Shown here: positions 1 to 64,000 of the stretch, in pieces
How positions within the stretch are numbered: position 1 is the first letter of the stretch
Layout: each line of letters opens with the position of its first letter
Source: a virus
Reading direction: 5' to 3' (one strand)
IMG/VR virus record: IMGVR_UViG_3300045902_000666
Location: 1-64,000 of that record
DNA length: 64,000 nt
Translations under genes and position numbers: made by a program
Notes under the pieces: model-generated
Told to the model about the DNA's origin: nothing
The model's database searches: none
What the model saw: the letters and a program-made list of their open reading frames with translations, nothing else

Positions 1-174
1 GAGAAAGTCTTGGTGTTGAACTGTATTTCTTGTATAAAGTGCTCCTGTTATTTCAACGAAGAGATGGTGATATGAATCAAAATTTGATTTCCAATCTCCA
101 ATCAGTTTAAGTCCGCTAGGAATCTCTTCAATATTTGCACCAAGTGCCTTTAATTCTTCTATTTCTTTTTTCAT
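1..174 (-). CDS. Partial hypothetical protein (N-terminal 58 residues)
   Basis: An open frame starts with ATG at 174 and runs off the left edge of the window. The visible part begins MKKEIEELKALGANIEEI and is a charged, mostly helical sequence. No family is recognised. It lies just downstream of the tRNA-Met gene in the direction of transcription. Confidence 0.6.
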   Translation of the reverse strand, partial: MKKEIEELKALGANIEEIPSGLKLIGDWKSNFDSYHHLFVEITGALYTRNTVQHQDFL

Positions 175-228
175 TTGTTTAATTTTAAAATTAGTGTAAA
201 TAAAGATATAATTACCAAATTTATTTGT

Positions 229-323
229 GGGCCCGTGGAGGCTCGAACTCCAAACCTACTGATTATGAGTCAGTTGCTCTAACCACTTGAGCTACAGGCT
301 CTAACCACTTGAGCTACAGGCCC
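229..323 (-). tRNA. tRNA-Met (CAT) with 22-bp internal duplication
   Basis: T arm TGGAG/CTCCA with loop TTCGAGC, and an anticodon arm ACTGA/TCAGT with loop CTCATAA (anticodon CAT). The D-arm segment GCTCTAACCACTTGAGCTACAG (plus-strand reading, 22 bp) is tandemly repeated at 276-297 and 298-319. Only the outer copy gives a good acceptor pairing (GGGCCTG with CGGGCCC), so the tRNA would have to fold around an extra D-arm copy. Confidence 0.7.
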
Positions 324-336
324 TAACTTCAAAGAA

Positions 337-367
337 CTAATCCGATAACCAACTGAGCTACGGGCTC
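337..367 (-). tRNA. tRNA 5'-half fragment
   Basis: The sequence reads as acceptor strand GAGCCCG, TA, then GCTCAGTTGGTTA of a D arm, and stops before any anticodon arm. It abuts the small gene at 377-601. No matching 3' half is found nearby, so it is probably a relic. Confidence 0.5.
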
Positions 368-376
368 AAATAGAAG

Positions 377-601
377 CTATTGCTTCCACTTTGTTTTTCT
401 ATTATGTTTCCAAGAACGATACATTCTTTGCTTGTATCTTTGAATTGGCTTTCTTGAATTTTTAAAACCTCTTCTGTATCTCGGATAAAAATTTACACCC
501 TCTTCCCAATAAATTGGATAGAGTTCATTTAAATAGATGATATGATAATTTCTACCACATTCTGCTTTGTCCAGTTTTGCTCTGTTTCTGTTTTTAGACA
601 T
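377..601 (-). CDS. Small basic hypothetical protein
   Basis: A 74-residue frame starting MSKNRNRAKLDKAECGR, rich in Lys, Arg and Tyr (RYRRGFKNSRKPIQRYKQR). A host-type promoter (-7 at 681-688) lies about 80 nt upstream of its ATG. The basic composition suggests nucleic-acid binding, but no family is recognised. It is followed directly by tRNA sequence. Confidence 0.55.
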   Translation of the reverse strand: MSKNRNRAKLDKAECGRNYHIIYLNELYPIYWEEGVNFYPRYRRGFKNSRKPIQRYKQRMYRSWKHNRKTKWKQ

Positions 602-680
602 TTGGTTTATCTTTAGGGATTAACCTAACGACAACCTGATGAATATTTAAATGCTCTGTTCATTTTCTAAAAATTATACG

Positions 681-710
681 CAAATATACAAAAAAAGTTC
701 CTAAAACAAA
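681..710 (-). promoter_or_regulatory. Host-type promoter
   Basis: Minus-strand reading gives TTTG, an 18-nt spacer that includes GGAACTTTTTTTG, then TATATTTGCGTATAAT. This matches the Bacteroidetes -33/-7 pattern (TTTG and TAnnTTTG). The GAACTTTTT spacer and GCGTATAATT tail recur at many promoters in this window. Confidence 0.6.
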
Positions 711-719
711 AAAATTTGT

Positions 720-738
720 CCAGATGGAGGGATTTGAA
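720..738. repeat. 19-bp direct repeat of the tRNA-Ile 3' end (left copy)
   Basis: The 19 bases CCAGATGGAGGGATTTGAA are identical to 1519-1537, the 3' acceptor and T-arm end of the tRNA-Ile gene. The two copies bracket the endonuclease gene at 777-1451, as expected for insertion into or next to a tRNA 3' end. Confidence 0.8.
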
Positions 739-754
739 AAGCGTTTTTTTGTAC

Positions 755-762
755 TATTTATA
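755..762 (+). promoter_or_regulatory. TATTTATA late-type promoter motif
   Basis: TATTTATA lies 14 nt upstream of the ATG of the endonuclease gene at 777, within GTACTATTTATAGT. The same sense-strand motif precedes many genes here and is the reverse complement of the T4 late box TATAAATA. Confidence 0.5.
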
Positions 763-776
763 GTAAAAATGAATTT

Positions 777-1451
777 ATGAAAGCCCTTTTTTCCAAACAA
801 GAGTTCAAACAAGCTAAAGTTAATGATAAACTACCATGTGAATGTTATAATTGCAAAAAAATATTTTATGAAAGTAAAAGGCATATCAACGAATTAAAAG
901 AAAATAAAAGCTATAGAGAAATAAAATACTGTAGTAATCAATGCAGAAGTATTCACAAAAAATTTGTTATTAGTGTTGTATGTAAAAATTGTAACAATGA
1001 ATTTTTTAAAAAGCAAAAAGAAATAAGAAAAACAAAAAACCATTTTTGTTCACGTTCTTGTGCTGCAATTTACAATAATACTCACAAAGCACATGGAACA
1101 CGCAGGTCAAAATTAGAAATATATCTTGAAGAACAACTTACTCTTCTTTATCCGGGTTTGCATATTGATTACAACAAAACTGAAGCAATCAACTCCGAAT
1201 TAGATATATACATTCCATCTTTAAATCTTGCTTTTGAACTTAATGGTATCTTTCATTATGAACCAATATACGGTCAAAAGAAATTAGACCAAACACAAAA
1301 CAACGACCAACGTAAATTCCAAGCATGTATTGAAAAAAATATTTCACTCTGTATTCTTGATGTTTCTGGATTAAATTATTTCAAACCAGACAAAGCAAGT
1401 AAATTTCTCAAAATCATCACAGAAATCATTAACTCAAAGAACTGTTGTTAA
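777..1451 (+). CDS. Vsr-like (PD-(D/E)xK) homing endonuclease with zinc knuckles
   Basis: A 224-residue protein. Residues 20-110 hold three CxxC-type zinc knuckles (CECYNCKK, CSNQC, VCKNCNNEF, CSRSC). The C-terminal half has SELDIYIPSLNLAFELNGIFHY, the catalytic pattern of Vsr-like (EDxHD-type) homing nucleases, followed by KFQACIEKNISLCILDVS. It is on the plus strand inside a minus-strand tRNA array, has a TATTTATA box, and is flanked by 19-bp repeats of the neighbouring tRNA-Ile 3' end. It is probably a mobile gene that recognises tRNA-Ile. Confidence 0.8.
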   Translation: MKALFSKQEFKQAKVNDKLPCECYNCKKIFYESKRHINELKENKSYREIKYCSNQCRSIHKKFVISVVCKNCNNEFFKKQKEIRKTKNHFCSRSCAAIYNNTHKAHGTRRSKLEIYLEEQLTLLYPGLHIDYNKTEAINSELDIYIPSLNLAFELNGIFHYEPIYGQKKLDQTQNNDQRKFQACIEKNISLCILDVSGLNYFKPDKASKFLKIITEIINSKNCC

Positions 1452-1518
1452 TCTTTTGGTCACCTTAAGTTTGGTGTTCAGTTGCCACTACGTGAAAGTA
1501 GATTAACATCGGCAACCT

Positions 1519-1590
1519 CCAGATGGAGGGATTTGAACCCCCGACCTTGATGATATAAGCATCCTGCTCCAACCATTGAGCTACATCTGG
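1519..1590 (-). tRNA. tRNA-Ile (TAT)
   Basis: Perfect acceptor pairing CCAGATG/CATCTGG, D arm GCTCAATGGTTGGAGC, T loop TTCAAAT and anticodon loop CTTATAT give anticodon TAT for AUA. Its 3' 19 bp are duplicated at 720-738. An HNH gene starts one base beyond its 5' end. Confidence 0.85.
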
Positions 1591-2001
1591 TTATAAATTT
1601 TTTTTTAAATATTCAATTGCATTTTTCATATTTTCAATATTATCATCAAAAAAACCTAAACCTCTATTGCATTTATCACACAATAAACCTCTAACTTTTT
1701 TTGTATCATGATTATGGTCTACACATGCTCTAATTTTTTTAAAACTTTTATTACAAATTCCACATTTATTATTCTGTACAGTAAAAAGTTTTAAATATTC
1801 AGATTCGTTTAATCCATATTTATGTTTTTTTTGATTTATTTTATTTAAATACTTTTCATCTTTTTTATTTTTCAGTCTAAATTCTTTATAACATTTATCA
1901 CTACAGAATTTTGCGCCACCAGCTCTAACTTTTATAGCTAATGCTTCAAAATTTTCAGAACAGTTTTTACAAATTTGTTGTACCTTTTTTCCTCGTCTCA
2001 T
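1591..2001 (-). CDS. Endonuclease VII-like HNH nuclease
   Basis: A 136-residue protein with an N-terminal zinc knuckle (CKNCSENF, CSDKCYKEF) and a C-terminal module CGICNKSF..CVDHNHDTKKVRGLLCDKC NRGLGFF. This is the His-Asn-His zinc fold of the recombination endonuclease VII family. In phages such short copies usually act as free-standing homing endonucleases. It ends at the first base after tRNA-Ile and has a TATTTATA box just upstream, suggesting late expression. Confidence 0.8.
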   Translation of the reverse strand: MRRGKKVQQICKNCSENFEALAIKVRAGGAKFCSDKCYKEFRLKNKKDEKYLNKINQKKHKYGLNESEYLKLFTVQNNKCGICNKSFKKIRACVDHNHDTKKVRGLLCDKCNRGLGFFDDNIENMKNAIEYLKKNL

Positions 2002-2010
2002 GTTTTTTAT

Positions 2011-2018
2011 TATAAATA
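2011..2018 (-). promoter_or_regulatory. TATTTATA late-type promoter motif
   Basis: Minus-strand TATTTATA located 9 nt before the ATG of the endonuclease VII-like gene at 2001. Confidence 0.45.
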
Positions 2019-2062
2019 TAATAAAAAAACTTTAAATTATAAGAGTGAGGGGATACATGCCG

Positions 2063-2728
2063 TTATTTAAACTCTGAAATCAAAGAATAATCTTTATTTA
2101 ATTCTTCAATTAATGCTTTTTCACCTAATCTTTCTTTTAACTTTCTTAACCACTCGTTTGTTTTTACTTTTACAATCCACACATCTCTTTTACCATCCTG
2201 ACTTACTCCTTTACACATCACGCCTTCTTTTAAATTATATTTTCCTTCTTTCACATCATTAATAAATTCAGGAGTTAAAGGCCCTTCATAAATTATTTTT
2301 GGTATATGTAAGTTTCCAAAATCTTTTACAAACTGTTTAGGTTCTATGAAACTTCCATTTGTATAATCTCCCGGAGCAACATCAAAAAGAACCAAATCCA
2401 TTTTATCTCCTTCTTGATGTTTTCCAGAAAAAGAATTTTCCCCAACCCATTCAAAGAACGCTACAAAATTTTTTGTGTTTCTGTAATTTTTATTTTTTGA
2501 AAAAATCTCTTCTAAAGCTTCAGCATACTTTTCTTTAAACATTGGAATCACTTGTCCAAATTGTGAATTCTTTTCATCAAACATTGAAGTCCTGGAACCA
2601 AACTTATGCCAGCCTTTATTTTTTGACCATTCTATACGAATGTTCTGACCATCCAATTTATCAAAAGCAATAACCTTAGCATCCAGAATGCCTTTATTCC
2701 AATATTCGATATGCGGATATGCTTTCAT
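2063..2728 (-). CDS. RNA ligase (Rnl family, KxDG nucleotidyltransferase)
   Basis: A 221-residue protein with the ordered motifs of ATP-dependent RNA ligases: motif I FDKLDGQNIRIEW near residue 25 (catalytic Lys in KLDG), motif III FFEWVGENSF, motif IV LKEGVMCKG, and motif V WIVKVKT. The length fits a compact core ligase lacking a large C-terminal domain. Phage RNA ligases reseal cleaved tRNAs. Its place inside a tRNA array with split and permuted tRNA genes makes tRNA repair or splicing the likely role, though this link is inferred. Confidence 0.85.
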   Translation of the reverse strand: MKAYPHIEYWNKGILDAKVIAFDKLDGQNIRIEWSKNKGWHKFGSRTSMFDEKNSQFGQVIPMFKEKYAEALEEIFSKNKNYRNTKNFVAFFEWVGENSFSGKHQEGDKMDLVLFDVAPGDYTNGSFIEPKQFVKDFGNLHIPKIIYEGPLTPEFINDVKEGKYNLKEGVMCKGVSQDGKRDVWIVKVKTNEWLRKLKERLGEKALIEELNKDYSLISEFK

Positions 2729-2742
2729 AATTTTTCATTTGT

Positions 2743-2823
2743 CGTCATGGAGGGACTCGAACCCACGTTTTCAACTCACCAACTACAGGTATACATCTTA
2801 TCAGGATGCACTGGTACATGACG
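2743..2823 (-). tRNA. tRNA-like, anticodon GAT, D arm missing
   Basis: Perfect acceptor CGTCATG/CATGACG, a T arm with loop TTCGAGT, and an anticodon arm GCATC/GATGT with loop CTGATAA (GAT, Ile). Only TACCAGT lies where the D arm should be, while a D-like GTAGTTGGTGAG sits 3' of the anticodon arm. Either a rearranged gene or an unusual D-armless tRNA. Confidence 0.45.
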
Positions 2824-2911
2824 TTATATCCTATTAACTCTTCCTTGAGCCTTATTACTTATGGCAGGTTGACAGAACTTCGGATAACCACCTCGTGGTT
2901 GTTCAGTTAGT

Positions 2912-2985
2912 AGTCTCGAAAGGATTTGAACCTTCGACCCCAACATTATCAGTGTTGTGCTCTAACCAGGCTGAGCTACGAGACT
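2912..2985 (-). tRNA. tRNA-Ile (GAT)
   Basis: Acceptor AGTCTCG/CGAGACT, D arm GCTCAGCCTGGTTAGAGC, T loop TTCAAAT, anticodon arm CAACA/TGTTG with loop CTGATAA. Confidence 0.85.
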
Positions 2986-3050
2986 ATGAAAGGGAGAAAT
3001 TTAATAAAGTATCTAGAATTTATTAAACTCTTTTTTGTATACCGCCCCTC

Positions 3051-3287
3051 TTACGGTTTTTCAATTTGTGAAAGAACTATATTTCTTAAACCTTCTACGC
3101 TCCAATCTTGTACTTTTGTTTGTGTGAAGATTCTATAAGTTTCATTTGGATTTACTGGGAAAGCAGTTATACACACACTTCCTAATCTGGTATAGTTAAT
3201 CCAAACTCTTCTAAATCTATCACTCAAAGAAGCTTCTAACTCTCTTTGAAGTTGTCTCCAATTTATTGAATCTAAGCTTACGTTCAT
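3051..3287 (-). CDS. Hypothetical protein
   Basis: A 78-residue frame. The ATG at 3287 overlaps the TGA stop of the upstream gene as ATGA, which favours this start over a TTG further upstream. The sequence opens MNVSLDSINWRQLQRELEA and includes RVWINYTRLGSVCITAFP. No family recognised. It is probably translationally coupled to the preceding gene. Confidence 0.6.
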   Translation of the reverse strand: MNVSLDSINWRQLQRELEASLSDRFRRVWINYTRLGSVCITAFPVNPNETYRIFTQTKVQDWSVEGLRNIVLSQIEKP

Positions 3288-3784
3288 TTTTTCAATTTTT
3301 GTTTTTTCCAATTACCGTTTTCATCTTTCTTAAAAAATTGAACTAATTCTTTTGGTACATCTATAAACTTTTCTGTGTATTCTGGGGAGTCATATAATCT
3401 GTTTGCCAGTGTACACAAAATATCTACAGGTGCATCAGAAAATTTATTTATATCGCTCATCTTTATTATACCAACTTCCGAATAATTTTCTCCCCAAACA
3501 AAATAAAAATCACATTGAGAATTTTTCTTTCGTATTGGTATATGAACTGTTGGGAAATGGTCTTTTATTTTTTTAAAATTCCCACGATATTCATTTTCCA
3601 CAGCTATTATATGATTTGTCTTATTATTTTTAAATCTCAAATCATATTTTTTATAGTGCTCTTCATTTATATCACCAATTAATTCATAACCCTTGGTTAA
3701 CATCAAAGCGATTGAAGCTTTTTTTGAATCCATATCGCATTCATCATAAAGCTTCGGAATAAATTTTCTCTTAACTTCTGCCAT
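3284..3784 (-). CDS. Hypothetical protein, possible endonuclease fold
   Basis: A 166-residue protein that opens MAEVKRKFIPKLYDECDMD. The stretch YDLRFKNNKTNHIIAVENEYRG resembles the strand-acidic-strand core of restriction-like nucleases, but this is weak. It ends in TGA overlapping the next gene's ATG. No close family is recognised. Confidence 0.65.
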   Translation of the reverse strand: MAEVKRKFIPKLYDECDMDSKKASIALMLTKGYELIGDINEEHYKKYDLRFKNNKTNHIIAVENEYRGNFKKIKDHFPTVHIPIRKKNSQCDFYFVWGENYSEVGIIKMSDINKFSDAPVDILCTLANRLYDSPEYTEKFIDVPKELVQFFKKDENGNWKKQKLKK

Positions 3785-3852
3785 AATTTTTTTTTACAAA
3801 AATAATGGTTTATTTAAGTTAAATCAAATCAATTTTTCAAAGAACAATTTGT

Positions 3853-3925
3853 GACCCCGGTGGGGCTCGAACCCACGACCCTCAGATTAAAAGTCTGATG
3901 CTACCACCAACTGAGCTACGGAGTC
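3853..3925 (-). tRNA. tRNA-Lys (TTT)
   Basis: Acceptor GACTCCG/CGGGGTC, D arm GCTCAGTTGGTGGTAGC, T arm GTGGG/CCCAC, anticodon arm CAGA/TCTG with loop CTTTTAA. First of three consecutive tRNAs with anticodon TTT. Confidence 0.85.
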
Positions 3926-3934
3926 AGTTTTTGT

Positions 3935-4023
3935 GCACCTAGAGGGATTCGAACCCACGATGGAAGGAAGACCTTCTTCAGATTAAAAGTCTGATGCTTT
4001 CGGCCAGCTAAGCGAATAGGTGC
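3935..4023 (-). tRNA. tRNA-Lys (TTT) with long variable arm
   Basis: Acceptor GCACCTA/TAGGTGC is perfect and the anticodon arm TCAGA/TCTGA has loop CTTTTAA. Between anticodon and T arms is a hairpin-forming GAAGGTCTTCCTTC, a class-II style variable arm not expected for lysine tRNA. Length is 89 nt. Confidence 0.75.
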
Positions 4024-4035
4024 TTTATATGTTGT

Positions 4036-4109
4036 GCATCCGATGGGAATCGAACCCATTTTTATTCTGATTAAAAGTCAGGAGCAAAACCAAATTTTGC
4101 TACGAATGC
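4036..4109 (-). tRNA. tRNA-Lys (TTT)
   Basis: Acceptor GCATTCG/CGGATGC, T arm ATGGG/CCCAT with loop TTCGATT, anticodon arm CTGA/TCAG with loop CTTTTAA. Confidence 0.8.
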
Positions 4110-4122
4110 ATATTTAATTTGT

Positions 4123-4193
4123 GCACCTGACTGGACTCGAACCAGCAACCTTTCGCTTAAGAGGCGATAGCTCCACCATTGAGCTACAAGTGC
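4123..4193 (-). tRNA. tRNA-Lys (CTT)
   Basis: Acceptor GCACTTG/CAGGTGC, T loop TTCGAGT, anticodon arm TCGC/GCGA with loop CTCTTAA (CTT). Confidence 0.8.
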
Positions 4194-4257
4194 ATGACAT
4201 TATCATCAGGGCTTGTGTCTCAATAGTGAACAAACCCCTTATCGTTTCTTCTTACGT

Positions 4258-4404
4258 TTATATTTCATTTTCATTTTCATATTTTTTCTTTTTCTTTCTT
4301 ATTCTTTTTTTGTTATTGTATACTGCCGAACAGCTTCTACAACAAAATTCATTTCTTTTATCACCGCTGGTGATTTTTTTTTTACACTCTTTACAGTTTT
4401 TCAT
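4258..4404 (-). CDS. Small zinc-knuckle protein (homing-endonuclease N-terminus remnant)
   Basis: A 48-residue frame starting MKNCKECKKKITSGDK, with CxxC and CCRSC zinc ligands, then a Lys/Arg-rich tail. The pattern matches the N-terminal zinc knuckle of the HNH genes at 25724 and 27197 but no nuclease domain follows. It is probably a truncated homing gene between tRNAs. Confidence 0.5.
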   Translation of the reverse strand: MKNCKECKKKITSGDKRNEFCCRSCSAVYNNKKRIRKKKKKYENENEI

Positions 4405-4459
4405 AATTTCAACCTTATTTTTAATAATAAAAAGGTTGAAATTTCATAAACCATTTAGA

Positions 4460-4530
4460 GCTCTCTCCCAGAATCGAACTGAGTTCTCAGGTTTACAAAA
4501 CCCGTGCATCACCACTTATGCTTAGAGAGC
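4460..4530 (-). tRNA. tRNA-Thr (TGT)
   Basis: Perfect acceptor GCTCTCT/AGAGAGC, anticodon arm CGGGT/ACCTG with loop TTTGTAA, T loop TTCGATT. Confidence 0.8.
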
Positions 4531-4545
4531 AATTTTATTATATGA

Positions 4546-4629
4546 GCCTAGTGAGGGATTCGAACCCCCGATGCGGTTACCCATCTTGATTACAAGTCAA
4601 GTGCAATCGACCAACTATGCGAACTAGGC
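4546..4629 (-). tRNA. tRNA-Thr (TGT), extended variable region
   Basis: Perfect acceptor GCCTAGT/ACTAGGC and anticodon arm CTTGA/TCAAG with loop CTTGTAA. The segment between the anticodon and T arms (ATGGGTAACCGCATCG) is longer than normal for threonine. Confidence 0.75.
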
Positions 4630-4653
4630 ATTTATTTTAAAGAACTATTTTGA

Positions 4654-4725
4654 GCCGATAGTGAGAATTGAACTCACGACCTCTTCCTTACCAAGGAAGT
4701 GCAACTGCCACTGTGCTACATCGGC
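4654..4725 (-). tRNA. tRNA-Thr (GGT)
   Basis: Acceptor GCCGATG/TATCGGC, T arm GTGAG/CTCAC, anticodon arm CTTCC/GGAAG with loop TTGGTAA. Confidence 0.85.
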
Positions 4726-4731
4726 ATTTGA

Positions 4732-4802
4732 GCCTGGTACCAGAATCTAACTGGTTTCTCATCTTTACGAAAGATGTGCATCACCACTCATGCTTACTAG
4801 GC
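4732..4802 (-). tRNA. tRNA-Thr (CGT)
   Basis: Acceptor GCCTAGT/ACCAGGC, D arm GCATGAGTGGTGATGC, anticodon arm CATCT/AGATG with loop TTCGTAA, T arm ACCAG/CTGGT. Confidence 0.8.
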
Positions 4803-4815
4803 ATCTTTGCCCTTG

Positions 4816-4887
4816 GGTGTTGGTGGGACTCGAACCCTATCATCTGCCTTCACAGGGCAGTGCTCTTCCCGATGAGCTACAAACACC
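4816..4887 (-). tRNA. tRNA-His (GTG), weak pairing
   Basis: Anticodon arm CTGCC/GGCAG with loop CTGTGAA. The acceptor GGTGTTT/CAACACC has one mismatch and the T stem has two, so this copy may be degenerate. A better tRNA-His is at 5699-5777. Confidence 0.6.
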
Positions 4888-4893
4888 ATATTT

Positions 4894-4995
4894 GCCTGTT
4901 CCAGTTTCCAGTTATAGGACTTTGGCCAGAGTTTTCTGCTGAGGAGCCAATCTGAATCGACTGACCAGGATGTGTGAACATCCAAACTCATAGGC
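4894..4995 (-). tRNA. Degenerate tRNA-like sequence
   Basis: The ends pair as GCCT/AGGC and a hairpin GGATG/CATCC with a 6-nt loop is present. No regular D or T arm can be drawn and the length is about 102 nt. Read as a decayed or rearranged tRNA; identity unknown. Confidence 0.3.
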
Positions 4996-4997
4996 AT

Positions 4998-5648
4998 TTA
5001 AACCATTTTTCTTCCTTTATTCCATCCTTGCTTAGTAAACAATTCTAATTCTTCTTTTTTTATTTTTTTATTAATTCCATTTTTTGTAATCCAGCAAGTT
5101 CCAAATTGAGAATTTTCACTACCCATACCTGCTCCTTTTTTTGAGTTGCTTATTTTATTTTTAGTTTCGTCATTATGTTTTTTATCAGACCAATCATAAA
5201 AATATTTTTTCTCTCTTTTTCCATCATTGTATGCCTCAATTAATTTTTCTCTAATTTTACTTCCTTTTTTTTCAATCCATCCTGGCTCATTCTCTTTTAA
5301 AAATTTTTGCTTTCTATTAGACTTTTCAGCATTTAATTTTTGTTGTTCTGTAGAAAATCCGCCTGTACCTCCGACTTTAAGGTTCATACAATTTTCTTTT
5401 GCAACTTCATTTAAGTTTACAATTTCCTCTTCTCTTTTTTTAAGCTCTTCTCTTGAGTTTAAAAATTCCAAAATTTCTCTTTTATGGTTTTCAGCACCAT
5501 ACTTATTCAAAGAACGTCTTAATCTTTTACCTGAACCCATATACCCATCTTCTAGGTTATCGGTTGAGTGCATTCCAATATAATACTTACCACTCAGTAA
5601 GTTTGTCGTTTTGTAAATGAAGTGATACTTCTTTTCTTTTCTTGCCAT
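4998..5648 (-). CDS. GIY-YIG homing endonuclease
   Basis: A 216-residue protein. YHFIYKTTN..KYYIGMHST near the N-terminus is the GIY-YIG core, followed by GSGKRLRRSLNKYG with the conserved Arg, and a long basic C-terminal region with NUMOD-like segments (KNKISNSKKG, GSENSQFGT) for DNA recognition. The layout matches T4 Seg-type free-standing homing endonucleases. It is packed directly between tRNA genes. Confidence 0.85.
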   Translation of the reverse strand: MARKEKKYHFIYKTTNLLSGKYYIGMHSTDNLEDGYMGSGKRLRRSLNKYGAENHKREILEFLNSREELKKREEEIVNLNEVAKENCMNLKVGGTGGFSTEQQKLNAEKSNRKQKFLKENEPGWIEKKGSKIREKLIEAYNDGKREKKYFYDWSDKKHNDETKNKISNSKKGAGMGSENSQFGTCWITKNGINKKIKKEELELFTKQGWNKGRKMV

Positions 5649-5698
5649 AATATCTTTTTAAGATAAATATGTAAAAAAGTACAAAAACGACCCTCCAG

Positions 5699-5777
5699 GG
5701 TGTTATACCAGATTCGAACTGGCGTGTTCCTTGTTTCACAGACAAGTTCCGAAGCACCGACACGGATTCATAACACC
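5699..5777 (-). tRNA. tRNA-His (GTG)
   Basis: Perfect acceptor GGTGTTA/TAACACC, D stem TCCG/CGGA, anticodon arm CTTGT/ACAAG with loop CTGTGAA, T arm CCAG/CTGG with loop TTCGAAT. The acceptor-D linker is longer than usual. Confidence 0.8.
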
Positions 5778-5811
5778 ATATTTGCAGGGATATTTGAAGA
5801 GAAATTTTTTT

Positions 5812-5903
5812 AGCGCTCTAACCAACTGAGCTACGGAGTCCATAATTTTTTTTATTGGGACCTCCGATGGGACTCGAACCCACGACCTCTCGTTTAACAG
5901 ACG
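5812..5903 (-). tRNA. Circularly permuted tRNA-Asn (GTT)
   Basis: In transcription order the 3' half (5903-5858: CGT, anticodon loop CTGTTAA, ACGAG, T arm GTGGG/CCCAT, acceptor CGGAGGTCC) comes first. A 16-nt AT spacer follows, then the 5' half (5841-5812: GGACTCCG, TA, D arm GCTCAGTTGGTTAGAGC, G, CT). The acceptor halves pair over 8 bp with one bulged G. Joining CT to CGT restores a perfect CTCGT/ACGAG anticodon stem, a break at position 28/29. The hairpin element GTGGC..GTTCAT precedes the 3' half. A chance recombination product is possible. Confidence 0.6.
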
Positions 5904-5970
5904 ATGAACTTCTTTATCTTGCCACTGCAATTTTTTTCAATATTTCAAACTCAAAGAACAATTTTTTTGC

Positions 5971-6049
5971 CCATCAGGTTGGATTCGAACCAACTTCTTC
6001 CTTCCGAAAAATATGTAGCTACAACATATTCTTCTAACGAAGAGGTTTG
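5971..6049 (-). tRNA. tRNA 3'-half fragment
   Basis: A clear T arm GTTGG/CCAAC with loop TTCGAAT and 3' acceptor strand CTGATGG are present, preceded by a hairpin ATATGT/ACATAT. No pairing 5' acceptor strand is found on either side. Confidence 0.35.
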
Positions 6050-6050
6050 C

Positions 6051-6139
6051 GGGGGAGGTAGGACTCGAACCTACTTTATTTCAATATTTTCAGTCACTGC
6101 TTAACAGGCAGCCGCTAAAACCGCTTCAGCTACACCCCC
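6051..6139 (-). tRNA. tRNA-Asn (GTT), long variable region
   Basis: Acceptor GGGGGTG/CTCCCCC with one mismatch, D arm GCTGAAGCGGTTTTAGC, anticodon arm CTGC/GCAG with loop CTGTTAA, T arm GTAGG/CCTAC. About 20 nt separate the anticodon and T arms. Confidence 0.7.
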
Positions 6140-6142
6140 AAA

Positions 6143-6709
6143 TTATATTAGACCTCCATGTATTTCTCTATGACAATTTGCACAAACTAAAATACACTTA
6201 TCTAATTCTTTTTTTACCGCTTTCCAAGACCTACAATGTCCTTTTTGCGATAATGAAAAATCTTTTTTATTAGGGTCCAAATGATGAAATTCCATTGCGC
6301 CAACATATTTATTGTAACCGCATTTTTCACATTTTCCTCCCTTATATTCAATAGCAAGTTCTTTTATTTTTTTTCTCCTCTTTTGAACCGCCTGGACTGC
6401 TTTTGTCTTTCGGTCTGCCTCACTTAATTCTATCCTTTTTTTTCCTGCGTACTTTTTTACAGTAGAAAAGGATATGTTAAATTTAGAGGCCGTTTCTTCG
6501 AGAGAATGCTCTTTGTAATATATTGTAATTTCTTCTTTCATTTTGTCAGTTATATCAACTGTTTTTGATAAACCGATTTCTGTCAAATTGTTTTTTTGAC
6601 AATGATAAGAAATCACAGCAATACTACATTGCAATAAACTTGCTATCTCTTTATAAGATTTTCCTTTTAATCTTAATTTTACTATTTGATTTTTTAAACT
6701 CTCAGCCAT
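6143..6709 (-). CDS. HNH homing endonuclease with helix-turn-helix N-terminus
   Basis: A 188-residue protein. Residues 1-80 contain two helix-turn-helix-like segments (LRLKGKSYKEIASLLQCS and EETASKFNISFSTVKKYAG). The C-terminus is an HNH module: CEKCGYNKYVGAMEFHHLDP..CILVCANCHREIH. It is the standard domain order of phage HNH homing nucleases. It ends 3 nt from the tRNA-Asn gene. Confidence 0.85.
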   Translation of the reverse strand: MAESLKNQIVKLRLKGKSYKEIASLLQCSIAVISYHCQKNNLTEIGLSKTVDITDKMKEEITIYYKEHSLEETASKFNISFSTVKKYAGKKRIELSEADRKTKAVQAVQKRRKKIKELAIEYKGGKCEKCGYNKYVGAMEFHHLDPNKKDFSLSQKGHCRSWKAVKKELDKCILVCANCHREIHGGLI

Positions 6710-6777
6710 ATTATTAATGTTTTATGTTAATAAATATGTTGAAATTTCAAATAATCTAATTTCAAAGAACATTTAGC

Positions 6778-6848
6778 GGACCCACCTGGATTCGAACCAG
6801 GAAACACAGATTAACAGTCTGCAGTGATAACCGTTTCACCATAGGTCC
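6778..6848 (-). tRNA. tRNA-Asn (GTT)
   Basis: Acceptor GGACCTA/TGGGTCC, T arm CCTGG/CCAGG, anticodon arm CAGA/TCTG with loop CTGTTAA. Confidence 0.85.
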
Positions 6849-6856
6849 ATAAAAAT

Positions 6857-6895
6857 AGGGATAATCGAACAAGAGTGTTATTTTTGCTTAAAAGG
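6857..6895 (-). tRNA. tRNA-like 3' fragment (TTT loop)
   Basis: An anticodon-like loop CTTTTAA with partial stem TTCGC/GCAAA and a TTCGATT T-loop are seen, but the T stem does not pair and no 5' half is present. It follows a copy of the recurring hairpin at 6896-6923. Probably a relic. Confidence 0.3.
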
Positions 6896-6923
6896 CGAAG
6901 TAACCCTTTTTATCTTGCCACTG
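6896..6923 (-). repeat. Recurring GUGGC..GUUAC hairpin element
   Basis: Minus-strand CAGTGGC, an 11-nt loop region, then GTTACTTCG. GTGGC pairs with GTTAC through two G-U pairs. Near-identical copies occur at 19408, 26459, 26716 and 30644, with a variant at 5902. Confidence 0.6.
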
Positions 6924-6938
6924 AAATTTTTTTCAACA

Positions 6939-7220
6939 TTAATTTTTATCAAAGAACTCTTTTATTAGCTCATCCAAATCTCTCTTAAGGTTTTGTCTCA
7001 TTCCTTTTTTTAGAGAACGATTTGCATTTCTCACTTCTTCTTTTTTACTTCTTTTTTTTACGGAGTGTTGAATTTCTGTTGAGTCATTCAGCATCCATTT
7101 CGCTTCTCCGTTTCTTGAATAAGGAGTCATTTTTTTATACTTCTTATCCTTTTTGATGATAGCCCCTTTTTCATTTTTTAAAGGCTTTTCATCTTTTTTC
7201 TTTTTATAACTTTTACTCAT
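6939..7220 (-). CDS. Small basic hypothetical protein
   Basis: Starting at MSKSYKKKKDEKPL gives 93 residues, extremely rich in Lys and Arg, with a C-terminal helix LKRDLDELIKEFFDKN. The ATG at 7253 is an alternative start. No family recognised. A terminator hairpin lies upstream, so it has its own transcription unit or is read from tRNA-region promoters. Confidence 0.55.
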   Translation of the reverse strand: MSKSYKKKKDEKPLKNEKGAIIKKDKKYKKMTPYSRNGEAKWMLNDSTEIQHSVKKRSKKEEVRNANRSLKKGMRQNLKRDLDELIKEFFDKN

Positions 7221-7255
7221 AAATTTTAAACTAACAGGACCAATAGAAAACAAGA

Positions 7256-7283
7256 AGGCCCGACTATTTCTAATCGGGCCTTG
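7256..7283. terminator. Rho-independent terminator-like hairpin
   Basis: AAGGCCCGA and TCGGGCCTT form a 9-bp stem around a 10-nt loop, between the small ORF at 7322-7426 and the gene ending at 6939. Confidence 0.65.
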
Positions 7284-7321
7284 GTATATCTTATTGGCTT
7301 ATTTAGTCTATTCTATGAGCC

Positions 7322-7426
7322 TCATGATTTGTTACCTACATACCCGAATTCCACAACGTGTTTATTAATATTCGTATTGAATATCGTTGTGTTTTTATTA
7401 ATGGTATGTTTTTTAGTTACAAACAT
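7322..7426 (-). CDS. Small ORF with strong host-type promoter (34 aa)
   Basis: ATG at 7426 opens MFVTKKHTINKNTTIF and ends at TGA. It sits between a host-type promoter (7491-7522) and a terminator (7256-7283). Its 5' leader (TTCACGAAAAAGAAAATTT) is almost identical to that of the small ORF at 30805-30933, which supports a real short gene. Function unknown. Confidence 0.5.
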   Translation of the reverse strand: MFVTKKHTINKNTTIFNTNINKHVVEFGYVGNKS

Positions 7427-7490
7427 GATTTCTCTTTTTTTCTTTTATTCTAAATAGTTAAAAATTTTCTTTTTCGTGAACAATTGTACG

Positions 7491-7522
7491 CAAAGATATG
7501 AAAAAGGTTCTGTTAAATGCAA
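7491..7522 (-). promoter_or_regulatory. Host-type promoter
   Basis: Minus strand: TTGC, 19 nt containing CAGAACCTTTTTCA, then TATCTTTGCGTACAATTG. Drives the small ORF at 7322-7426. Confidence 0.6.
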
Positions 7523-7580
7523 GAAAAAAGTGAATTTTTTTTTATTTTCTTTATAAATCGCTGAAAATTAGAGTTTTATT

Positions 7581-8219
7581 TTACCAATTCATCCAATAAA
7601 AATCTTCAGCCTCATCATCATCTAATATAAATCCGAAGTACTTTTCTCTTTTTACAGTAGTTTCAATTACTTTGTTTTTTCCCGGAAGATATACCCAAGT
7701 ATGTTGTCTCCAAGTTTTGTCATCTGGTGATAATGCCCATCCAGTAACAATTTTCACCTCATCCGTTCCATGTTCATCAGAGTAGTTCTTCCAAAAACAA
7801 GAAGAGTTGGTATGACACTTACTATCTCTCATTTTTACAACTTGAGATTTTTTCCCATCAAACACTTGGCCTCTCGTTAATATTTTCTCTATGTCTTCTT
7901 CAAATGTTTCTGCTACTTTTTCACCACCCAAAGATAATAATTTTTCTTTTAACTTATCAAAACCTTTTTGAGATTCTTCGTTTATTTCCGCTTTTTTAAC
8001 ATACCAGCCAGATTCTTTTCTCAATAAAACCATAGAGCCAGAGCGTGGCTTTTCTATATATATTTTCCAAATATCTTCTTGATTTTTATAATTTTTTATA
8101 AGTTTCTTTACTTCTTCAATATCAGATGTAGAAACTGTTGAAATATATTTAGGTAGATATATACCTATTAATACAAGATAAATCTTTATTGTATTGAAAA
8201 TAAGATATTTATAAGACAT
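7581..8219 (-). CDS. Hypothetical protein with N-terminal hydrophobic segment
   Basis: A 212-residue protein. Residues 5-28 (YLIFNTIKIYLVLIGIYLP) could be a signal anchor. The C-terminal half has CHTNSSCFWKNY, IVTGWALSPDDKTWRQHTW and KVIETTVKREKYFGF, which look like a conserved domain with candidate Cys, His and Trp residues. No family is assigned. It lies next to the plus-strand transposase, back to back. Confidence 0.6.
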   Translation of the reverse strand: MSYKYLIFNTIKIYLVLIGIYLPKYISTVSTSDIEEVKKLIKNYKNQEDIWKIYIEKPRSGSMVLLRKESGWYVKKAEINEESQKGFDKLKEKLLSLGGEKVAETFEEDIEKILTRGQVFDGKKSQVVKMRDSKCHTNSSCFWKNYSDEHGTDEVKIVTGWALSPDDKTWRQHTWVYLPGKNKVIETTVKREKYFGFILDDDEAEDFYWMNW

Positions 8220-8275
8220 TTTAAGATAAAATAATTCATTTCAATTATTCTGTGATATTTATTTAGAAACAGAAT

Positions 8276-9205
8276 ATGATTCAGTTACAAAAGTTCAACA
8301 CATTACTCGAACTACTTACCTACTTCAAAAAAGAAGATACATGCAAAAAGTATCTGGAGAAGATTCGTTGGGAAGGTAAATTCACCTGTCCTTATCTTGA
8401 GTGTCAGCACAACAAGATATATAAATGTAAAGGTCGTTATAAGTGTGCAAACTGTGAACGTATATATAGTGTTCGTGTAGGTACAATTTTCGAGGACTCA
8501 AAGATTTCTTTACAAAAATGGTTTGCTGCAATCTATATTGTCACATCTCATAAGAAAGGAATGTCATCTACGCAATTAAGTAAAGACCTTGGTATAACAC
8601 AAAAGACAGCTTGGTTTATGTTACAACGTATAAGAACAGCATTTGGTTTGAATCAAGGTAAAGATAAGCTATCTGGAACATGTGAGGCAGATGAAACATA
8701 TATTGGTGGTAAAGAAAAGAATAAACATAAAAATAAAAGAATCTTCGGTACACAAGGTAGAAGTGTAAAGACTAAGATTCCAGTTGTGGGTATCTTAGAA
8801 CGTGGTGGTGAATTAAGAGCCAGTGTTGTTAAGAACACCACCAGAAAACACTTACAAGCATTTATCAATGAACATTTAGAAGAAGGAAGTAAGATAAACA
8901 CGGATGAATGGAAAGGATATAGAGGGTTGTCTAAAACCTTTGACCATAAGTTCGTGAAGCATAACACAGGTGAATACGTGCAAGGTGATGTGCATACGAA
9001 TACACTGGAAGGCTTCTGGTCATTACTGAAGAGAGGTTTGTCTGGAATCTATCATACTATTAGTAGAAAACATTTGCAGAAATATGTTGATGAGTTTGTA
9101 TTCAGATATAATACGAGGTTGGAGACAGGAGCGGAGAGGTTTAATAGATTTCTTAGAAATATCTCTACCCAGATAAAATATAGAGATTTGATTATAGATT
9201 TTTAG
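8276..9205 (+). mobile_element. IS1595-family (ISXO2-like) transposase
   Basis: A 309-residue transposase with an N-terminal zinc ribbon (CPYLECQHNKIYKCKGRYKCANC) then a DDE-type core: EADETYIGG, NTDEWKGYRGL and HTNTLEGFWSLLKRG. This order is typical of IS1595 transposases. Clear terminal inverted repeats were not seen; a similar TTTAAGATAAA occurs on both sides near 8219 and 9221 as a direct repeat. It is the first gene of a plus-strand island ending at 13782. Confidence 0.85.
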
Positions 9206-9261
9206 AAAATATAGTTGCAACATTTAAGATAAATGAGTATTTTTGCTTAAAAAGGTCTTAA

Positions 9262-9504
9262 ATGGAAAAACTCATAAATAAATGGAAATTAAACAAAGGT
9301 CTTCTGGCGAAAAAAATGGATATGCCACTGGGAACCTTCTGCAATAAATTATCATCAAAACACACGACCCAGTTCAGTGATGCGGAGTTGGTGAAACTTA
9401 AAATGGTCTTAAAAGAATTACAGGATGATATTTTCAATGAAGTGGAGATTGACTTCAATGATGCTCTGAAGACAGTTGTTGATTCTAAAAATAGAAAAAA
9501 ATAG
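9262..9504 (+). CDS. Small HTH-like regulator
   Basis: An 80-residue protein starting MEKLINKWKLNKGLLAKKMDMPLG; the segment GLLAKKMDMPLGTFCNKLSSK reads like a phage-repressor helix-turn-helix. It lies 12 nt before the large helicase gene and is probably co-transcribed, possibly as its regulator. Ends in TAG. Confidence 0.6.
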   Translation: MEKLINKWKLNKGLLAKKMDMPLGTFCNKLSSKHTTQFSDAELVKLKMVLKELQDDIFNEVEIDFNDALKTVVDSKNRKK

Positions 9505-9516
9505 TTCTAAAATTAT

Positions 9517-12500
9517 ATGCGTGACCAAAGGACACTGGACTTCTTAAAAAAATTAAAAGATAATAATGTTTTAGATAATAATTATGATTATTCTAAAACT
9601 CTATATATTGATGCTACAACTAACATAACCATTTTTGATGAGAATGGTTTTGAGCATTCACAAAATCCAAGGGCACATCTTAAGGGATTTAAACTATCAA
9701 TATTATCTGCTGTTAATAAAACACAATATTTTATTGATAGGTTAAAACGAACAGGTAACTTCAATCCTAAGTACGATTACTCAAAATTAATTTACGTCAA
9801 TAGTGATACAAAGCTAATAATTATTGATGAAAATGGATTTGAACATGCTATGATACCTAATAGTGTAGTAAATGGAAATCAGTTAAACATTAGAAGTGTG
9901 GTTGATAAGGCTAATTTTTTTATTTTTAAATCTAAATTAATACATGGAGATAAGTATGATTATTCTAAGGTAAATTTTGTTGACACAACAACCAAAGTAA
10001 AAATTATATGTCCAGCACATGGTGAATTTGAACAAACACCAAATGGTCATATGTCTGGTCGTAATTGTAATAAGTGTGGCGATTTGATGATTGGTAAAAA
10101 ATTAAATCGAGGAAATGAGAAATTTATTAATGAAGCTAAAAAAATACATGGTGAAAAATATGATTATTCATTAGTCAAATACATTAATAACAATAAAAAA
10201 GTAATAATTATTGATGAAAATGGATTTAAACATAGCCAGCGACCTGCTGCTCACTTAGAAGGTAGAACTCTTTCAATACAATCTGCTATGAATAAAACAG
10301 AATACTTTGCTGCAAAGGCTAAGTTAGTTCATGGAGATAAATATGATTATTCATTGGTAAACTACATAAATAATAGTACGGAAATATCCATATTGTGTTC
10401 AAAACACAATGAATTTAAACAAACTCCAGCTGGTCACTTGACTGGTGCTGGCTGCCCAAAGTGTTCAGGACAAAATAAAAACACTTCCGATTTAATTAGT
10501 GAATTTTTGAAGATACACGGTAAAAAATACGATTATTCCTTAGTAGAATATATTAACAACAAAACAAAGGTCAAGATTATTTGTCCGACTCACGGTGAAT
10601 TTGAACAACTCCCAAGTAATCACAAAAAAGGTGTTAATTGTCCTAAGTGTACTGGCTCTTTTATGGATACCCAATATTTTATCGAGAAAGCTAATTTAGT
10701 TCATGATAATAAGTATAATTACTCACTGGTGGAATATTCTGGCAAAGAAGGTAAAGTAAAAATTATATGTCCAGAACATGGTATTTTTGAGCAAACAAGT
10801 GGTTCACATTTAAATGGTAGTGGTTGTCAAAAATGTGGAAAACAATTCATGGACACAGAATATTTTATTGAGAAAGCTAAATTAGTTCATGGAGATAAAT
10901 ATGATTATTCAGATGTTATATATGTCAGTGCGATTAAACCAGTTAAATTAAAATGTTTAGAAAATAATCATTTTTTTGAACAATCTCCAAACTCACATTT
11001 AAATGGTACTGGTTGTCCAAAATGTGTTGGGAGAAATAAGACTACCGAAGAATTTATTGAAGAGGCTAAACAGATACATGGGAATAAATATAACTATTCT
11101 TTAGTTGATTATTTGAACACTTCAGAAAACATTAGAATAATCTGTAATACACATGGTGAATTTTTACAAAAACCAGTCCATCATCTGAGAGGTCAGGGAT
11201 GTCCAGTTTGTGGAAATGGGTTTATAAAAAGCTTTAAAATTTCATTGATAAATTCACTTTCACAGAGTGATTTATTTTCTATGGACCCATTTGAAATTTA
11301 TACTATTATCGGTCAAGGTAAGCTTCCAATTGATTTTGGAGTACTTGCAAATTCGGATGCTGGTTCGGAAGAAAGATTAACAACACTTCAAGAATTAAAA
11401 GATAAATTTTCTACTGAAGATAATAATGAGAATGAGTGTATTGAGGAAGAAACTATAACATCTGAATGTGAAGAAATAAGTGTGGTAGATGATATTGATA
11501 CAGAGGTCACCAACACAAAAACACAAGAAGAAACAAAACCAGAACTGCCAAATGTGAATATTCTTGGCGACCTTCATTCATTAGATAATAGTATCTATGC
11601 TACAATGGATAAGGAGGCTCTTGAAAGTCTTATCCAGTACAAATTGCGTAAGCTATGGAATAATGTTTTGAATGATGATATTACGGTTGATGAGATTAAA
11701 TCTGACACTGGTGGCGAATACTTCACACAAATCAAGAATTTGTTTTTGGAAGAATATGAAGAAGTAATCGCATATAAACCTAAACCAGGTTACAAGTTTC
11801 AATACCAACCAAACTTAATGCAAAAGTTAACTGTTATCAGACTATTAAAAAACAAGTCATATGGTAACTGGTCTGGAACAGGTGCTGGTAAAACTCTTTC
11901 GTTTATTGTGGCCAGTCGAGAAATAGATTCAAAACTTACAGTTGTTATTGCATTAAATTCTACTATAGAGCAAACATGCAAAGCTATTAAAAGCGTATAT
12001 CCAAACAGCCAAGTTTTTACTGAATATACAAAAGGGTATGTCTTTGATAGAACCAAACATAATTATCTTGTTCTTAATTATGAGAAATTCCAACAAGAAT
12101 ATTCAGAAGAATTGTTCCAAGACTTAACGAATAACAATCAAATTGATTTTGTTGTTATTGATGAAGTACATAATGCAAAGCAAAGACAAGAAGATGATGA
12201 GTCTATCAGACGTGGGGTTTTAAATAGATTACTTGGTAGAATTCGAGCTAACAACAAGGATTTATATAGTCTTGTTATGTCTGCTACGCCTGTCGTTAAT
12301 AATCTATATGAAGCTAAGTCTTTATTGCAATTATTGACTGGCTTGGATTATAACGATATTGATACAAGAAGAACGCTGCCAAATGCATTAAAGGTGTTCC
12401 AACAACTTATTTTGAATGGCTTAAGATTTATTCCGAAGTATGATATAGAAATAAATGAGTTGACAGGCTCAAATATGAGCAATCTTAATATTGATGGCTC

Positions 12501-13782
12501 TCACTTGTTAGATGCGATACTTGATTTACCACAAGGCAACTATATAGCTATAGAAAAACTATTGCTTGAAGATAAGCTAAATGCAGTTAAACCATATCTC
12601 AAAAAGGGTGTCATCATTTACTCTTACTTAACGACAGGGTTCATTAAACCTATTGAGAAATTTGTTAAAAATGCTGGCTTTACTGTTGGAACATATACTG
12701 GTGAAGAAACATCATTTATCAGACAGGAAAATCTAAATAAATTCCTATCAGGTGATATTGATGTTTTAATTGGCTCCAGACCTATAGGAACAGGTGTAGA
12801 TGGATTACAATCAGTATGTGACAGGATGATACCAGTTACGTTGCCTTGGACCGACTCCGAATACACCCAATTAAAAGGTCGTATCTATCGTCAGGGTAGC
12901 TTGTTTGGAGCTGTTGAGATTGTTATCCCCCAGGTTCGTATTAATCTTGAAAATGATGAATTTTGGTCATGGGATATTCAACGTTTAAATGTAATTAAAA
13001 ACAAAAAGACGCTGGCAGATGCTGCTGTTGATGGTATTGTTCCATCAAGAGTATTACCACGTCCAGAAACAATGTTTAAAAAGTCTCAGGAATCACTTCA
13101 AAAGTGGAAGGATAGGGTTAACGCTGGTAATCTTGTAGAAGTAAAGAGAAACCCTCTTAATATTGATTTATATCCATCTATAAGCGATGAACAACAAAGA
13201 CAAGTCAGAATACAATCTGAGCTGTCAGAGTTCAATAGAAGAGGTAAGACGACACGTTCTGAGACCATGCATAAGGAATTCACAAAAAACCCTGAGAGCT
13301 GGTTTAGATACCATGCACTTAGAAAAGAACGCATGAGTGAGTGGGATGAGATACCTTATGAATATATCGCCACAAAAATAAAGAATAAGAACCGTAAGGT
13401 AGCTGATTTTGGATGTGGAGAAAATCTATTTAAAAACTGCATTCCAAATAATGAAGTAATATCCTTTGACCATGTAGCTATTGATAGCTCAGTGATAGCG
13501 TGTGACATGAAAGATGTGTCTAAGTGGTTAACTAATGAGAGTATAGATATAGCAGTTTTCAGTCTGGCTTTATGGGGGGTAAATTATAAGGATTATATTA
13601 AGGAAGCTTATAGAGTATTAAGCTATGATGGTAAAATCTATATAGCAGAACCAATAAAAGATTATCCAGATACTGAATCAGAGAAAGAGTTGATAAATCT
13701 TATAACTGAGGTTGGGTTTAAGATAGTTGGTGAAATCGAAAGAAGAGGTAGATTTATCTATATTACAGGAACAAAAGAATAA
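9517..13782 (+). CDS. Zinc-knuckle repeats + SF2 helicase + Rrp8-like methyltransferase fusion
   Basis: A 1421-residue protein. Residues about 1-560 are eight or nine repeats of a 60-residue unit (F..KA..IHGDKYDYS..YIN..TKV.IICP.HGEF.Q.P..HL.G.GC.KC) with paired Cys ligands. Residues about 770-1130 form a helicase core: GTGAGKT, VVIDEVHNAK, LVMSATP and LKGRIYRQGS. The C-terminus (about 1280-1421) has KVADFGCGENLF, IACDMKDV, VFSLALWG and GKIYIAEP, the Rrp8-type SAM methyltransferase pattern. It may recognise, remodel and methylate nucleic acid; role unknown. It sits in a transposase island, suggesting transfer. Confidence 0.75.
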   Translation: MRDQRTLDFLKKLKDNNVLDNNYDYSKTLYIDATTNITIFDENGFEHSQNPRAHLKGFKLSILSAVNKTQYFIDRLKRTGNFNPKYDYSKLIYVNSDTKLIIIDENGFEHAMIPNSVVNGNQLNIRSVVDKANFFIFKSKLIHGDKYDYSKVNFVDTTTKVKIICPAHGEFEQTPNGHMSGRNCNKCGDLMIGKKLNRGNEKFINEAKKIHGEKYDYSLVKYINNNKKVIIIDENGFKHSQRPAAHLEGRTLSIQSAMNKTEYFAAKAKLVHGDKYDYSLVNYINNSTEISILCSKHNEFKQTPAGHLTGAGCPKCSGQNKNTSDLISEFLKIHGKKYDYSLVEYINNKTKVKIICPTHGEFEQLPSNHKKGVNCPKCTGSFMDTQYFIEKANLVHDNKYNYSLVEYSGKEGKVKIICPEHGIFEQTSGSHLNGSGCQKCGKQFMDTEYFIEKAKLVHGDKYDYSDVIYVSAIKPVKLKCLENNHFFEQSPNSHLNGTGCPKCVGRNKTTEEFIEEAKQIHGNKYNYSLVDYLNTSENIRIICNTHGEFLQKPVHHLRGQGCPVCGNGFIKSFKISLINSLSQSDLFSMDPFEIYTIIGQGKLPIDFGVLANSDAGSEERLTTLQELKDKFSTEDNNENECIEEETITSECEEISVVDDIDTEVTNTKTQEETKPELPNVNILGDLHSLDNSIYATMDKEALESLIQYKLRKLWNNVLNDDITVDEIKSDTGGEYFTQIKNLFLEEYEEVIAYKPKPGYKFQYQPNLMQKLTVIRLLKNKSYGNWSGTGAGKTLSFIVASREIDSKLTVVIALNSTIEQTCKAIKSVYPNSQVFTEYTKGYVFDRTKHNYLVLNYEKFQQEYSEELFQDLTNNNQIDFVVIDEVHNAKQRQEDDESIRRGVLNRLLGRIRANNKDLYSLVMSATPVVNNLYEAKSLLQLLTGLDYNDIDTRRTLPNALKVFQQLILNGLRFIPKYDIEINELTGSNMSNLNIDGSHLLDAILDLPQGNYIAIEKLLLEDKLNAVKPYLKKGVIIYSYLTTGFIKPIEKFVKNAGFTVGTYTGEETSFIRQENLNKFLSGDIDVLIGSRPIGTGVDGLQSVCDRMIPVTLPWTDSEYTQLKGRIYRQGSLFGAVEIVIPQVRINLENDEFWSWDIQRLNVIKNKKTLADAAVDGIVPSRVLPRPETMFKKSQESLQKWKDRVNAGNLVEVKRNPLNIDLYPSISDEQQRQVRIQSELSEFNRRGKTTRSETMHKEFTKNPESWFRYHALRKERMSEWDEIPYEYIATKIKNKNRKVADFGCGENLFKNCIPNNEVISFDHVAIDSSVIACDMKDVSKWLTNESIDIAVFSLALWGVNYKDYIKEAYRVLSYDGKIYIAEPIKDYPDTESEKELINLITEVGFKIVGEIERRGRFIYITGTKE

Positions 13783-13811
13783 AATTTGTATCAATAAGTA
13801 TATAATTACCA

Positions 13812-14174
13812 TTATTTTTTATATTTTTGTTTAATGTTTATCATACTTGTGTTGGCTTCAAAATCATGTCTTTTTTTATAACCAAGAGTTTTATACATTA
13901 AATTTTGTAACCATATTTCCCAAAGATTTAAACTTTTAAATACAATTGGGTTTTTTGGCCTTCCGTTCACTACATAACGAACACTTCCATATTGCTTAGC
14001 AAGTGATTTATTGCTAAGAGGTGCTGTATATAGACCATCTCCAAGCATGGCACCTGCATTATTTTCTTGACCTATTTCCTTCATTCCACGATATGTAACG
14101 TTATTACGTTTCCATTTCTTGAAATCGTCCATAGACTCTTCTAAAACCTGTCTTATATAATGCCTTATTTTCAT
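13812..14174 (-). CDS. ADP-ribosyltransferase-like protein with N-terminal targeting peptide
   Basis: A 120-residue protein. The N-terminus MKIRHYIRQVLEES shares the R..IR..L.E motif found in at least six other proteins here. Then VTYRGMKEIG and GAMLGDGLYTAPLSNKSLAKQYG resemble the NAD-binding core of phage ADP-ribosyltransferases. It is short for the family and may be truncated. Its ATG overlaps the stop of the upstream small gene. Confidence 0.6.
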   Translation of the reverse strand: MKIRHYIRQVLEESMDDFKKWKRNNVTYRGMKEIGQENNAGAMLGDGLYTAPLSNKSLAKQYGSVRYVVNGRPKNPIVFKSLNLWEIWLQNLMYKTLGYKKRHDFEANTSMINIKQKYKK

Positions 14175-14353
14175 TATTCGTCTTTCAATTCTATATTATA
14201 TAAATCCTTAAGATATTTTATTAAATATTTTTTATCCATTGTTAGTTCTGGCAAATGAATTTCTTCACTTTCTTTTACTTTCTTTTTCTTTTTAGATTCA
14301 GAAATTCCAGACAAGTTTTGTAATCTATTTTTATATGATTCACTTAAATTCAT
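14174..14353 (-). CDS. Small charged hypothetical protein (59 aa)
   Basis: Starts MNLSESYKNRLQNLSGISES and ends IELKDE. The ATG overlaps the kinase-like gene's TGA (ATGA) and its TAA overlaps the next ATG (TAATG), so the three genes form a tightly coupled operon. No family recognised. Confidence 0.65.
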   Translation of the reverse strand: MNLSESYKNRLQNLSGISESKKKKKVKESEEIHLPELTMDKKYLIKYLKDLYNIELKDE

Positions 14354-15273
14354 TTTTTAGGTCTATATTTATCTTCCAAAGTGCTAAGTTTATTATAAAG
14401 ATTTACTCTAGATTCTCCTTCCATTGGAGGTTGGCCATTTGCAATTAATTGGTCATCTAGATTTTTCATAAACTCTTCAGTAGAATTACCAGAAACAAAT
14501 ATTTCTTTGTCTGGGTTAAAAACTCCATTTTCTAAACCACCTATTCTAATTTTAAAACCAAACAAAGTTTTTTCATCTTTTTCTTCAGACTCATAAAAAG
14601 CCATTTTTCTAGACTTGTCATAATGAGTAGAAAATACCTCTTGAGTTAAACCATAATCAACCAATACAATTGTATCTTGTCCATTTCTTGTAACAATACC
14701 ATAAGAACTTAATCTCATCAAATCGCCAACAGGTAAATCATAATTACCTATAAAATTAAAAATACCATAAACAAAATCATCTTCCCACATCTTGTCTATG
14801 AGTTCTTTATCAACTTGCATTTTATAGCCACGATTTAATCTATTATTAACTTCTTGACCGTAGTTATTTACAGCTGCAGCATAATCTTCAAAGTTAAATC
14901 CAGTTATTCTTTTAAAATCTCCTTTTGAAACTTTTCTAGCCAGCTCCATTTCTACCCATAAGTTTTTTTCATCATGGTCAAATACTTTAGCCACAACATC
15001 ACTTATATCATAATAACCTGAATATTCTATTTCAATTTCATTTTGAGAAATACCTTTAGCATTTTTTGCCAGTTTAAGAACTTTCTCGTCATCAATTTTA
15101 TAAACAATTCTAGAAGAGCCACTTCCAATTCTTTGCAAGTGCTGTTCAGCATATTTAACTCTTTGATTAAAACTCCTCAATGATTTAAATGTTTCCATAT
15201 TAAAACTTTGGGGATAGTCTTCCTCTAAGGTTTCTTTTAAAATTGTTCTAATATATTTTCTTAAAAATTTCAT
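14350..15273 (-). CDS. Protein-kinase-like protein with N-terminal targeting peptide
   Basis: A 307-residue protein. MKFLRKYIRTILKETLEE carries the shared N-terminal motif. A kinase-like core follows: RIGSGSSRIVYKID (glycine loop), EKVLKLAK (Lys), NLWVEMELA (hinge) and IVLVDYGLT (DFG-like DYG). A canonical HRD loop was not found, so it may be an atypical kinase. With ADP-ribosyltransferase-like genes on both sides it may be an injected host-modifying enzyme; this is inferred. Confidence 0.6.
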   Translation of the reverse strand: MKFLRKYIRTILKETLEEDYPQSFNMETFKSLRSFNQRVKYAEQHLQRIGSGSSRIVYKIDDEKVLKLAKNAKGISQNEIEIEYSGYYDISDVVAKVFDHDEKNLWVEMELARKVSKGDFKRITGFNFEDYAAAVNNYGQEVNNRLNRGYKMQVDKELIDKMWEDDFVYGIFNFIGNYDLPVGDLMRLSSYGIVTRNGQDTIVLVDYGLTQEVFSTHYDKSRKMAFYESEEKDEKTLFGFKIRIGGLENGVFNPDKEIFVSGNSTEEFMKNLDDQLIANGQPPMEGESRVNLYNKLSTLEDKYRPKK

Positions 15274-15276
15274 TTC

Positions 15277-15897
15277 TTAATTAAATTGTTTGGGTAAATC
15301 GAAAACTTCTATTTTATCTTTAGACTTTACTTGTTTAACATCAACTATCTTTTTCATATTATACAACACTAACATCTTTTCTCCAAAACCAAAAGCATTG
15401 TCTACCATTTCATAATCAATTCCATTGTCCACCAAAAAATTTCTTAAATCTTTTGTTTTAGTAGATTGAATAGCTTTATGATTTAAAATAATATTGTTAA
15501 ATATACTGGCTGGGACCTTACCATCCTCTATATATTTACTAAGATATTGTAAAATAACTTTTCTTTTAGCTCCCAACACATATGAATTAATAAAACTTGT
15601 AGCTTTTTCTAAATCAAGAAAAGCATCATCAATATCCAAACCTTTTTCAACTGTAATTAAATATAATTTTCTACTCCCTCTAGCATATCTCTTAACTACC
15701 TCGTAACTTGTAGTTAGATACAATCCAGCTCCAAATTCATAACGCCCATTTTTTTGAGCTATAGCATCAGTATATTCATCCAAATTACCACCATGCCAAA
15801 AACTCATAGTTTTGGGAATAGTTGAAGGTTGGATAACATCTTCTAAATGAAGCATCTCACTCAAAATATTTCTAACATATTTTCTAGTAGATTTCAT
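15277..15897 (-). CDS. ADP-ribosyltransferase-like protein with N-terminal targeting peptide
   Basis: A 206-residue protein beginning MKSTRKYVRNILSEMLHLED. The core MSFWHGGNLDEY, EFGAGLYLTTSYEVVKRYARG and KLYLITVEKG matches the H-G ... G.GLY.T pattern of the ADP-ribosyltransferase fold. It starts the coupled cluster 15897-13812. Confidence 0.65.
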   Translation of the reverse strand: MKSTRKYVRNILSEMLHLEDVIQPSTIPKTMSFWHGGNLDEYTDAIAQKNGRYEFGAGLYLTTSYEVVKRYARGSRKLYLITVEKGLDIDDAFLDLEKATSFINSYVLGAKRKVILQYLSKYIEDGKVPASIFNNIILNHKAIQSTKTKDLRNFLVDNGIDYEMVDNAFGFGEKMLVLYNMKKIVDVKQVKSKDKIEVFDLPKQFN

Positions 15898-15955
15898 ATA
15901 AAAATAAATAGGTCAGAAAAACAAAAAAGCCGACATATCTGCCGACCTTTTGTAC

Positions 15956-16201
15956 TTAAGATTTCTGACGGTTTTTAACCCATCTTCCATTCTCTAATCT
16001 GTAAAGCCCTTTTGGAACCCATCTTTCTTCAATTTGAAAGAAATTTTCCAAGTGAGTTACACTAATCTTCCAGGTTTCAGGGAAACGGCTTAATGCCGTT
16101 CTTTCCTGAGCCAACCTGATGGCTTCTTGTTCCGCTTCCTCTCTAGTTTTGTTACTGTTTGTCACAGTCTCAACCCAGAAAAAGGGGGCTTGATAACCCA
16201 C
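15956..16201 (-). CDS. Hypothetical protein, start uncertain
   Basis: An 81-residue frame from a GTG. GYQAPFFWVETVTNSNKTREEAEQEA and WKISVTHLENFFQIEERWVPKG suggest a small alpha/beta protein. The 5' end abuts a decayed TnpB sequence, so the original start may be lost. Confidence 0.45.
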   Translation of the reverse strand: MGYQAPFFWVETVTNSNKTREEAEQEAIRLAQERTALSRFPETWKISVTHLENFFQIEERWVPKGLYRLENGRWVKNRQKS

Positions 16202-16249
16202 CTTGTGAGTTAAATCTACCGTTCAACAAAACTTAGACAAAGTTACCCA

Positions 16250-16500
16250 TGACTAAATTTATGTTTTCTTGTTTCATAACACCACTACTTTTTAGGGAAC
16301 TTTCGTTCTTGTCATCCATAGTTGGGTGCTCCGCAAGCTTAAGTTCGAGCAAACGGTGCCCTACTTGTTCCAGATAATTCTGGACACAATTTCTTTTATT
16401 TAACCAGTCAATTTCAACTGGTACAATCTCATTTCTTCGTTTTCAATATTAATAGCAGCGTTTTCATCTCTATCAATAACAAGTCCGCTTAATTATTACT
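16250..16500 (-). pseudogene. TnpB C-terminal remnant
   Basis: One frame reads GLVIDRDENAAINIENEE, the C-terminal D-x-N-A-A-x-N-I signature of TnpB. The adjacent frame continues IVPVEIDWLNKRN..VGHRLLELKLAEHP and GVMKQENI, a typical TnpB tail. The frames are offset and there is no upstream domain, so it is a decayed IS200/IS605-type remnant. Confidence 0.6.
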
Positions 16501-16582
16501 AATCAAATCGCCACTTACGTGCTATCTAGGAGAACATCTACGGGTATATATGTTTGGTTTCCGTTTCTAATTTACACTTGAA

Positions 16583-17269
16583 TTATTTTCTAAGTAATTC
16601 AAGTTTCCCTTTCATAAACTGTTTTAAACTTGCAGACTTTTCAGTTTCATGGTCTATAACTTTATCATCTTTTTCACGATAAGTTCTTTTTTTATCAGAC
16701 CTTTCACCACTTCCGATTTGATTACTTCTTTCTTCAGCAACATCCTCTTCATGTCCTGTTCTATAAAAACAGTTTACTCTTTTCTTTATTTCAATCAACG
16801 CTTCTTCTTTGTTCTTATGTTGATTTCTTCCATCTCTTACAACTTTTATTCCAGTTGGGAGGTGTACGATTACAACACATGAATCAGTAGTATTCTTATG
16901 TTGACCTCCGTTTCCTGTTCCTCTTGTGAATTCTATATGAAGTTCATTCATATTTACTTCAACATTTTGGTATAATTTAGAGTCTAATACTGCAACTGTA
17001 ATTGTTGAAGTGTGAACTCTTCCTCTTCTTTCAGTCGGAGGTACTCTTTGCCATCTATGGCCTCCAGATTCATTTTGAAAATATTTCTTGACTCCATCAC
17101 CTGTCAGTCAGATGGAAACAAGACCTTCCTTTCAGTGTTCGTTTGTTACAACGAAATTGTTGTTTCTGGCTGCTTTGATGTACATAGCAGCCATGTCTCT
17201 CACAAGGAGCTTAGAATCTTCACCGCCTTCTGCAGCTCTAAGTTCTAAAATAATTGTTTCTTTTTTCAT
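16583..17269 (-). CDS. Short class-I release factor (RF1 type) with two in-frame TGA codons
   Basis: From ATG at 17269 one continuous frame encodes ILELRAAEGGEDSKLL, GGHRWQRVPPTERRGRVHTS and RGTGNGGQHKNTTDS. GGQ is the peptidyl-release motif and PPT matches the PxT stop-codon motif of RF1 (UAA/UAG). The protein is about 228 residues, against about 360 for cellular RF1, so the N-terminal domain is absent. TGA codons interrupt the frame at 17132-17134 and 17108-17110 while homology continues on both sides. Readthrough, recent decay or sequencing error are all possible. Confidence 0.7.
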
Positions 17270-17321
17270 GGCTGTTTTTATTTTGTTATAAATATACAAT
17301 TTTTTGTCTACAAAAAAAAAA

Positions 17322-17588
17322 TTATTCATATTTTTTTGTTAATTCCCATTCTTCAATTTCTTCTCCGGGTAAATACCACCTATCTTTTTCATAATTCCAG
17401 TGGCGATTATCATAAATTTGAAAAGATATGAAAAACCCTAAAATTTCAACATATTTGTACAAACCTGCATGGTCCTCTTTACGTGTTAATTTTAATTTAA
17501 AATCAAACCAGTTCCATTCAGGAAATCTCCCAATCTCGAACTCCCAAGATTTATTTTTTGTTATCGTTCCGAAAGTATTCCAATACAT
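17322..17588 (-). CDS. Hypothetical protein
   Basis: An 88-residue frame starting MYWNTFGTITKNKSWEFEIG, rich in Trp and Tyr (FPEWNWFDFKLKLTRKEDHAG). No family recognised. Its 5' end overlaps the truncated gene upstream by 38 nt. Confidence 0.55.
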   Translation of the reverse strand: MYWNTFGTITKNKSWEFEIGRFPEWNWFDFKLKLTRKEDHAGLYKYVEILGFFISFQIYDNRHWNYEKDRWYLPGEEIEEWELTKKYE

Positions 17589-17690
17589 GTTTTTTAATTT
17601 TTTGTTCAGTATTTTCTTTAACAGATTCTAATGCTTTTTGTATGCTGTTGTGCAATTCATCAATTGTTATTTCTTCTTTTGTGAACTACC
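17551..17690 (-). pseudogene. C-terminal fragment of a gene cut by an IS605-type end
   Basis: The frame TKEEITIDELHNSIQKALES ... KIKKHVLEYFRNDNKK runs to TAA at 17551 without a start codon. Its 5' side is replaced at 17691 by GTGAACTACCCACCCACG, the same end found at the TnpB element at 56474. Confidence 0.5.
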
Positions 17691-17725
17691 CACCCACGCC
17701 AAAGGCGATGGGATGGGTTTTACGG
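17691..17725 (-). mobile_element. IS200/IS605-type end (orphan)
   Basis: GTGAACTACCCACCCACGCC then a hairpin CCCATCGCCTTTGGCGTGGG on the minus strand. The same end, with few differences, terminates the TnpB element at 56474. No tnpB gene is attached here; the structured RNA begins just beyond. Confidence 0.6.
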
Positions 17726-17754
17726 CACTTTTTATAAAATATCAAGTATATAAA

Positions 17755-18615
17755 ACGGAAAAGCCCCACTGCTTTCGCAATGAGGCTTCAGTAATAAGTC
17801 TGAGATTACAACTCATTATAACGGTCTTTGCTAAGATTATCCCTTTTGTGGTTCCTTAGGCTATCCACAATCCTTTCGGATTGTATCCGTCAGTCACGAT
17901 TACTTACGGTAATCAATCTTGTCGTCAAGCTTACTCTACAGCTACTTAACCTACACCTGTACGGCCATACCGATGCATGCCTTTCACGATAATCGTCATC
18001 TCTCTTGCGGAAAGACAACTCCCTAATTCGTATTGCTACGTTAGGGTCTGAGTGACCTTTCAGCTCCAACGCCCATAAGTCTTGGGCGATAATTAATTAA
18101 ATGTAATTGCCTAACATTTTTTTAAAATGTAAGATGTAATGATAATTGCAAAGAGAGACGTGCTTATGGGTGTCAGCTCAATTCCGTTGCCAGAACCAAA
18201 TACTGATACGCCCCTCTGTGAACTTTAGCATGTTCACCCTCAACCCCGATTACTTTTTTACTTGTCTGCTCTTCCGAACCTACAGAGGTCTTTAATAACC
18301 GAAAAAAGGCAAGTGACACAAAGCATTCAGTTTGCTAAACCTCACACTTTATATCTCGGATTTTCTTGTTGACCCATTTCTAAGCCTCAATCACCAGCTA
18401 TCACTACTGATGATGAATCGGAAGCCGTTCTGACGTTCCTATCATACTATCCTAATGTCTAGATGTCCTATTTGGTTTGCACCAACAAGGCGAAAGTTTG
18501 CACCTCCCTTTTATTCCCTATTACTAGAGTTTATCTTCTCTTGCGAGCTTGTCTGAACTTTCGTTCAAACGTGACCCTAAACAGCCACAAATATCTTAAC
18601 TCAAAGAACTTTCTA
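17755..18615 (-). ncRNA. Large structured non-coding RNA (about 860 nt)
   Basis: No coding frame is supported. Local helices are dense: GAAA-capped hairpins at 18554-18567, 17867-17884 and 17761-17788, a GCAA-capped hairpin with AA bulge at 18021-18046, and hairpins at 18218-18237, 18111-18133 and 17898-17914. Longer pairings are 18260-18266/18308-18314, 18213-18217/18284-18288 and 18072-18079/18163-18170. A strong promoter lies at 18627-18657 and the 17761 hairpin may end the RNA. Size and tRNA neighbours recall GOLLD and ROOL phage RNAs, but no match was tested. Confidence 0.6.
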
Positions 18616-18626
18616 AAATTATGTTG

Positions 18627-18657
18627 CAAACATAATAACTTGCAAAATAAAAGTCAA
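18627..18657 (-). promoter_or_regulatory. Host-type promoter of the large RNA
   Basis: Minus strand: TTGAC, an 18-nt spacer, then TATGTTTGCAACATAAT. It matches the host-type pattern and would start transcription near 18615. Confidence 0.6.
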
Positions 18658-18694
18658 GTTTTTTTTAAAAAAAATTGAAAAAAAATTTTTTGCC

Positions 18695-18767
18695 CGCCCC
18701 AGTAGGCCTCGAACCCACGACCCTCGGACCTAGGAGACCGATGCTCTACCAACTGAGCTATGGGGGG
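18695..18767 (-). tRNA. tRNA-Arg (CCT)
   Basis: Acceptor CCCCCCA/TGGGGCG with one mismatch, D arm GCTCAGTTGGTAGAGC, T loop TTCGAGG, anticodon loop CTCCTAG. Confidence 0.8.
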
Positions 18768-18775
18768 AATTGTCC

Positions 18776-18937
18776 CAGAAACTTAGAATCGAACTCCCTT
18801 TGGCGCTAGTCCATAGCCGTAACGTTAAAAAACAGCAATAAACCATTTGGTTTAACCCAAAAAGCTTTCGACAATTTGTTTTGACACAAATCTTGCTGCC
18901 GCACCAAAGTCACCCCAAGCGGTGTGTTAGCAGCAAC
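18776..18937 (-). ncRNA. Structured 3' region after a small gene, ending in tRNA-like sequence
   Basis: Paired segments include TTGCTGC/GCAGCAA and CAGCAA/TTGCTG enclosing several short hairpins. The 3' end has GTTCGATTC like a T loop, but the stem does not pair, so it is not a normal tRNA. It may be a 3' UTR, a decayed tRNA, or part of the same RNA as 19262-19590. Confidence 0.35.
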
Positions 18938-19252
18938 CTAAGACAACGACTTCGTATCTTTACCCCATTCATCATTTGACTTTGGTAGTGCTTCAAATTC
19001 TTCTTTAGTATATAATTTATACCCATCAGATTGCAATACCTTAAACCTTTCCCCAGCGTATCTCATAGCATTGTTATAAAATGCCATTGCTGCTTTAGGG
19101 TTTTTTTCTGTCGGTTTGCATATATCTGACAATGTATCAATGTTATCTAACAATGACCATAATTGTTCGGCAATTTCTCTCATAGATAGGCTGCTGCTAA
19201 CAGGGGTTTTGCGAATATTGCCTTGATTAAACTTTTGCGGTTCTTTTGACAT
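18938..19252 (-). CDS. Hypothetical protein between two structured RNA regions
   Basis: A 104-residue frame: MSKEPQKFNQGNIRKTPVSS then a helical section MREIAEQLWSLLDNIDTLSD and KAAMAFYNNAMRYAGERF. No family recognised. Ends in TAG. Its mRNA would carry about 330 nt of structured leader. Confidence 0.6.
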   Translation of the reverse strand: MSKEPQKFNQGNIRKTPVSSSLSMREIAEQLWSLLDNIDTLSDICKPTEKNPKAAMAFYNNAMRYAGERFKVLQSDGYKLYTKEEFEALPKSNDEWGKDTKSLS

Positions 19253-19261
19253 TTGTATTTC

Positions 19262-19590
19262 AATTTAACTGTTGTGCAATGTTTTAACAGGGGCAACATC
19301 GCAAAGCCCCGAAACGTTCTGGGAAGTTTCTCCCACTCCAGAGATATTTGGCCTGTGTAGGGTCTAGGTAGCGAATTCCCATTTTGCCTACCTTAGGGCC
19401 TTTATATCGAAGTAACAAAAAGTTCCTTGCTACTGGAATAAGAGAAGTATCTTAAATCGTAGTTACTTACAGGGGAGTTTCCATACAAACTCACTTTAGA
19501 TTTTCATCTACCTAAAAATTAGGGCCTACCAAAACCACCGTAGGCGACATCGTGCTTTCACTACTTTATTTCTTTCAAAGAACAAAAACT
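19262..19590 (-). ncRNA. Structured leader or non-coding RNA (about 330 nt)
   Basis: No coding frame. Hairpins include CCTAC/GTAGG, CCTAA/TTAGG, GGTAG/CTACC, TGGGA/TCCCA, GGGGC/GCCCC and CTGTT/AACAG, plus a copy of the recurring GTAGCAA..TTGTTAC hairpin at 19408-19434. The host-type promoter at 19597-19627 would start it, and the small gene at 18938-19252 follows, so it is either a long regulatory leader or a separate RNA. Confidence 0.5.
19408..19434 (-). repeat. Recurring GUAGC..GUUAC hairpin element
   Basis: Minus-strand CAGTAGCAAGG, then TTGTTACTTCG; GTAGCAA pairs with TTGTTAC over 7 bp. Same element as beside the split tRNAs. Confidence 0.6.
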
Positions 19591-19596
19591 ATACGG

Positions 19597-19627
19597 CAAA
19601 GATAAAAAAAAGTTCCAAAAAAACAAA
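19597..19627 (-). promoter_or_regulatory. Host-type promoter
   Basis: Minus strand: TTTG, 19 nt containing GGAACTTTTTTT, then TATCTTTGCCGTATAG. Precedes the structured region at 19262-19590. Confidence 0.55.
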
Positions 19628-19632
19628 TTTTT

Positions 19633-20403
19633 TTATTCATCATCGTCATCATCCTGAATATCAGGGACTTTATTTTTTTCTAAGTCCTCTAATTTTTTTA
19701 CAGCATGAGAATAAACCTGAACTCTATCATTATCTTCAAAGCGAATATCCAATAAATTTTCACCTTCTCTTTTTATTACAAAAGCTTTCTGACCAAAATG
19801 TTTTTGCAATTCCGTCTTTTCCCGGTTACTCAATAAATTTTGGTCCAATTGAACCCAATCTCCTCTTTGAATAATTCTATTCTCAAATGCTCTTTGTTGT
19901 TGATAATGTCTTCTGTAATAATTCAAAAAATACTCCAACATTATATGTTTTCTTTCTGGAGTCAATTCTTTAAGAGGATGTTCACTTTTAATTTCTTCTC
20001 TACCCCATTTTGGACCTGATAACATTACTGTTGAACAAGTACTTTTTACAGGCCTCACATAATGCCAGCCATCTATATGGGTCATATCATAATACATCCC
20101 ATTTGAAACAAGTATTGTGCACATTTTTTCAGGTTCTTCAAGACCTTGGCCGAATCCAAGACCCATTTCATAAGTCCCTTCCAAAACATGCATTGCGCTT
20201 GGCCAGGGATGTGGGTGAAATAAAGCGTCTTCTGGCTTACATTCATGGATAAAGTGTAGAGAAATCCTGTAATTACCAAGTTGAGTCCAACATCTTTCTA
20301 CTAAAGGTGGGTGATAATCAACAAATAGTGTTTTCCAAATATCTGGTTTTGATAATAATTCAAGCATCAGCCTGTCTTCTATCTGCTTTAATTTTTCAAT
20401 CAT
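19633..20403 (-). CDS. Cupin-fold protein
   Basis: A 256-residue protein. HPHPWPSAMHVLEGTYEMGLG is a cupin motif with metal-binding His and Glu, followed by YDMTHIDGWHYVRPV (second His motif). The C-terminus ends in an acidic run (DDDDDE). The enzymatic role is unknown. A -7 box TATATTTG at 20431-20438 lies just upstream. Confidence 0.65.
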   Translation of the reverse strand: MIEKLKQIEDRLMLELLSKPDIWKTLFVDYHPPLVERCWTQLGNYRISLHFIHECKPEDALFHPHPWPSAMHVLEGTYEMGLGFGQGLEEPEKMCTILVSNGMYYDMTHIDGWHYVRPVKSTCSTVMLSGPKWGREEIKSEHPLKELTPERKHIMLEYFLNYYRRHYQQQRAFENRIIQRGDWVQLDQNLLSNREKTELQKHFGQKAFVIKREGENLLDIRFEDNDRVQVYSHAVKKLEDLEKNKVPDIQDDDDDE

Positions 20404-20430
20404 TTTGCAAATTTACACTTAATTATACGG

Positions 20431-20438
20431 CAAATATA
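20431..20438 (-). promoter_or_regulatory. Host-type promoter -7 element
   Basis: TATATTTGCCGTATAATT on the minus strand, preceded by GAACTTTTTGC, as in other promoters here. Located 28 nt upstream of the cupin gene ATG. A -33 box is not obvious. Confidence 0.45.
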
Positions 20439-20494
20439 AGCAAAAAGTTCAGAACTTTAATAGGATTTTTACGTATAATAGATTATGAAAGTGT

Positions 20495-20791
20495 ATGCTA
20501 ATTAAGGCTTTTCACATATCACCAAAGAAGAACCGAGCTTCTATTTTAAACAAAGGTATTCTGCCTAATCAGAAAACCGATGGTAGAATACAATACGGTC
20601 CAAGAATTTTTATTTCAACCAATAAAAACGACTTGGCATTTGATTATGTGAATTACGAAAATGTAGATTGTTGGGAGTTTGAAGTAGATTCTAATCTTAT
20701 AAAAAAAGATGAATTCTCTGGGTCAACCGACCATTTCTATATTGAGAATAAAATCAATCCAGATAGTATAAAATTACTGGAAAGTTATTGA
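20495..20791 (+). CDS. ADP-ribosyltransferase-fold-like small protein
   Basis: A 98-residue protein starting MLIKAFHISPKKNRASILNKGILP. AFHISP..RASILNKGI, GPRIFISTNKNDLAFDYV and FYIENKINPDSIK follow the pattern of small phage proteins with an ADP-ribosyltransferase-like fold. The catalytic residues are not certain. Ends with TGA and overlaps the converging gene by 7 nt. Confidence 0.5.
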   Translation: MLIKAFHISPKKNRASILNKGILPNQKTDGRIQYGPRIFISTNKNDLAFDYVNYENVDCWEFEVDSNLIKKDEFSGSTDHFYIENKINPDSIKLLESY

Positions 20792-21297
20792 CGTACTTTT
20801 CTTTGCCTTAAAGCGTCCATACTCTTTATAATAGCGTCTACTCTTAATTTAGACGCATCTTGTGGTACATAGCTCTTAGCAAAATAGATGGTTTTAATGA
20901 TATTATCCCTTACAATAGCATAAACTATATTCCCATTACTTTGAGTTTTTTCATCAACAAAAACAAGAGTTTTACCTTGAGCATTTTTCTTGAGCTCCTC
21001 TGAATAGAAATTGACTGCGTGTTTATCAATCATATTATGAGCTATTTGGATTCCGAAAGACCTGTTTTTAGGGAAATTGTAATTTTCAACTAATTGGGCG
21101 TTTTCTAAAATTTGAGCTCTTACAGATGCAGGTAATTGATATGAACCAACTATTTCATATTGGCCTATTGAACCGGGTATTTCATATCCAACTTCTAAAA
21201 CAGAAGCATTAATAAATCTATCATACAACCTTTCTGTATAATGGTCATCTTTTACAGCTTCATTTAAGATATTTCTAATCATTCTCCTTAAGCCCAT
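20785..21297 (-). CDS. Hypothetical protein with N-terminal targeting peptide
   Basis: A 170-residue protein beginning MGLRRMIRNILNEAV, the shared R..IR..L.E motif. The rest (KTLVFVDEKTQSNGNIVYAI, IKTIYFAKSYVPQDASKLRV) is an alpha/beta sequence of unknown family. A TATTTATA box lies 11 nt upstream. Likely a virion-associated protein. Confidence 0.6.
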   Translation of the reverse strand: MGLRRMIRNILNEAVKDDHYTERLYDRFINASVLEVGYEIPGSIGQYEIVGSYQLPASVRAQILENAQLVENYNFPKNRSFGIQIAHNMIDKHAVNFYSEELKKNAQGKTLVFVDEKTQSNGNIVYAIVRDNIIKTIYFAKSYVPQDASKLRVDAIIKSMDALRQRKVRQ

Positions 21298-21308
21298 TTT
21301 TTTTTATT

Positions 21309-21316
21309 TATAAATA
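21309..21316 (-). promoter_or_regulatory. TATTTATA late-type promoter motif
   Basis: Minus-strand TATTTATA 11 nt upstream of the ATG at 21297, back to back with a plus-strand copy at 21342. Confidence 0.5.
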
Positions 21317-21341
21317 GTTTATATTTTCATGTTTTTAAGCC

Positions 21342-21349
21342 TATTTATA
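21342..21349 (+). promoter_or_regulatory. TATTTATA late-type promoter motif
   Basis: CTATTTATAA 17 nt upstream of the ATG of the 800-residue gene at 21367. Confidence 0.5.
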
Positions 21350-21366
21350 ATCAAAAATTATTTTAT

Positions 21367-23769
21367 ATGAGCCCAGAAGAAAAAGAACTCAGAAATCACA
21401 TCAGAAAAATGCTTGAGCAAAATAAAAAAGCACTTAAAGAAAATTTTGATGATGAGGATGAAGATAATTTAGGTATTTTTTCAGATTATGATGAAGATGA
21501 AGCTTTTGGTGGCGAGGCTATGAAAGCTGCTATGGCTGATATTAAATCTTCAGAAGGTGAATTTGAACCTCTTGGAAAGAGTAAATTTGAAAAGAATTTA
21601 GATATAGACCAACTTAAACAAGATTTGTCTATTGCTAAATTAAATTTGCCATCTGAAAAAGAAAAACTTAAGCCTATAAAAAAACAGTTAGATGTAAGAT
21701 ATAATCAAGAAAAGAGATTTGGCAAAGGTTCTATGAATGAAAGTCACAAAATTGATGTATCTGACCCTTTAATTGATAAATTAAAAGAAAATGGTTTTAA
21801 TCCAGAATTAATGCCTTGGGGTAGTGTTGAGATTGATATTGATACACCTCATGGTAAAGAAACTATTTCATATCATAAAATACAAGTTAAAACTCCTACA
21901 TACTTAATAAACAACAAGGGTGAAGAAAGTATGTACACAGCAAATTTATTATGGGATTCTCCATTTGAAGGTGGTGGTATAGAAAAAGAACCAAATGTAT
22001 TTTTTGGAACTTTGGAAGATGCTATTAAATTTGCTTTAGATAGAAAAAATGAAGCTCAAAAAGAAATGGATGCGCTTCCAAAATTATCTACTACATTTAA
22101 ACCAGAAGAACCAGAAGTTGGTCCAAAGATTGTTGGAAAAATTGATTTAACTGGAATGGATACAAAAAGATTTGAAGAAGGTGCTGAAGAAACAAATATA
22201 ATTCCAGAAAAAATATTAAACTACATGTATTTCTCATTTGGTTCTCATTTTGGTGACCCAGATGAAATTGAAATTAATGCTGGAGATAAATATGGTGTTG
22301 GTAAACAAATGATAAAAAATATTGGTACTCCTTCTTATAATTCAGAAGACAAAACAATGGATATTCCAATTGAGTTTACTTACAATGAAATGAATGATAG
22401 GTCTACTATTTATAAAGTTCCTTATTTCGTTTGGAAAAAAATAAAAGATGGGACTTGGAAAGGTAAGCCTCAAGGTAGGTTTACGCAAAGTATTGATTTA
22501 AATGAAGGTAATGTAAATCCAGATACAAAAATTAATAGACCGAAAGATGCTGAAGGACAACCAATAACTTTAAAAGCCAGAGTTGAACATTTGAAAAGTG
22601 GAATCGCAGGGAGAGTTGAGAGATTCGTAATTGGTGATGATGGAAAAATAAATGTAAAGGTTGATTGGATTGGGGATTCTCTTATGTCAATGAAACTTAA
22701 ATCAGTTGTTCCTACTACTGATATTGTAGTAAGAGATTCAACTAGAGTTGTTAGAGAAGAAGAGGGAGAGGCATATCCTGAACAAAGCAGATATATGTTC
22801 TTTGGAAATTTACAGCAAATAAAAAGACAAGCTGAAATCATGTTAAATATGAATGAAGATGAAATAAACAACATCTTAGAAAATGGACATGATTGGGCTC
22901 AGGACCATGTTGCTACTGCTAAAGAAAGTATGGACCAAGTTTTTGATTTTTTAATGAATGAATTAAAAGATGAAAAAAAGGAAGAGGAATTAGACGAAGA
23001 TTCATTAGCATTCAGACATAAAGCTGGCCAAAGAGAAAAAGCAAGAAAAGATATTCCGTTGGGAAAACATGCTCCACATTCTCAAGCTGCATTAAATGAA
23101 AATTTTGATTATAGTAAAGAGGAATTATCTCACCACTACAACCAAGAAGCTGAAAATAACCCTCAATGGTTCGTAGATGATAATGGAGAAATTCAAGTAG
23201 ATACTCCAGATTCAATTTCTAAAACTTATACTTACACAATTAATCTAGATGAAAGAGGAGAGTTTAATGCTGATGTAAGAAATGAAGAAGGAAATACTGT
23301 TTTTGAAATAGATGGTTACGATATTTTTGAAGATGGATTCATGAAACACAAACATGACCATGAAGGTTTAAAGAAACATCTTATAAATTTAGGTATAATA
23401 AATCCTGATGATAAATTAGAATGTACAGAAACAGGTGAAATAGCAGAGAAAGAAAACAAGGAACCAGAAATTGAAAGTGTTATTTTTGAAAAATTAAACA
23501 GTGAAAAAACAGATTATACTTATATGCACCCAAGTAGTTTTACAAGAAATCAGATAAACGAAACTCATAAAAAACTTTTAAATCTTGTAAAAGAAAACTA
23601 CATGAGCTTTGATGTTGATGGTGGTAAAAACTATTATTGGTTAACAGAAAAAGGTAAAAAATTAGATTTAGAAAACTTTAAAAAAATAATGAAAGAAGGT
23701 AAAAAATCTAATGAATATAAAGATGCTGGTTTTTTGAGAAGCAAGGACATTGAGGACAACTTTTCTTAA
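21367..23769 (+). CDS. Large acidic virion-type protein with N-terminal targeting peptide
   Basis: An 800-residue, highly charged protein. The N-terminus ELRNHIRKMLEQNKKALKEN contains the shared motif, followed by an acidic stretch. There are several low-complexity Asp/Glu/Lys regions and no catalytic motif. HAPHSQAALNENFDY near residue 570 echoes the N-terminal ALKENFD and may be a second processing site. Probably an internal or structural virion protein. A terminator follows. Confidence 0.6.
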   Translation: MSPEEKELRNHIRKMLEQNKKALKENFDDEDEDNLGIFSDYDEDEAFGGEAMKAAMADIKSSEGEFEPLGKSKFEKNLDIDQLKQDLSIAKLNLPSEKEKLKPIKKQLDVRYNQEKRFGKGSMNESHKIDVSDPLIDKLKENGFNPELMPWGSVEIDIDTPHGKETISYHKIQVKTPTYLINNKGEESMYTANLLWDSPFEGGGIEKEPNVFFGTLEDAIKFALDRKNEAQKEMDALPKLSTTFKPEEPEVGPKIVGKIDLTGMDTKRFEEGAEETNIIPEKILNYMYFSFGSHFGDPDEIEINAGDKYGVGKQMIKNIGTPSYNSEDKTMDIPIEFTYNEMNDRSTIYKVPYFVWKKIKDGTWKGKPQGRFTQSIDLNEGNVNPDTKINRPKDAEGQPITLKARVEHLKSGIAGRVERFVIGDDGKINVKVDWIGDSLMSMKLKSVVPTTDIVVRDSTRVVREEEGEAYPEQSRYMFFGNLQQIKRQAEIMLNMNEDEINNILENGHDWAQDHVATAKESMDQVFDFLMNELKDEKKEEELDEDSLAFRHKAGQREKARKDIPLGKHAPHSQAALNENFDYSKEELSHHYNQEAENNPQWFVDDNGEIQVDTPDSISKTYTYTINLDERGEFNADVRNEEGNTVFEIDGYDIFEDGFMKHKHDHEGLKKHLINLGIINPDDKLECTETGEIAEKENKEPEIESVIFEKLNSEKTDYTYMHPSSFTRNQINETHKKLLNLVKENYMSFDVDGGKNYYWLTEKGKKLDLENFKKIMKEGKKSNEYKDAGFLRSKDIEDNFS

Positions 23770-23813
23770 ACCAAAAGATACGGTTTTAGGACCGTTATAG
23801 TTTCGGCTATATA

Positions 23814-23856
23814 GAAACCCTCTCAGTGTCGCTACCGGGAGGGTTTCACTTTTTTA
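23814..23856 (+). terminator. Rho-independent terminator
   Basis: GAAACCCTC pairs with GAGGGTTTC around a loop, followed by ACTTTTTT. It ends the 21367 gene. Confidence 0.7.
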
Positions 23857-23859
23857 TAA

Positions 23860-23867
23860 TATTTATA
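23860..23867 (+). promoter_or_regulatory. TATTTATA late-type promoter motif
   Basis: TATTTATA 18 nt upstream of the ATG at 23886. Confidence 0.45.
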
Positions 23868-23885
23868 AAATAAAAAACAAATAAA

Positions 23886-24035
23886 ATGGCAGCACAAAAA
23901 ACTAAATCAGCTCCTACTTCAGTTCATAGATTGAAACCACGCAAAAAAAGACCAGGTATTCATTCTAAGAAAAAATCATCAAGAAATAAAAATTCCAAAA
24001 ACTACAAAAAACCATATATAGCCCAAGGAAGATAA
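23886..24035 (+). CDS. Small basic phage protein (49 aa)
   Basis: Starts MAAQKTKSAPTSVHRLKPRK and is rich in Lys, Arg and Ser, ending YIAQGR. It has its own TATTTATA box and lies between a terminator and the broken gene below. The basic composition suggests a DNA- or virion-associated role. Family not identified. Confidence 0.65.
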   Translation: MAAQKTKSAPTSVHRLKPRKKRPGIHSKKKSSRNKNSKNYKKPYIAQGR

Positions 24036-24055
24036 AAAAATAAATTATAAATCAG

Positions 24056-24546
24056 AACGAATCAAAAGGCTTGTGGGCCAACATTCACGCTAAAAGAGAA
24101 AGAGGTGAATCTCCAGCTAAACCGGGTGATAAAGAATATCCCAAAATCCAGATGCTTTTAATGACTATGAAGAAGATGAAGATGAGCTTGATGATGAAGA
24201 AATGGATGAGGCTTGTAATTACTTAAAAAAATCCAACAAGTTCAATTCAAAAGATGGAAAGTTTGAAATGTATGAAGTAGATGAATCTAATTATGCGAAT
24301 TTAAATGAAGCAGAATACCAAGGAAGAAAAGTACGTCTTGGTAAAATTATGAGAGGGGATGTAAAGAAATTTAAAGTATTCGTAAAAAAACCTAACGGGA
24401 AAATTGTTAAGGTTAATTTCGGAGACCCTAATATGAGGATTAAGAAAAGTAATCCAAAAAGAAGAAAATCTTTCAGAGCAAGACATCGTTGTGATAATCC
24501 AGGACCAAGATGGAAAGCCAGATATTGGGCTTGTAGAACTTGGTAA
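24056..24546 (+). pseudogene. Frameshifted phage protein
   Basis: The first frame reads QNESKGLWANIHAKRERGES and AKPGDKEYPK, then the frame changes at an A-run near 24145 to NPDAFNDYEEDEDELDDEEMDE and continues to GRKVRLGKIMRGDVKKFKVF and RRKSFRARHRCDNPGP RWKARYW. Both parts look like one conserved phage protein. A single missing A would explain the break. No ATG precedes the first part, so the start is unclear. Confidence 0.6.
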
Positions 24547-24552
24547 AAATAT

Positions 24553-24577
24553 AAAGGCTCCATTTGGAGCCTTTTTT
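24553..24577. terminator. Bidirectional terminator
   Basis: AAAGGCTCC ATTT GGAGCCTTTTTTT forms a strong stem with T-runs, between the plus-strand gene and the minus-strand tRNA array. Confidence 0.8.
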
Positions 24578-24583
24578 TATTGT

Positions 24584-24666
24584 AGCACTGGTCGGACTCG
24601 AACCGACAATACCGTGAGGAACCTGCTTATGAGGCAAGCACAATTACCACATCTGTTCACAGTGCT
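24584..24666 (-). tRNA. tRNA-Met (CAT), extended variable region
   Basis: Perfect acceptor AGCACTG/CAGTGCT, anticodon arm CTTGC/GCAGG with loop CTCATAA, T arm GTCGG/CCGAC. About 14 nt of extra variable sequence. Confidence 0.8.
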
Positions 24667-24825
24667 ATGCAAGAACAGTTATTTATTCTTTCTGGTACTT
24701 ATTGAATGAATCAATAACCAAACTAAAAGAACAACTGGAATGGCTATACCTATTAAAACTTCTACATCCATAATTTATAAATCTACAAAAATTATTCCAC
24801 TATTAAAATTTACACTCCTTTTTGA

Positions 24826-24897
24826 GCGGAAGACGGGGCTCGAACCCGCCACCCTTAGCTTGGAAGGCTAATGCTCTACCAAATGAGCTACTTCCGC
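24826..24897 (-). tRNA. tRNA-Gly (TCC)
   Basis: Perfect acceptor GCGGAAG/CTTCCGC, D arm GCTCATTTGGTAGAGC, anticodon arm TTAGC/GCTAA with loop CTTCCAA. Confidence 0.9.
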
Positions 24898-24925
24898 ATA
24901 AAGCAGAGATTTCTCTCTGCTATTT

Positions 24926-25270
24926 TTATTTTTTATCAGGGTATTTAGCATCCATTTCATCAATTACACTAAATGGAGACCCTCCGACACCTGAATAACG
25001 TATATCTTCAAATCCGTTTTCTTTTGTAATTAGAGAATCTCTTTCGTCAATAGCACCTCTATGCTTATCAAATCCTTTTTTATTCTCTATTTTACCTGTA
25101 GATGGATTATAACTTCCCCAATCTGCAGCCCTATCAGGACCTATTGGTTCAACGTAATACGTTTTCCCAGTTCTAATAGAATACACAATGAATCTACCTG
25201 TGTCATCACGACTTTCAAGAAACCTTTTCCTGAAGTCTCTAGTTTTTGTTACCCCTTTTTTCATAACCAT
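24926..25270 (-). CDS. Hypothetical phage protein
   Basis: A 114-residue protein starting MVMKKGVTKTRDFRKRF. The middle GRFIVYSIRTGKTYYVEPIG and ADWGSYNPSTGKIENKKGF look like a conserved beta-rich domain. No family assigned. It ends about 30 nt before the tRNA-Gly 5' end. Confidence 0.6.
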   Translation of the reverse strand: MVMKKGVTKTRDFRKRFLESRDDTGRFIVYSIRTGKTYYVEPIGPDRAADWGSYNPSTGKIENKKGFDKHRGAIDERDSLITKENGFEDIRYSGVGGSPFSVIDEMDAKYPDKK

Positions 25271-25294
25271 TTATTTATTTTGTTTTTCACCTCT

Positions 25295-25528
25295 TTAATA
25301 GCTGGGTGAATTTTGCTTTATTATTTTTAATATCTCTCTTCCATCTACAACTTCACATTTAGATTGTATTTCTTTCAATCTTTTTTTTGGTATATCATAA
25401 TGCTCTTTCCCTTTTTTATTATAGAACCAACATCTTTTTATACCTAAATCTTCTGCCATTTTATGTAAGTTCTCTATATTATAAGGAACACACACTAAAT
25501 GACGCTCATTGTCACAATAGTACTTCAT
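25295..25528 (-). CDS. DUF4031-like protein
   Basis: Starting at MKYYCDNERHLVCVPYN gives 77 residues; an upstream ATG would lie inside the tRNA-Gly gene. LHKMAEDLGIKRCWFYN and EHYDIPKKRLKEIQ match the DUF4031 pattern (helix, then a H-Y-D-I segment). The function of that family is not known. Confidence 0.65.
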   Translation of the reverse strand: MKYYCDNERHLVCVPYNIENLHKMAEDLGIKRCWFYNKKGKEHYDIPKKRLKEIQSKCEVVDGREILKIIKQNSPSY

Positions 25529-25534
25529 ATTTGA

Positions 25535-25610
25535 GTAAGTGATGGGGCTAGAACCCACGACCTTCTTAATGGCAATCAGATGCTCTAAGCCAAAACTGAG
25601 CTACACTTAC
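25535..25610 (-). tRNA. tRNA-Gly (GCC)
   Basis: Perfect acceptor GTAAGTG/CACTTAC, T arm with loop TTCTAGC, anticodon arm TCTGA/TAAGA (one mismatch) with loop TTGCCAT. Confidence 0.7.
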
Positions 25611-25664
25611 ATGAAGTGGATTGGGGTATTCATTCCCTTTTAGCCCACCCGCAGGGCATTTTGA

Positions 25665-25707
25665 GCAGAAGACGGGACTCAAACCCGCCTCTATTTCATC
25701 TTGGCAA
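25665..25707 (-). tRNA. tRNA-Gly (GCC) 3' fragment next to an HNH gene
   Basis: Anticodon loop TTGCCAA, T arm GCGGG/CCCGT with loop TTTGAGT and 3' acceptor CTTCTGC are present. The matching 5' half is missing and the 3' end of the HNH gene lies where it should be, so the gene probably displaced it. Confidence 0.5.
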
Positions 25708-25723
25708 CGTTATGTACCACCAA

Positions 25724-26230
25724 TTATGCGTTAACTGCATTTCTTTTTTCTCGTCTTTTTTGTCTACCATTCCCTTTATTAGCACCTCCCCATGTTTTAG
25801 TTAGAGAATGACAATTGGGGCATAAAAGTTTAAGATTTTTTATATCATTATTTTCTGAATTTCCATCTACATGTTCTATTTGAATTGGTATTTTTCCTGT
25901 AAATTTATTTACCTTATCCCATCCGCACTCCATGCATTTTTCCCCAAACTTAAAAATAAGATACCGTTTAAAAGTCTCTTCATGATAATTCAAGCATCCA
26001 GATTCTATTTTATAAAAAGTTTCCTTTTTTCTAAATTCACCTTGACATTTGTTACTACAATATTTACTGCTATTGCGTTTTAACTGTCCTCCACACTCAA
26101 TACATTCTCCATATTTTTTCTTTTCACGCTTAACATTATTGTATTTTGCTGCACAAGATGAATTACAAAATTTCTTTCCATATTGAATTTCTTCATTGCA
26201 ATTTTTACATTTTTTCGAATTATCAACCAT
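25724..26230 (-). CDS. HNH homing endonuclease with zinc knuckles
   Basis: A 168-residue protein: N-terminal knuckles CKNCNEEIQYGKKFC and CIECGGQLKRNSSKYC, then an HNH module CMECGWDKVNKFTG..IQIEHVDGNSENNDIKNLKLLCPNCHS. It lies across the missing 5' half of a tRNA-Gly. A TATTTATA box is just upstream. Confidence 0.85.
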   Translation of the reverse strand: MVDNSKKCKNCNEEIQYGKKFCNSSCAAKYNNVKREKKKYGECIECGGQLKRNSSKYCSNKCQGEFRKKETFYKIESGCLNYHEETFKRYLIFKFGEKCMECGWDKVNKFTGKIPIQIEHVDGNSENNDIKNLKLLCPNCHSLTKTWGGANKGNGRQKRREKRNAVNA

Positions 26231-26280
26231 TTTTTATTTTATAAATAGGTTGAAATTTCGAAATTCAAAGAACTAAATGA

Positions 26281-26351
26281 GCGGAGAAGGAGAATCGAAC
26301 TCCCGTTCAAACCTTGGCAAGGTCTTGTAATAGCCACTATACGACCTCCGC
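26281..26351 (-). tRNA. tRNA-Gly (GCC)
   Basis: Acceptor GCGGAGG/TCTCCGC, anticodon stem GACC/GGTT with loop TTGCCAA, T arm GGAG/CTCC with loop TTCGATT. Confidence 0.85.
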
Positions 26352-26390
26352 ATAATAAAACAGGGTTAGGTGAGTAGTGTGTTTTTTGGT

Positions 26391-26459
26391 GATTTATCCG
26401 GGAGTTTAACCCAGACCTTTTTCTGGAAATGAAAATGCTCTTCACAGAGCTTATAAATC
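26391..26459 (-). tRNA. tRNA-Glu (TTC)
   Basis: Perfect acceptor GATTTAT/ATAAATC, short D arm GCTCTGTGAAGAGC, anticodon arm TTTTC/GAAAA with loop ATTTCCA, T arm CTGGG/CCCGG. Only 69 nt. A copy of the recurring hairpin element directly abuts its 5' end. Confidence 0.8.
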
Positions 26460-26483
26460 GAAGTAACACTATTTCTTGCCACT
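26459..26483 (-). repeat. Recurring GUGGC..GUUAC hairpin element
   Basis: Minus-strand AGTGGCAAGAAATAGTGTTACTTCG. Here the element abuts an intact tRNA-Glu rather than a split one, so it is not restricted to broken genes. Confidence 0.6.
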
Positions 26484-26493
26484 GTTTTTTTTA

Positions 26494-26568
26494 GCACTAG
26501 GTGAGATTCGAACTCACGGCAATTCCTGCTTGGAAGGCAGGCGCAATCGACCACTATGCGACTAATGC
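26494..26568 (-). tRNA. tRNA-Gly (TCC)
   Basis: Acceptor GCATTAG/CTAGTGC, anticodon arm CCTGC/GCAGG with loop CTTCCAA, T arm GTGAG/CTCAC. Confidence 0.85.
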
Positions 26569-26610
26569 AAATAGAATGTAGGGATTTTTTTCGAAATGTA
26601 TTTTTTCTAA

Positions 26611-26715
26611 GCTGGGTTTAACCACTCCCCTACCTCCCCATTTGTAAATTTATAAATTGCGGGGAGGGCTGGATTCGAACCAACGTAGAGCCTAAGCTCG
26701 GCTGCTTTACATGCA
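26611..26715 (-). tRNA. Circularly permuted tRNA-Tyr (GTA)
   Basis: The 3' half is transcribed first (26715-26661): TGC, loop ATGTAAA (GTA), GCAGC, a class-II variable arm GAGC/GCTC, T arm GTTGG/CCAGC and acceptor CCTCCCC. After about 20 AT-rich nt the 5' half follows (26639-26611): GGGGAGG, TA, D arm GGG..CCC, A, GC. Acceptor halves pair 7 of 7. Joining GC to TGC gives a perfect GCTGC/GCAGC anticodon stem, a break at position 28/29. The recurring hairpin with a 7-bp stem (26716-26740) immediately precedes the 3' half. All arms of a normal tRNA-Tyr are restored, making this the best permuted example. Confidence 0.75.
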
Positions 26716-26777
26716 CGAAGTAACAATTCAAATTGCCACTACATTACTCAATACTTTCAAAGAACAACTTCTTCAGT

Positions 26778-26870
26778 GGAGACGAAGGGTATCAAACCCC
26801 TGGAGGACACAACCTTAGTTCCCTCACTGGTTTTCAAGACCAGCCACTTTAACCTAACTCGTGCATCTCC
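26778..26870 (-). tRNA. tRNA-Ser (TGA)
   Basis: Acceptor GGAGATG/CGTCTCC, anticodon arm CTGGT/ACCAG with loop CTTGAAA, long class-II variable arm, T loop TTTGATA. 93 nt. Confidence 0.85.
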
Positions 26871-26900
26871 AAATGCAGTTTATAGTTCTTCAACTTTTGT

Positions 26901-26973
26901 GGGAGTGGTCAGACTCAGGCGTAAGCCACTGGTTTTACAGACCAGCCCAACTCTCCAGCGTTGGCGCACTCCC
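26901..26973 (-). tRNA. tRNA-Tyr (GTA)-like, T arm degenerate
   Basis: Perfect acceptor GGGAGTG/CACTCCC, D stem CCAAC/GTTGG, anticodon arm CTGGT/ACCAG with loop CTGTAAA and variable arm GGC/GCC. Only 10 nt remain where a 17-nt T arm is expected. Probably inactive. Confidence 0.5.
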
Positions 26974-26975
26974 TT

Positions 26976-27009
26976 GATATGCGTTCACAACCAACTGCGC
27001 CACATACCG
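26976..27009 (-). tRNA. tRNA 5'-half fragment
   Basis: GGTATGT with D arm GCG..CGC and CATATC, then no anticodon arm. A T-arm-like GTTGG..CCAAC lies upstream at about 27040, but its acceptor does not pair with this 5' half. Confidence 0.4.
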
Positions 27010-27062
27010 TTAAAGATTGTTTTTTATTTCATACTACGTTGGGACAATCACACCAACCTTGT

Positions 27063-27144
27063 CTGGAGAAGGGGATTCAAACCCCCAATGTCATAGACCA
27101 CAGATTTACAGTCTGCTAAGCAACTAATTGCTCAATACTCCCAA
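27063..27144 (-). tRNA. tRNA-Tyr (GTA)
   Basis: Anticodon arm GCAGA/TCTGT with loop CTGTAAA, class-II variable region, T stem GGGGG/CCCCT. The acceptor TTGGGAG/TCTCCAG pairs imperfectly. Confidence 0.65.
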
Positions 27145-27196
27145 TTTTACGAACTTTCTTTAGTTTTCAGTTTGCGGGTTCGTAATCCCATTTCTG

Positions 27197-27952
27197 CTAT
27201 TCATTATATTTTAATTTCCAGTTTTTAATTTTCTTTTTTAATTCATCAATTGTAATATCACTTCTTTTATATTTGCTCGAATTCTGCCTCTGCAGTATCA
27301 ATTTACAATTTGCTGGATGTGATATTAACTCTGGGTCTATATTGTTATCAAAACCATCTCTTATTGAATAAATATGGTCCCGACTTACTCCATCCAAATT
27401 ATTTCCCCTATTCACAGGTTTATACCAACCAAATTCCTCAATTAACTTAAAATTAAACTCATCTTCGTAATCTGATAAATTGAAAGAAAAAAGACAATCT
27501 CTTTTATATGCTTGAAATTCAGACATATTTTTTCTTTTAAATCCCCTTCTACAATCATCAGAACAAAATATTTTTCTACTCTTTTTTAAAAAATAAACAC
27601 CACAATTTTTACATTTTACATAAGTATCTTTTACAAGTTTTTCTCTTCTTTTTTTATTAGCCTCATTTTTAACCACATCAGACAATATTCTTGTTTTATT
27701 TGTGCTTTTAGCTTGACAGGAAGAATTACAAAACTTATTATTTCTTTTTTTATATGGTATTTCTTTACCACAATGTTTACAATAACGAGGGTTTTTCTGA
27801 TAATTATCTTTTTTAGATAATGCCTCCCCGTTTTTACTATAATCCCTGAGATATTTATTTACATAAATATTTCTACATGTCAAAGAACAATAGGTTCTGT
27901 TTTTTTCTACCAAAATATTACATTCAATATTTTTACATTTTTTATCACACAT
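27197..27952 (-). CDS. HNH-type homing endonuclease with four zinc knuckles
   Basis: A 251-residue protein. Four Cys-rich knuckles (CKNIECN/CSLTC, CKHCGKEI/CNSSC, CKNCGVYF/CSDDC) fill residues 1-125. The C-terminus NLDGVSRDHIYSIRDGFDN..HPANCKLILQRQNSSK carries an HNH-like DHIYSI..N core. The knuckle series is shared with other endonucleases in the array. Ends in TAG. Confidence 0.75.
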   Translation of the reverse strand: MCDKKCKNIECNILVEKNRTYCSLTCRNIYVNKYLRDYSKNGEALSKKDNYQKNPRYCKHCGKEIPYKKRNNKFCNSSCQAKSTNKTRILSDVVKNEANKKRREKLVKDTYVKCKNCGVYFLKKSRKIFCSDDCRRGFKRKNMSEFQAYKRDCLFSFNLSDYEDEFNFKLIEEFGWYKPVNRGNNLDGVSRDHIYSIRDGFDNNIDPELISHPANCKLILQRQNSSKYKRSDITIDELKKKIKNWKLKYNE

Positions 27953-28007
27953 ATTTTTATTTAAAAATATGTGGAAAATTTAAAAATCGAACTTAACGCA
28001 ATTTAGT

Positions 28008-28082
28008 GGAGGTGAGGAGATTCGAACTCCCATATGTCCCACGTTGCAAACGTGGCGCTTCAGCCAGTTGAGCCACACCCCC
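28008..28082 (-). tRNA. tRNA-Ala (TGC)
   Basis: Acceptor GGGGGTG/CACCTCC, anticodon arm CCACG/CGTGG with loop TTTGCAA, T arm GGAG/CTCC. A hairpin AGAGGG/CCCTCT lies at its 5' side. Confidence 0.85.
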
Positions 28083-28129
28083 AAACAGAGGGAAGACTAA
28101 CCCTCTTTTTGTTTCCTGTGCACCAGAAA

Positions 28130-28222
28130 CCTTAAGTCTTTTTGTGGAGAAATAGGGAGTTTAATCTTGGTCAGTCACTCCGTCAAGCTGTTACACAACA
28201 TTAACTGACTACTTAAATCCCC
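28130..28222 (-). other. Structured, possibly tRNA-derived region
   Basis: GTCAGT pairs with ACTGAC around about 28 nt, and a TTAAACT T-loop-like string follows, but no consistent cloverleaf could be drawn. It may be a decayed tRNA. No coding frame. Confidence 0.25.
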
Positions 28223-28229
28223 AATATAT

Positions 28230-28825
28230 TTAAACCCACATTCCACCAGAACCTAAAAACTCTGAATAATCATCGAGGTCATCTTTCTTGACCTCTTGGG
28301 TTTTATCTTTATTCAACATGTCAAAGTACTCTTGATTTCTTTTTCTCCTCTTCTTTTCAATTCTATTTCTAAAATCTCTCAAGAGAGGTTCTGGAATCTG
28401 GATGTTCATCGTTTGGAATTCATCTAATATTTCTTTTTCAGTAAATGTCCAGTCAACAATTCCTTCACTCCATTGGTCAACCCACAATCCCCAGCTTTTT
28501 TTACCAATCATAACACTGTTTAAAATATTAGAGTGTCTTGTTTTTGGTACTTCCCCATCTTTATATTGTCCGTTTTCTAACTTCCTAAAGCAAAATTTTC
28601 CTTCATCACCATTAACATCAAATTCTACTTTTGTCGGTGAGCCGCAGAATACTAATATTCCACATCTATTGCTCTTCAAAAAGAAATTGAATATTTTATT
28701 AAAATTATCAGAATACTTTTGAAGTTTTCTATCCTTCTTACTTCCGATTTCTTTTTTTCTTTCTTCAATCCTTTCGTTTCTTGTTAGATTCTGGCTCCCA
28801 AGCTTTTACCCCCTTGATTTTTCAT
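28230..28825 (-). pseudogene. Hypothetical protein, frameshifted near its start
   Basis: The main frame encodes KLGSQNLTRNERIEERKKEI..RCGILVFCGSPTKVEFDVNGDE and ends SGGMWV. A plausible start MKNQGGKS at 28825 is in a different frame, and one extra A in the run near 28806 would join them. From a TTG at 28679 the conserved part alone is 149 residues. No family recognised. Confidence 0.55.
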
Positions 28826-28834
28826 GTTTTTAGT

Positions 28835-29005
28835 TTATTTTAAATTTAACAATTCTTTTTTAGAGTCTTGAATTTTTCTTTGATAATCTGAGACACTAAT
28901 CTCCTTCGTGTTAGAAGTTTTTTTAGTTAACTGTTCTCTTATTTCATTTTCTAAAAACTCAATTCTCTCTTGTAGTTTTTTTCTTTTTTTTTCAATTTTA
29001 CTCAT
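28835..29005 (-). CDS. Small coiled-coil protein (56 aa)
   Basis: MSKIEKKRKKLQERIEFLEN starts a continuous heptad-like helix. It lies between tRNA-Pro and the frameshifted gene, 9 nt before the latter's putative ATG, so the two are probably co-transcribed. Confidence 0.55.
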   Translation of the reverse strand: MSKIEKKRKKLQERIEFLENEIREQLTKKTSNTKEISVSDYQRKIQDSKKELLNLK

Positions 29006-29021
29006 TTCTTTTTTCTTTTGT

Positions 29022-29094
29022 CGGGGTGGCCAGACTCGAACTGACGATACTCTTGGTCCCGAACCAAGCGTATTGCCAACTTTCCCACACCCCA
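29022..29094 (-). tRNA. tRNA-Pro (CGG)
   Basis: Acceptor TGGGGTG/CACCCCG, anticodon arm CTTGG/CCAAG with loop TTCGGGA, T arm GTCAG/CTGGC. Confidence 0.85.
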
Positions 29095-29103
29095 GTGGTT
29101 TTT

Positions 29104-29577
29104 TTATTTATTTTTATTCTTTCCAGAAAAATTATTAGTTTGAGAGTGACAGTTAGGACAAATAAATCTTAAATTTGGAATCCTATTATCATTAGGATTT
29201 CCATTTTTATGGTCTAATTGCAATTGTAACTTTTTACCATTCCAAATACCTTTATTACCACATTCTTCACACTTATAAACTAAAATTTTTTCATTAATTA
29301 ATCTAATTTTCAATCTGTGCCTGTTTGTATAAGTAGAATTTTCTACTAATATGTCTTTTAGTGGTATTTTAGTTGTTGCATTATTACTCCTTCTTTCTAA
29401 ATGAGAATAGTCAATTCCCTCTTTAATTATTCTATCTTTTACTTTTTTATGCATCGTACCACTATTAGTTCTAAAACCAAAATACATTAAAATATCTCTA
29501 ATACTATTTTTAGTTTTTACTATTTCTAGAAATTTCTCAATTTCTATCGTATCAATTATACTTTTTTTTCTTGCCAT
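29104..29577 (-). CDS. HNH homing endonuclease
   Basis: Start MARKKSIIDTIEIEKF at 29577 is preferred because a TATTTATA box lies 11 nt upstream (29589-29596). The 157-residue protein has an N-terminal DNA-binding-like region and a C-terminal HNH module: YKCEECGNKGIWNGKKLQLQ LDHKNGNPNDNRIPNLRFICPNCHSQT. It ends 10 nt from tRNA-Pro. Confidence 0.85.
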   Translation of the reverse strand: MARKKSIIDTIEIEKFLEIVKTKNSIRDILMYFGFRTNSGTMHKKVKDRIIKEGIDYSHLERRSNNATTKIPLKDILVENSTYTNRHRLKIRLINEKILVYKCEECGNKGIWNGKKLQLQLDHKNGNPNDNRIPNLRFICPNCHSQTNNFSGKNKNK

Positions 29578-29655
29578 AATTTTTTTATTATAAATATAAC
29601 AAAAATAAAAATGGCGGCAGAACACAAAACTATCGCTTTCAAAGAACTTTTTTGT

Positions 29656-29736
29656 GGGAGCCGAGGGATTCGAACCCTCTCAGCCTAAGCACTTGTTTTA
29701 CAGACAAGCTCAACTCTCCAACGTTGACGCACTCCC
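29656..29736 (-). tRNA. tRNA-Tyr (GTA)
   Basis: Acceptor GGGAGTG/GGCTCCC (one mismatch), anticodon arm CTTGT/ACAAG with loop CTGTAAA, class-II variable arm, T arm GAGGG/CCCTC. Confidence 0.85.
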
Positions 29737-29744
29737 AATATTGT

Positions 29745-29827
29745 GAAGTAGGTAAGAATCGAACTTACAAGGCCCGATGGCAACAGTTTTACAGACTGTC
29801 TCGCTTCCACTTACGGTCTACTACTTC
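29745..29827 (-). tRNA. tRNA-Tyr (GTA)
   Basis: Perfect acceptor GAAGTAG/CTACTTC, anticodon arm CAGT/ACTG with loop CTGTAAA, class-II variable arm, T arm GTAAG/CTTAC. One of several Tyr copies. Confidence 0.85.
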
Positions 29828-29833
29828 ATTTGC

Positions 29834-29909
29834 GGTCTATATCGGATTCGAACCGACCTGTTTGTACTGCGTGACAGGCAGACGGCCACCCCAAGCAGCC
29901 CCATAGACC
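29834..29909 (-). tRNA. tRNA-Asp (GTC)
   Basis: Perfect acceptor GGTCTAT/ATAGACC, anticodon stem CTGC/GCAG with loop CTGTCAC, T arm GTCGG/CCGAT. Confidence 0.85.
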
Positions 29910-29934
29910 ATTTATTCAAAGAACTTTTTCTGGC

Positions 29935-29966
29935 GGTGATGAAGGGACTCGAACCCTCCCATTCCG
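29935..29966 (-). tRNA. tRNA 3' fragment (T arm and acceptor)
   Basis: T arm GAGGG/CCCTT with loop TTCGAGT and acceptor CATCACC. No anticodon arm or 5' half nearby. Confidence 0.45.
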
Positions 29967-29971
29967 CTTGC

Positions 29972-30044
29972 GGTGCATACGGGACTCGAACCCGTGAACT
30001 CTACCGTGACAGGGTAGCATGATAACCAGCTTCACCAATGCACC
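29972..30044 (-). tRNA. tRNA-Asp (GTC)
   Basis: Perfect acceptor GGTGCAT/ATGCACC, anticodon arm CTACC/GGTAG with loop CTGTCAC, T arm ACGGG/CCCGT. Confidence 0.85.
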
Positions 30045-30070
30045 ATTTATTTTTTTACTTATATTTTTGT

Positions 30071-30145
30071 CTGGTAAACAGGATTTGAACCTGCGCCTTC
30101 CTGCTTCCAATGCAGGCTGGGAAACCCTGACTCCCACACTACCAG
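30071..30145 (-). tRNA. tRNA-Pro (TGG)
   Basis: Acceptor CTGGTAG/TTACCAG, anticodon arm CCTGC/GCAGG with loop ATTGGAA, large D arm TGGGA/TCCCA. Confidence 0.8.
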
Positions 30146-30150
30146 ATATT

Positions 30151-30209
30151 GTTGCAGATTTTATAACAGTGGAACAAAAGCTCTCTGAGCTATCATAAAA
30201 CACTGCAAC
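30151..30209 (-). other. Long hairpin with tRNA-like loop
   Basis: GTTGCAG and CTGCAAC pair, and the stem continues as TTTTAT/ATAAAA. The loop contains TAGCTCAGAGAGCT, like a tRNA D arm. It is not a cloverleaf and may be a tRNA relic or processing signal between two tRNA-Pro genes. Confidence 0.4.
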
Positions 30210-30217
30210 TTCATTGT

Positions 30218-30292
30218 CGGGAAGACGGGACTCGAACCCGCATCAAGCTCCTCATCCCAAATGAGGCGAGGCACCAATTCCTCCACTTCCCG
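30218..30292 (-). tRNA. tRNA-Pro (TGG)
   Basis: Perfect acceptor CGGGAAG/CTTCCCG, anticodon arm CCTCA/TGAGG with loop TTTGGGA, T arm ACGGG/CCCGC. Confidence 0.85.
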
Positions 30293-30315
30293 AAAACTGA
30301 CACTTCAAACTTTAC

Positions 30316-30400
30316 CCAGATGATGGGGCTCGAACCCACGACCCTCGGCCTACCTACGCAAATGCTTTTACCGATGCTCTCCCGACTGAGCTACACCCAG
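30316..30400 (-). tRNA. tRNA with 20-nt anticodon loop
   Basis: D arm GCTCAGTCGGGAGAGC, T arm GTGGG/CCCAT and anticodon stem TCGGT/GCCGA are intact. The loop is 20 nt (AAAAGCATTTGCGTAGGTAG) instead of 7. The body resembles tRNA-Arg (CCT) at 18695. It may hold a tiny intron or be inactive; identity unclear. Confidence 0.55.
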
Positions 30401-30601
30401 AGTTATCCATGTCTTACTCAAATAACTACTCCCTCTTTTTACTTAGTTGTTTTTACTTACAATCTATTTTACCAAACCTGTCCAGACCCTTCCTCTGGCT
30501 CTTGGTTTTTTTAGCCTTTGCGTGTGTTATTTGATAAACATCAAAAGCTTTCATTACAACCTTTCATTAGAGCGCTTTCGCTACTCTTTCAAAATCACTG
30601 C

Positions 30602-30731
30602 TGGGGGCCCAAGACTCGAACTTGGACTACGGCTTTATGATTGCGAAGTAACTCTTTTACATCGCCACTGTTTGCCAGGGATAATTTGCCTAGAGTATGT
30701 TTTACGTGTGCTACCCTTACACTAACCCCCA
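30602..30731 (-). tRNA. tRNA-Met (CAT) with 60-nt insertion in the anticodon stem
   Basis: The 5' exon (30731-30705: TGGGGGT, TA, D arm GTGT..GCAC, A, CG) and 3' exon (30644-30602: GCA, loop ATCATAA, AGCCG, T arm CCAAG/CTTGG, GCCCCCA) flank 60 nt (30645-30704). Acceptors pair 7 of 7. Joining CG to GCA gives CGGCA/AGCCG (4 bp plus an A-A mismatch). The break is at position 28/29 and the insertion ends with the recurring GTGGC..GTTACTTC hairpin, as at the permuted Tyr gene. There is no group I or II core, so any splicing would be of another kind. Confidence 0.7.
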
Positions 30732-30747
30732 ATATCAAAGAACAAAA

Positions 30748-30774
30748 AAACCCGCTTCTTTTGGAAGCGGGTTT
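30748..30774. terminator. Rho-independent terminator
   Basis: AAACCCGCTTC and GAAGCGGGTTT form an 11-bp stem with a 5-nt loop, below the small ORF at 30805-30933. Confidence 0.75.
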
Positions 30775-30804
30775 AACCTTTTTATCTAACCTTAAAACTT
30801 GACG

Positions 30805-30933
30805 TTATAATTTGGTCATGAAAATAGTTAATGAACCCGCTCCCTTGCTATAATCAGGGGCATAACCCATCCCTGCATCCCCCATCGCTGGAGCTGCTAC
30901 AGTATAAACCGGGTATGTCATTACTTTTTTCAT
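30805..30933 (-). CDS. Small ORF with strong host-type promoter (42 aa)
   Basis: MKKVMTYPVYTVAAPAMGDA begins a 42-residue peptide ending in FMTKL. It lies between the promoter at 30993-31024 and a strong terminator. The leader TTCACGAAAAAGAAAATTT is shared with the short ORF at 7322-7426. Function unknown; probably an abundantly made short peptide. Confidence 0.6.
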   Translation of the reverse strand: MKKVMTYPVYTVAAPAMGDAGMGYAPDYSKGAGSLTIFMTKL

Positions 30934-30992
30934 TGAATTTACTTTTTTATTTTAAATAGTTACAAATTTTCTTTTTCGTGAACAATTGTACG

Positions 30993-31024
30993 CAAATGTA
31001 CTGCAAAAGTTCTATAAAAGTCAA
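30993..31024 (-). promoter_or_regulatory. Host-type promoter
   Basis: Minus strand: TTGAC, 19 nt containing ATAGAACTTTTGCAG, then TACATTTGCGTACAATTG. Closely matches the promoters at 7491 and 54457. Confidence 0.65.
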
Positions 31025-31066
31025 GTTTTTTTTTATTTTTTTTTTAAAAAGCTGATTTTCAGCTCA

Positions 31067-31255
31067 TTATTTTTTTACAGCAGTTGTATCGCAACAAGCT
31101 TTTGTAGTATCACATGCTGTACTATCTGCTTTTACACAAACAGAATCAATCATACATACTGTACTATCCACTGTAGTAGTTTGCTCTTCTACAGATGAAC
31201 CTGTACAAGAAACTAAGGAAATAAGAATGGCCGAAGCTAAGATAATTTTTTTCAT
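31067..31255 (-). CDS. Small lipoprotein
   Basis: A 62-residue protein with signal peptide MKKIILASAILISLVSC, a lipobox ending in Cys, then a low-complexity Thr/Cys/Asp tail (CDTTKACCDTTAVKK). Typical of Bacteroidetes lipoproteins. Predicted to be exported and lipid-anchored. Possibly an early surface-exclusion protein, which is a guess. Confidence 0.7.
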   Translation of the reverse strand: MKKIILASAILISLVSCTGSSVEEQTTTVDSTVCMIDSVCVKADSTACDTTKACCDTTAVKK

Positions 31256-31316
31256 TGTTTTTGGTTTTTATTCTGTTACCAATATATATAGTTGCTCATT
31301 GTATAGAAATTTATTC

Positions 31317-32585
31317 CTATGCAACAAGTTTATAAGCGTTTTGACTTTTGACTTCTGGTTTCCCTGAAATCGGAATCGTAAATCTTACTGGGCGAACTAC
31401 AACGCCCTCTATTCCATCGGCAAAAGCGTTTGGAATTACTTTTCTGATAATGTTGCCACTACCATTGCAGTCAGCATTGATTAGAATTTTTTTATTGCTT
31501 CGGAATAAACCTCTTTTTATTCTTCTGCCAGCATATTTTTCCTTATGCCTTATTTCTTCATTATCAAGGAAACTGCATTTGCTGGTATGGTTTTCTTCCT
31601 TTGCAATAACTTTCATTCCAATCAAATCACCTTTGTATTGCAGCATTTCAATAAATCTGGCAAATGGAATAGAAACAAAATTCTGATTGCTCTGCGCTCC
31701 CATATTTACCTCTTGCTTCCAATTTTTGTTCTTTCCAATGATAAGAGTTCCTATTCCATAATCTGAAAGACGATTGATAATGAACCTGCTTGCCTTGTGC
31801 AAATAGTCATCTATCTTCATATTGCGCTTAAAAGTCAGTCGTTCAATCTGATTGCTTGTTCTTCTGTTCTCATCTTCTTTCATCAGTTCACTCATCAGTT
31901 CTGCCTTTCGTTTATTGAAATACTGGTTGATACTCTTTAATGGTCTGCCGTTAATCAAAAGTGGTGTCCACTTATTATGATTTGATGTTACAGCCCCAAG
32001 ATTATCAACTCCTATATCAATTCCTGCCACTAAATTCTTGTTCAACTTTCTGTTTTTCCTTCTTTGTTCATAGACAACTTCTATTTTGTATTTTTTATTT
32101 TTAAGAGGAATAATTCTTGCTTGATTGATTTTATTGTGCAGAATTTTTATTTTAATATCAGTTCCAGAAAGATGTAAAATAAATTCTTCAAGTTCTGGCT
32201 TTGAAATTGCCTGAATAGTATAGATAAGAATGTTTCTCCCTGCTGTTTTGTGTTTGTATCTGGGTAGTTTAGGACGACCTTTGAATTTATCAGGATTTGC
32301 TTTCCATTCTTTTATTGACTTAAAAAATGATTTCCAATTCCTGTCAAGTTGCATCAAAACCTGCTGGCTTACCTTTCTTGGCAATGCTTCATAATCTACA
32401 TCTTTTGAGTTCTGCAGTTGTTTTTGTAAATCATTATAACGAATCCATTTTTTGTTTTTAATAAATTCTTGACGAATAATATAATTGGCTCTGTTGTAGA
32501 GATTCTTTGAAAGAAAACAAATCTTATCAATTTCTTTATAGAAATCAGAGTTATTGCTGATAATATGTTTTTCAACTAATTTCAT
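31317..32585 (-). CDS. tnpB: TnpB-type RNA-guided nuclease (IS200/IS605 family)
   Basis: A 422-residue protein. NLVAGIDIGVDNLGAVTSN holds the first catalytic Asp, GTLIIGKNKNWK the middle region, KVIAKEENHTSKCSFLDNEEI the zinc-finger area, and LINADCNGSGNIIRK the last Asp motif. The zinc finger looks partly degraded (single CSF rather than CxxC). No TnpA is next to it. Ends in TAG. Confidence 0.8.
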   Translation of the reverse strand: MKLVEKHIISNNSDFYKEIDKICFLSKNLYNRANYIIRQEFIKNKKWIRYNDLQKQLQNSKDVDYEALPRKVSQQVLMQLDRNWKSFFKSIKEWKANPDKFKGRPKLPRYKHKTAGRNILIYTIQAISKPELEEFILHLSGTDIKIKILHNKINQARIIPLKNKKYKIEVVYEQRRKNRKLNKNLVAGIDIGVDNLGAVTSNHNKWTPLLINGRPLKSINQYFNKRKAELMSELMKEDENRRTSNQIERLTFKRNMKIDDYLHKASRFIINRLSDYGIGTLIIGKNKNWKQEVNMGAQSNQNFVSIPFARFIEMLQYKGDLIGMKVIAKEENHTSKCSFLDNEEIRHKEKYAGRRIKRGLFRSNKKILINADCNGSGNIIRKVIPNAFADGIEGVVVRPVRFTIPISGKPEVKSQNAYKLVA

Positions 32586-32698
32586 TTTTTGCTTTCTAAT
32601 TGTTCTGTAATATTTTTCTATTTACAACTATCAATATCTATTAAATAGTTCAAATATTAAGATACCTAAATTTCAGAAATGTAACCCAAGTTTAAAAA

Positions 32699-33256
32699 TT
32701 ATTTTTTAAAGTTAGGCTCCCTAAAATTAACTGATTTTAATATCTTATTGGTCTCTTTATTTTTTATGATAAAGTATTCTCCAACTTTTTCATAATAAGT
32801 ATCAATCTTTTCTCCCATTTTAGCTGGGTGATTCCCTTCTGAATAAAGACGCACAGTTTCTTGGGCTTCTTCTTCTGTTTTGCAATATTTAGAAAAATTA
32901 GAATCCATTACTTCTTTGAAATCTTCATCAAACTTATCTCTTAATCCAGCGAAATGAATCAGATTACCCATAACCACTCTTAAGTCTGCACAAGCATCTC
33001 TTAATTCATCAACACTACCACTCTCTTTTTTTGGAGATGTTAATAGTTTGTCCATGTGTTTATCAATTGTTCTTCTTACGTTATTAAAGAACTCATAAGT
33101 TTGTTCATAAGTTCCTGCTTCAGCTGCTTCTAATAATTCTTCCAACACCAAAGAAAGAGCTAATTGAAATTTTTTATTCTCTGGAAAAACAGGAACATTA
33201 TCATGCTTATTTCCTGATAAATCCAACCATTCTGAAATTAATTTTTGTTCGTTCAT
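32699..33256 (-). CDS. MazG-like/phosphohydrolase-type protein
   Basis: A 185-residue protein: MNEQKLISEWLDLSGNK, LALSLVLEELLEAAEA, VDELRDACADLRVVMGNLIH and FDEDFKEVMDSNFSKYCK. The EELLEA..DACADLR pattern resembles the ExxE..D metal site of MazG-like nucleotide pyrophosphohydrolases. It heads a minus-strand run of genes with the three upstream. Confidence 0.65.
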   Translation of the reverse strand: MNEQKLISEWLDLSGNKHDNVPVFPENKKFQLALSLVLEELLEAAEAGTYEQTYEFFNNVRRTIDKHMDKLLTSPKKESGSVDELRDACADLRVVMGNLIHFAGLRDKFDEDFKEVMDSNFSKYCKTEEEAQETVRLYSEGNHPAKMGEKIDTYYEKVGEYFIIKNKETNKILKSVNFREPNFKK

Positions 33257-33276
33257 ATTTTTTTGTTGTTATTTAT

Positions 33277-33672
33277 TTACCACCACAAGGCAAGGAACCA
33301 CTTTCTAAATAAATCCATTCCCTCCTCAAATTCTTTATATTCTCCTTCTGTTAACATAAAAGCCCCATTTTCTTTTGTAAGAAGCTCAAAAGCTTTTATC
33401 ATTTTATCAAGTATTTCATCCCACTCTTCTTCTTTTAAACCCCCCGGATGGGCTATTGTAACTTCTTTAAACCTTTTTAATCTTGGCAAAATGAAACGTC
33501 CAATAGTGTCTCTTAAACTCCATGTTTCAGAGTCATCAAAACCATTTTGTTTTCTTTGTTCAATAAATTCCTCTTCTCTTTTATCATCTTTGCTGGTAAG
33601 AGAAAAACAAATATTAGGGATACCCAAATATTTAATATCTATTTTTTCTTCATTCTTCATATCTGTAATCAC
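33277..33672 (-). CDS. Hypothetical protein
   Basis: A 131-residue protein containing RDTIGRFILPRLKRFKEV and HPGGLKEEEWDEILDKM. Start may be the ATG at 33672 or at 33660 (MKNEEK); the second overlaps the upstream stop less. No family recognised. Confidence 0.6.
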   Translation of the reverse strand: MITDMKNEEKIDIKYLGIPNICFSLTSKDDKREEEFIEQRKQNGFDDSETWSLRDTIGRFILPRLKRFKEVTIAHPGGLKEEEWDEILDKMIKAFELLTKENGAFMLTEGEYKEFEEGMDLFRKWFLALWW

Positions 33673-33961
33673 AATTTACATCACAAACTTTACATTGGTC
33701 ATTTAAACACATGTCATCTTCCACGCCAGTTAACGCACATCTGGAAACATAATGGTCTGGATATTCCATATCTATTTCATCAGGTTCTTTTTTATCTTTT
33801 GCTTGTATTGTTTCATAAAAAGGACAACTTTCTATTTCCAATGAACCATCACCATTACTTTTTATAATATTATAACAATAAGGACCTTTAGGAACTTTAG
33901 CTAGTTTATTTAAAAACTCTTTTCTTTCTTCAGTATTTTTTACAAGCAGCTTTTTTTTCAT
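33650..33961 (-). CDS. Cys-rich hypothetical protein
   Basis: A 103-residue protein: MKKKLLVKNTEERKEFLNKL then a Cys-rich C-terminus YHVSRC-like CALTGVEDDMCLNDQCKVCDVNCDYRYEE, a probable metal-binding knuckle. Starts 3 nt after the AAA+ gene stop. Ends in TGA overlapping the next gene. Confidence 0.6.
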   Translation of the reverse strand: MKKKLLVKNTEERKEFLNKLAKVPKGPYCYNIIKSNGDGSLEIESCPFYETIQAKDKKEPDEIDMEYPDHYVSRCALTGVEDDMCLNDQCKVCDVNCDYRYEE

Positions 33962-33964
33962 GCG

Positions 33965-35341
33965 TTAAAAATCATCATTGTCTTTTAAAACAAAAACATC
34001 AGATGGTTTATATTCTCTGACTTTTTCATTCTCGTCATTGAAACCAATCTTAACCCTTCCTCCAATCATACTTTCTTCTTCTGCAAGGTCATAAACATCT
34101 TTAAGGTCTTTTTGCATATTTTCTTTTACAGTCTTAATCAAGTCAACTGTAATATCTTCTCCTTTACTTACCGCAAAAGAAATAGAAGCATTTGCCAATT
34201 CTTTTATTTGTGCGCCAGTCATGCCTTTATCATCATTAAGAACTTTCTCAAAAAATTCTCTTGCCAAGTCTTCATTCTTTTTCTTTGAAAATTCTTTTTT
34301 AAACAACAAACCTTCAAAATAAATTTTAGCACACTCAACAACATATTCATCTTTTAATGCACCAAACTTAATAACTTTATCAACACGTCCCGGTCTTTTT
34401 AAAATCCTTGGTTCTATTTTTTGAGGGAAATTGGTGGTCATAATAATATATGCACCTTCTTTGTTTACAGGCTGGTCTACACCATCAAGAAAATTTAACA
34501 AGCCTGAATCTACTCTTCCTAATGTGGACTCTGCATCTTCTAAAATTACAATTGTACTTATTTTATGCTTAGCACATTTTACTAAATGGTGAGCACAAGC
34601 AACAATATCTGTAGCAAATACAACACATTTGTCTTTAGCATGTTTTTTAGCTACCCTATAACAAATAGATGATTTACCAGTTCCAGGTTCTCCAACCAAC
34701 ATCACCTTTCTAACTCCCGGCATATTAAATCTAGTAAAGTGACTTATGTTGTTATAGAAAAAATTCATATCATTTGTCAACGTTTCTATTGACTGATGAA
34801 CTACTGGAGTCTCGTTTAATTTTTCTGGCTTTGAATAATGCAATCTTGGTCCCATAGGTGTTTGGACCATTGAAATTCTATGAATACCAATTTTTGGTTT
34901 TGAATTTACTTTGGTCTGCTCTTTATAGTATTGAAGAAAGTTTTTCCAAACTTCTTTTTCGGCTGCAAACATTCCTTCTACCGCTTGATTTTTTCCAAAT
35001 CCAGAAAGCCATTTTGCATAGTACATATAAGAACCATCTGAAAATTTTACTTTAAACAACCCAGATGTGTCTTTTACTTTAACCATCTTTTTCTTTGGGT
35101 CAAATGATATACCAAAAGATATACTGGTGATAATATCGCTATTGATAGGCTCAATATCTACAGCACGAAATTTTTTGTTAGATTTTATTCTTTTGCTTTT
35201 AGCAATTAAATCTTTAAAAGTTTGTAGTTCATAATCTTGAGTATAGTTAACATATACAAACCCAGATTTATCTTCACCACCTTTATCATCAAGATATTTT
35301 TTTCTTAGTAATTTGGAAATTGTTTCAAATTTTGCAGACAT
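33965..35341 (-). CDS. AAA+ ATPase (BCS1-like arrangement)
   Basis: A 458-residue protein. Residues about 225-350 hold GEPGTGKSSI (Walker A), TIVILEDAESTLG (Walker B), DSGLLNFLDGVDQP, YIIMTTNFPQKI (sensor 1) and RILKRPGRVDK (Arg finger), an AAA+ domain most like the BCS1/ClpX-type branch. The N-terminal 200 residues are phage-specific. Possible remodeller of phage or host complexes. Confidence 0.8.
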   Translation of the reverse strand: MSAKFETISKLLRKKYLDDKGGEDKSGFVYVNYTQDYELQTFKDLIAKSKRIKSNKKFRAVDIEPINSDIITSISFGISFDPKKKMVKVKDTSGLFKVKFSDGSYMYYAKWLSGFGKNQAVEGMFAAEKEVWKNFLQYYKEQTKVNSKPKIGIHRISMVQTPMGPRLHYSKPEKLNETPVVHQSIETLTNDMNFFYNNISHFTRFNMPGVRKVMLVGEPGTGKSSICYRVAKKHAKDKCVVFATDIVACAHHLVKCAKHKISTIVILEDAESTLGRVDSGLLNFLDGVDQPVNKEGAYIIMTTNFPQKIEPRILKRPGRVDKVIKFGALKDEYVVECAKIYFEGLLFKKEFSKKKNEDLAREFFEKVLNDDKGMTGAQIKELANASISFAVSKGEDITVDLIKTVKENMQKDLKDVYDLAEEESMIGGRVKIGFNDENEKVREYKPSDVFVLKDNDDF

Positions 35342-35385
35342 GATTTTTTTGTTTTTTTAGATAAACAAATATACATAAAAAAACA

Positions 35386-35412
35386 AAAGCCTGCAATTTT
35401 TTTGCAGGCTTT
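35386..35412. terminator. Bidirectional terminator
   Basis: AAAGCCTGCAA TTTTT TTGCAGGCTTT, a perfect 11-bp stem between the AAA+ gene and the membrane-protein gene. Confidence 0.75.
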
Positions 35413-35434
35413 CATGTAATTATTTTAGTAAATT

Positions 35435-35916
35435 TTAGAATGCAAATGTTAAACCCATACTAACGTAGTTTGTTCAAGCCCAGTTACTATATTGAACGAA
35501 GTATCCCAATTTATTTGGCATATATGAGAATCCAGCTCCATATTCTAAAAAGTTATTAAATCCAGATTCAAAATAAGCTCCTACACCAAATAAAGCATAT
35601 AACCACTACATTTACCAATCGGCTTTGAAATAGAAGTTTTCAATTCATAAAATCCTCTTGTTGTTGAAGAAGCGAAAATATTCTCAACTCCAAAAACAGC
35701 ACCAAGACTTACGTTATCGCCCATTACACCAAATTCAACAGATGGATAGGATGCTTTATTGAAGTTGTCAATATTAGAGTCGCTTGGGTCTACATGCCCA
35801 ACCGACAAACCTACAGAGGCATAAGGTTTTAATTTTGTTTTTGTAGAATCAGTTTGTGAAAAAGCTGTTGTTGTAATCAACATAGTAACAGCAAGTAATG
35901 TAACAATTTTTTTCAT
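35435..35916 (-). pseudogene. Outer-membrane beta-barrel-like protein with frameshift and in-frame TGA
   Basis: Signal peptide MKKIVTLLAVTMLITTTAFSQ leads into beta-strand-rich KLKPYASVGLSVGHV and GFYELKTSISKPIGKCSG. After a frame change near 35605 the sequence continues YALFGVGAYFESG, SYMPNKLGYFVQYSNWA, a TGA at 35474-35476, then TNYVSMGLTFAF and TAA. A terminal Phe is typical of outer-membrane barrels. Two lesions suggest decay or sequence errors. Confidence 0.6.
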
Positions 35917-35931
35917 TTTGTTTTTTTGTTT

Positions 35932-36048
35932 TTAAATTAAAAAAGCACCAATTATTAAACCTACAATAAAAGATATTATAGCGGCAGGATAGGTGAAACG
36001 TCCCATCATTCTTACTCCATAGAAAAAGGCAAAAATTTGTTTAAACAT
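35932..36048 (-). CDS. Small single-pass membrane protein (38 aa)
   Basis: MFKQIFAFFYGVRMMGRF then a hydrophobic helix YPAAIISFIVGLIIGAFLI. It follows the ABC ATPase gene by 3 nt and may be a small subunit or unrelated holin-like protein. Confidence 0.5.
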   Translation of the reverse strand: MFKQIFAFFYGVRMMGRFTYPAAIISFIVGLIIGAFLI

Positions 36049-36051
36049 AAA

Positions 36052-36924
36052 TTATAAATTAATAAATAAACCTCTCAATTCATCGCACAAAGCATGAAAT
36101 GTAGAGTCTGATTCAATATTAGGTCTCCAAGCAAGTCCACGCTCTATTAAATCATATTCTTTTTTAATTTTTGCCCCCGGAATAATTTCCCCATTTTCAT
36201 TTCTGTCACGACCCATTACCCAAAGAGTATCAGCAATTGCTGTTGTAGAAATAATATCATGAGACACAATAATGATTGTGTTTAATTCATGCATATTTGC
36301 AACTTCAATAATAAGATTTGACACTTTCTTAATCATCAATGGGTCCAAGCCAGAAAATGGCTCATCCATTAAAAGGAAATTATTTGAACAAAGTATCTGC
36401 TGAGCAATTGCAGTTCTTTGTTTTTGTCCACCAGATAACTGAGCAGGATAATAGTTTTTCCTTTTATCTAAATCGAATCTTTTAAGAATATCCTCTATTC
36501 TGTCATGCCTTTCAGATTTGTTTTTATACTTCATCTTAGCAGCAATATCCAAGTTTCCGAAAACAGTTCTATGTTCAAATAGTGGATAGTTTTGTTGAAC
36601 AACACCAATATTACCAAGTTTAACTGGCTCAAGTTTTTCTCCAATAGATACTTTACCAACAGCTAATTTTTCTTGTTTAATAGCGTATTCATGCCCTGGA
36701 TTACTTTCCATATCAATAGATATAATCCCAGATAAAATTTCAAAAAACTTTGTTTTACCAATACCAGATGGACCAAGAAAACCAATAATTTGTCCTTGTG
36801 TCATTCCGGGACGAACAATATTTTTTACTTCTACGTTGATGTCTTTTAAAATTTGACTCTCACCGTAATTTAACGAAACATTTTCTACTTTTAAAATTGT
36901 TTCTTTTTTCTCGTATGAATACAT
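36052..36924 (-). CDS. ABC transporter ATP-binding protein
   Basis: A 290-residue ATPase: Walker A GFLGPSGIGKTKFFE, Q-loop GVVQQNYPLFEH, signature LSGGQKQRTAIAQ, Walker B FLLMDEPFSGLD and switch His IIVSHD. Closest in style to the nitrate/sulfonate/taurine import family. The gene follows the permease by 3 nt, so the two form one transporter operon with the substrate-binding fusion upstream. Confidence 0.9.
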   Translation of the reverse strand: MYSYEKKETILKVENVSLNYGESQILKDINVEVKNIVRPGMTQGQIIGFLGPSGIGKTKFFEILSGIISIDMESNPGHEYAIKQEKLAVGKVSIGEKLEPVKLGNIGVVQQNYPLFEHRTVFGNLDIAAKMKYKNKSERHDRIEDILKRFDLDKRKNYYPAQLSGGQKQRTAIAQQILCSNNFLLMDEPFSGLDPLMIKKVSNLIIEVANMHELNTIIIVSHDIISTTAIADTLWVMGRDRNENGEIIPGAKIKKEYDLIERGLAWRPNIESDSTFHALCDELRGLFINL

Positions 36925-36927
36925 ATC

Positions 36928-37716
36928 TTAAGCTTTTTTAGTTGTTAAATCTGCATACGGGAACAGAAAGTTTCTGATAACTCCGAATAGATAGTCAATT
37001 ATTATTCCAGTGAAAAACAAAGACATCAAAATAGCAAATACAGCATCCAGTTGAAGGTGTTTATTTTCGTTCAGCATCATAGCACCTACACCGCCATCAG
37101 ACCTTACAAGACCCTCAGCAAATGTAAGCATAGTCCATGCAATAGCAAAATTTTGCCTTACTGCATCAAGCATCTGATGAGCTTTACCAAGAATAACTCT
37201 TTCCCAAACAACTTTCCATTCGTTACCAAAAATTGTTCTAGCATGATTGTATTCATTATTTGTTACACTCTGAACAACTCCAACCATTGAATCTACAATA
37301 AAAACACTCATACCAAATACAAGTAATTTTATTTTAAGGTCATATCCAGAAGTGGACATCAATGTAAAAATGAAAGATAGACCAACCATTGGTAAAAATC
37401 TTAATCTCCTAGAAACAAAACCAAGGGGCTTAAAAAATGGAATAACTGTTGAATATGCAATTGTAGCAGAAACTAGAACAGAAATAAAAATAGCATGCAA
37501 ACATAGTTTTGTACTTGCATACAAATCCTGAATTAATCCACCAGTAGCAGCCAATTCTTTCCAAGCTTTAAGTATACCAAGAGGTTGAGGAATTAAAGCA
37601 GAAGTTGTTGTGCACCATAAAAACAAAACTAGAATAACCTGAGCGATTATCATAATAAGCATGTTTTTTTTGCTTATTGTTTTGTTCGGTGAGAATAAAT
37701 CTAAAATCTTTTTCAT
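36928..37716 (-). CDS. ABC transporter permease (NitT/TauT-like)
   Basis: A 262-residue protein with about six membrane helices (LIMIIAQVILVLFLWCTTTS, ISVLVSATIAYSTVIPFF, DAVFAILMSLFFTGIIIDYL). The EAA-like loop is near ARTIFGNEWKVVWERVILG. Family features match nitrate/sulfonate permeases. A phage-borne permease next to its ATPase is unusual. Confidence 0.85.
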   Translation of the reverse strand: MKKILDLFSPNKTISKKNMLIMIIAQVILVLFLWCTTTSALIPQPLGILKAWKELAATGGLIQDLYASTKLCLHAIFISVLVSATIAYSTVIPFFKPLGFVSRRLRFLPMVGLSFIFTLMSTSGYDLKIKLLVFGMSVFIVDSMVGVVQSVTNNEYNHARTIFGNEWKVVWERVILGKAHQMLDAVRQNFAIAWTMLTFAEGLVRSDGGVGAMMLNENKHLQLDAVFAILMSLFFTGIIIDYLFGVIRNFLFPYADLTTKKA

Positions 37717-37738
37717 TTTTTACAATTTATATTTCAAA

Positions 37739-37772
37739 AAAAGGCGTGATTTCCATAGGGTTGTTGCGCCTT
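37739..37772. terminator. Terminator-like hairpin
   Basis: AAAGGCG pairs with CGCCTTT around a 20-nt loop, between the permease and the secreted-protein gene. Confidence 0.5.
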
Positions 37773-37778
37773 TATTTA

Positions 37779-38621
37779 TTATTTAATATATTTAGAAAGC
37801 TCAACTTTTTTCTTATCATATTCTTCCTGAGAAATTAACCCAAGGTCAAGCTTATCTTTGTACTGCTTTAATTCATCAAGAGCTTCTTCTGAAGTCATTT
37901 GTGTAGATATAACTTTATCAAAAAACGAAAACCACAAAGCATTAATAGTGCCTTCTAAAGAAGTTTTAGCTGTATTATATGAAGGTATATACTCACCATT
38001 TTTCTTAAAAAAAGAAGTAGAGGTGATATTAGATTTTGCTCCATTATAATAATGAGCATCATCTACAAATTCAAAAGTTACAAGACTATCTTTAATTTTT
38101 ACATAAATGTGATATGACATATCATAAACAAAAGTCGTACCTAAAGATTTAAAATACCATGCATTACTTGCATATCCAGAAATTGTTACACTCTCGCCTG
38201 GAATACTTCCAGTCAATACCTTGTCTGAATTTTTATAAGTAGAATTAACCCAGTTAATAATTTTTTGATATGTTACATTGTCACTGTGAGGCGATTTAAA
38301 TTTAGCAACCGAAATTCCATATGAAGTCACCTTAATACTATCCCTCCCAAAAAGAACCAATTTTTCAGAAAATTGTTTTCCAATAACATAATTACTAACA
38401 TCAGAAAACGCAATGAATTTACTTGGCACTTTTGTATTTGCCTCACCATTTCTTGTCAGACTTTTGGTATATGTAATTTTCTTCGCAGTTGAATCCACCT
38501 TAATGATAGCACATGGGATTGCGCCTGATTTTGAAAAGATTGTGTCTTTATAATTTTGCCCAAAAGACACCAGAACAATGCACATAAAAAGTGCTGTAAA
38601 AATAAATTTAATTGCTTTCAT
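37779..38621 (-). CDS. Secreted protein with C-terminal SHOCT domain
   Basis: A 280-residue protein. MKAIKFIFTALFMCIVLVSFG is a signal peptide. The C-terminus LDELKQYKDKLDLGLISQEE YDKKKVELSKYI is a SHOCT-type short helical domain. The central region is beta-rich. A host-type -7 element (TATTTTTGCGTATAAT) at 38658-38665 lies upstream. Function unknown, likely envelope-located. Confidence 0.65.
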   Translation of the reverse strand: MKAIKFIFTALFMCIVLVSFGQNYKDTIFSKSGAIPCAIIKVDSTAKKITYTKSLTRNGEANTKVPSKFIAFSDVSNYVIGKQFSEKLVLFGRDSIKVTSYGISVAKFKSPHSDNVTYQKIINWVNSTYKNSDKVLTGSIPGESVTISGYASNAWYFKSLGTTFVYDMSYHIYVKIKDSLVTFEFVDDAHYYNGAKSNITSTSFFKKNGEYIPSYNTAKTSLEGTINALWFSFFDKVISTQMTSEEALDELKQYKDKLDLGLISQEEYDKKKVELSKYIK

Positions 38622-38712
38622 TTTTTGTTCTTTTAGATTTTATTCAATCATTATACGCAAAAATAACAAAAAAGTTTCTTATTTACCCATTACGATTTCA
38701 GTTTTTTTGTAC

Positions 38713-38720
38713 TATTTATA
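38713..38720 (+). promoter_or_regulatory. TATTTATA late-type promoter motif
   Basis: GTACTATTTATAATG; the box ends right before the ATG at 38721, which favours ATG 38733 as the true start of the HNH gene. Confidence 0.5.
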
Positions 38721-38732
38721 ATGAAAAACATT

Positions 38733-39464
38733 ATGAGCACTCAAGAAGAAAAAGACAGAAAGAATGAATACATGAGGATGTACAGAGCTAAAAATAAAGA
38801 AAAAATCTCAGCTTATAACAAAAATTACATGACAAAGTATAGAACAGGAGAATCTCGTGAAAAATACTTAAAAAGCAAAAGAAAATCTTACGATAGTAAT
38901 AAGTCAAAAATAAGAAAAGAACAAAAAGAATACTATTCAAAGAACAAAGAAAAAATAAATCAATCCAACAAAGCTAATTATAATAAAAACAAAGAGAGGC
39001 GTAATCTACAAAGCAAAGTCTGGAGAGAAAATAATCCCGAAAGAAATAAGGAGTTAAAAAAAATATGGTATGAAAAAAACAAGCACAAAAGAGCTGGACA
39101 GACAAAATTAAGAAAAGAAAAAGACCCTCTCTTTAAATTAAAAACTGCTATATCCAACAGAATTAGAAATGGAATTAAAAGTACAGGTTTCTGCAAAAAT
39201 TTTAAAACCAAAGAAATTTTAGGATGTACATATGAGGAGTTTAAAGCATATCTTGAGTCGGGATTTGAGCCCTGGATGACTTGGCAAAATTACGGCTTAT
39301 ACAATGGCGAATTAAATTATGGCTGGGACTTGGACCATATTATTCCACTGTGGACAGCAAAAACAGAAGAAGAAGTTATTAGTTTAAATCATTATACAAA
39401 CTTTCAACCTTTATGTAGCAGGGTAAATAGAAACATAAAAAGAAATAAAAAGAGCGAGAATTAA
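38733..39464 (+). CDS. HNH homing endonuclease
   Basis: Start MSTQEEKDRKNEYMRMYRAK at 38733 is chosen because of the promoter box. A long Lys/Tyr/Asn-rich helical region (SKNKEKINQSNKANYNKNKE) leads to an HNH core: GWDLDHIIPLWTAKTEEEV..LNHYTNFQPLCSRVNRNIK. Plus strand, opposite to neighbours, like an invading homing gene. A terminator follows. Confidence 0.85.
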   Translation: MSTQEEKDRKNEYMRMYRAKNKEKISAYNKNYMTKYRTGESREKYLKSKRKSYDSNKSKIRKEQKEYYSKNKEKINQSNKANYNKNKERRNLQSKVWRENNPERNKELKKIWYEKNKHKRAGQTKLRKEKDPLFKLKTAISNRIRNGIKSTGFCKNFKTKEILGCTYEEFKAYLESGFEPWMTWQNYGLYNGELNYGWDLDHIIPLWTAKTEEEVISLNHYTNFQPLCSRVNRNIKRNKKSEN

Positions 39465-39476
39465 TTCTCGCTCTTT
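39448..39476. terminator. Bidirectional terminator
   Basis: AAAGAGCGAGAATT AATTCTCGCTCTTT, a 14-bp perfect stem between convergent genes. Confidence 0.8.
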
Positions 39477-39496
39477 TCTTGTTATAACGCTTATAA

Positions 39497-41305
39497 TCAG
39501 CGACCCATCACAATTTCTACACGTCTGTTTTTAGCACGTCCAGAGTTACTACCATTGTCAGCAATTGGTTCACGTTGACCTTTACCTTCAACTTTAGCAA
39601 AACGTGAGTTAGGGAAGCTTGCATGAGATTTATTTTGCAACCACTGTTTAACTGCATCAGCTCTTTGTTGAGAAAGAACATCATTTCCATCAACAGTTCC
39701 TGTATTATCAGTGTGACCAAAAATTTCAACTTTCAATCCACTAGCAATTACAAGTTGGTCGTATAAATTTTCTAAAGTTCTTTCACCTGCAGGAGTAATA
39801 GTAGATTTACCACTTTCAAACTCAATAGACCAAGCACGTTTAGCAACAGTCTCAGACATATTATTACCTTCAGTGTAAGTTACTTTATCAGCAGAAGTGA
39901 TATTTGTAGCCTTACTCTTAGCAGAGATGATATAGCTTAAGTCAAGTACATCTTCAATTTTAGGATATGTTGCAACATATTCAGGATAAAGAGAGCTAAC
40001 TACATCACCAAACACTTTGTAAACTGAAGCATAAGTATTTGATTTGTTTTCGCCAAGACCAAATAATTCTAAGTTATCTGCAAGGTTGTGAGCACGAGAA
40101 CCACCAAGTTCTACAAGATTACCATCCTTATCAGTTTGTTTGATACCACGATAGTAACGTACCCAATATGAACCATCTTTTTCATTATAAATTTTCGCAG
40201 AAATTTCACCAGCTTTATTCAAGGCAGCATCAAAAGATTTTACTTGGTCACCACCTTCAGAAGCAGCTACGATAAAATTTACAACATGATTTCTGTTATC
40301 TTGCAACCACTTTTTAATACCAATTACAATATTTGGCATTTGTGAGCGATATTCAGCAGTAGATACGATAGAAACAAGTCCACCTTTATTTTCTGCAATC
40401 ATAACGTCACCCGGAGTCCATGTAGTAGAACAGTTAACAGTAACTTTTTTCTTCTCACCTGTTTTTATAGTTTTACCAGTATTAGGGTCAACTTTTACAA
40501 CAGCACGTTCTTCGCTATATCCAGAGATATATTTTTGAGCAGCATCAATGAAGTCATTTGCAGCTACGAAGTTCATTGCTTCAGGGTCATAAGTAGTTTC
40601 GTCTGTATTTACACGGATACCGTTATCAGAGCACCATTTTACAACAATATTCCAATCACCATCACGAAGTACAGCAGCACAAACTAAACCTTTAGCATTT
40701 TGCGGATTTTCTTTTACGATAGGAGGTGCCATGAATTTATCTTCACCTTGAGATTTACCGCATGAATAAACGATTTGAGCAGTGTATTCATCACCTAATT
40801 TAGCAAGCTCTGCATTTACACCAGAAAGCCAAGAAGGTCCACCGTCACCCATGATTGCGATTAAATTTGTTCCTACGGCAGTAGTTGGATTACTTTTATA
40901 ATCATTGGCAAACTTAATTAAGTTTTGAGCCATTTGATTACAGTCATCCTGACGTTTAATGGTAAGATTAACATTGTGTTTCTCCATTAAACTTCCTTTG
41001 GTAGTTTGAGGGCCACCATTGGCAAAATTAAGCCCCATTTGAGAGTTCCAAGCCATGATTTCCATAGTCATGCGTGGAGAATTTACTGAAGCCACTTCAT
41101 CAGTAGGAAGTGCTACAGCTTCAATATTTTGTCCCGAAGTTGTTTTTGGGGCATCTGGGAGAACGATTTGTTGAACGTTTACAGATTGTTTTACTTCCTT
41201 AGTAAATAAGTACTCAGAATCAACAAGCAACCATTTTACAAAGAATACCAAGCCCACCAACAATAATCCTAATGTGAGCTTACCAGCGAGTGTTAACTTT
41301 TTCAT
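39497..41305 (-). CDS. Periplasmic substrate-binding protein fused to OmpA domain
   Basis: A 602-residue protein. TM helix near residues 5-27 (LAGKLTLGLLLVGLVFFVKWLLV). Residues about 75-450 resemble nitrate/sulfonate-type ABC substrate-binding proteins (MTMEIMAWNSQMGLNFANGG). The C-terminal 110 residues are an OmpA peptidoglycan-binding domain: IEFESGKSTITPAGERTLENL, EIFGHTDNTG and NRRVEIVMGR. It ends in TGA. With the permease and ATPase downstream it forms a full importer whose binding protein is tied to the cell wall; the substrate is unknown. Confidence 0.75.
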   Translation of the reverse strand: MKKLTLAGKLTLGLLLVGLVFFVKWLLVDSEYLFTKEVKQSVNVQQIVLPDAPKTTSGQNIEAVALPTDEVASVNSPRMTMEIMAWNSQMGLNFANGGPQTTKGSLMEKHNVNLTIKRQDDCNQMAQNLIKFANDYKSNPTTAVGTNLIAIMGDGGPSWLSGVNAELAKLGDEYTAQIVYSCGKSQGEDKFMAPPIVKENPQNAKGLVCAAVLRDGDWNIVVKWCSDNGIRVNTDETTYDPEAMNFVAANDFIDAAQKYISGYSEERAVVKVDPNTGKTIKTGEKKKVTVNCSTTWTPGDVMIAENKGGLVSIVSTAEYRSQMPNIVIGIKKWLQDNRNHVVNFIVAASEGGDQVKSFDAALNKAGEISAKIYNEKDGSYWVRYYRGIKQTDKDGNLVELGGSRAHNLADNLELFGLGENKSNTYASVYKVFGDVVSSLYPEYVATYPKIEDVLDLSYIISAKSKATNITSADKVTYTEGNNMSETVAKRAWSIEFESGKSTITPAGERTLENLYDQLVIASGLKVEIFGHTDNTGTVDGNDVLSQQRADAVKQWLQNKSHASFPNSRFAKVEGKGQREPIADNGSNSGRAKNRRVEIVMGR

Positions 41306-41374
41306 GTTTTTTAAATTTAGATTTTAATTGTTTAACGTTTAATTATACGATTTTTTTTGTTTTAGGTTTCAGAT

Positions 41375-42406
41375 TTATTCAAGAAAATTTCCAAACTTTC
41401 CTGAATCTGAATTTGATTCATTTCTCTTTACAGGTTGAGCCTGTTTATTATCAAACTGAATTGTATTCACGTTTGAATTAGGTAACCCTTTCATTTGATT
41501 TGAACCAAATATCGTTTCAATTCCTTTTTTCTCAAATTCTTCAAGCATTTTGAATCCTTGCTCTTCATAAATTGCATTATCAAGGTCAACGTTTCTGATA
41601 AATTCTTGAGAAGCATCAAGCATTCTTTCGATTTCACCAACTTTCATACTTGTATCATCAATCACAAACTCCATAGCTTGGTCAAAAAGAACTCTTTTAT
41701 CATCATTACCTTTAATGATATTGGTAACAGATTTCATGATAGAATGACTCTTTAAAATGTATTCACGCTCTTCTTTGCGAATTCTAACTTCAGACTTCAA
41801 GTTTTTAATCATAACATTAGAAACTTGTTCCATCTTTTGAAGAATTTTAAAAAGAACTTCCATTTTAACCAAAAGATTTTCCATTTTTTTCTTAAATGTA
41901 TCCAGACGAGCAGCTTCTTGGTTGTAGAAGTTTACATCAAGCTCAGAATAATTATTAGGGTCAGATTTTGCCTTTGAAGCTTTAGCTAGGTTTTGTCTGA
42001 TTTCCTCACTCTTAGAATCAATGTTGGTTTTCAACTTTTTAATTTGAGCCATCAAATCATCTAAATTGGTGTTGATAGTTTTTTGCTTTTCTTCAAGGTC
42101 CTCAACATAGCTTAACAAGATATTAATAGGATTCATCTGAACGAAGATTCCAGTTAAAAATCTCATTAAATTTTTATAAGAATACCACACCAAAGTTCTG
42201 AATCTTTTGTCCATGAGTAATGTAAAAATTACAAAAAGACCAACACCCATACCAACAGCGTAATAGGTATTTTTTAATAATTCAAGAATAGTAGGTAGAG
42301 ATTTGTATAATGCATATCCACCAAACCCAATAAGGGCAGCGAGTAAAATAACCCCTGGTTTACCTTCGGGTCTTTGCCAGAAATTTTTAGGCGACTTTGT
42401 TTCCAT
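41375..42406 (-). CDS. Membrane-anchored coiled-coil protein
   Basis: A 343-residue protein. Two hydrophobic helices near the N-terminus (GVILLAALIGFGGYALYKSL and AVGMGVGLFVIFTLLM) then a long coiled coil (VEDLEEKQKTINTNLDDLMA). Polar Asn/Ser-rich C-terminus. It lies just upstream of the SBP-OmpA fusion and may assemble with it. No family recognised. Confidence 0.6.
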   Translation of the reverse strand: METKSPKNFWQRPEGKPGVILLAALIGFGGYALYKSLPTILELLKNTYYAVGMGVGLFVIFTLLMDKRFRTLVWYSYKNLMRFLTGIFVQMNPINILLSYVEDLEEKQKTINTNLDDLMAQIKKLKTNIDSKSEEIRQNLAKASKAKSDPNNYSELDVNFYNQEAARLDTFKKKMENLLVKMEVLFKILQKMEQVSNVMIKNLKSEVRIRKEEREYILKSHSIMKSVTNIIKGNDDKRVLFDQAMEFVIDDTSMKVGEIERMLDASQEFIRNVDLDNAIYEEQGFKMLEEFEKKGIETIFGSNQMKGLPNSNVNTIQFDNKQAQPVKRNESNSDSGKFGNFLE

Positions 42407-42435
42407 TTTTCTATTTGTATTTATTTAACTGATTT

Positions 42436-43155
42436 TTACTGAATGAATGCATTAATATTCATTTTGTCATCATTGATTTGCTTTTTAACAGCTTCTGCTG
42501 TTGTAACAAAGCTATTGATGGCATTATCAATTTTAATTGCATTGTTTTGCGCTTCGTTTTGAAGAGTAGAAACCTCTGTACGAAGTTTTGCGATTTCTTC
42601 ATTCAATTTATTGATAAGTTGAATTTTTTCGTTAATAGAAGCTTCTTTTTGTTTTGAATCCTCCATTAAAGCATCAACTTTTTGGCCTCTTGAAGCAGCA
42701 CTTTCTTCTTTAAATTCCTGAACTTCTTTATCTACAATTCCGATGTAAAAATCAGCAGCTTGTAGTAAAGAATCTTTTGTAATTTTACTGCCTGATGCAG
42801 CCTTTAAAGCAATGAAAGCAGAAACATATTTAGACTGCTCAGTCATTCCAGTTTGACCATTCATATCGTTTTTAGCTTCTTGAAATTCCCAGTAATCAAT
42901 TCCGGGCATATTGTTTTCAGCTAAAGTTTTACGTAAATGCTCATACATACCTTGGTTGAAAACCCCTTGTAAAGGAATGGTTTGATTCACAAGCCCATTT
43001 GAAACTGGCATGCTATTTACTTGTGTGTTTGGAGTTGGGGTTGATGTATTGGAAGTGTTTGAATCATTTGATTCAACAGTTGTTTCAGTCTCATCTTGAT
43101 TAATGAAGATAGATAAGAATCCGCCTTTCTTTTTTGATTTTTCGCTATTTGACAT
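42436..43155 (-). CDS. Coiled-coil protein, partner of the membrane gene
   Basis: A 239-residue protein. Basic start MSNSEKSKKKGGFLSIFI, a Ser/Thr/Asn linker (SNTSTPTPNTQ), a compact central domain (HLRKTLAENNMPGIDYWEFQ) and a C-terminal coiled coil (KLNEEIAKLRTEVSTLQNE). It heads the 43155-36052 operon ending with the ABC genes. No signal peptide, so probably cytoplasmic. Confidence 0.6.
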   Translation of the reverse strand: MSNSEKSKKKGGFLSIFINQDETETTVESNDSNTSNTSTPTPNTQVNSMPVSNGLVNQTIPLQGVFNQGMYEHLRKTLAENNMPGIDYWEFQEAKNDMNGQTGMTEQSKYVSAFIALKAASGSKITKDSLLQAADFYIGIVDKEVQEFKEESAASRGQKVDALMEDSKQKEASINEKIQLINKLNEEIAKLRTEVSTLQNEAQNNAIKIDNAINSFVTTAEAVKKQINDDKMNINAFIQ

Positions 43156-43249
43156 TTTTATTTGTTTTTGAATTAAACGAAGATTATACGTGCAAAATTA
43201 AATAAAGTTCCAAGAATATACAAAATTCTTGAAACTTTATTTTTAAAAT

Positions 43250-43714
43250 TTATCCAGGAAACTTTTCTAAGTTGCTCAAAACAAGCTTACAAGAGTCGTT
43301 TTCAACGATTACTGGAATTCTAATAGTGCGGTCTGGACTAAACTTATCAGTTTGGTAATTTAATACAATAGTATCTCCAGAAACCGTCTTACTATGAAGT
43401 TTGGTTAATTTATAGCCAAAATTCATTTTATTTTTATAGAATTCCAACACTTCACTTTTTCCAAACTTAGAAACAGTAGAAGAGGATGTCCACTTAACCA
43501 TTTCATCAAACTTACCTTGTTTATAAAGCAAATTGATAAAAGTACCAAAATCACTTCCAACAAATACAGATGGGTCATTATAAGAGATTTTAGACTCTAC
43601 AAATTCAGAAACCTCTGTTTTGATATTAGTTTCAACAGAAGCTACTTTTGTTTCTTTTGTTCCACAAGCCACAATTCCAATGGCTAGTACAATGTAAATG
43701 AATAACTTGTTCAT
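43250..43714 (-). CDS. Lipoprotein
   Basis: A 154-residue protein with signal peptide MNKLFIYIVLAIGIVAC ending in the lipobox Cys. The mature part (FDEMVKWTSSSTVSKFGKSE, IVLNYQTDKFSPDRTIR) resembles small NTF2-like lipoproteins of Bacteroidetes. A host-type -7 signal lies near 43735-43750. Confidence 0.65.
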   Translation of the reverse strand: MNKLFIYIVLAIGIVACGTKETKVASVETNIKTEVSEFVESKISYNDPSVFVGSDFGTFINLLYKQGKFDEMVKWTSSSTVSKFGKSEVLEFYKNKMNFGYKLTKLHSKTVSGDTIVLNYQTDKFSPDRTIRIPVIVENDSCKLVLSNLEKFPG

Positions 43715-43766
43715 GTTTTTTGTGTTTTATACTTATTATACGCAAATCGTTTTTAAAAGTTCCAAT

Positions 43767-43774
43767 TATTTATA
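43767..43774 (+). promoter_or_regulatory. TATTTATA late-type promoter motif
   Basis: AATTATTTATAATAAAATG: the box ends 5 nt before the J-domain gene ATG at 43780, which excludes the longer upstream frame. Confidence 0.45.
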
Positions 43775-43779
43775 ATAAA

Positions 43780-44481
43780 ATGAAAAAGAATTTAAATAAG
43801 CTGGAAATTAAGAAGTTATTCAGGGAATTGGACTATCTACTCTCAGACAAAGAGTATAAAGATGAGTTTAAGGTGGAGTTTAACCCTGAATTCAACCATG
43901 CTTTATATGAATTCATCAAAAACAATCCAAATTTAATGGCTCTGGCTGGTATTGTGGACCAAGCTAAAAAAACACAAGAAGAAGCTTTAAACAGCACCAT
44001 AGAACCAGTTAATCCAGAAAACAATCAGCCAACTGATTTAAATGATTTAATTATTGATTTTGAGAATCAATCCATAGTTTCTATACCAAAAACAAAAGAA
44101 ACTTTTCATAAAGTTGAAAAGGATACTAAGGTTAAAAAACTATATAGATTAATTTCAAAAAAAACTCACCCGGATAAAGTACCTGTAAAATACCTGAATG
44201 ATTTTTACATACAAGCAAAAGATGCATATGAAAAAAATGATATTTCAAAGCTGATGTATATCTGTAATGAGTTAAAAATAGATTTTGATTTAGAACAAGA
44301 TGATGTATTTAAAATAAAAGAAAAAATAAAGCTCCTAAAAGAAGAAACTCTTTTATTTGAAAAAACATTCATCTGGATTTGGTATCATTCCGATGAAAAA
44401 AAGAAGGATGAAATACTACAAGCTTTCATCCTTCAACAACCTGATATTGCAAAAAAAATATTTAATTCAAGAAATGGTTAA
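43780..44481 (+). CDS. J-domain-like protein
   Basis: A 233-residue protein starting MKKNLNKLEIKKLFRELDYL. KKLYRLISKKTHPDKVPVKYLNDFYIQAKDAYEK contains the HPD tripeptide and flanking helices of a J domain (residues about 125-165). It would recruit the host DnaK chaperone. Plus strand, converging with the 44462 gene (20-nt overlap of 3' ends). Confidence 0.7.
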   Translation: MKKNLNKLEIKKLFRELDYLLSDKEYKDEFKVEFNPEFNHALYEFIKNNPNLMALAGIVDQAKKTQEEALNSTIEPVNPENNQPTDLNDLIIDFENQSIVSIPKTKETFHKVEKDTKVKKLYRLISKKTHPDKVPVKYLNDFYIQAKDAYEKNDISKLMYICNELKIDFDLEQDDVFKIKEKIKLLKEETLLFEKTFIWIWYHSDEKKKDEILQAFILQQPDIAKKIFNSRNG

Positions 44482-45466
44482 TTGCTTCAGTGTGTTCCGC
44501 CTCTGGTCCCCATGCATCAACAATTAAAAAACCGCCTTTAACTTTAACAGCTGCTATTGGGTCATCGTCTTCAAAAAACAATCTTGTTGGGAGAGGTCTT
44601 GGTCTTTCGATAATTTCCATTTCATCTGTTACTGTTTTATCTTCTAAATCAAACATATGCTTAGCCGCACAAATAACAAATTGAGGTTGTCCTTTTGCAG
44701 TGTCTAGACGTTGGTGTTTTAGAATACCAGACTGAATAATTGATTTCACATCAACTCTCTTGATAAAATAAGGAATTGAAATAACTCTATATCCAAGCTC
44801 AGGCATATTATACACACTCAATTTTAAATGAATATTACCTTCATTCCCATAAACAACATCACCGCCTCTACACATAAATTCTACAATTGCTGACTGTATA
44901 AAAATTTTATAAGCTTCATTGTTATTTTCTGCTAATCTTTGAAAACAAAAATTAATTACATTTAGTAAATGGTCAGACTCTATGGTTTTAAGAGTTGTTT
45001 CTCTACCTGTTTGAGTAACCCATCTTGTACTTCTTAAGGTTTCTAATTCATCTCTATTTACAGAATTTTCTAATGTCTCCAAAAATGATTTATCAGCTAT
45101 TTTGAAATTTAAAATAGAATCTTGAACCTTCTTTGGAATAGAATCAATATAATAAGATGGATGTCCCCAAATCAAACCATATTTTTGACATAGAGCTATC
45201 CACTCATCTGATGGTACAAATTTATAATTAGGAGCTATTACTCTATAGCTCTCTATTAACTTAACTTTTTCCTCTTGTTTTTTTATTTCTTCCGGGGAAC
45301 TTTGTCTAGCTTCTTTAAAATTATGGAATCCCAATTCTTTTAGTGCTTCAACTTTATCTTTATCAATTGAGTTAGTTTTTTCTAATTCAATTTTAACTTT
45401 TGAATCTACACTCTTAAAATCACTATGAATTTTTTCGATTGTAATTTTTTCCTGGTTATTACTCAT
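44462..45466 (-). CDS. Hypothetical protein
   Basis: A 334-residue protein. EKIHSDFKSVDSKVKIELEK and LKELGFHNFKEARQSSPEE form the N-terminus. The C-terminal half (LFFEDDDPIAAVKVKGGFLI VDAWGPEAE) looks beta-rich. Start codon near a stop of the upstream gene (12-nt gap to 45478). No family recognised. Confidence 0.6.
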   Translation of the reverse strand: MSNNQEKITIEKIHSDFKSVDSKVKIELEKTNSIDKDKVEALKELGFHNFKEARQSSPEEIKKQEEKVKLIESYRVIAPNYKFVPSDEWIALCQKYGLIWGHPSYYIDSIPKKVQDSILNFKIADKSFLETLENSVNRDELETLRSTRWVTQTGRETTLKTIESDHLLNVINFCFQRLAENNNEAYKIFIQSAIVEFMCRGGDVVYGNEGNIHLKLSVYNMPELGYRVISIPYFIKRVDVKSIIQSGILKHQRLDTAKGQPQFVICAAKHMFDLEDKTVTDEMEIIERPRPLPTRLFFEDDDPIAAVKVKGGFLIVDAWGPEAEHTEAINHFLN

Positions 45467-45477
45467 GACTTTTTATT

Positions 45478-46125
45478 TTAAGATTTAACAATAGCATTCT
45501 TAGACCAAAACTCCACACTGGTTTTATATTTTTCTCTGTCAATAGAAACTCCAGAACCACCTTCAGCAGTACCAAGTGCATTACGCATCATTGTAATAGG
45601 CTGCATAGGTTCCTCGTCAGGATGAGTTTGCCCAAGAATAGCAACAACACCCCATGAATCTTCCTCAGACAATTCAAAAGGTGTTTCTGTTTTTTGGTCA
45701 GCGTGTTCTTTTAAAAGCTGTTCTCTTGAATAAACAACAACAATTAAATAATCTGCAACTGGAGCTGATACTGGAAGTTCAAACCATCTTGTCATTACAG
45801 GTAATTCTTTCTCAGTTCTAGCAGAATATCCAGAGCGAAGATATTGATAGTTTTCTATTTTAATAGGAAGTGAACCAACTTTTGCATTGGTGAAATTTTT
45901 AATGGCTATTAATTTACAAAAAGGTGCATAGCCATCAATTATTTTTACAACATCAGTTGTGATTGGAATCACGTTTGTTCCAGCTTTAATACGTTCATAA
46001 GCCTGCATTTCCAAATTAAGTTTAGCCTCAAACTCTTCTGAGGTTTTATCTGTAATTTTTGTTCCACCAAACTTAGGGTCAAAGTGGCGTTTTCCAAAAT
46101 CTGTAATTTTTATTTTTCCAAACAT
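45478..46125 (-). CDS. Hypothetical protein
   Basis: A 215-residue protein: MFGKIKITDFGKRHFDPKFGG and a region YLIVVVYSREQLLKEHADQK, VVAILGQTHPDEEPMQPITM MRNALG. Host-type promoter TATCTTTG at 46160-46167 with TTTG 20 nt upstream. The gene leads a two-gene unit with 44462. Confidence 0.6.
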   Translation of the reverse strand: MFGKIKITDFGKRHFDPKFGGTKITDKTSEEFEAKLNLEMQAYERIKAGTNVIPITTDVVKIIDGYAPFCKLIAIKNFTNAKVGSLPIKIENYQYLRSGYSARTEKELPVMTRWFELPVSAPVADYLIVVVYSREQLLKEHADQKTETPFELSEEDSWGVVAILGQTHPDEEPMQPITMMRNALGTAEGGSGVSIDREKYKTSVEFWSKNAIVKS

Positions 46126-46159
46126 AAAAAAAGTATCTGTTGAAATTGTTTTACAACCA

Positions 46160-46191
46160 CAAAGATACTTAATTTTTATAATTCGTGCAAA
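46160..46191 (-). promoter_or_regulatory. Host-type promoter
   Basis: Minus strand: TTTG, 20 nt, TATCTTTGTGG; drives the two genes 46125-44462. Confidence 0.55.
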
Positions 46192-46515
46192 TTATTTTAC
46201 AACATAAACATACTCACCTGTCTCCAACTGAGTTAAGTGTTGTGGTGCCTTAAAGAAATTAGGACCACAATATGTTGTATTTGAGGATACAAACAACTCA
46301 AATTTACCTTTATCGTGAGTTTGTACCCAGCAGGCCCAACCGCCTCTTACCTTCCTTGCATCTTCTAATGCAATCAATTCATAATTTTCTCCATACCTCT
46401 CGCACTCATAAAACACATCTCCTTTTTTTACGCTTTTTAATTCTAAATAATAGTCTTCCCAACTGTCGCCATAGTTAAATAAATCTGGCTTCAGAAATTT
46501 AATTTTCTGTTTCAT
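46192..46515 (-). CDS. Hypothetical protein
   Basis: A 107-residue protein: KFLKPDLFNYGDSWEDYYLE, ALEDARKVRGGWACWVQTHD. It could be an SH3-like or small beta protein. No family recognised. Confidence 0.55.
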   Translation of the reverse strand: MKQKIKFLKPDLFNYGDSWEDYYLELKSVKKGDVFYECERYGENYELIALEDARKVRGGWACWVQTHDKGKFELFVSSNTTYCGPNFFKAPQHLTQLETGEYVYVVK

Positions 46516-46607
46516 AATAATACAAAAACTTAATGTTTTACCTGTAAAGAACGCTTTTAAAATAAATATGAAACAAATTAAAAAATACCAATAAAAAGCA
46601 ATAAAAA

Positions 46608-46626
46608 AAGGCTCAAAAGAGCCTTT
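46608..46626. terminator. Terminator-like hairpin
   Basis: AAAGGCTC AAAA GAGCCTTT, upstream of 46192 and downstream of 46664. Confidence 0.65.
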
Positions 46627-46663
46627 AAAATTTTAAATTTTCGTTGGTTTTTGAAAAAGTTTT

Positions 46664-47242
46664 CTACCCAAAGAAAATCTCTTCTAAATATAACCACACA
46701 GGTTCATATTCTCCTTGAATATATAGCTTTTCTTTAAAGTGAGCATGTTCTTTTTGATATTTTTCAAACATATCACTTCCAGTCATTTTAGAATATTGAA
46801 CATTGGCAATTCTATCACACAACTTAACAAAAGTTGCAAATTTAGTATTACGAATATCATCATAAACAAAGTTTGGCATTCTTTCATCACGATTTCTTCC
46901 TCTACCATAATTTGTAACTGCACGTACAATTTCAGCAACCAAAGTGTTGGTTCTTTTTTTGATGCTATTATAATTTTGCCTTGCATCTTCAATTGTATCA
47001 TGCAACCAAGAAGCAGCAATTACATCAAATACATGTTCAACTGGGATTAAGTAAATAAAATCTCTAGCAGCCTTATTAACCATCCTTAAATGAAATTCAT
47101 AAGGAAGATATTCATCGTAAAAATGATTGGTATCATGATGAGCTTTAATAGCAAATACCTCTATGTCTTTTAATTCTTGGGAATTAAGAATTGCTAATGC
47201 TTCTTTTGTTATTGCAACTCCTGCTTTATTTATTGTTTCCAT
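46664..47242 (-). CDS. HD-domain hydrolase, RelA/SpoT alarmone-hydrolase-like
   Basis: A 192-residue protein. AIKAHHDTNHFYDEYLPYEFHLRMV, AASWLHDTIEDARQNYNSI and VKLCDRIANV follow the HD metal-binding order of SpoT-type and MESH1-like ppGpp hydrolases. It would degrade (p)ppGpp and relieve stringent response during infection; the activity is inferred from motifs. Ends in TAG. Confidence 0.75.
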   Translation of the reverse strand: METINKAGVAITKEALAILNSQELKDIEVFAIKAHHDTNHFYDEYLPYEFHLRMVNKAARDFIYLIPVEHVFDVIAASWLHDTIEDARQNYNSIKKRTNTLVAEIVRAVTNYGRGRNRDERMPNFVYDDIRNTKFATFVKLCDRIANVQYSKMTGSDMFEKYQKEHAHFKEKLYIQGEYEPVWLYLEEIFFG

Positions 47243-47252
47243 AATTTTTATT

Positions 47253-47576
47253 TTAATGTTGTCTGTAAATGCTTCTTTTAGGGTCCCAGCCTTTTGGCAT
47301 ATATTCTGGTTGTGCGTGTTCTATAAAATGCATCCTCCACATCTCTACAAATTCTTGTAAATCTACTATTTGAGCCATTACAATTTTTGCATGGGCAGAT
47401 TCAGCATCTTCTCTTTTTATTTTAAAAGCAGCCACTTCTCTTAATTGTTCTTCTGTATAATTATCTGTACCAAAATAATCCTTTAATGTCTGTTTAAACT
47501 CTACTTGCTTTTCAGTAGGCAGTTTATCAAAATAGTTGAGTGTTATATGTGCACAACTTTTAAGTTTTTTAATAAC
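47253..47576 (-). CDS. C-terminal module separated from HNH gene by an in-frame TAA
   Basis: In the same frame as the 47580 gene, after TAA, the sequence NVIKKLKSCAHITLNYFDKL.. PTEKQVEFKQTLKDYFG and MWRMHFIEHAQPEYMPKGWD continues to 47253. No ATG start precedes its conserved part; a GTG lies at 47435. It reads like the second half of the EXD2-like HNH protein. Either a separate gene with an unusual start or one gene broken by TAA. Confidence 0.5.
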   Translation of the reverse strand, partial: VIKKLKSCAHITLNYFDKLPTEKQVEFKQTLKDYFGTDNYTEEQLREVAAFKIKREDAESAHAKIVMAQIVDLQEFVEMWRMHFIEHAQPEYMPKGWDPKRSIYRQH

Positions 47577-47579
47577 ATT

Positions 47580-48050
47580 TTACTCTTCAGTCATCTTGTC
47601 ATGAAATGGAGCATTGTATTTCTTAGACAATTCATGCTTTAATTTATCAGCATGCCTTTCATATTCTAAATGATGTTCTAAGCATAATGGTGCTATATCA
47701 AAACTACTCGATTGTTTTACTTCAATCGGCATACACTCTCTATACATATAAGGAATAATGTGATGTCTAGTTAATATAGATAGCTCTTCATCCCCACAAC
47801 AAACACACATATTGTGTTTTTCCGAAAGATAATACTCATCACCATGCCAACCTTCCTTTTTAGGCTCAAATGTCAATTGAATAACCAGAGGGCTATCTTG
47901 TATGATAATTGCCAAGTTTCTCTTAAGATACCAATTAGCCTTTTTTTCTAAACAAAGAAACATCTTATTCCCTCTTGGGGATAACACTGTACAGTTCCCA
48001 TAAATTTTATTCACTCTAGGTTGAAAGTTTTCAAATCTATCCTTTTTCAT
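47580..48050 (-). CDS. EXD2-like HNH protein, possibly truncated
   Basis: A 156-residue protein. CVCCGDEELSILTRHHIIPYMYREC and FDIAPLCLEHHLEYERHADK give two zinc ligand pairs around a HHIIP motif, the HNH-like module known from EXD2-type proteins. Upstream residues are unclear. The reading frame continues beyond its TAA as the 47253 module. Confidence 0.6.
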   Translation of the reverse strand: MKKDRFENFQPRVNKIYGNCTVLSPRGNKMFLCLEKKANWYLKRNLAIIIQDSPLVIQLTFEPKKEGWHGDEYYLSEKHNMCVCCGDEELSILTRHHIIPYMYRECMPIEVKQSSSFDIAPLCLEHHLEYERHADKLKHELSKKYNAPFHDKMTEE

Positions 48051-48105
48051 GCTTCTTTTATTTTATATTATACGAAATTACGCAAAAAAAGTTCTAAAAA
48101 CAAAA

Positions 48106-48124
48106 AAACTGGCAAATGCCAGTT
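48106..48124. terminator. Terminator-like hairpin
   Basis: AACTGGCA AA TGCCAGTT, a 7-8 bp stem followed by TTC on the plus side, between 48050 and 48131. Confidence 0.5.
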
Positions 48125-48130
48125 TTCTTA

Positions 48131-49879
48131 TCAGTTTATAGGACCGAACAACCATCCTGTATCATCAAATATATCATTCAAAGATTTTAAATCCCTGAAA
48201 TCCTGCATCAACTGGTCGTGGTCAACAATTTTTGTCTCACCCATAGGCAAGTTATTTCCATTCTCAAACTTCTCTCTTAACCTTTCAGAAGCATTTTCAT
48301 AAGAAACATAACATTGTGCTTCATCATCCCAAATTTGACTTCCATTAAAGTTTTCATTTTTCAAAACAATTCTAATACATTTAGATTTTGAGTTGGTTAA
48401 ATCATATTGTTCTTTAACTCTATAATTCATGCCAAAAACTTTATTAAACTCTTCTAAAACATTTTCCACTTCAAACCAAAAAGGACTCTTTTTATTAGAA
48501 GCAAGCATTGATTTTTCAAAATTATAATAGTTTTCACTTGGCTCGAAGTCTATTTCTAGAATTCTATCTTTCACCCTTGTTTCTTTAGGTTTTAATTTAC
48601 CAGCTATATAATACCTAGCCCAATCATCTAAGTTCTTATCATAAGCTACCTCATGAACTTTTGTATAATCACCCTTGATTAAAGTTTTTAATTCACTTTC
48701 ATACTTCCTTTGACGCAATGTTTTTTTTGGAAACCTCATAGCATCAGCTTCTTCTTTTGAAACTGGTCTAAAATTTACAACATCATCTCTATACCCCATT
48801 GGTAAATCATACTCAATAGCAGGAATGCCAGAATGAGTAGCGCTATATCTAGAATCACTCGGCATACCTTCCCCTTTGGCCACATATCCATTTTTTATAA
48901 TATCATTTACTTTTTTATCAACTTCACCATAAGTATTTCTTATTGATTTGATACTTTTAACAGGGATACCTGTTATTTTAGAAGCATATTCCCAGTCACT
49001 TTCTTTTAAAGTATCTTCTCTTGAATTTATAAAATCATACAAAAACTGTTTTTGCTCATCATTTAAAGACCATTTTAAGTGGTCAAATATTTTTGGTGTT
49101 GGTCTGAATATCCCACCACTACCAACAACCATATGCCTACCTTCACTAATACCACCTCCAGAATCACCACCTCCAATGTCTCCACCAGAAACAGCAGCAT
49201 CCATATAATACAAATTAAAAGATGGTCTTCTTAAAATGTATGGATTATTTTTTTTCTTTTTCTTTTTTCTTTCATCTAAATTTTCCGCACCACCTATTAA
49301 ATATTCTATGTCATCTTTCTTACTTATTGTTAAAACATTATATCCAGCCTTTTTTAACATATCATCCCTTAAATCTTTATATTCTGAATAACTCATCAAA
49401 TAAATATCTTTAGGCACTTCACAATTTCCGCTTTTACAAGCCTCTCCAACATATCTAATTAAGTCTGAATAAATATATTTAAAAGCTTCTTCTGTTGTAA
49501 TTTCTTTTGCAAATTGTGGTATACTATCTTGAAGCTCTCTATTCCAATCTTGTTTTATTTCATAAGGGTGGCCATCATCATCTAGCCAAAAATATTTTCT
49601 GGTTATACCATGTCTAAATAAGGAAAGATTTATTTTATCAAAAAATCTAACAGTTTCATAATATATAAAGCCATCTGCAGCTTCCATATATTTTTCGCCA
49701 AATATTTCTTTTAAAAACTTATAAAGAGGATTCCAGTCAATAGAATCTTCAGAAAAACCTTTGTCCAAAATAGAATGCAAAGTTTTCCTTCTCTCAGTAG
49801 GTTTCATTGAATCATCTGAAATCAATTTCCCTTCTAAGACTAAACTTAAAACCTCTCTTATTGTTTTTTTTAAGCTCAT
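48131..49879 (-). CDS. Large virion-type protein with N-terminal targeting peptide
   Basis: Start MSLKKTIREVLSLVLEGKLI at 49879 gives 582 residues and shows the shared N-terminal motif. A Gly-rich linker (GGDIGGGDSGGG) and a C-terminal region (WFEVENVLEEFNKVFGMNY) follow. Ends TGATAA. It is translationally near-coupled to the 49881 gene, which has the same N-terminal peptide. No enzymatic domain recognised; probably packaged in the virion. Confidence 0.6.
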   Translation of the reverse strand: MSLKKTIREVLSLVLEGKLISDDSMKPTERRKTLHSILDKGFSEDSIDWNPLYKFLKEIFGEKYMEAADGFIYYETVRFFDKINLSLFRHGITRKYFWLDDDGHPYEIKQDWNRELQDSIPQFAKEITTEEAFKYIYSDLIRYVGEACKSGNCEVPKDIYLMSYSEYKDLRDDMLKKAGYNVLTISKKDDIEYLIGGAENLDERKKKKKKNNPYILRRPSFNLYYMDAAVSGGDIGGGDSGGGISEGRHMVVGSGGIFRPTPKIFDHLKWSLNDEQKQFLYDFINSREDTLKESDWEYASKITGIPVKSIKSIRNTYGEVDKKVNDIIKNGYVAKGEGMPSDSRYSATHSGIPAIEYDLPMGYRDDVVNFRPVSKEEADAMRFPKKTLRQRKYESELKTLIKGDYTKVHEVAYDKNLDDWARYYIAGKLKPKETRVKDRILEIDFEPSENYYNFEKSMLASNKKSPFWFEVENVLEEFNKVFGMNYRVKEQYDLTNSKSKCIRIVLKNENFNGSQIWDDEAQCYVSYENASERLREKFENGNNLPMGETKIVDHDQLMQDFRDLKSLNDIFDDTGWLFGPIN

Positions 49880-49880
49880 T

Positions 49881-50276
49881 TTAATCTCCAGAACCGTATT
49901 GGTCAATCCACTTTTGCTTGCCAGTATTATAGTTATTTTTCCAGTCTATAAATTCTGGATTTATAACTTTCACTTTATCAAACCAAGCACCTCCAGGATT
50001 TAAAGAAAATACTGGGGTTGTACCAAATTTTTTTTCAAATTGATTTACATAGTTTATAACATCATCTTGTCCAAAAACAGTTGACATAGCATCACCTTCA
50101 TCTACAGAAGGAATCATTACTTCACCCCATCCTTTAACACCCCTATTCTTCCAATCAACATTCGCTCTTACATCTGGGAGTTTATTAAATGGGTAGTGAT
50201 TAAGGATTTCTAAACCCTCAATTCCGCCAGCATTTTGCTGCTCCAACATCTCTCTGATAATTTTTCTAATTTTCAT
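49881..50276 (-). CDS. Hypothetical protein with N-terminal targeting peptide
   Basis: A 131-residue protein starting MKIRKIIREMLEQQNAGGIE. The rest (PFNKLPDVRANVDWKNRGVK, QFEKKFGTTPVFSLNPGGAW) is unassigned. Immediately upstream of the gene with the same peptide. Confidence 0.65.
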   Translation of the reverse strand: MKIRKIIREMLEQQNAGGIEGLEILNHYPFNKLPDVRANVDWKNRGVKGWGEVMIPSVDEGDAMSTVFGQDDVINYVNQFEKKFGTTPVFSLNPGGAWFDKVKVINPEFIDWKNNYNTGKQKWIDQYGSGD

Positions 50277-50316
50277 AGCAAAAACTTTACAATAAATAGG
50301 TCCAAAAACACAAAAC

Positions 50317-50334
50317 CCTAGCTATTTAGCTAGG
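50317..50334. terminator. Terminator-like hairpin
   Basis: CCTAGCTATTTAGCTAGG, palindromic stem upstream of 49881, followed by ATTTTA. Confidence 0.55.
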
Positions 50335-50342
50335 ATTTTATA

Positions 50343-51050
50343 CTACCAGTACATCCATCTTGCAGAATGACGATGGTTATATCTGTATTCATAATCATCA
50401 TAATCACCTACTTTAGAAAGGTTTCTTTTCAAAGCTTTCTTGTTGTAATTTCTGTCAGAACGAGTAAAATCCTTTCTATAATCTTTAGGAGGATTTCTTC
50501 TTCCATCATACCAGCCACCAACTGGCCAGAACTTTTTCTGACACAAATAACCCTTTCTTTCAGACTCCTCTTTAGCCAACACAGAATCAAATTCTTGATA
50601 GTGTGTAATCCAGCGAGGTTTGATTTTTTCTACGAAGTAGTAGCTAGGAAATGTACATTCATATATTTTTCTGAATGGACTCCAACGTCTACTCCAAGGG
50701 CTAATTGCTGAAAAATACTTTTTAACAGCAGGATGCAATTTTTCATAAGTTTCCTCAGAAATATCTCCAAATCCCGGATAAAGATATTCGTATTTTCCTT
50801 TGCTTAATTTTGTTCTGAAGGATTTATCTTTACAAAAAACCCTGTGTCCAACAAGTTTTAAGCATTCATAAAATACCCAAGCATCATCACGATTTTTGAT
50901 GTCTTCTCTAAGGTCATGAAATTTGTAATAGCCGTCTTTGTACGGTTTTTCAAGTTCAACCCAATTTTTATTGCGTTGAATTTTCCAGATTTGATAAATT
51001 TCTTTTTCAAGTCTGAGTTTCTCTTTGTAGAGAGGATGTTTTGAATTCAT
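50343..51050 (-). CDS. Basic, Tyr/Trp-rich hypothetical protein
   Basis: A 235-residue protein: LRLEKEIYQIWKIQRNKNWV, PRWITHYQEFDSVLAKEESE, DFTRSDRNYNKKALKRNLSK. Very rich in Lys, Arg, Tyr and Trp. No family recognised. Ends in TAG. Confidence 0.55.
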   Translation of the reverse strand: MNSKHPLYKEKLRLEKEIYQIWKIQRNKNWVELEKPYKDGYYKFHDLREDIKNRDDAWVFYECLKLVGHRVFCKDKSFRTKLSKGKYEYLYPGFGDISEETYEKLHPAVKKYFSAISPWSRRWSPFRKIYECTFPSYYFVEKIKPRWITHYQEFDSVLAKEESERKGYLCQKKFWPVGGWYDGRRNPPKDYRKDFTRSDRNYNKKALKRNLSKVGDYDDYEYRYNHRHSARWMYW

Positions 51051-51191
51051 TGGCGTTTAAGTTTATTTACTTAAATCGCCAAAACTCCTCCACAGCTATT
51101 TTTACGAATGTTCATAAATCAGTTATTTTTTATAAATATACAAATTTTGTCAATTATACGCAAAACAATAATAAAGGTTCCTTTTTTTTGT

Positions 51192-51264
51192 GATTCCGAT
51201 AGGACTTGAACCTACAACCCTCTCCTTAGGACGGAGTAGCTCTATCCAGTTGAGCTACGGAACC
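51192..51264 (-). tRNA. tRNA-Arg (CCT)
   Basis: Acceptor GGTTCCG/CGGAATC, D arm GCTCAACTGGATAGAGC, anticodon stem CTCC/GGAG with loop GTCCTAA, T arm GTAGG/CCTAT. Confidence 0.85.
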
Positions 51265-51265
51265 A

Positions 51266-51550
51266 TTAATTTTGAGAATCCTGAATATCTTTCCAGATTT
51301 GTTTATCTATAACATGTTTTGGTGTTCTCTCATATTTCAGATATGAACACATTGGACAAGAACAAGGAGTGGAAGTCCATTTTAAAAATGTCCACATTTC
51401 CCCTTTTCTAATCTTGTCTCTAATCTCAGCGGAAGTCATTCTCTCCCATCCAAAATATTGATGCTGATTAGCAGGAACCCAAATTTTAAGACGCTTCTCA
51501 AATTTACATTTTTCTTTCCAGCGTCTTTCAGCTCTTTTTAAATTTTTCAT
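51266..51550 (-). CDS. Hypothetical protein with Cys-rich segment
   Basis: A 94-residue protein: KFEKRLKIWVPANQHQYFGW, STPCSCPMCSYLKYERTPKH with a CxCPMC motif. Possibly a metal-binding protein of unknown role. It ends 1 nt from tRNA-Arg. Confidence 0.5.
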   Translation of the reverse strand: MKNLKRAERRWKEKCKFEKRLKIWVPANQHQYFGWERMTSAEIRDKIRKGEMWTFLKWTSTPCSCPMCSYLKYERTPKHVIDKQIWKDIQDSQN

Positions 51551-51678
51551 TTTACCTCAGATTTTGTCAGAGGTAGAGTGAATTGAGGACTTTCCTTATC
51601 ACCCTACCTCATCGTTTGAGGTAACGAGCTTTATATGTTTTGTGAGTATTCATAATTTTCTATAAATATACGACTTTT

Positions 51679-52884
51679 TTAAACATTATCCACTTCAAAA
51701 AGACCAATTTTTTTCATACCAACATACAAATCAGACATTAACTTGAAAAACATTACTTTGTTTTCTTCATTGCCAGATATATGATGTGTTGTATACAAAG
51801 AATTAATCTCTTTACATAATTCAACCAAAGCTTGAAATAAAACACTTGGGTTTAGAGCTGCTTTAGCTTTAATATAAGCGTACTTAATCTCTGGCTTGAT
51901 AAAATCATCAGCCGAATGGTTTAAATCAACTCCAGCACTTTTTAAACGAGCCATAGTATAACTTAAATATAATCCGGGAGAATTTTTATGATTCTTCATC
52001 AAACTCATATCAAAAGTCTTATCTGACTTTGGCGAGCCTCCCAAAATATATCCTGCAAAAATGTTATAGGCTAATTTTTCATCACCATTAAACTCTTCTT
52101 TTAATTCTTCCATAAAATCTGAAAGATAAACAACATTACGAAGACGTGTAGACATTTTACCATTTGCAGATGGAATCATTTTATTTGACTTCAATTTAAC
52201 AAGCCCCAATCCTACATGTGTTATATGAGGATAAACTTTATTTAAAAGTTTAAAATGATTCTCTTGTTCATATCCAGTCAAATAAAGAGTATCATCATTT
52301 AAAAGAGATGCCAATGCTAAATCCTGATAAAAATAAGAAGTAGAACCATCTTTTTTTATTACAACAATTTTTTCTTCTCCAGCCTCAACTATTTTTGTTC
52401 CTTCATATTCTCCTTCTCCATCTTTCAATTCACCTCCATATTTCATTTCGGAAGCAAAGAAAATTTTATCTACTTTATAGTCAAAATTTTTACAGTGTTC
52501 TTTGAATTTTTCCAAAGCTTCTTCTTTAGAAACATCACCAGTTAATGTATCTCCAAGCATAGAAACATATTCTTCAGCGACTCCAAGTTTCTGAAATGCT
52601 TTAGCTAAAATTAAATTTGAAAAGTGGCCAATATGTAAATGTTTATTAAGATTTGGGCTGAACCCATCCATGTATTTGAACTTTTTTTCCCCTATAAACA
52701 TTTTACCAAAATCTGTTTTTTCAGTAGGGAAAAAATTGGTGTATCCTTTTTCTTTTTGAATTATAAAATTGCAAGACTCTGCTAGGTTTAAAACTTCTTG
52801 TGTTGGTTCGCCAAATACACAAAACCCAAATCCTTTATTAAGATTAGAAGGTATTACTTTAAATAAACTCGAATCTGTTGACAT
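51679..52884 (-). CDS. argS: Arginyl-tRNA-synthetase-like enzyme (class I)
   Basis: A 401-residue protein starting MSTDSSLFKVIPSNLNK. KHLHIGHFSNLILAK is the class-I HIGH motif and NGKMSTRLRNVVYLSDFM the KMSKS-like loop in the style of ArgRS. The C-terminus NSPGLYLSYTMARLKSAGVD and SLYTTHHISGNEENK resembles the DALR anticodon-binding domain. It is shorter than cellular ArgRS (about 560 residues), so the N-terminal domain is reduced. It lies between two tRNA-Arg groups, which supports the assignment. Confidence 0.75.
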   Translation of the reverse strand: MSTDSSLFKVIPSNLNKGFGFCVFGEPTQEVLNLAESCNFIIQKEKGYTNFFPTEKTDFGKMFIGEKKFKYMDGFSPNLNKHLHIGHFSNLILAKAFQKLGVAEEYVSMLGDTLTGDVSKEEALEKFKEHCKNFDYKVDKIFFASEMKYGGELKDGEGEYEGTKIVEAGEEKIVVIKKDGSTSYFYQDLALASLLNDDTLYLTGYEQENHFKLLNKVYPHITHVGLGLVKLKSNKMIPSANGKMSTRLRNVVYLSDFMEELKEEFNGDEKLAYNIFAGYILGGSPKSDKTFDMSLMKNHKNSPGLYLSYTMARLKSAGVDLNHSADDFIKPEIKYAYIKAKAALNPSVLFQALVELCKEINSLYTTHHISGNEENKVMFFKLMSDLYVGMKKIGLFEVDNV

Positions 52885-52900
52885 TGTTTTTGTTTTTTGT

Positions 52901-52990
52901 ACAGGAGGAGGGATTCGAACCCCCATTGGCATTGCTGCTTCAACTCCAGTTACGGATAAAAGTTTAGAAAACTTCCTCGGTTACACCTGC
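52901..52990 (-). tRNA. tRNA-Arg (TCT)-like, D arm missing
   Basis: Acceptor GCAGGTG/CTCCTGT (one mismatch), anticodon arm GAAGT/ACTTT with loop TTTCTAA and T arm GGGGG/CCCTC are intact. Only 8 nt lie where the D arm should be and 34 nt separate the anticodon and T arms. Confidence 0.45.
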
Positions 52991-52999
52991 ATATTTTGT

Positions 53000-53071
53000 G
53001 ACCCGAACAGGAATCGAACCTGTGACCGACTGCTTAGAAGGCAGTTGCTCTATCCCCTGAGCTACCGAGCC
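53000..53071 (-). tRNA. tRNA-Arg (TCT)
   Basis: Acceptor GGCTCGG/TCGGGTC with wobbles, anticodon stem CTGC/GCAG with loop CTTCTAA, T arm ACAGG/CCTGT. Confidence 0.85.
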
Positions 53072-53077
53072 ATATTT

Positions 53078-53263
53078 TTATTCATCTTCTAAATCTACAA
53101 TCACATAAAATTTGACTATAGATTTTTCTTTGAGAATTTTTAGTTTAGGATTTTCATATCCTTTTTCTAAAGCTCTCTTTCTATACTTTTCATAAACCGT
53201 ATCAAAATCTTTTTCAATTTCTTTACGTTTTATTTTTCCAATATAAAACATTCTCTGTTCCAT
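53078..53263 (-). CDS. Small hypothetical protein
   Basis: Start MEQRMFYIGKIKRKEIEKDF at 53263 avoids overlap with the tRNA-Ser gene. 61 residues ending FYVIVDLEDE; a small alpha/beta peptide between tRNAs. No family recognised. Confidence 0.5.
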   Translation of the reverse strand: MEQRMFYIGKIKRKEIEKDFDTVYEKYRKRALEKGYENPKLKILKEKSIVKFYVIVDLEDE

Positions 53264-53266
53264 CTC

Positions 53267-53354
53267 AGAGAGTGAGAGATTCGAACTCTCGCATCGTTTT
53301 ACCGACCTACTTCCTTTCCAGGGAAGCCCCTTACAACCACTTGGGTAACTCTCT
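53267..53354 (-). tRNA. tRNA-Ser (GGA)
   Basis: Perfect acceptor AGAGAGT/ACTCTCT, anticodon arm CTTCC/GGAAG with loop CTGGAAA, class-II variable arm. Confidence 0.85.
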
Positions 53355-53366
53355 ATAAATTTATCG

Positions 53367-53430
53367 GCTGAAGAGTGGATTCGAACCACTAAATAGCTAG
53401 TACGTACTTAACTATCCTTCCAACTTCAGC
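53367..53430 (-). tRNA. tRNA-like, D arm missing, large loop
   Basis: Perfect acceptor GCTGAAG/CTTCAGC and T arm AGTGG/CCACT. The anticodon stem TAGTT/AGCTA has an 11-nt loop containing palindromic GTACGTAC and no D arm is present. Identity unknown. Confidence 0.4.
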
Positions 53431-53437
53431 ATCTTGC

Positions 53438-53526
53438 GGAGAGATAGGGATTCGAACCCTAGGTACAGGTTTACCCCGTACAACAGCTTAGCAGGCTGCC
53501 CCGATAGACCACTCTGGCATCTCTCC
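53438..53526 (-). tRNA. tRNA-Ser (GCT)
   Basis: Perfect acceptor GGAGAGA/TCTCTCC, anticodon stem CAGC/GCTG with loop CTGCTAA, class-II variable arm, T arm TAGGG/CCCTA. Confidence 0.85.
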
Positions 53527-53538
53527 AAATTATTTCGC

Positions 53539-53608
53539 ACAGGTGGAGAGATTCGAACTCCCGTCAACGGTTTTGGAGACCGCTATTCTACCACTGAACT
53601 ACACCTGT
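53539..53608 (-). tRNA. tRNA-Trp (CCA)
   Basis: Perfect acceptor ACAGGTG/CACCTGT, anticodon stem CGGT/ACCG with loop CTCCAAA. Ordinary class-I body. Confidence 0.85.
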
Positions 53609-53617
53609 ATATTTTGC

Positions 53618-53706
53618 ACGTTGGGAAGGATTCGAACCCTCGAAGAGTTAATTACACTCTTTACAGTTTTGGAGACTGCTGCCTTCAACCACTCGGCCAC
53701 CAACGT
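53618..53706 (-). tRNA. Ser-type class-II tRNA with Trp anticodon (CCA)
   Basis: Perfect acceptor ACGTTGG/CCAACGT, D arm GGCCGAGTGGTTGAAGGC and a long variable arm AAGAGT/ACTCTT are typical of tRNA-Ser. The loop CTCCAAA gives anticodon CCA, which reads UGG. One change from CTCGAAA (Ser CGA) would explain it. SerRS reads the body, not the anticodon, so Ser insertion at Trp codons is possible in principle. Confidence 0.75.
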
Positions 53707-53713
53707 ATTTTGT

Positions 53714-53797
53714 GGAAGGTGTGAGATTCGAACTCACGGACCCCGAAGGGCCTCTAGTTTTCAAGACTAGTGCAATAGACCGCTCTACCAACCTTCC
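53714..53797 (-). tRNA. tRNA-Ser (TGA)
   Basis: Perfect acceptor GGAAGGT/ACCTTCC, anticodon arm CTAGT/ACTAG with loop CTTGAAA, class-II variable arm, T arm GTGAG/CTCAC. Confidence 0.85.
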
Positions 53798-53800
53798 AAT

Positions 53801-54229
53801 TTATTTTTTCAATCTTTCAATTTCTTCTTTTATATCTTCTGTTTTAGTTCTCTTTCTTAGATGATAATATTTGTTCTTATCTATTTTTTCAAAGGGAATA
53901 AACCCATCAAAATGTTTATCAATCTGGTCTGCAAAATGTTCAATCCTTTCAAGGAATGGCTCAAATTGATAGTTAATCGTTAAGAACACTCCAAGTTTTT
54001 CATCCCACTGTGCAAGGCCATGATTGCGAAATCTTACACCCAAATAATATGCTCCATCAACAAGTTCTTCTTTTGGTATAGCTTCCTCAAGAAGTTTTTT
54101 TTCATGAAGCTTTTCTTCTTCATATTCTTCTTTCAAACGCTCTCTATTCTTTTGTGCATTTTCCTTTATTTCGTCTGCTTTTTTCTTACCAAACTTTTCT
54201 ACTAACTTATTATAATGTTCTTCTTTCAT
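53801..54229 (-). CDS. Hypothetical phage protein
   Basis: A 142-residue protein. Long N-terminal charged helix (EKFGKKKADEIKENAQKNRE) then YYLGVRFRNHGLAQWDEKLG, a beta-rich part, and a helical C-terminus. No family recognised. It ends 3 nt after the tRNA-Ser 5' end. Confidence 0.55.
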   Translation of the reverse strand: MKEEHYNKLVEKFGKKKADEIKENAQKNRERLKEEYEEEKLHEKKLLEEAIPKEELVDGAYYLGVRFRNHGLAQWDEKLGVFLTINYQFEPFLERIEHFADQIDKHFDGFIPFEKIDKNKYYHLRKRTKTEDIKEEIERLKK

Positions 54230-54257
54230 TTTTTTCTTTTTAAATTATTACAAATAA

Positions 54258-54287
54258 AAAACCCCAGCTCTTTTGCAGAACCAGGGT
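54258..54287. terminator. Terminator-like hairpin
   Basis: AACCC pairs with GGGTT around CAGCTCTTTTGCAGAACCA, upstream of 53801 and downstream of the short ORF at 54322-54411. Confidence 0.45.
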
Positions 54288-54321
54288 TATACTGTTTTAA
54301 CTTAAATATCTTTTAGAAAAG

Positions 54322-54411
54322 TTACGACAATATAGATGCTGGTCCGCTAGTTCTTTTTGAACTCGAACTTGAACTTCTCCAAGACCATCTATATGTTGTT
54401 GTTACTTTCAT
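54322..54411 (-). CDS. Small ORF with strong host-type promoter (29 aa)
   Basis: MKVTTTYRWSWRSSSSSSKR begins a 29-residue peptide with a Ser run, ending SGPASILS. The start follows the promoter at 54457-54488 by about 45 nt and a TATTTATA string precedes it. One of three short promoter-led peptides. Confidence 0.5.
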   Translation of the reverse strand: MKVTTTYRWSWRSSSSSSKRTSGPASILS

Positions 54412-54456
54412 GTTTTTATAAATATCAAAAATTTTCTTTTTTCTTGAGATTGTACG

Positions 54457-54488
54457 CAAAGATAATAAAAAAGTTCTACAAAAGTCAA
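54457..54488 (-). promoter_or_regulatory. Host-type promoter
   Basis: Minus strand: TTGAC, 19 nt containing GTAGAACTTTTTTAT, then TATCTTTGCGTACAATC. Almost identical to the promoter at 30993. Confidence 0.65.
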
Positions 54489-54496
54489 GTTTTTTT

Positions 54497-54763
54497 TTAT
54501 TTTTTTTGCAACTTGTTGATTCCGAACCATTCATCCCTTGTTATTTTTATTACAAAAGAAGTGTTAATCTGGAAAAAATTCTTTATCTGGGAACAAATTT
54601 CATATTTTTCTAAATTAGAATAATATTCTAAAGCCTCTTCTATTATGAACGTAGGTATTAGTTCTTCATCTATTTTTTTCATTGTGTTATTGGCCAAAGA
54701 AGCTATACCATGATACATCATTATATCAATCTTACACGCTTTATGTTCTCCTTTAAGCTTCAT
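54497..54763 (-). CDS. Hypothetical protein
   Basis: An 88-residue helical protein: MYHGIASLANNTMKKIDEEL, EEALEYYSNLEKYEICSQIK. Ends just above the promoter at 54457-54488. No family recognised. Confidence 0.6.
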   Translation of the reverse strand: MKLKGEHKACKIDIMMYHGIASLANNTMKKIDEELIPTFIIEEALEYYSNLEKYEICSQIKNFFQINTSFVIKITRDEWFGINKLQKK

Positions 54764-54769
54764 ACATAA

Positions 54770-55057
54770 CTAACAATAAACAGTGGGCGCACCTGGTCTT
54801 CCAGATTTTCCTTGTCTAATAGAACCGTTTAATATATCATTTAACGAAGTGTTTTCTTCGGTAAATGTATTGCAAATAGGTTTACCTGCTGTGCTATCAG
54901 TTAGCAATTCATAAGAGACACTTCTATTTGGAGTTACTTTATTAAAAACTAACTGTAAGTGGTCTTTAATAATTTCCACTTGTTTAGGAGTTAGTTTTTT
55001 ATCTCCAGATAATTCAAAAAACCCTTGTAACCAATAACAAAAATCTGTTGCTTCCAT
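54770..55057 (-). CDS. Hypothetical phage protein
   Basis: A 95-residue protein starting MEATDFCYWLQGFFELSGDK, with PKQVEIIKDHLQLVFNKVT. The opening FCYWLQGFFELSG..LT..Q...I..HL is a pattern seen in phage proteins of unknown function. Late-type box near 55070. Ends in TAG, 7 nt before the next ATG. Confidence 0.65.
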   Translation of the reverse strand: MEATDFCYWLQGFFELSGDKKLTPKQVEIIKDHLQLVFNKVTPNRSVSYELLTDSTAGKPICNTFTEENTSLNDILNGSIRQGKSGRPGAPTVYC

Positions 55058-55096
55058 AACTTATTTTTTATAAATACATCTATAATTTTAGAAAAT

Positions 55097-55432
55097 TTAC
55101 CTTTGTGAAATATATTTCCAATCATCCCTATCTAAGTTTTTTTCTAGATATTTAAGCGGCTCTTCTGCTAGTAACATCTGCTTTGCATGCCACTCCCATA
55201 AAATGCACTCATCTCCTAAATGAGGATGAGTTGAATTGTATTGCAACCATTTTTTACTTAAACCCCATATGGCTTTCATGAAATCTTTATCAAAGATAAT
55301 TGCATAATAATTTGTGCCATCTAAATAAAAACCCTCATGTGCACAAGGACCATTAAACACCTCTTTTGTATAACCATTTTTTCTAGCTTTTTCTAAAGCT
55401 TTTTCTAATATCTCAGAATTTCTCATACCCAA
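55097..55432 (-). CDS. Hypothetical protein
   Basis: A 111-residue protein starting MGMRNSEILEKALEKARKNG, with EGFYLDGTNYYAIIFDKDFM KAIWG and an internal LGDECILWEWHAKQM. No family recognised. Confidence 0.6.
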   Translation of the reverse strand: MGMRNSEILEKALEKARKNGYTKEVFNGPCAHEGFYLDGTNYYAIIFDKDFMKAIWGLSKKWLQYNSTHPHLGDECILWEWHAKQMLLAEEPLKYLEKNLDRDDWKYISQR

Positions 55433-55473
55433 TTAATTATACACAAATGTACTAAAACTTTATAAAAAAATAA

Positions 55474-55492
55474 AGCCCAGACTAACTGGGCT
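55474..55492. terminator. Terminator-like hairpin
   Basis: AGCCCAG ACTAA CTGGGCT between 55432 and 55499. Confidence 0.6.
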
Positions 55493-55498
55493 CTATCG

Positions 55499-56113
55499 TT
55501 ATTTTAACTTCCACTCTAAATACTTATCCGAATCTGTGGGTTCAAATTTACCACTTAACAATATTGGCCCTGTTGTAGCCCAATTAGCTCCTTGGTTTTT
55601 ACCATTTTCATCTAAAATATCCCAATCATAAAACTTCCATTTACCTTCTTTTTTCTGAAGAAACTTCCAACCATTTTTATATTTCTCACAAACTTCATCT
55701 AAATACTTTTGGTCGCTTGCTTTTTTATATGAAATATAATCATCTAGTTCTTCTTTCAAGTCTTTAAAAAAACTATCTATTCTTTCTTGTCTATGTGCCG
55801 GGATAGCATAACCTCCAAATCTAAATTCAAATTTTGATTTTAATTTCTCAAATAAACCGTCTTCTGGCTCTTGATAACTATTCCACTCTAAATCATCCCA
55901 AATATAATCATTTGGCTCTTTGGTCCATATATCCACTTTTGTTCCTTCTGTAGAAGTTATATATTTCCCATCCTCATCAATATAAGAATAAGGACCGTCC
56001 CAATAACCCTCTTTTAATTCTGCAAAAATTGGTACTCCTCCACTCATTCTTACGTAAGCTTCTCCAGAAGGGTCGGCATCTTGCAGCATTTTAATAAAAT
56101 CTTTAGTTTTCAT
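55499..56113 (-). CDS. Hypothetical protein
   Basis: A 204-residue acidic protein: MKTKDFIKMLQDADPSGEAY VRMSGGVP and EELDDYISYKKASDQKYLDE. The N-terminus (MLQDADPSGEAYVRM) is a motif common in uncharacterised phage proteins. Its ATG overlaps the upstream gene's TAA. Confidence 0.65.
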   Translation of the reverse strand: MKTKDFIKMLQDADPSGEAYVRMSGGVPIFAELKEGYWDGPYSYIDEDGKYITSTEGTKVDIWTKEPNDYIWDDLEWNSYQEPEDGLFEKLKSKFEFRFGGYAIPAHRQERIDSFFKDLKEELDDYISYKKASDQKYLDEVCEKYKNGWKFLQKKEGKWKFYDWDILDENGKNQGANWATTGPILLSGKFEPTDSDKYLEWKLK

Positions 56114-56473
56114 ATACTCCTCCTTCTTCTTTAAAGGATTTTTTTAGCTGCTTATACTTATCTTTTGTTTCTAACATTAATTTAAGTTGAGCTTTAAATT
56201 CCTTTCTTGATTTTTCAACTTCTTGCTGTTCAACAGAAGGAAGGACTTGAACTTTCTTTTCATCTTTTAAAAATCTTTTGTATACAAAAGCTAATAACAC
56301 ATTCATCTTTCTTCTGCTATTTGCTTTCATGAAAAAATAGATTTTATTTGCAAGCTTCTTTTTTGAAGAACGTGTTGCATTTTCTAAATCTATATTTTCA
56401 ATAGAAGATAAATCACCTTCTAGTACAAGATTTTTTTCTGAAATTCTTTTTTTAATTTCAATTACAGCATTCT
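56103..56473 (-). pseudogene. 3' part of a phage gene split by a TnpB element
   Basis: QNAVIEIKKRISEKNLVLEG and a Lys-rich helical region run to TAA at 56103. The first residues of the longer frame (MKPNPSPLAWVGSS) come from the IS605-type end, not the gene. The 5' part appears at 57750-57847 on the other side of the element. Confidence 0.6.
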
Positions 56474-57780
56474 GTGAACTACCCACCCACGCCAGAGGCG
56501 ATGGGTTGGGCTTCAAGGGTCAACGCTCCTACCAACGTAGGCAACTTACCTTGATTTTTCCTATCCGTTCCAGATAAGATATTTTTTAATGCAAATGATT
56601 TAATGTTTATGGCAGCATTTACATCTCTTGAAACTAAACCCCCACACTTAGGGCAAGTCCATTCCCTATCGGATAGGGTTAGGTCCTTGTTTATATACCC
56701 GCAATTTGCGTGTAGCTTAGATGATGGTTCAAATCTACCAATTTTCAGAATGTTTTTTCCGTACCATTCTGCCTTGTATTCCAACATTGTTACGAAGGTT
56801 GACCAACTCGCATCACTTATTGATTGCGCAAGTTTGTGGTTCTTTACCATATTGGAAACCGCTAAATCTTCAATCGCTAAACTATCGTGGTTCTTGATTA
56901 GTTCACTTGAAGTTTTATGTAGAAAGTCTTTTCTTTGATTAGCTACTTTTTCGTGGATTACGGCTAATTTTTGCTTTGTTCTTTTACCTTTATGTTTTGA
57001 GTATTTGCGTTGTACATACTTTAATTTAGATTGTGCTTTACAAAGGTGTTTTGGATTTTCAAACTCTTTTCCGTCAGATGCGACAAGATATGTTTTAATT
57101 CCTAAATCAATTCCAATTGTTGTATTTTCTCTAACCCTTGCTTTTGGTTTTGCATCTTCTCCTGTATCACATAGTATTGAAACAAAATATTTTCCTGTCG
57201 GTGTTCTGCTTATTGTCGCTTGCCTAATCGCACCTTTAATTGGTCTGTGTACAACAATATCAATTCCTTTCCTGAACTTTGGGATAACCAACTTGCCGTT
57301 TTTTAATGAAACATTTTGTGGAATATTGAAACTACCACCGCTTGATTTCTTTTTAAATTTTGGAAACTTGTTTTGCCCTTTAAAAAATGCAGTGTATGAT
57401 TTGTCTAAGTTAGTTATTGATTGTTGCAAAGATTGACTGTTAATTTCTTTAAGCCATTCGCATTCTGTTTTAAGGTCTTTTAACTGGCTGTGCAAAGCAA
57501 AACAACTTAAATTAATCTTGTAACCTGCCCAAGCCATTTGCTTAACTTCTAAAGCGAGATTATACACAAAACGACTTGCTCCGATATGCTTATTAAGCAA
57601 GACGGTTTGTTCTTTTGTAGGGGTTAATCTATATTTAAAAGCTTTTAACATCAATTATAAATATGTGCAAATATATAAAAGTTTAAAGAAACCGCAAAAT
57701 TTATTTAAAACGATTATTAACTTTGTATTAGGTCGCTTTCATCCCACCCACAGCAAAGCTGATGAGTGGGCTTTCGCTCC
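56474..57780 (-). mobile_element. IS200/IS605-type element carrying tnpB
   Basis: Bounded on one side by GTGAACTACCCACCCACGCC with a CCCA..TGGG hairpin and on the other by a hairpin-forming CCCACCCACAGCAAAGCTG and GTGGGCTTTCG. It carries only tnpB, no tnpA. Phage coding sequence on both sides appears to be one interrupted gene. Exact ends are approximate. Confidence 0.65.
56479..57654 (-). CDS. tnpB: TnpB RNA-guided nuclease
   Basis: A 391-residue protein. N-terminal MMLKAFKYRLTPTKEQTVLL and ASRFVYNLALEVKQ are typical OrfB. Catalytic motifs are complete: IGIDLGIKTYLVASD, LAIEDLAVSNM, zinc finger CGYINKDLTLSDREWTCPKC, and RDVNAAINI. It appears intact and could be active. It would use the transcript of the element's right end as guide RNA. 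Confidence 0.9.
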   Translation of the reverse strand: MMLKAFKYRLTPTKEQTVLLNKHIGASRFVYNLALEVKQMAWAGYKINLSCFALHSQLKDLKTECEWLKEINSQSLQQSITNLDKSYTAFFKGQNKFPKFKKKSSGGSFNIPQNVSLKNGKLVIPKFRKGIDIVVHRPIKGAIRQATISRTPTGKYFVSILCDTGEDAKPKARVRENTTIGIDLGIKTYLVASDGKEFENPKHLCKAQSKLKYVQRKYSKHKGKRTKQKLAVIHEKVANQRKDFLHKTSSELIKNHDSLAIEDLAVSNMVKNHKLAQSISDASWSTFVTMLEYKAEWYGKNILKIGRFEPSSKLHANCGYINKDLTLSDREWTCPKCGGLVSRDVNAAINIKSFALKNILSGTDRKNQGKLPTLVGALTLEAQPIASGVGG

Positions 57781-57847
57781 CTCTATGTAAATTTGTTTTG
57801 ATGGCTTGATTACTATAATCTAAGCCTGTTTTTTTTGAAGTTTCCAT
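57750..57847 (-). pseudogene. 5' part of the phage gene split by the TnpB element
   Basis: ATG at 57847 opens METSKKTGLDYSNQAIKTNL, running into the IS605-type left end. The remainder of the gene is probably QNAVIEIKK.. at 56473-56103. Confidence 0.5.
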
Positions 57848-57887
57848 GTTTAATTTTTTTTATGATTAATATTTTATATGCTTTTTT

Positions 57888-57985
57888 CCATATAAACACC
57901 ATTTATATGGATTTTTTAATATAAGGTCTAGACCTTATAATAACCTTTAAGGTTATAGCCTGATAATAAAACAGGGCTTCTAATT
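57888..57985. promoter_or_regulatory. Cluster of four adjacent palindromes
   Basis: In order: CCATATAAA/TTTATATGG, the perfect palindrome ATAAGGTCTAGACCTTAT, ATAACCTT/AAGGTTAT and CCTG/CAGG. Such tandem stems can mark a replication start, a termination zone or a structured leader of the split gene below. No coding sequence. Role unknown. Confidence 0.45.
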
Positions 57986-58021
57986 TTTATCTATTTATTT
58001 TTCATAACATTTATTTTTTGT

Positions 58022-58091
58022 GCGAGTAATGGGATTCGAACCCATGAACAAGCTTTTAGAGAGCTTCACTTTACCACTAAATTATACTCGC
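58022..58091 (-). tRNA. Amber suppressor tRNA (CTA)
   Basis: Perfect acceptor GCGAGTA/TACTCGC, D arm with TTTAGTGGTAAAGT, T arm ATGGG/CCCAT. Anticodon stem AAGCT/AGCTT has loop CTCTAAA, giving CTA, which reads UAG. The charging identity is not clear from the body. A gene nearby (58482-58874) contains an early in-frame TAG. Confidence 0.8.
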
Positions 58092-58097
58092 ATTTGA

Positions 58098-58170
58098 GCA
58101 GGAGGATGGATTCGAACCACCGTACTTTGGGATTGCGGCCCAACGCTTGAACACGCTCAGCTACTCCTGC
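58098..58170 (-). tRNA. tRNA-Cys (GCA)
   Basis: Perfect acceptor GCAGGAG/CTCCTGC, anticodon arm TTGGG/CCCAA with loop CCGCAAT. Position 33 is C, which is unusual. T arm GGTGG/CCATC. Confidence 0.7.
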
Positions 58171-58175
58171 ATGGT

Positions 58176-58221
58176 GGGAGTTGAAGATTCTCACTTCAAG
58201 GTCCTACTTCAGACCACTCCC
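58176..58221 (-). tRNA. Truncated tRNA-like minihelix
   Basis: GGGAGT/ACTCCC ends pair and a hairpin GGTC/GACC lies within; total 46 nt with no D or T arm. The acceptor resembles the tRNA-Tyr copies at 26901 and 29656. Likely a deletion remnant. Confidence 0.35.
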
Positions 58222-58228
58222 TAATTTT

Positions 58229-58489
58229 TTATTCTATCAAAGCAATTATCATTTTATCTTGTTCAACAATTTTCAATTTACCTCTAAACATTAAAGAACC
58301 TTTTGTATGCTCATTGCCCGGAGTTTCTTTTGTAGAAAAGCCAACAGTAGAATCTAAATGATTAACATAAAAACTTTGACCTTTATGTTTCACAACCCAA
58401 GGAGCTATTGTAGTATCTTCATTATGTTTCTTGTTATAATGAAATACTATCCTTTGGACAATATTATCTTGAAAGATAACCTTATTCAT
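58229..58489 (-). CDS. Hypothetical protein
   Basis: An 86-residue protein starting MNKVIFQDNIVQRIVFHYNK, with STVGFSTKETPGNEHTKGSL. Overlaps the upstream peptidyl-tRNA-hydrolase-like gene by 8 nt, so the two are coupled. No family recognised. Confidence 0.6.
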   Translation of the reverse strand: MNKVIFQDNIVQRIVFHYNKKHNEDTTIAPWVVKHKGQSFYVNHLDSTVGFSTKETPGNEHTKGSLMFRGKLKIVEQDKMIIALIE

Positions 58490-58874
58490 TGGTCACCTCC
58501 TTTTCTTTTTTATGAAACTTAGTGTATTCTTTTAAAGCCAATGGTAAATTAGAAACAAGTTTATATGTTTCCTCGTGTGGCTCTAAAATTATAGATGTGA
58601 TTTGATTATCTATATCAGGCTCTGTAAATGCAGAATGCTTAATACCTTTTTCAGAAGCTTTTAATAAAAGTTCCTTTAAAGCATTTTCATCTTTAACAGA
58701 TAATAAAATAAGATAATTTGAATTGTGATACCACTGATAAAAAGCCTCAGGATGCTCATAAGAAAATTGCGGTATCGAGTGTGCAGATTGCACTGCCTGA
58801 TAACCAGGCGTAATATCCCTTCTGGTTACGATAACCAATTTAGGATTTTTGTTATTTGTAGTAATCTACTTCAT
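58482..58874 (-). CDS. Peptidyl-tRNA hydrolase 2-like protein with in-frame TAG at codon 3
   Basis: LVIVTRRDITPGYQAVQSAHS, NYLILLSVKDENALKELL and SAFTEPDIDNQITSIIL match the Pth2 fold pattern (V-R-x-D..G..A.Q..HA; E-x-D). From ATG at 58874 the frame reads MK, TAG (58866-58868), ITTNNKNPK then the conserved core. Without readthrough it would have to start at a TTG inside the first strand. The CTA suppressor tRNA is 391 nt downstream. A promoter lies at 58932-58963. Confidence 0.65.
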
Positions 58875-58931
58875 GACTTTTTTTTTCTTTTAAATATATG
58901 AAAAATTTATTTTTTCAAAAAATTGTATGAA

Positions 58932-58963
58932 CAAAGATAATAAAAAGTTTTTGATAAAGTCAA
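58932..58963 (-). promoter_or_regulatory. Host-type promoter
   Basis: Minus strand: TTGAC, 19 nt containing AAAAACTTTTTAT, then TATCTTTGTTCATACAATT. Drives 58874-58229. Confidence 0.6.
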
Positions 58964-59116
58964 GTGATTTCAAAAAATTTTTTCATAAAACAACTTTGTC
59001 CACAAAAAACTAGACCTAAAAATGTGATAATCAATATGTTACAACCACTTGTTAAAAAATAAAAAATTATTGCAATCCATGTCGTATTACAATAAATTTT
59101 CCTCACATTTATAATT

Positions 59117-59458
59117 ATGGAAATGTTACTTATACTTTTGTTTTTTTGTTTTTCTACAGCCAGCATGTGCGTATTTTTACACAATTGTATGGAGCCTGAA
59201 ATGGTATTTCGTAGATATTATTTATGGCTAACTTATCATTGGATAAGAAGTTGGCGAAAGAAGGACAGATGGAAAAGGCCTTTTTTAAAAATAATTGGAA
59301 TGTGTGTATTTTGTAATTCTGTTTATATAGGACTATTTTGTTTTACTTTATTCAATATCATATTTTTAAATTTTTCAATAACCAACTTTATATTATTATG
59401 CCCTCTATTCATAGGAACACAACATATTTTAATCAAATTACTGCTTAGGTTAAAATAG
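59117..59458 (+). CDS. Membrane protein
   Basis: A 113-residue protein with three hydrophobic segments (LLILLFFCFSTASMCVFL; MCVFCNSVYIGLFCFTLF; ILLCPLFIGTQHILIKLL) around a conserved RRYYLWLTYHWIRSWRKKDR. A second, truncated copy of the core lies on the minus strand at 59624. Function unknown. Confidence 0.6.
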   Translation: MEMLLILLFFCFSTASMCVFLHNCMEPEMVFRRYYLWLTYHWIRSWRKKDRWKRPFLKIIGMCVFCNSVYIGLFCFTLFNIIFLNFSITNFILLCPLFIGTQHILIKLLLRLK

Positions 59459-59499
59459 CATGGAACTGATTTTAAAAGCGGTCTAAGCAACATTCTTTA

Positions 59500-59637
59500 A
59501 AATTAAAAGGAAGAAAACTTATTGAATCTCAAAAGAAAAAAATAAGCGAAAATTCTCCTTTTAAAGGAATTAAAAGAAGTGAAGAATATAAAAGAAAAAT
59601 GTCAGAGACCTGCAAAAAAAGATTCAAAAAAGACTAA
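59500..59637 (+). pseudogene. Homing-endonuclease C-terminal remnant
   Basis: The plus-strand frame KLKGRKLIESQKKKISEN and GIKRSEEYKRKMSETCKKRF is the NUMOD3-like DNA-binding tail seen in GIY-YIG endonucleases, without the catalytic part. Confidence 0.5.
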
Positions 59638-59806
59638 GAAGCCATCTTTTCCAACGGTCTTTCTTTCTCCAATTTTTTATCCAATGATAAGTTAACCAAA
59701 GATAATATCTTCTTAGAATCATATTTGGTTTCATGCACTCTTGAATAAATAGTCCAAATCCTACTATCGCTAGGGAGAAGAGTAATAAATTTATTTGTAT
59801 TTCCAT
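59624..59806 (-). pseudogene. Truncated copy of the 59117 membrane protein
   Basis: MEIQINLLLFSLAIVGFGLF and RRYYLWLTYHWIKNWRKKDR repeat the 59117 core but on the opposite strand, and then stop after RWLLSLF. Inverted duplication with loss of the C-terminal half, next to the NUMOD remnant. Confidence 0.5.
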
Positions 59807-60486
59807 ATAAATCCACCTGCCGTATTTCTATATCCTCTACATACCATATTTATTTTATTATTAGAAATACCAATACTTCTTTGAACCTCTTGAGCAGATG
59901 GCCATTCCTTTATAATTTTTCCATCTTTATCACATTGTAAAACTGCTATACCTCTTTTGTTAATTAGTGCTTTTCCTATTTTGTTTTTATGTTCTTCTGT
60001 AATTTTACTTCCATTCTTAACTCCAGGTTTTGATTTAAAAAACTCGGAATCTATTGTAAATTTCTTGCCTTTTACAAAAGGTATCCCTCCTGTTTTAAAT
60101 CCATGAGTATTACCTTTTAATTTAGCTGAAATTTTTAATTTTGATTCAATAGACAACTCATTATAATCTCCGCCATTAGTAGAATTAACTAATTTAAACC
60201 CCCAAGATTTATATAGAGATATATAATACGGTTCCCAGAATTTATAATCATCAACTTCATCTAAAAACTCTATTTTTGGTATGTGGTTTTTATCTAATAA
60301 TTTTTTAATCCAACAATCTTTGTGAGTTTGTTTGAATTTAGATTTTTGTATATGTTCTTTAAGCCTCTTATTTAAAGACCTAGATGTAATACCAATGTAT
60401 TTTATTTCATTAGTTTCAGGGTCTATTAAACAATAAACCTTAAACTTAAGCCGCTTTTCCATAGACAAAAATTTTTTTAGTATCAT
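59791..60486 (-). CDS. GIY-YIG homing endonuclease
   Basis: A 231-residue protein; start at 60486 or at the Met of MEKRLKFKVYCLI (60462). VYCLIDPETNEIKYIGITSRSLNKRL is the GIY-YIG core. Two NUMOD-type repeats follow (SIESKLKISAKLKGN, TEEHKNKIGKALINKRG) and a C-terminal helix-turn-helix EVQRSIGISNNKINMVCRG. Overlaps the small ORF at 60446-60604. Confidence 0.85.
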   Translation of the reverse strand: MILKKFLSMEKRLKFKVYCLIDPETNEIKYIGITSRSLNKRLKEHIQKSKFKQTHKDCWIKKLLDKNHIPKIEFLDEVDDYKFWEPYYISLYKSWGFKLVNSTNGGDYNELSIESKLKISAKLKGNTHGFKTGGIPFVKGKKFTIDSEFFKSKPGVKNGSKITEEHKNKIGKALINKRGIAVLQCDKDGKIIKEWPSAQEVQRSIGISNNKINMVCRGYRNTAGGFIWKYK

Positions 60487-60604
60487 AAGTAAATGACACT
60501 ATTTTTTTTCTTTTTCCTTTAAGTGGTTTTATTTCTTTATCACTTGGCAAAAGTGTTATCTCGCAACCACGCTTTGTTCTGCAACTATTAGAAATTCCAT
60601 TCAT
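60446..60604 (-). CDS. Small ORF (52 aa)
   Basis: ATG at 60604 opens MNGISNSCRTKRGCEITLLP and ends GKAA at TAA. A TATTTATA box (60615) lies between it and the upstream gene's TGA. The GIY-YIG gene overlaps its 3' end in another frame, so it may be a gene cut short by that insertion. Confidence 0.45.
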   Translation of the reverse strand: MNGISNSCRTKRGCEITLLPSDKEIKPLKGKRKKIVSFTYDTKKIFVYGKAA

Positions 60605-60625
60605 AATTTTTTTATCTATAAATAA

Positions 60626-60913
60626 TCATAAAATTTCTATAACCTTACCGAATACATTTTTTGTCCACCCGTTTATGTGTCCTTTATTATTTCCAATTAA
60701 ACATCCTTTATTGGCATCTTTTGCTTTTACTAAATGTGTGTAAAGATTTCCACGAACTTTACAATATACAATATCACCTACTTCAACCTTGTCCCATGTT
60801 ATAGGAACCAACCTAACAGGTTGTTTTGATTTAATCAATGGCAACATAGAGTTACCGGGTTCTTTACTTATGATTGTTTCTCCATTCATTAATTTTTCTA
60901 CTTTCCAATTCAT
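60626..60913 (-). CDS. S24/S26-type peptidase-like protein
   Basis: A 95-residue protein: SKEPGNSMLPLIKSKQPVRL carries the S-M-x-P serine motif and VEVGDIVYCKVRGNLYTHLV KAKD the region with the His/Lys site seen in LexA/signal-peptidase folds. Short compared with typical family members, so catalysis is uncertain. It ends in TGA. Confidence 0.6.
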   Translation of the reverse strand: MNWKVEKLMNGETIISKEPGNSMLPLIKSKQPVRLVPITWDKVEVGDIVYCKVRGNLYTHLVKAKDANKGCLIGNNKGHINGWTKNVFGKVIEIL

Positions 60914-60942
60914 ATTTTTACTTTTAAATTATACAAAATAAA

Positions 60943-60973
60943 AAAGGGAGCACTGTTAACCAGGCTCCCTTTA
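60943..60973. terminator. Terminator-like hairpin
   Basis: AAAGGGAGC pairs with GCTCCCTTT around ACTGTTAACCAG, between 60994 and 60913. Confidence 0.65.
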
Positions 60974-60993
60974 ATAATAAATAGCAGAAAAAA

Positions 60994-61287
60994 TTATCTA
61001 GCAACTTCTTTATTGTATTGCTTTAATAAAGCATTGAAATTGCTGTACTGTTCTCTGCTGATGTTTTTGTTCTTGAAGTTCTCAGAAACTCTTGCTTTTA
61101 CATCAGAAAGATAATTTCTTCCTTTGTTGTGAGTTCTTGAAGCTTCAGAAAGAGAAAGTTTTTTTCTGATAGCAGTTTGAAGAATCTTAATTCCATTCTC
61201 AATACTAGTTTGAGAAGGATTTTTCTGAGTTCTTGTTCTAGAACTTGCAGCTTTTTTTGAAGCTGGCTTTCTACTTACAGTTGCCAT
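60994..61287 (-). CDS. Small basic protein
   Basis: MATVSRKPASKKAASSRTRT begins a 97-residue, Lys/Arg/Ser-rich N-terminus followed by a helical C-terminus (ISREQYSNFNALLKQYNKEV). It resembles phage histone-like or DNA-condensing proteins in composition only. Confidence 0.5.
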   Translation of the reverse strand: MATVSRKPASKKAASSRTRTQKNPSQTSIENGIKILQTAIRKKLSLSEASRTHNKGRNYLSDVKARVSENFKNKNISREQYSNFNALLKQYNKEVAR

Positions 61288-61417
61288 TGTTCTTGTTTTT
61301 TTGTTATACATTTGTTTATAAAGAATTTAGGATACAAATCTAATCAAAAAACACAATTCGTGCAAATTTTTTTAAAAAAATTTTCAATCAATTGAAAATC
61401 AACTATTTAAATACTGC

Positions 61418-61954
61418 TCAATCAATTATACCTCTTTCGTATTTGAAAAATTTAATAACATCATCCCACGTATGAAATGGGTCAATCCCGAATTGGATAT
61501 GTTTCCCAATAAATTTACCAGCACCATACTTAGTTCTGTCATCAATAAGATAATGGCCCATAGCCAAATCTTTTCTGAATGTCAAATCCATTTTCTTGTG
61601 AGCAAATTCACCAAAATGTTTTTCAATCCATATTCTTTTCTCTGTAAATGAATCAGGATTTCCCCATGATGGTGCAGAAAGAAAACGAACATCATAAAAT
61701 CTTCCAAGTTCCATTACAGCTTCTTTTGCTCCCGGAATCAATTCTAGTTCTGCATAAAATTTTGGTTGTCTGTAATGTTTATTGTCTTTGAACTCCTGTG
61801 GAGTTATACCCATTCTTTCTGCCCATATTGTAGCTGTTTTATCAAAATCTGCTACAACTCCATCCATATCAACAAACACTATTTCTTGGCCATTTGCATC
61901 AGTAAGTGCTCTTAAAAAAACACTTTTTATGTCTACATTAAGTTCTTTTAACAT
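61418..61954 (-). CDS. HAD-type 5'-nucleotidase/phosphatase
   Basis: A 178-residue protein. IVFVDMDGVVADF is HAD motif I (DxD), LSAPSW near motif II, RKDLAMGHYLIDDRTK motifs III/IV. The cap and spacing fit the NT5C-type 5'(3')-deoxyribonucleotidases of T4-like phages. Its start overlaps the 61948 gene stop. Confidence 0.8.
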   Translation of the reverse strand: MLKELNVDIKSVFLRALTDANGQEIVFVDMDGVVADFDKTATIWAERMGITPQEFKDNKHYRQPKFYAELELIPGAKEAVMELGRFYDVRFLSAPSWGNPDSFTEKRIWIEKHFGEFAHKKMDLTFRKDLAMGHYLIDDRTKYGAGKFIGKHIQFGIDPFHTWDDVIKFFKYERGIID

Positions 61955-62946
61955 ACGAATTTCATTAAATAATTTTTAACCACTTCCCAGTTTGGCCACT
62001 TGTCGGTTTTAAACTTGAGAAATTTCCCTTCAAAATCTGCTTGACCATTATGGTCCCAGTTATCAACCAAAAAATCTCCTTTTACTAAAGATTTATCTGG
62101 GCACAAAATCAATCTTTCCAAATATTCCTCTCCAAGATATTTTTCAACCCACTCAGCTTTTTCAGAATATGAATGTATATTCTTTATAGACGGTCTTGTT
62201 AAAATATATATGTCATAATATACCTCAAGCTCTTTAAGCGCTTCTAAAGCCCCAGGAATAGGTTTTAAGCGGGAAAAGAAACCAAATTTAGATTGAGGGT
62301 ATGCAACATCTGGGAATTTAGCCTTATAAACTTGCCAAAGACCACTATAATCACAAATTGTATCATCCATATCTACATACAATTTCTTTCTTATGGCCAC
62401 TCCAAATCTTTTATAAATCTCTTCTACAGTAAGATTTTTATCTCCTTCTAAATCTCTTATCCTATATCCCTTTGGGTAATACGCAATGGTTTCTAGTTTC
62501 AATTTAAGTCCAGCTTTTATACCAGCTTCATCAAATCCTGTTTGACCACCAGAACGAACAACCTCAAGTTTTAATCTTAAGTTTGTATGGCTTGCAATTG
62601 CTTTGACAAGTGAATATGTAAATTCATCACATTGATTTTGTGTCATTGCGCCCTGCATAGTGTAAATACCATTACCTGCAATATTTAAAACAAAAGTTTT
62701 CTTTGAAGTTTCGTTTTCAAAATACTTGTTAATAGCAGAAACAATCTTACTTGCTTTTTCAGAAATATCACCAGAAGGTGTTACTGGTAAATAAAGTTTA
62801 TTATGTTGTAAAGCCAAACTCTTGGTTAGTTTTTCTCCGGGAGAATCAAACTTAATAGCAATTGCCATTGTTACATCTGATTCCTTTATGTTTACTTCTG
62901 TCCTATGTTTATAATCTGAACTGTCGTCTTCTCTTAAAATTAACAT
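61948..62946 (-). CDS. SLOG-like domain fused to HAD phosphatase
   Basis: A 332-residue protein. The N-terminal third is unassigned. VVRSGGQTGFDEAGIKAGLK is the nucleotide-binding loop of YspA/TIR-SLOG type domains. The C-terminus has LYVDMDDTICDYS (HAD motif I), ILTRPS (II) and FLVDNWDHNGQ (IV). The two activities may sense or cleave a nucleotide signal. Adjacent to a second HAD gene, probably one operon. Confidence 0.7.
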   Translation of the reverse strand: MLILREDDSSDYKHRTEVNIKESDVTMAIAIKFDSPGEKLTKSLALQHNKLYLPVTPSGDISEKASKIVSAINKYFENETSKKTFVLNIAGNGIYTMQGAMTQNQCDEFTYSLVKAIASHTNLRLKLEVVRSGGQTGFDEAGIKAGLKLKLETIAYYPKGYRIRDLEGDKNLTVEEIYKRFGVAIRKKLYVDMDDTICDYSGLWQVYKAKFPDVAYPQSKFGFFSRLKPIPGALEALKELEVYYDIYILTRPSIKNIHSYSEKAEWVEKYLGEEYLERLILCPDKSLVKGDFLVDNWDHNGQADFEGKFLKFKTDKWPNWEVVKNYLMKFVC

Positions 62947-62957
62947 CTTATTCTGTT

Positions 62958-63180
62958 TTAAAATAATATTTCCTTCGATTCCCTTAGCTTATAAAACTCA
63001 CTTTTCCACAATCTTATACCATTTTTAGATGATTTTAATTTCTCAAATAACTCATCTGAAATAACAACCTCTTTCAAGTCGTTATCTGGTCTTTCATATT
63101 CATCAGGAACTTCATCAGGCATAGAATCCCAATATTCCTGAACATAATCTTTATAATCTTGCTTGCTTAAGTCAATTACC
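62958..63180 (-). pseudogene. C-terminal fragment of a phage gene cut by the TnpB element
   Basis: The open frame DLSKQDYKDYVQEYWDSMPD EVPDEYERPD continues to KSEFYKLRESKEILF and TAA, with no start; its 5' side merges into the TnpB gene end at 63172-63180. Confidence 0.55.
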
Positions 63181-64000
63181 CACAGCTAAAGCAGGTGGGC
63201 TTGTAACTGACTTCTCAAATGAAAAGTCGCTACCATAGGCAGATTGACCTCTACCCAATAAACGAATGTTTAAAGCACCATTAAAATCAGCATTAGAAGA
63301 ATGAACGCAAGCCCTACATACAAATTCACTTTGACTTTTCCTATTGGCCTTTTCAATATGCCCGCATTGACTACATCTCTGCGAAGTATATTGAGGATTA
63401 ACAAGCAAAACTGGAACGCCAGCAATCTGCGCCTTGTAGGTTATGAAACTTCTCAACTGATTAAAAGCCCAAGAACTTTGTTTGGCTCTTTGATTATGCC
63501 TAACCTTTGTCCTCGTTCTTATGCCACTCAAATTCTCAATGGCAATAGCCCGATTCGTGTCTTTGGCAACCTTAACAAGTTCTTTGCTTATTTTATGGTT
63601 AGTATCTTTTTTAAATTTCGCTTCTTTACCAGAAATTTTTTTAAGTCGTCTTTTAGCAGATTTCGTTCCAACTGCCTGCAATTTGGCTCTGAGGTTAGAA
63701 TACCATTGTCGTATTTCTTCTGTTTGTTTTCCAGAATAACTTTTACCATCAGAAGTAGTTGCTATTTGTACAATACCAAAATCCACACCCAATACATCTT
63801 CAAAATCATTAACATTTTCATCAGGAATTTCACAAGTAGCAAGCAAATAAAATGTACCTTTAATGTATGCAAGGTCGCTTTCTCCTTGCTGATATTTCAA
63901 AAGTTTTTCCTGTCTTTGCCCAATCAGATAGGGAATGATTTGCCTGCCGTTTACAGTCCAAATACTTACTTCTTTTCTAATAGTTTTATATCTCAAAATA
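63172..64000 (-). CDS. tnpB: TnpB RNA-guided nuclease (partial at window edge)
   Basis: About 275 residues visible: LGVDFGIVQIATTSDG, RAIAIENLSGI, zinc finger CSQCGHIEKANRKSQSEFVC and NADFNGALNI. The N-terminus is beyond the right edge. Right-side end has CCCACAGC..GTGGGC hairpin as in IS605-type elements. This copy differs clearly in sequence from the other two, so it is from another lineage. Confidence 0.8.
   Translation of the reverse strand, partial: ILRYKTIRKEVSIWTVNGRQIIPYLIGQRQEKLLKYQQGESDLAYIKGTFYLLATCEIPDENVNDFEDVLGVDFGIVQIATTSDGKSYSGKQTEEIRQWYSNLRAKLQAVGTKSAKRRLKKISGKEAKFKKDTNHKISKELVKVAKDTNRAIAIENLSGIRTRTKVRHNQRAKQSSWAFNQLRSFITYKAQIAGVPVLLVNPQYTSQRCSQCGHIEKANRKSQSEFVCRACVHSSNADFNGALNIRLLGRGQSAYGSDFSFEKSVTSPPALAVGN

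Follow-up and report, generated by a model that had tools for sequence, protein, structure and literature searches.

A short RNA ligase in a megaphage tRNA array and the permuted, YrlA-like RNAs encoded near it

Among the tRNA genes of a huge phage stands a gene for an RNA ligase, and a tRNA-like sequence with its parts in permuted order is encoded nearby. Does this ligase join tRNA pieces into complete tRNAs, or does it mend tRNAs that are cut in the anticodon during infection? An initial annotation of the DNA had taken the enzyme as the obvious candidate for either task and had described the array around it as containing split tRNAs.

The ligase gene and its surroundings

The DNA analysed here (the window, 64,000 nucleotides) is part of the 101,743-base (101.7-kb) virus record IMGVR_UViG_3300045902_000666, a megaphage fragment. 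Its first 7 kb hold an array of about 15 tRNAs as identified by ARAGORN and Rfam, and inside this array, on the same strand as the tRNA genes, lies the ligase open reading frame with a tRNA-Ile gene on either side. Endonuclease VII, GIY-YIG and HNH genes are interleaved with the array, and these and IS1595 genes are found all round. The features needed first are:

1518-1590 (-): tRNA-Ile(UAU), downstream of the ligase (ARAGORN and Rfam)
2063-2728 (-): short RNA ligase, nucleotidyltransferase domain only (221 aa, PF09414)
2910-2985 (-): tRNA-Ile(GAU), upstream of the ligase (ARAGORN and Rfam)
3933-4193 (-): copies of tRNA-Lys in the array, of which one has a long variable arm
16583-16951 (-): RF-1 (GGQ) domain protein, probable ribosome-rescue factor (PF00472, 80 bits)
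58482-58838 (-): peptidyl-tRNA hydrolase PTH2 (PF01981, 29 bits)

The ligase reading frame is intact and its product matches the Pfam family RNA_ligase (PF09414) above the cut-off (38 bits, E 2.1e-9), which bears out the earlier claim of an RNA ligase within a tRNA array. The motifs KxDG, E, D, EG and KxK are all present. Residues K24, D26, G27, E93, D116, E168, G169, K187 and K189 are invariant in the ligase and nine relatives, and the catalytic residue set is kept in 43 relatives, 39 of which match PHROG 548 ('RNA ligase'). AlphaFold2 predicts a nucleotidyltransferase fold with a pLDDT of 94.3, for which the closest solved folds are those of NgrRnl from Naegleria (VIA Z 14.7), T4 Rnl1, TbREL1 and T4 Rnl2 (Z 13.1). 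Identity to these solved relatives amounts to 13-21%, and a sequence search of the PDB with the ligase returned nothing useful.

The fold and motifs I, III, IIIa, IV and V are thus those of the Rnl2-type ligases, such as T4 Rnl2, NgrRnl and trypanosome REL1. However, the accessory domain is absent, the model matching only residues 2-234 of T4 Rnl2. The canonical C-terminal domain of T4 Rnl2 is lacking from the 221-aa protein, its nine aligned relatives measure 205-227 aa, and the short phage ligases as a group (~205-227 aa) are also without the N-terminal domain of NgrRnl. The short ligases group as a single clade (support 100/98) when placed in a tree with the remaining PF09414 proteins of these phages. 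The protein is therefore a new addition to a known family, minus the domain that defines canonical Rnl2.

Relatives of the ligase are found in huge phages, among them LR745206 (635 kb), LR756502 (642 kb), XacN1, the Lak phages and a 372-kb IMG/VR contig. In the cultured phage XacN1 the orthologue is BBA65502.1 (ORF354). Several PF09414 paralogues often occur in one huge phage, and some of these phages also encode Rnl1, AAA_33 proteins or RtcB, the last being present only in W07 and G001 among the relatives examined. In LR745206 and LR756502 the ligase orthologue belongs to an operon whose genes abut or overlap and which also encodes a second PF09414 ligase and a HisRS catalytic-domain protein; a related second-ligase neighbour occurs at six loci.

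L003 10167-11775 and L004 12644-14249 (two megaphages): operon of a HisRS catalytic-domain protein, a small ORF and a second PF09414 ligase, beside the short ligase

The proximity to tRNA genes is shared by part of the family. Flanks of up to 5 kb on each side contain tRNAs at 43 of 80 ligase relatives, almost half being without any. With near-copies removed, 68 relatives remain; 13 of these have a tRNA gene no more than 350 bp away, some at only 13-55 bp, and 194 of the 195 flanking tRNAs are on the ligase strand. However, tRNA density close to the ligase is not significantly higher than at a distance of 2.5-5 kb in the same 68 relatives (p 0.12), so that the tRNA neighbourhood recurs but is no rule.

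The array and the remainder of the window hold further unusual tRNAs. For tRNA-Lys, -Asn, -Trp, -Thr and -Glu, a second copy with a long, tRNA-Ser/Leu-like variable arm stands beside the normal one (window 3933-4023, 6049-6139 and 53616-53706 (-); loci L003 8035-8300 and L004 7479-7748), and similar duplicates occur in related megaphages. Loose tRNA fragments at 302-372 and 5958-6042 resemble duplication debris, and an odd, tRNA-like stretch at 4889-4997 (-) has two hairpins and acceptor-like ends. Unusual anticodons are CUA (possible amber suppressor), the four-base CCUA and UUA (ochre), in tRNAs encoded at 58020-58091 and 18692-18768 (-) and at L048 5635-5707 (-). In one viral contig (L156, ~6119 and ~6528, (-)) a T-arm/acceptor hairpin seems to interrupt a tRNA anticodon loop, twice, as a tRNA within a tRNA.

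Outside the tRNAs, a GOLLD RNA at 17797-18216 (-) scores above its Rfam gathering score. The N-terminal tag LRxxIRxxLxE is common to several proteins (14350-15273, 15277-15897, 20785-21297, 21367-23769 and 49881-50276) and could be a capsid-targeting peptide of the prohead-protease type; some of the tagged proteins resemble ADP-ribosyltransferases (cf. T4 Alt). TnpB/OrfB-like proteins are encoded at 31317-32585, 56479-57654 and 63172-63996 (-), and a helicase/methyltransferase-like protein of 1421 aa at 9517-13782 (+).

Permuted tRNA modules and the phage Ro60

The permuted tRNA that had been placed within 4 kb of the ligase is indeed there, at a distance of ~3.1 kb. It is one of several related elements, named Y RNAs here by association and structure:

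5782-5930 (-): Y RNA 1, circularly permuted tRNA module with outer stem UUGCAG/CUGCAA
5904-5890, 5883-5867 and 5866-5858: first half of Y RNA 1, namely anticodon arm (loop CUGUUAA, Asn), T-arm and 3' acceptor strand
5841-5834 and 5832-5815: second half of Y RNA 1, after a linker of ~16 nt, namely 5' acceptor strand and D-arm
6850-6960 (-): short or degenerate Y RNA-like element (GUGGCAA..GUUACUUCG, loop CUUUUAA), a motif match
26357-26488 (-): Y RNA 3, tRNA-like module in normal order
26575-26745 (-): Y RNA 2, permuted Tyr-like module (loop AUGUAAA, long variable arm, acceptor GGGGAGG/CCUCCCC)
67259-68854 (-) of the record, outside the window: Ro60 (TROVE PF05731, 76 bits; vWA_Ro60, 22.9 bits, below cut-off)
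69018-69041 and 69162-69185 (-) of the record: Y RNA motif copies, just upstream of the Ro60 gene

In all permuted modules an outer stem N5-AG(U)GG ... CC-CU-N5 is topped by a second stem. Dozens of phage RNAs have this double stem, and further members were retrieved with the 5' strand motif GUGGYAA-N-UUACUUCG. A level of 11 out of 13 pairs over the two stems is reached by 25 of 39 phage motif matches, compared to 7 of 114 chance matches obtained from bacterial genomes with a loose pattern. This control is a fairer test than the covariation score of the stem (0.558 versus 0.163 shuffled), as the members scored for covariation were chosen partly by pairing. For the element at 6850-6960 the outer stem is weak and the stem check did not confirm pairing.

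Within the modules, compensatory pairs are seen in several independent acceptor stems. A structural scan of G001 yielded four more permuted modules with distinct acceptor stems that pair throughout or nearly so. Several phage modules carry a 7-base anticodon loop of the type CU-NNN-AA (Asn GUU, Gly UCC), while the Met-like AUCAUAA and Tyr-like AUGUAAA loops vary at the first base. In some phage Y RNAs the tRNA module is in normal order, and others have none. The acceptor linker resembles the spacer between tandem tRNA genes, which suggests tandem tRNAs as the origin of the permuted module.

The architecture is that of YrlA, a circularly permuted tRNA mimic and partner of Ro60/Rsr (PDB 6CU1; PMC11472068; PMC8394870). 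The Rfam YrlA model (RF02553) scores 33.7 bits on 5782-5930 (E 1.8e-4), below its gathering score of 69, and 44.9 bits at best in G001. Since the model is unspecific, 13 of 14 control genomes matching at E <= 1, the structural scan and the sequence motif were used instead. An association with Ro60 was also seen: TROVE is encoded in 13 of 15 viral records selected by the RNA motif alone, PDB TROVE proteins match the Ro60 of the present record (E 3e-14), and ligase-bearing relatives without TROVE are without the RNA motif, except for one weak match in W07. LR745206 has TROVE without the motif, so its Y RNAs must differ or be absent. Taken together, the YrlA architecture, the record's own Ro60 and the presence of TROVE in 13 of 15 records identify the phage motif RNAs as Y RNAs by association and structure, and 5782-5930 on these grounds as a YrlA-like Y RNA with a permuted tRNA-mimic part and a putative Ro60-binding stem. 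The Y RNAs would be expected to be bound by the phage Ro60 at their outer stem and to display a tRNA mimic, which in several of them includes an anticodon arm.

Jumbo phages are known to encode Ro60 (PMC7824862; PMC7765460), and PMC7765460 cites a review for phage YrlA. Published YrlA mimics the D, T and acceptor arms (PMC8394870). In the Salmonella rsr-yrlBA-rtcBA operon, YrlA likewise carries a permuted tRNA module on a stem, with Ro60 and an RNA ligase in the genome. In contrast, the phage Y RNAs score below the Rfam cut-off, have complete anticodon arms with varied anticodons, and occur in several copies within tRNA arrays far from Ro60, with some modules in normal order or absent. The anticodon-bearing and the normally ordered modules look like a new variant. 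Phage Y RNAs as such were reportedly described by Chen et al. in 2014. Proposals for Y RNA function include a tether for PNPase and a competitive inhibitor of anticodon nucleases (PMC7790460; PMC8394870), and modules with an anticodon arm would suit the inhibitor role.

The claim of split tRNAs, in the sense of separate halves, is not borne out: the permuted element is one module in a longer RNA with its own covarying stem, and the tRNA-like RNA at 2743-2823 has both of its acceptor strands. Split or trans-spliced halves are ruled out with both acceptor strands in one RNA and the outer stem conserved. The ligase and the permuted RNAs are also uncoupled across genomes. Any PF09414 protein is found in only 5 of the 15 Y RNA records, and free-standing permuted tRNAs number 0 in 1.57 Mb around 80 ligase loci (both strands) compared to 8 in 0.15 Mb of Y RNA loci. 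The ligase is therefore not needed for the permuted RNAs and is ruled out as their required partner.

These observations bear on the weakest of the proposed roles, in which the ligase matures permuted tRNAs as in Cyanidioschyzon-type (C. merolae) processing, the precursor being cut, its ends circularised, and the acceptor end opened by RNase P and a 3' nuclease. As in C. merolae permuted tRNA genes, the 3' part is encoded upstream of the 5' part with pairing acceptor strands, the modules still have both T- and D-arms, several of them an anticodon loop as well, and the ligase is only 3 kb from a permuted module. However, the phage module is embedded in a longer covarying Y RNA stem, whose conservation speaks against a circular intermediate processed to a mature tRNA; the modules track Ro60 and not the ligase, as the 13 and 5 of 15 records and the absence of free-standing ones from all 80 ligase loci show; some Y RNAs of the family have a normally ordered module or none; and normal Asn and Tyr tRNAs are already present in the window. 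Such maturation is very improbable.

A tRNA-Ile-like RNA beside the ligase

Directly upstream of the ligase lies a third item, distinct from both the ligase and the Y RNAs:

2743-2823 (-): element A, tRNA-Ile-like RNA (loop CUGAUAA)

Element A has a 7-bp acceptor stem with both strands in place, a T-arm and an Ile anticodon loop. Where the D-arm would be expected, between acceptor and anticodon arm, none is present, and UAG..GG..GUUGAAAAC lies as a segment between the anticodon arm and the T-arm. ARAGORN misses the element and Rfam has no match to it. About 28 viral contigs carry it, including other huge phages. An alignment of 24 members has 92.7% pairing cells and two-sided changes in 13 of its 21 pairs; its covariation score of 0.543 compares with 0.148 when shuffled and at most 0.105 when slid. 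A short helix CAG/CUG is replaced by CGA/UCG in other members. In the search pattern, the loop bases AUAA and some of the T-arm were specified and the stems left free, so that of the anticodon only base 34 could vary (G, U or C). The ligase is encoded in 3 of 24 records with element A, most records being fragments, and on this count is ruled out as a required partner.

A missing D-arm between acceptor and anticodon arm is also known from nematode mitochondrial tRNAs. The phage RNA, however, has a length of ~82 nt and carries its GG segment beyond an extended, covarying anticodon arm. No tRNA of this kind was found in the review PMC7609411 or elsewhere in a limited literature search. A rewired tRNA-Ile would be the simplest idea for element A. 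Tentatively, and with more doubt than confidence, it may represent a conserved class of rewired tRNA-Ile in which the anticodon arm is stacked on the short covarying helix and the D-loop-like GG is moved 3' (a non-circular permutation); such an RNA may keep the L-shape, be charged and used in translation, and perhaps be unreadable to host tRNA nucleases, while in parallel the Y RNAs might serve as decoys that imitate complete tRNAs with selected anticodons. Compared with the ligase, the rearranged RNAs are the more novel find.

What the ligase may seal

With tRNA maturation set aside, the minimal, ATP-dependent ligase probably seals tRNA breaks during infection, the Y RNAs forming a separate system and element A a third item, neither of which needs ligation. 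Lys24 would be adenylylated by ATP, the AMP would be passed to an RNA 5'-phosphate and the break closed with a 3'-OH; the ligase would act on tRNAs, of the phage or of the host, that host anticodon nucleases have cleaved. The gene, its motifs, the predicted fold, the clade and the position among tRNA genes are observed, and the activity, the substrate and the partners are inferred from them. Of the two roles first suggested, repair of anticodon-cleaved tRNA stands as the best inference, drawn from the intact active site, the recurrent tRNA arrays, the nearby ribosome-rescue genes and the literature, whereas the joining of tRNA halves finds no support, the permuted modules following Ro60 and the Y RNAs instead. 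Mending of tRNAs has been proposed for RNA ligases of jumbo phages (PMC7824862) and likewise for those of huge phages (PMC7162821). With the RF-1 domain rescue protein and PTH2 taken into account, the ligase region is best read as a translation-protection region.

The same task, mending tRNAs cut by host nucleases, is that of T4 Pnk and Rnl1. The phage ligase, however, lies outside the Rnl1 family, and the fragment encodes no kinase. On its own, the nucleotidyltransferase domain of T4 Rnl2 transfers AMP poorly to 5'-phosphate RNA, so the short ligase may need a partner. A polynucleotide kinase was said to be invisible in the window; none of the AAA_33 type, a Pfam family that includes kinases such as T4 Pnk, is found in the window or the rest of the 101.7-kb record, and PF09511 (the Rnl1 family) has no match in that record either. 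This absence applies to the fragment only, however, as complete relatives measure 385-642 kb and several of them encode AAA_33 proteins and Rnl1, with separate Rnl1 genes in W01, W02 and W04. An end-healing kinase/phosphatase would be supplied from elsewhere in the phage genome or by the host.

Three other accounts of the ligase have to be weighed against repair. It is unlikely, but the least so of the three, that the gene is a bystander dropped into the array by homing endonucleases or transposons, with an RNA substrate unrelated to tRNA. The HNH, GIY-YIG, endonuclease VII and IS1595 genes all round and the lack of a significant tRNA density gradient fit such an origin, but independent relatives lie 13-55 bp from tRNA genes on the same strand.

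Slightly less credible is a function of the ligase with the HisRS-like operon protein in some other nucleotidyl-transfer or RNA-tagging reaction, which would make the position in the tRNA array secondary. Ligases of this fold can adenylylate without sealing, the operon with the HisRS catalytic-domain protein and the second ligase is conserved in two megaphages, and the related second-ligase neighbour at six loci points the same way. However, such neighbours are missing from most relatives, the window included.

Improbable to a further degree is a phage version of the Salmonella rsr-yrlBA-rtcBA repair operon, with the ligase working on Ro60/Y RNA particles or on the tRNA fragments that these bind. 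This genome and G001 do encode all three components, Ro60, Y RNAs and an RNA ligase, LR745206 has Ro60 and the ligase, and the bacterial operon unites the same three functions (PMC7790460). Yet ~65 kb separate the ligase and Ro60 genes, W02-W07 have the ligase without TROVE, and 10 of the 15 Y RNA records are without a PF09414 ligase.

If tRNA repair by the ligase and tRNA mimicry by the Y RNAs are both correct, a single region of huge phages would bring together three translation defences, namely extra tRNAs, a small ligase for repair and Ro60/Y RNA particles that imitate tRNAs as far as the anticodon. The same finding would put the idea of Y RNA mimicry as a decoy for anticodon nucleases to the test, since the different Y RNA anticodons could be matched to nuclease specificity. 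For annotators, a permuted tRNA match in a phage is a reason to look for a Y RNA stem first. And if the element A family is charged, a tRNA rewired out of circular order would still work.

Follow-up and report, generated by a model that had tools for sequence, protein, structure and literature searches.

A phage-resident IS1595-family transposon with a repeat array–SWI2/SNF2–RRP8 methyltransferase passenger

IS1595-family elements that carry passenger genes ('tIS') are already known, including MTnSag1 and tISCpe8 (PMC5704250), and phages are known to encode dyads of a SWI2/SNF2 motor and a methylase, among which DarB protects DNA in cis (PMC5512222). Here, we describe a locus that brings these two known kinds of system together. 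It lies in the first 64,000 bases (the window, the whole stretch that was analysed) of a 101,743-base virus record in IMG/VR. The element shares with MTnSag1 and tISCpe8 an IS1595 transposase, inverted repeats of about 25 bp, a passenger gene and, in its sister elements, 8-bp target duplications. In contrast to these, it resides in a phage, its passenger is an SNF2-RRP8 fusion and not a lincomycin-resistance gene, and no conjugation function was seen in it.

As in the DarB-type dyads, the passenger joins a SWI2/SNF2 motor and a methyltransferase in a single chain on a mobile genome, but its methyltransferase belongs to the RRP8 family and lacks the DNA amino-methylase motif [DNS]PP[YFW], and tandem repeat arrays are added. 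The passenger is therefore not classed as a DarB protein, although it may work alike; its match to the DarB-like profile phrog_10089 was marginal (16.8 bits). DarB-type proteins are packaged in the virion and injected. Eukaryotic RRP8 (nucleomethylin, 2zfu) shares the methyltransferase domain in both sequence and fold, but has neither the motor nor the array and acts on rRNA. DISARM (DrmD), BREX (BrxHI), PLD-helicase and Zorya (ZorD) systems also use SNF2/SF2 motors, to which the passenger is related by weak matches or a common fold only. Unlike these, it is a single gene with none of their partner genes, and its methyltransferase is in cis and from another family. The literature searched, whose coverage is incomplete, held no description of a phage tIS with an SNF2-RRP8 fusion and swappable arrays, and Rrp8 is mentioned in neither PMC7824862 nor PMC5512222.

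An IS1595-family transposon and its sister elements

The window island is a passenger-carrying IS1595-family transposon resident in phages. It spans 8152-13810 (5,659 bp), where 25-bp terminal inverted repeats, matched at 21/25 positions, enclose the transposase, a small ORF and the fusion gene. The original prediction had recognised this unit and its two large genes, but its limits (8276-13782) were too short, and the 80-aa ORF between the two genes also belongs to it. The backbone features are:

8152..8176, plus strand: left terminal inverted repeat, GGTAGATATATACCTATTAATACAA, which agrees with the inverted right end at 21/25 positions and with the sister-phage consensus at 18/23
8276..9205, plus strand: IS1595-family transposase, 309 aa, frame intact and catalytic residues conserved (PF12762, PF12760, NF033547; alignment with 8 phage relatives)
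9262..9504, plus strand: accessory ORF, 80 aa, HTH-like by eye, located behind the transposase in several of the sister phage elements too
13786..13810, minus strand: right terminal inverted repeat, with GGTAATTATATACTTATTGATACAA as its reverse complement and 20/23 agreement with the consensus of the sister elements

The transposase assignment held up well, with matches to PF12762 (4e-48), PF12760 and NF033547 (225 bits against a cut-off of 75), as expected for an IS1595 DDE transposase with a zinc ribbon. In Pfam, the 80-aa ORF gave a sub-threshold match to CII/CP76 and nothing else, and it was also found in L025/L042, L026-L029, L031 and L032. The ends were located through L027/L028, contigs found among transposase relatives in viral contigs: window positions 13785-13823, at the end of the passenger gene, align with both ends of their IS1595 element. 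The right repeat begins after a gap of 3 bp from the passenger stop codon. The repeat common to the compared element ends is roughly GGTAACTATATACTTATT(G/T)A(T/C)AC, and the 64 kb contain three matches of at least 18/23 to this consensus, against none in 20 shuffles. Besides the two transposon ends, the third match lies at 194-216. This is a right-end repeat (20/23) that stops at position 216 and is directly followed by a tRNA-Met gene, so a second IS1595-type element (1-216) seems to be cut by the start of the contig, as judged from this end sequence.

The window copy is flanked by TATATTTA and ATTATTTT, and because this 8-bp target duplication is not intact, we infer the insertion of the element from its two ends and from its kin. 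Perfect 8-bp target duplications were present around eight sister elements: L029 (TAAAATAT), L030 (CTAATAAT), L031 (ATTTTTTT), L032 (TTACAGAA), L033 (TTGCCGAA), L035 (AAAATTAT), L037 (CTCGGCTG) and L042 (AAAATATA), the last of which carries the same type of cargo as the window. In addition, the 13-mer GGTAACTATATAY occurred as one forward and one reversed copy in each of seven sister contigs and was absent from controls. The proposal that the fusion is part of a transposon-carried system is thus borne out by the inverted repeats, by the target duplications of the sister elements and by like cargo in a second phage. The accompanying claim of recent entry is unsupported, since the target duplication is lost and the dS to the nearest transposase found is about 1.6. 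No empty insertion site was found: relatives of the flanking 307-aa ORF reach 54-55% only, and the flanking 212-aa ORF had no relatives. This 212-aa ORF (7581-8219, minus strand) has its ATG within the transposon; apparently, the insertion removed the original 5' end of the gene and supplied a new start.

The closest sister is L042, a 154 kb phage contig (L025 is part of it) that features a transposase, an 80-aa ORF and a passenger like those of the window. The two transposases are 91% identical and the 80-aa ORFs 93% identical, both under purifying selection (dN/dS about 0.03), and the similarity between window and L042 stops abruptly where the 80-aa ORF ends. The L042 passenger, a 1,443-aa protein whose SNF2 core and RRP8 domain follow about nine INT_rpt repeats, has a core only 41% identical to that of the window, whereas three phage copies without a transposase (L002, L003 and L004) reach 65-70%. 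A core tree placed the window with these three and L042 outside, although the support was moderate and the branch of L042 long. The simplest reading of these sequence comparisons is that one and the same transposon backbone can carry various members of a single passenger family. Alternatively, but less probably, transposase and cargo may have co-diverged in L042 with no exchange of cargo, a reading consistent with synonymous sites near saturation and with the long L042 branch in the tree.

The slot occupied by the passenger holds N6/N4 DNA methyltransferases (PF01555) in L029 and L030 and a PAPS-reductase-like gene in L027. The cargo across L027/L028, L029, L030, L033 and L035 was varied and also included proteins that are P63C-like and Bro-N-like by eye. 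Phages host IS1595 transposons with exchangeable cargo, DNA methyltransferases among it. L002, L003 and L004, which are most of the phage copies of the passenger found, do not lie within this transposon. A lone IS1595-type end repeat (20/23) was observed at L003:8076-8098, with no transposase, approximately 400 bp upstream of the helicase-methyltransferase gene.

The passenger gene and its family

The passenger encodes a long fusion protein, and its parts are:

9517..13782, plus strand: passenger, repeat array–SWI2/SNF2 ATPase–RRP8 methyltransferase, 1421 aa (Pfam, PHROGs; architecture shared with proteins of phages, bacteria, plasmids and an archaeal MAG)
9517..11226, plus strand: nine N-terminal repeats of ~62 aa, DUF723/DUF4379 type (treble-clef), visible as a DNA repeat family with a spacing of 186-189 nt
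11761..13038, plus strand: SWI2/SNF2-type ATPase, with Walker A GTGAGKT, DEVH and motif VI QLKGRIYRQG (ResIII, Helicase_C; folds INO80/ISWI/SsoRad54)
13198..13779, plus strand: RRP8-type methyltransferase, with DFGCGE, FSLALWGxN and PESWFRYH (PF05148, 2zfu, motifs)

The fusion of repeats, helicase and Rrp8-like methyltransferase had been proposed from the sequence and was recovered here within the one ORF (DUF4379/DUF723 repeats, ResIII/Helicase_C and Methyltransf_8). The array comprises residues 1-570, and residues 570-1421 are conserved. Zinc-binding repeats were also predicted, and this applies to six of the nine, which feature the putative ligands C-x2-H...C-x2-C or a near variant (9901-10092 and 10288-11226), but not to the other three, which have no cysteines. 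A single repeat was predicted to fold as a helix, a beta-hairpin and a short helix (pLDDT 89). Sequence and fold searches both returned no solved relative of the repeat, so nucleic-acid binding by the array is an assumption. Nucleases bearing the same repeats are encoded near the passenger homologues of L002 and L004. Restriction-modification pairing with a treble-clef endonuclease was considered for the window phage and rejected, as there is no second DUF723 gene in the window's record. By eye, a deoxyhypusine synthase-like ORF follows the helicase-methyltransferase gene of L002 (L002:6374-7345).

The conserved core consists of a SWI2/SNF2 ATPase and a true RRP8-type methyltransferase, and the window protein retains intact motor motifs and an intact RRP8 SAM motif. 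Fold comparisons were made with an AlphaFold2 model of moderate confidence (pLDDT 68, pTM 0.54), in which the predicted ATPase resembled INO80 (Z 18.8), a Sulfolobus SWI2/SNF2 protein (Z 18.3) and ZorD (Z 16.6), as well as CSB/Rad26. The helicase domain had been called SF2, which is hereby refined to the SWI2/SNF2 fold. SNF2 motors translocate on dsDNA in the members that have been studied. The methyltransferase matched PF05148 (Methyltransf_8) with an E-value of 1.4e-29 and 104 bits (cut-off 27), and its modelled C-terminus superposed on the human RRP8 structure (2zfu) with a Z of 23.7 and 1.8 Å over 188 residues. Human RRP8 was also its best sequence match (phmmer, 1e-22), and the family profile matched it at 1e-45, in agreement with the original prediction. 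The [DNS]PP[YFW] motif was absent from the methyltransferase domains of the other members examined as well.

Members with identical architecture were found in Polaribacter (49% core identity to the window) and in an archaeal MAG, a planctomycete and Phormidium (37-39%), while those of Crinalium and two Rhodococcus are plasmid-borne. Core relatives were present in 8/386 cyanobacteria, two of which lack the methyltransferase, and two further samples of 395 and 294 genomes yielded the previously known member and no other. The SNF2-core relatives in two small cyanobacterial genomes (L023 and L024) stop after the motor, with no RRP8 domain, and the L023 match contains two in-frame TGA codons. PF05148 was searched in 867 genomes (292 cyanobacteria, 296 Bacteroidota and 279 from the phylum of the archaeal MAG). 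Strong matches came from six: five SNF2-RRP8 fusions and one shortened, apparently broken copy (G286). None of these strong matches in the 867 prokaryote genomes was a stand-alone RRP8 enzyme, the only PF05148 matches in 72,556 plasmids were three fusions, and no RRP8 domain was found in 50,697 phage records; all three counts depend on sample and threshold. The passenger belongs to a prokaryotic, previously unnamed family that is rare, sporadic and partly carried on plasmids, and in these samples RRP8, known as a eukaryotic nucleolar enzyme, gains a prokaryotic context of SNF2 motor and swappable arrays.

The N-termini of the family vary. DUF723-type arrays are found in the window, L003, L004 and L007; DUF4379 arrays in L008 and L010; and INT_rpt arrays in L019 and L042 and, by eye, in L018 and in L002, where one DUF723-type repeat comes first. 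L009 combines a sigma-like region with one DUF4379 repeat, and L021 (by eye also L020) an HTH-like region with DUF4379. Judged from these sequences, the N-terminal arrays (DUF723, DUF4379 and INT_rpt) are exchanged while the core is constant. In the planctomycete member (L009:2902-8307), the N-terminus ahead of the single DUF4379 repeat is long and sigma-region-4/MzaA-like. A composite IS982 element around the Polaribacter copy was considered and rejected, as this IS982 copy apparently has its own 7-bp duplication (TATTATT, read off the sequence). A 57-bp palindrome of IS982-like terminal repeats (L007:9155-9211) overlaps the 3' end of a 213-aa ORF downstream of the helicase-methyltransferase gene in Polaribacter.

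Proposed function and alternatives

Our leading interpretation, held tentatively and with somewhat less than even confidence, is that this phage tIS with its array-SNF2-RRP8 passenger provides array-guided, ATP-driven DNA methylation, which most likely marks the carrier's DNA against host nucleases. The array would dock the protein onto particular DNA sequences, the motor would travel along or distort the duplex so that a base is exposed, and the RRP8 domain would then methylate this base, probably an adenine. The RRP8 enzymes characterised to date introduce m1A into large-subunit rRNA, and this modification disrupts Watson-Crick pairing (PMC6085284). As m1A lies on the pairing face, an unpaired or flipped base would be required, which a motor within one polypeptide with the methyltransferase could help to provide. 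The most likely gain would be protection of the carrier's own DNA, by analogy with the DarB type, and the transposon would thereby repay its phage host with a conflict gene. DNA methyltransferases occupy the same slot in sister elements, which makes protective marking the simplest benefit. The exchange of arrays on a conserved core and the sporadic, partly plasmid-borne occurrence of the family also fit the leading interpretation. Counting against DNA marking, the methyltransferase is without [DNS]PP[YFW] and its characterised relatives act on rRNA. The incomplete target duplication of the window copy, the phage copies outside the transposon and the assumed binding by the repeats likewise weigh against the interpretation as a whole.

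The main alternative, which we regard as rather unlikely, is an attack on rivals, in which the array would recognise competing phages or plasmids and the motor and RRP8 domain would add harmful, pairing-blocking m1A to their DNA or nascent RNA, resulting in superinfection exclusion or, in bacteria, defence. The sporadic distribution, plasmids included, the diversification of the arrays, the effect of m1A on base pairing and the presence of SNF2 motors in defence systems such as Zorya (fold match 8qy7) are all in keeping with this, and an anti-phage or anti-mobile system had been raised as a possibility in the original prediction. However, no conserved partner or immunity gene was seen beside the phage or cellular copies examined, the cellular copies examined lie mostly outside obvious defence islands, and the best PADLOC matches (DISARM, BREX, Dpd and Pbe) reached 32-40 bits, covered helicase segments only and included no strong component. 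Methylation of ribosomal RNA by phage or host, as in eukaryotic RRP8, for translation takeover or ribosome protection, had been suggested in the original prediction. It draws on the strong RRP8 homology and the known rRNA substrate, but is less supported now and we consider it improbable, given that dsDNA is the characteristic substrate of SNF2 motors, that the gene is rare and accessory, and that close relatives differ in the type and number of their arrays, a variation that would not be expected with an invariant target such as rRNA and that fits a changing one better.

A role in phage DNA metabolism appears less probable again. SNF2 helicases encoded by jumbo phages are believed to act in recombination or in the recycling of RNA polymerase (PMC7824862) and CSB/Rad26 is among the fold matches, so the methyltransferase could be secondary to such a motor; against this, the window gene is carried as cargo by a transposon, and its family is rare and not a core phage gene, as the phage-record count indicates. 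Least probable of all is that the passenger helps transposition, by guiding the transposon to target sites or aiding its replication. The same element with the same transposase is present in two phages, but most sister elements move without this passenger, as their perfect target duplications and other or no large cargo indicate, and most family members have no transposase.

Returning to array-guided methylation, a broader and doubtful proposal is that the family represents a new class of target-guided nucleic-acid methylation, in which the arrays would be address labels and the SNF2 motor would present bases to the RRP8 methyltransferase, with phage transposons and plasmids spreading the family. 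Since the strong prokaryotic matches in our samples are confined to the fusion, nucleolar RRP8 might itself have its origin in a mobile conflict gene of this kind. The passenger would be a single-chain, re-addressable methylation tool, provided that its arrays act as readers.

The host phage

The phage of the window is large and tRNA-rich, with 38 predicted tRNA genes and genes mainly on the minus strand. A 20-kb probe of the window found nothing similar at the DNA level among isolate phages, and no Rfam structures were detected in window 7000-15000. ARAGORN predicted a tRNA with a CTA anticodon (58020-58091) and another with an odd four-base anticodon (18692-18768, minus strand). The former raised the idea of TAG recoding, which is unsupported: TAG is the stop in 14/79 window ORFs, so recoding is not evident. 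Near the insertion site, an ORF at 15277-15897 (minus strand) has weak DUF3990 and ART-PolyVal matches, a hint that it is a candidate ADP-ribosyltransferase. Two more transposase-like ORFs, at 31317-32585 and 56479-57654 (minus strand), match phrog_506 and suggest that the window phage hosts several kinds of mobile element.
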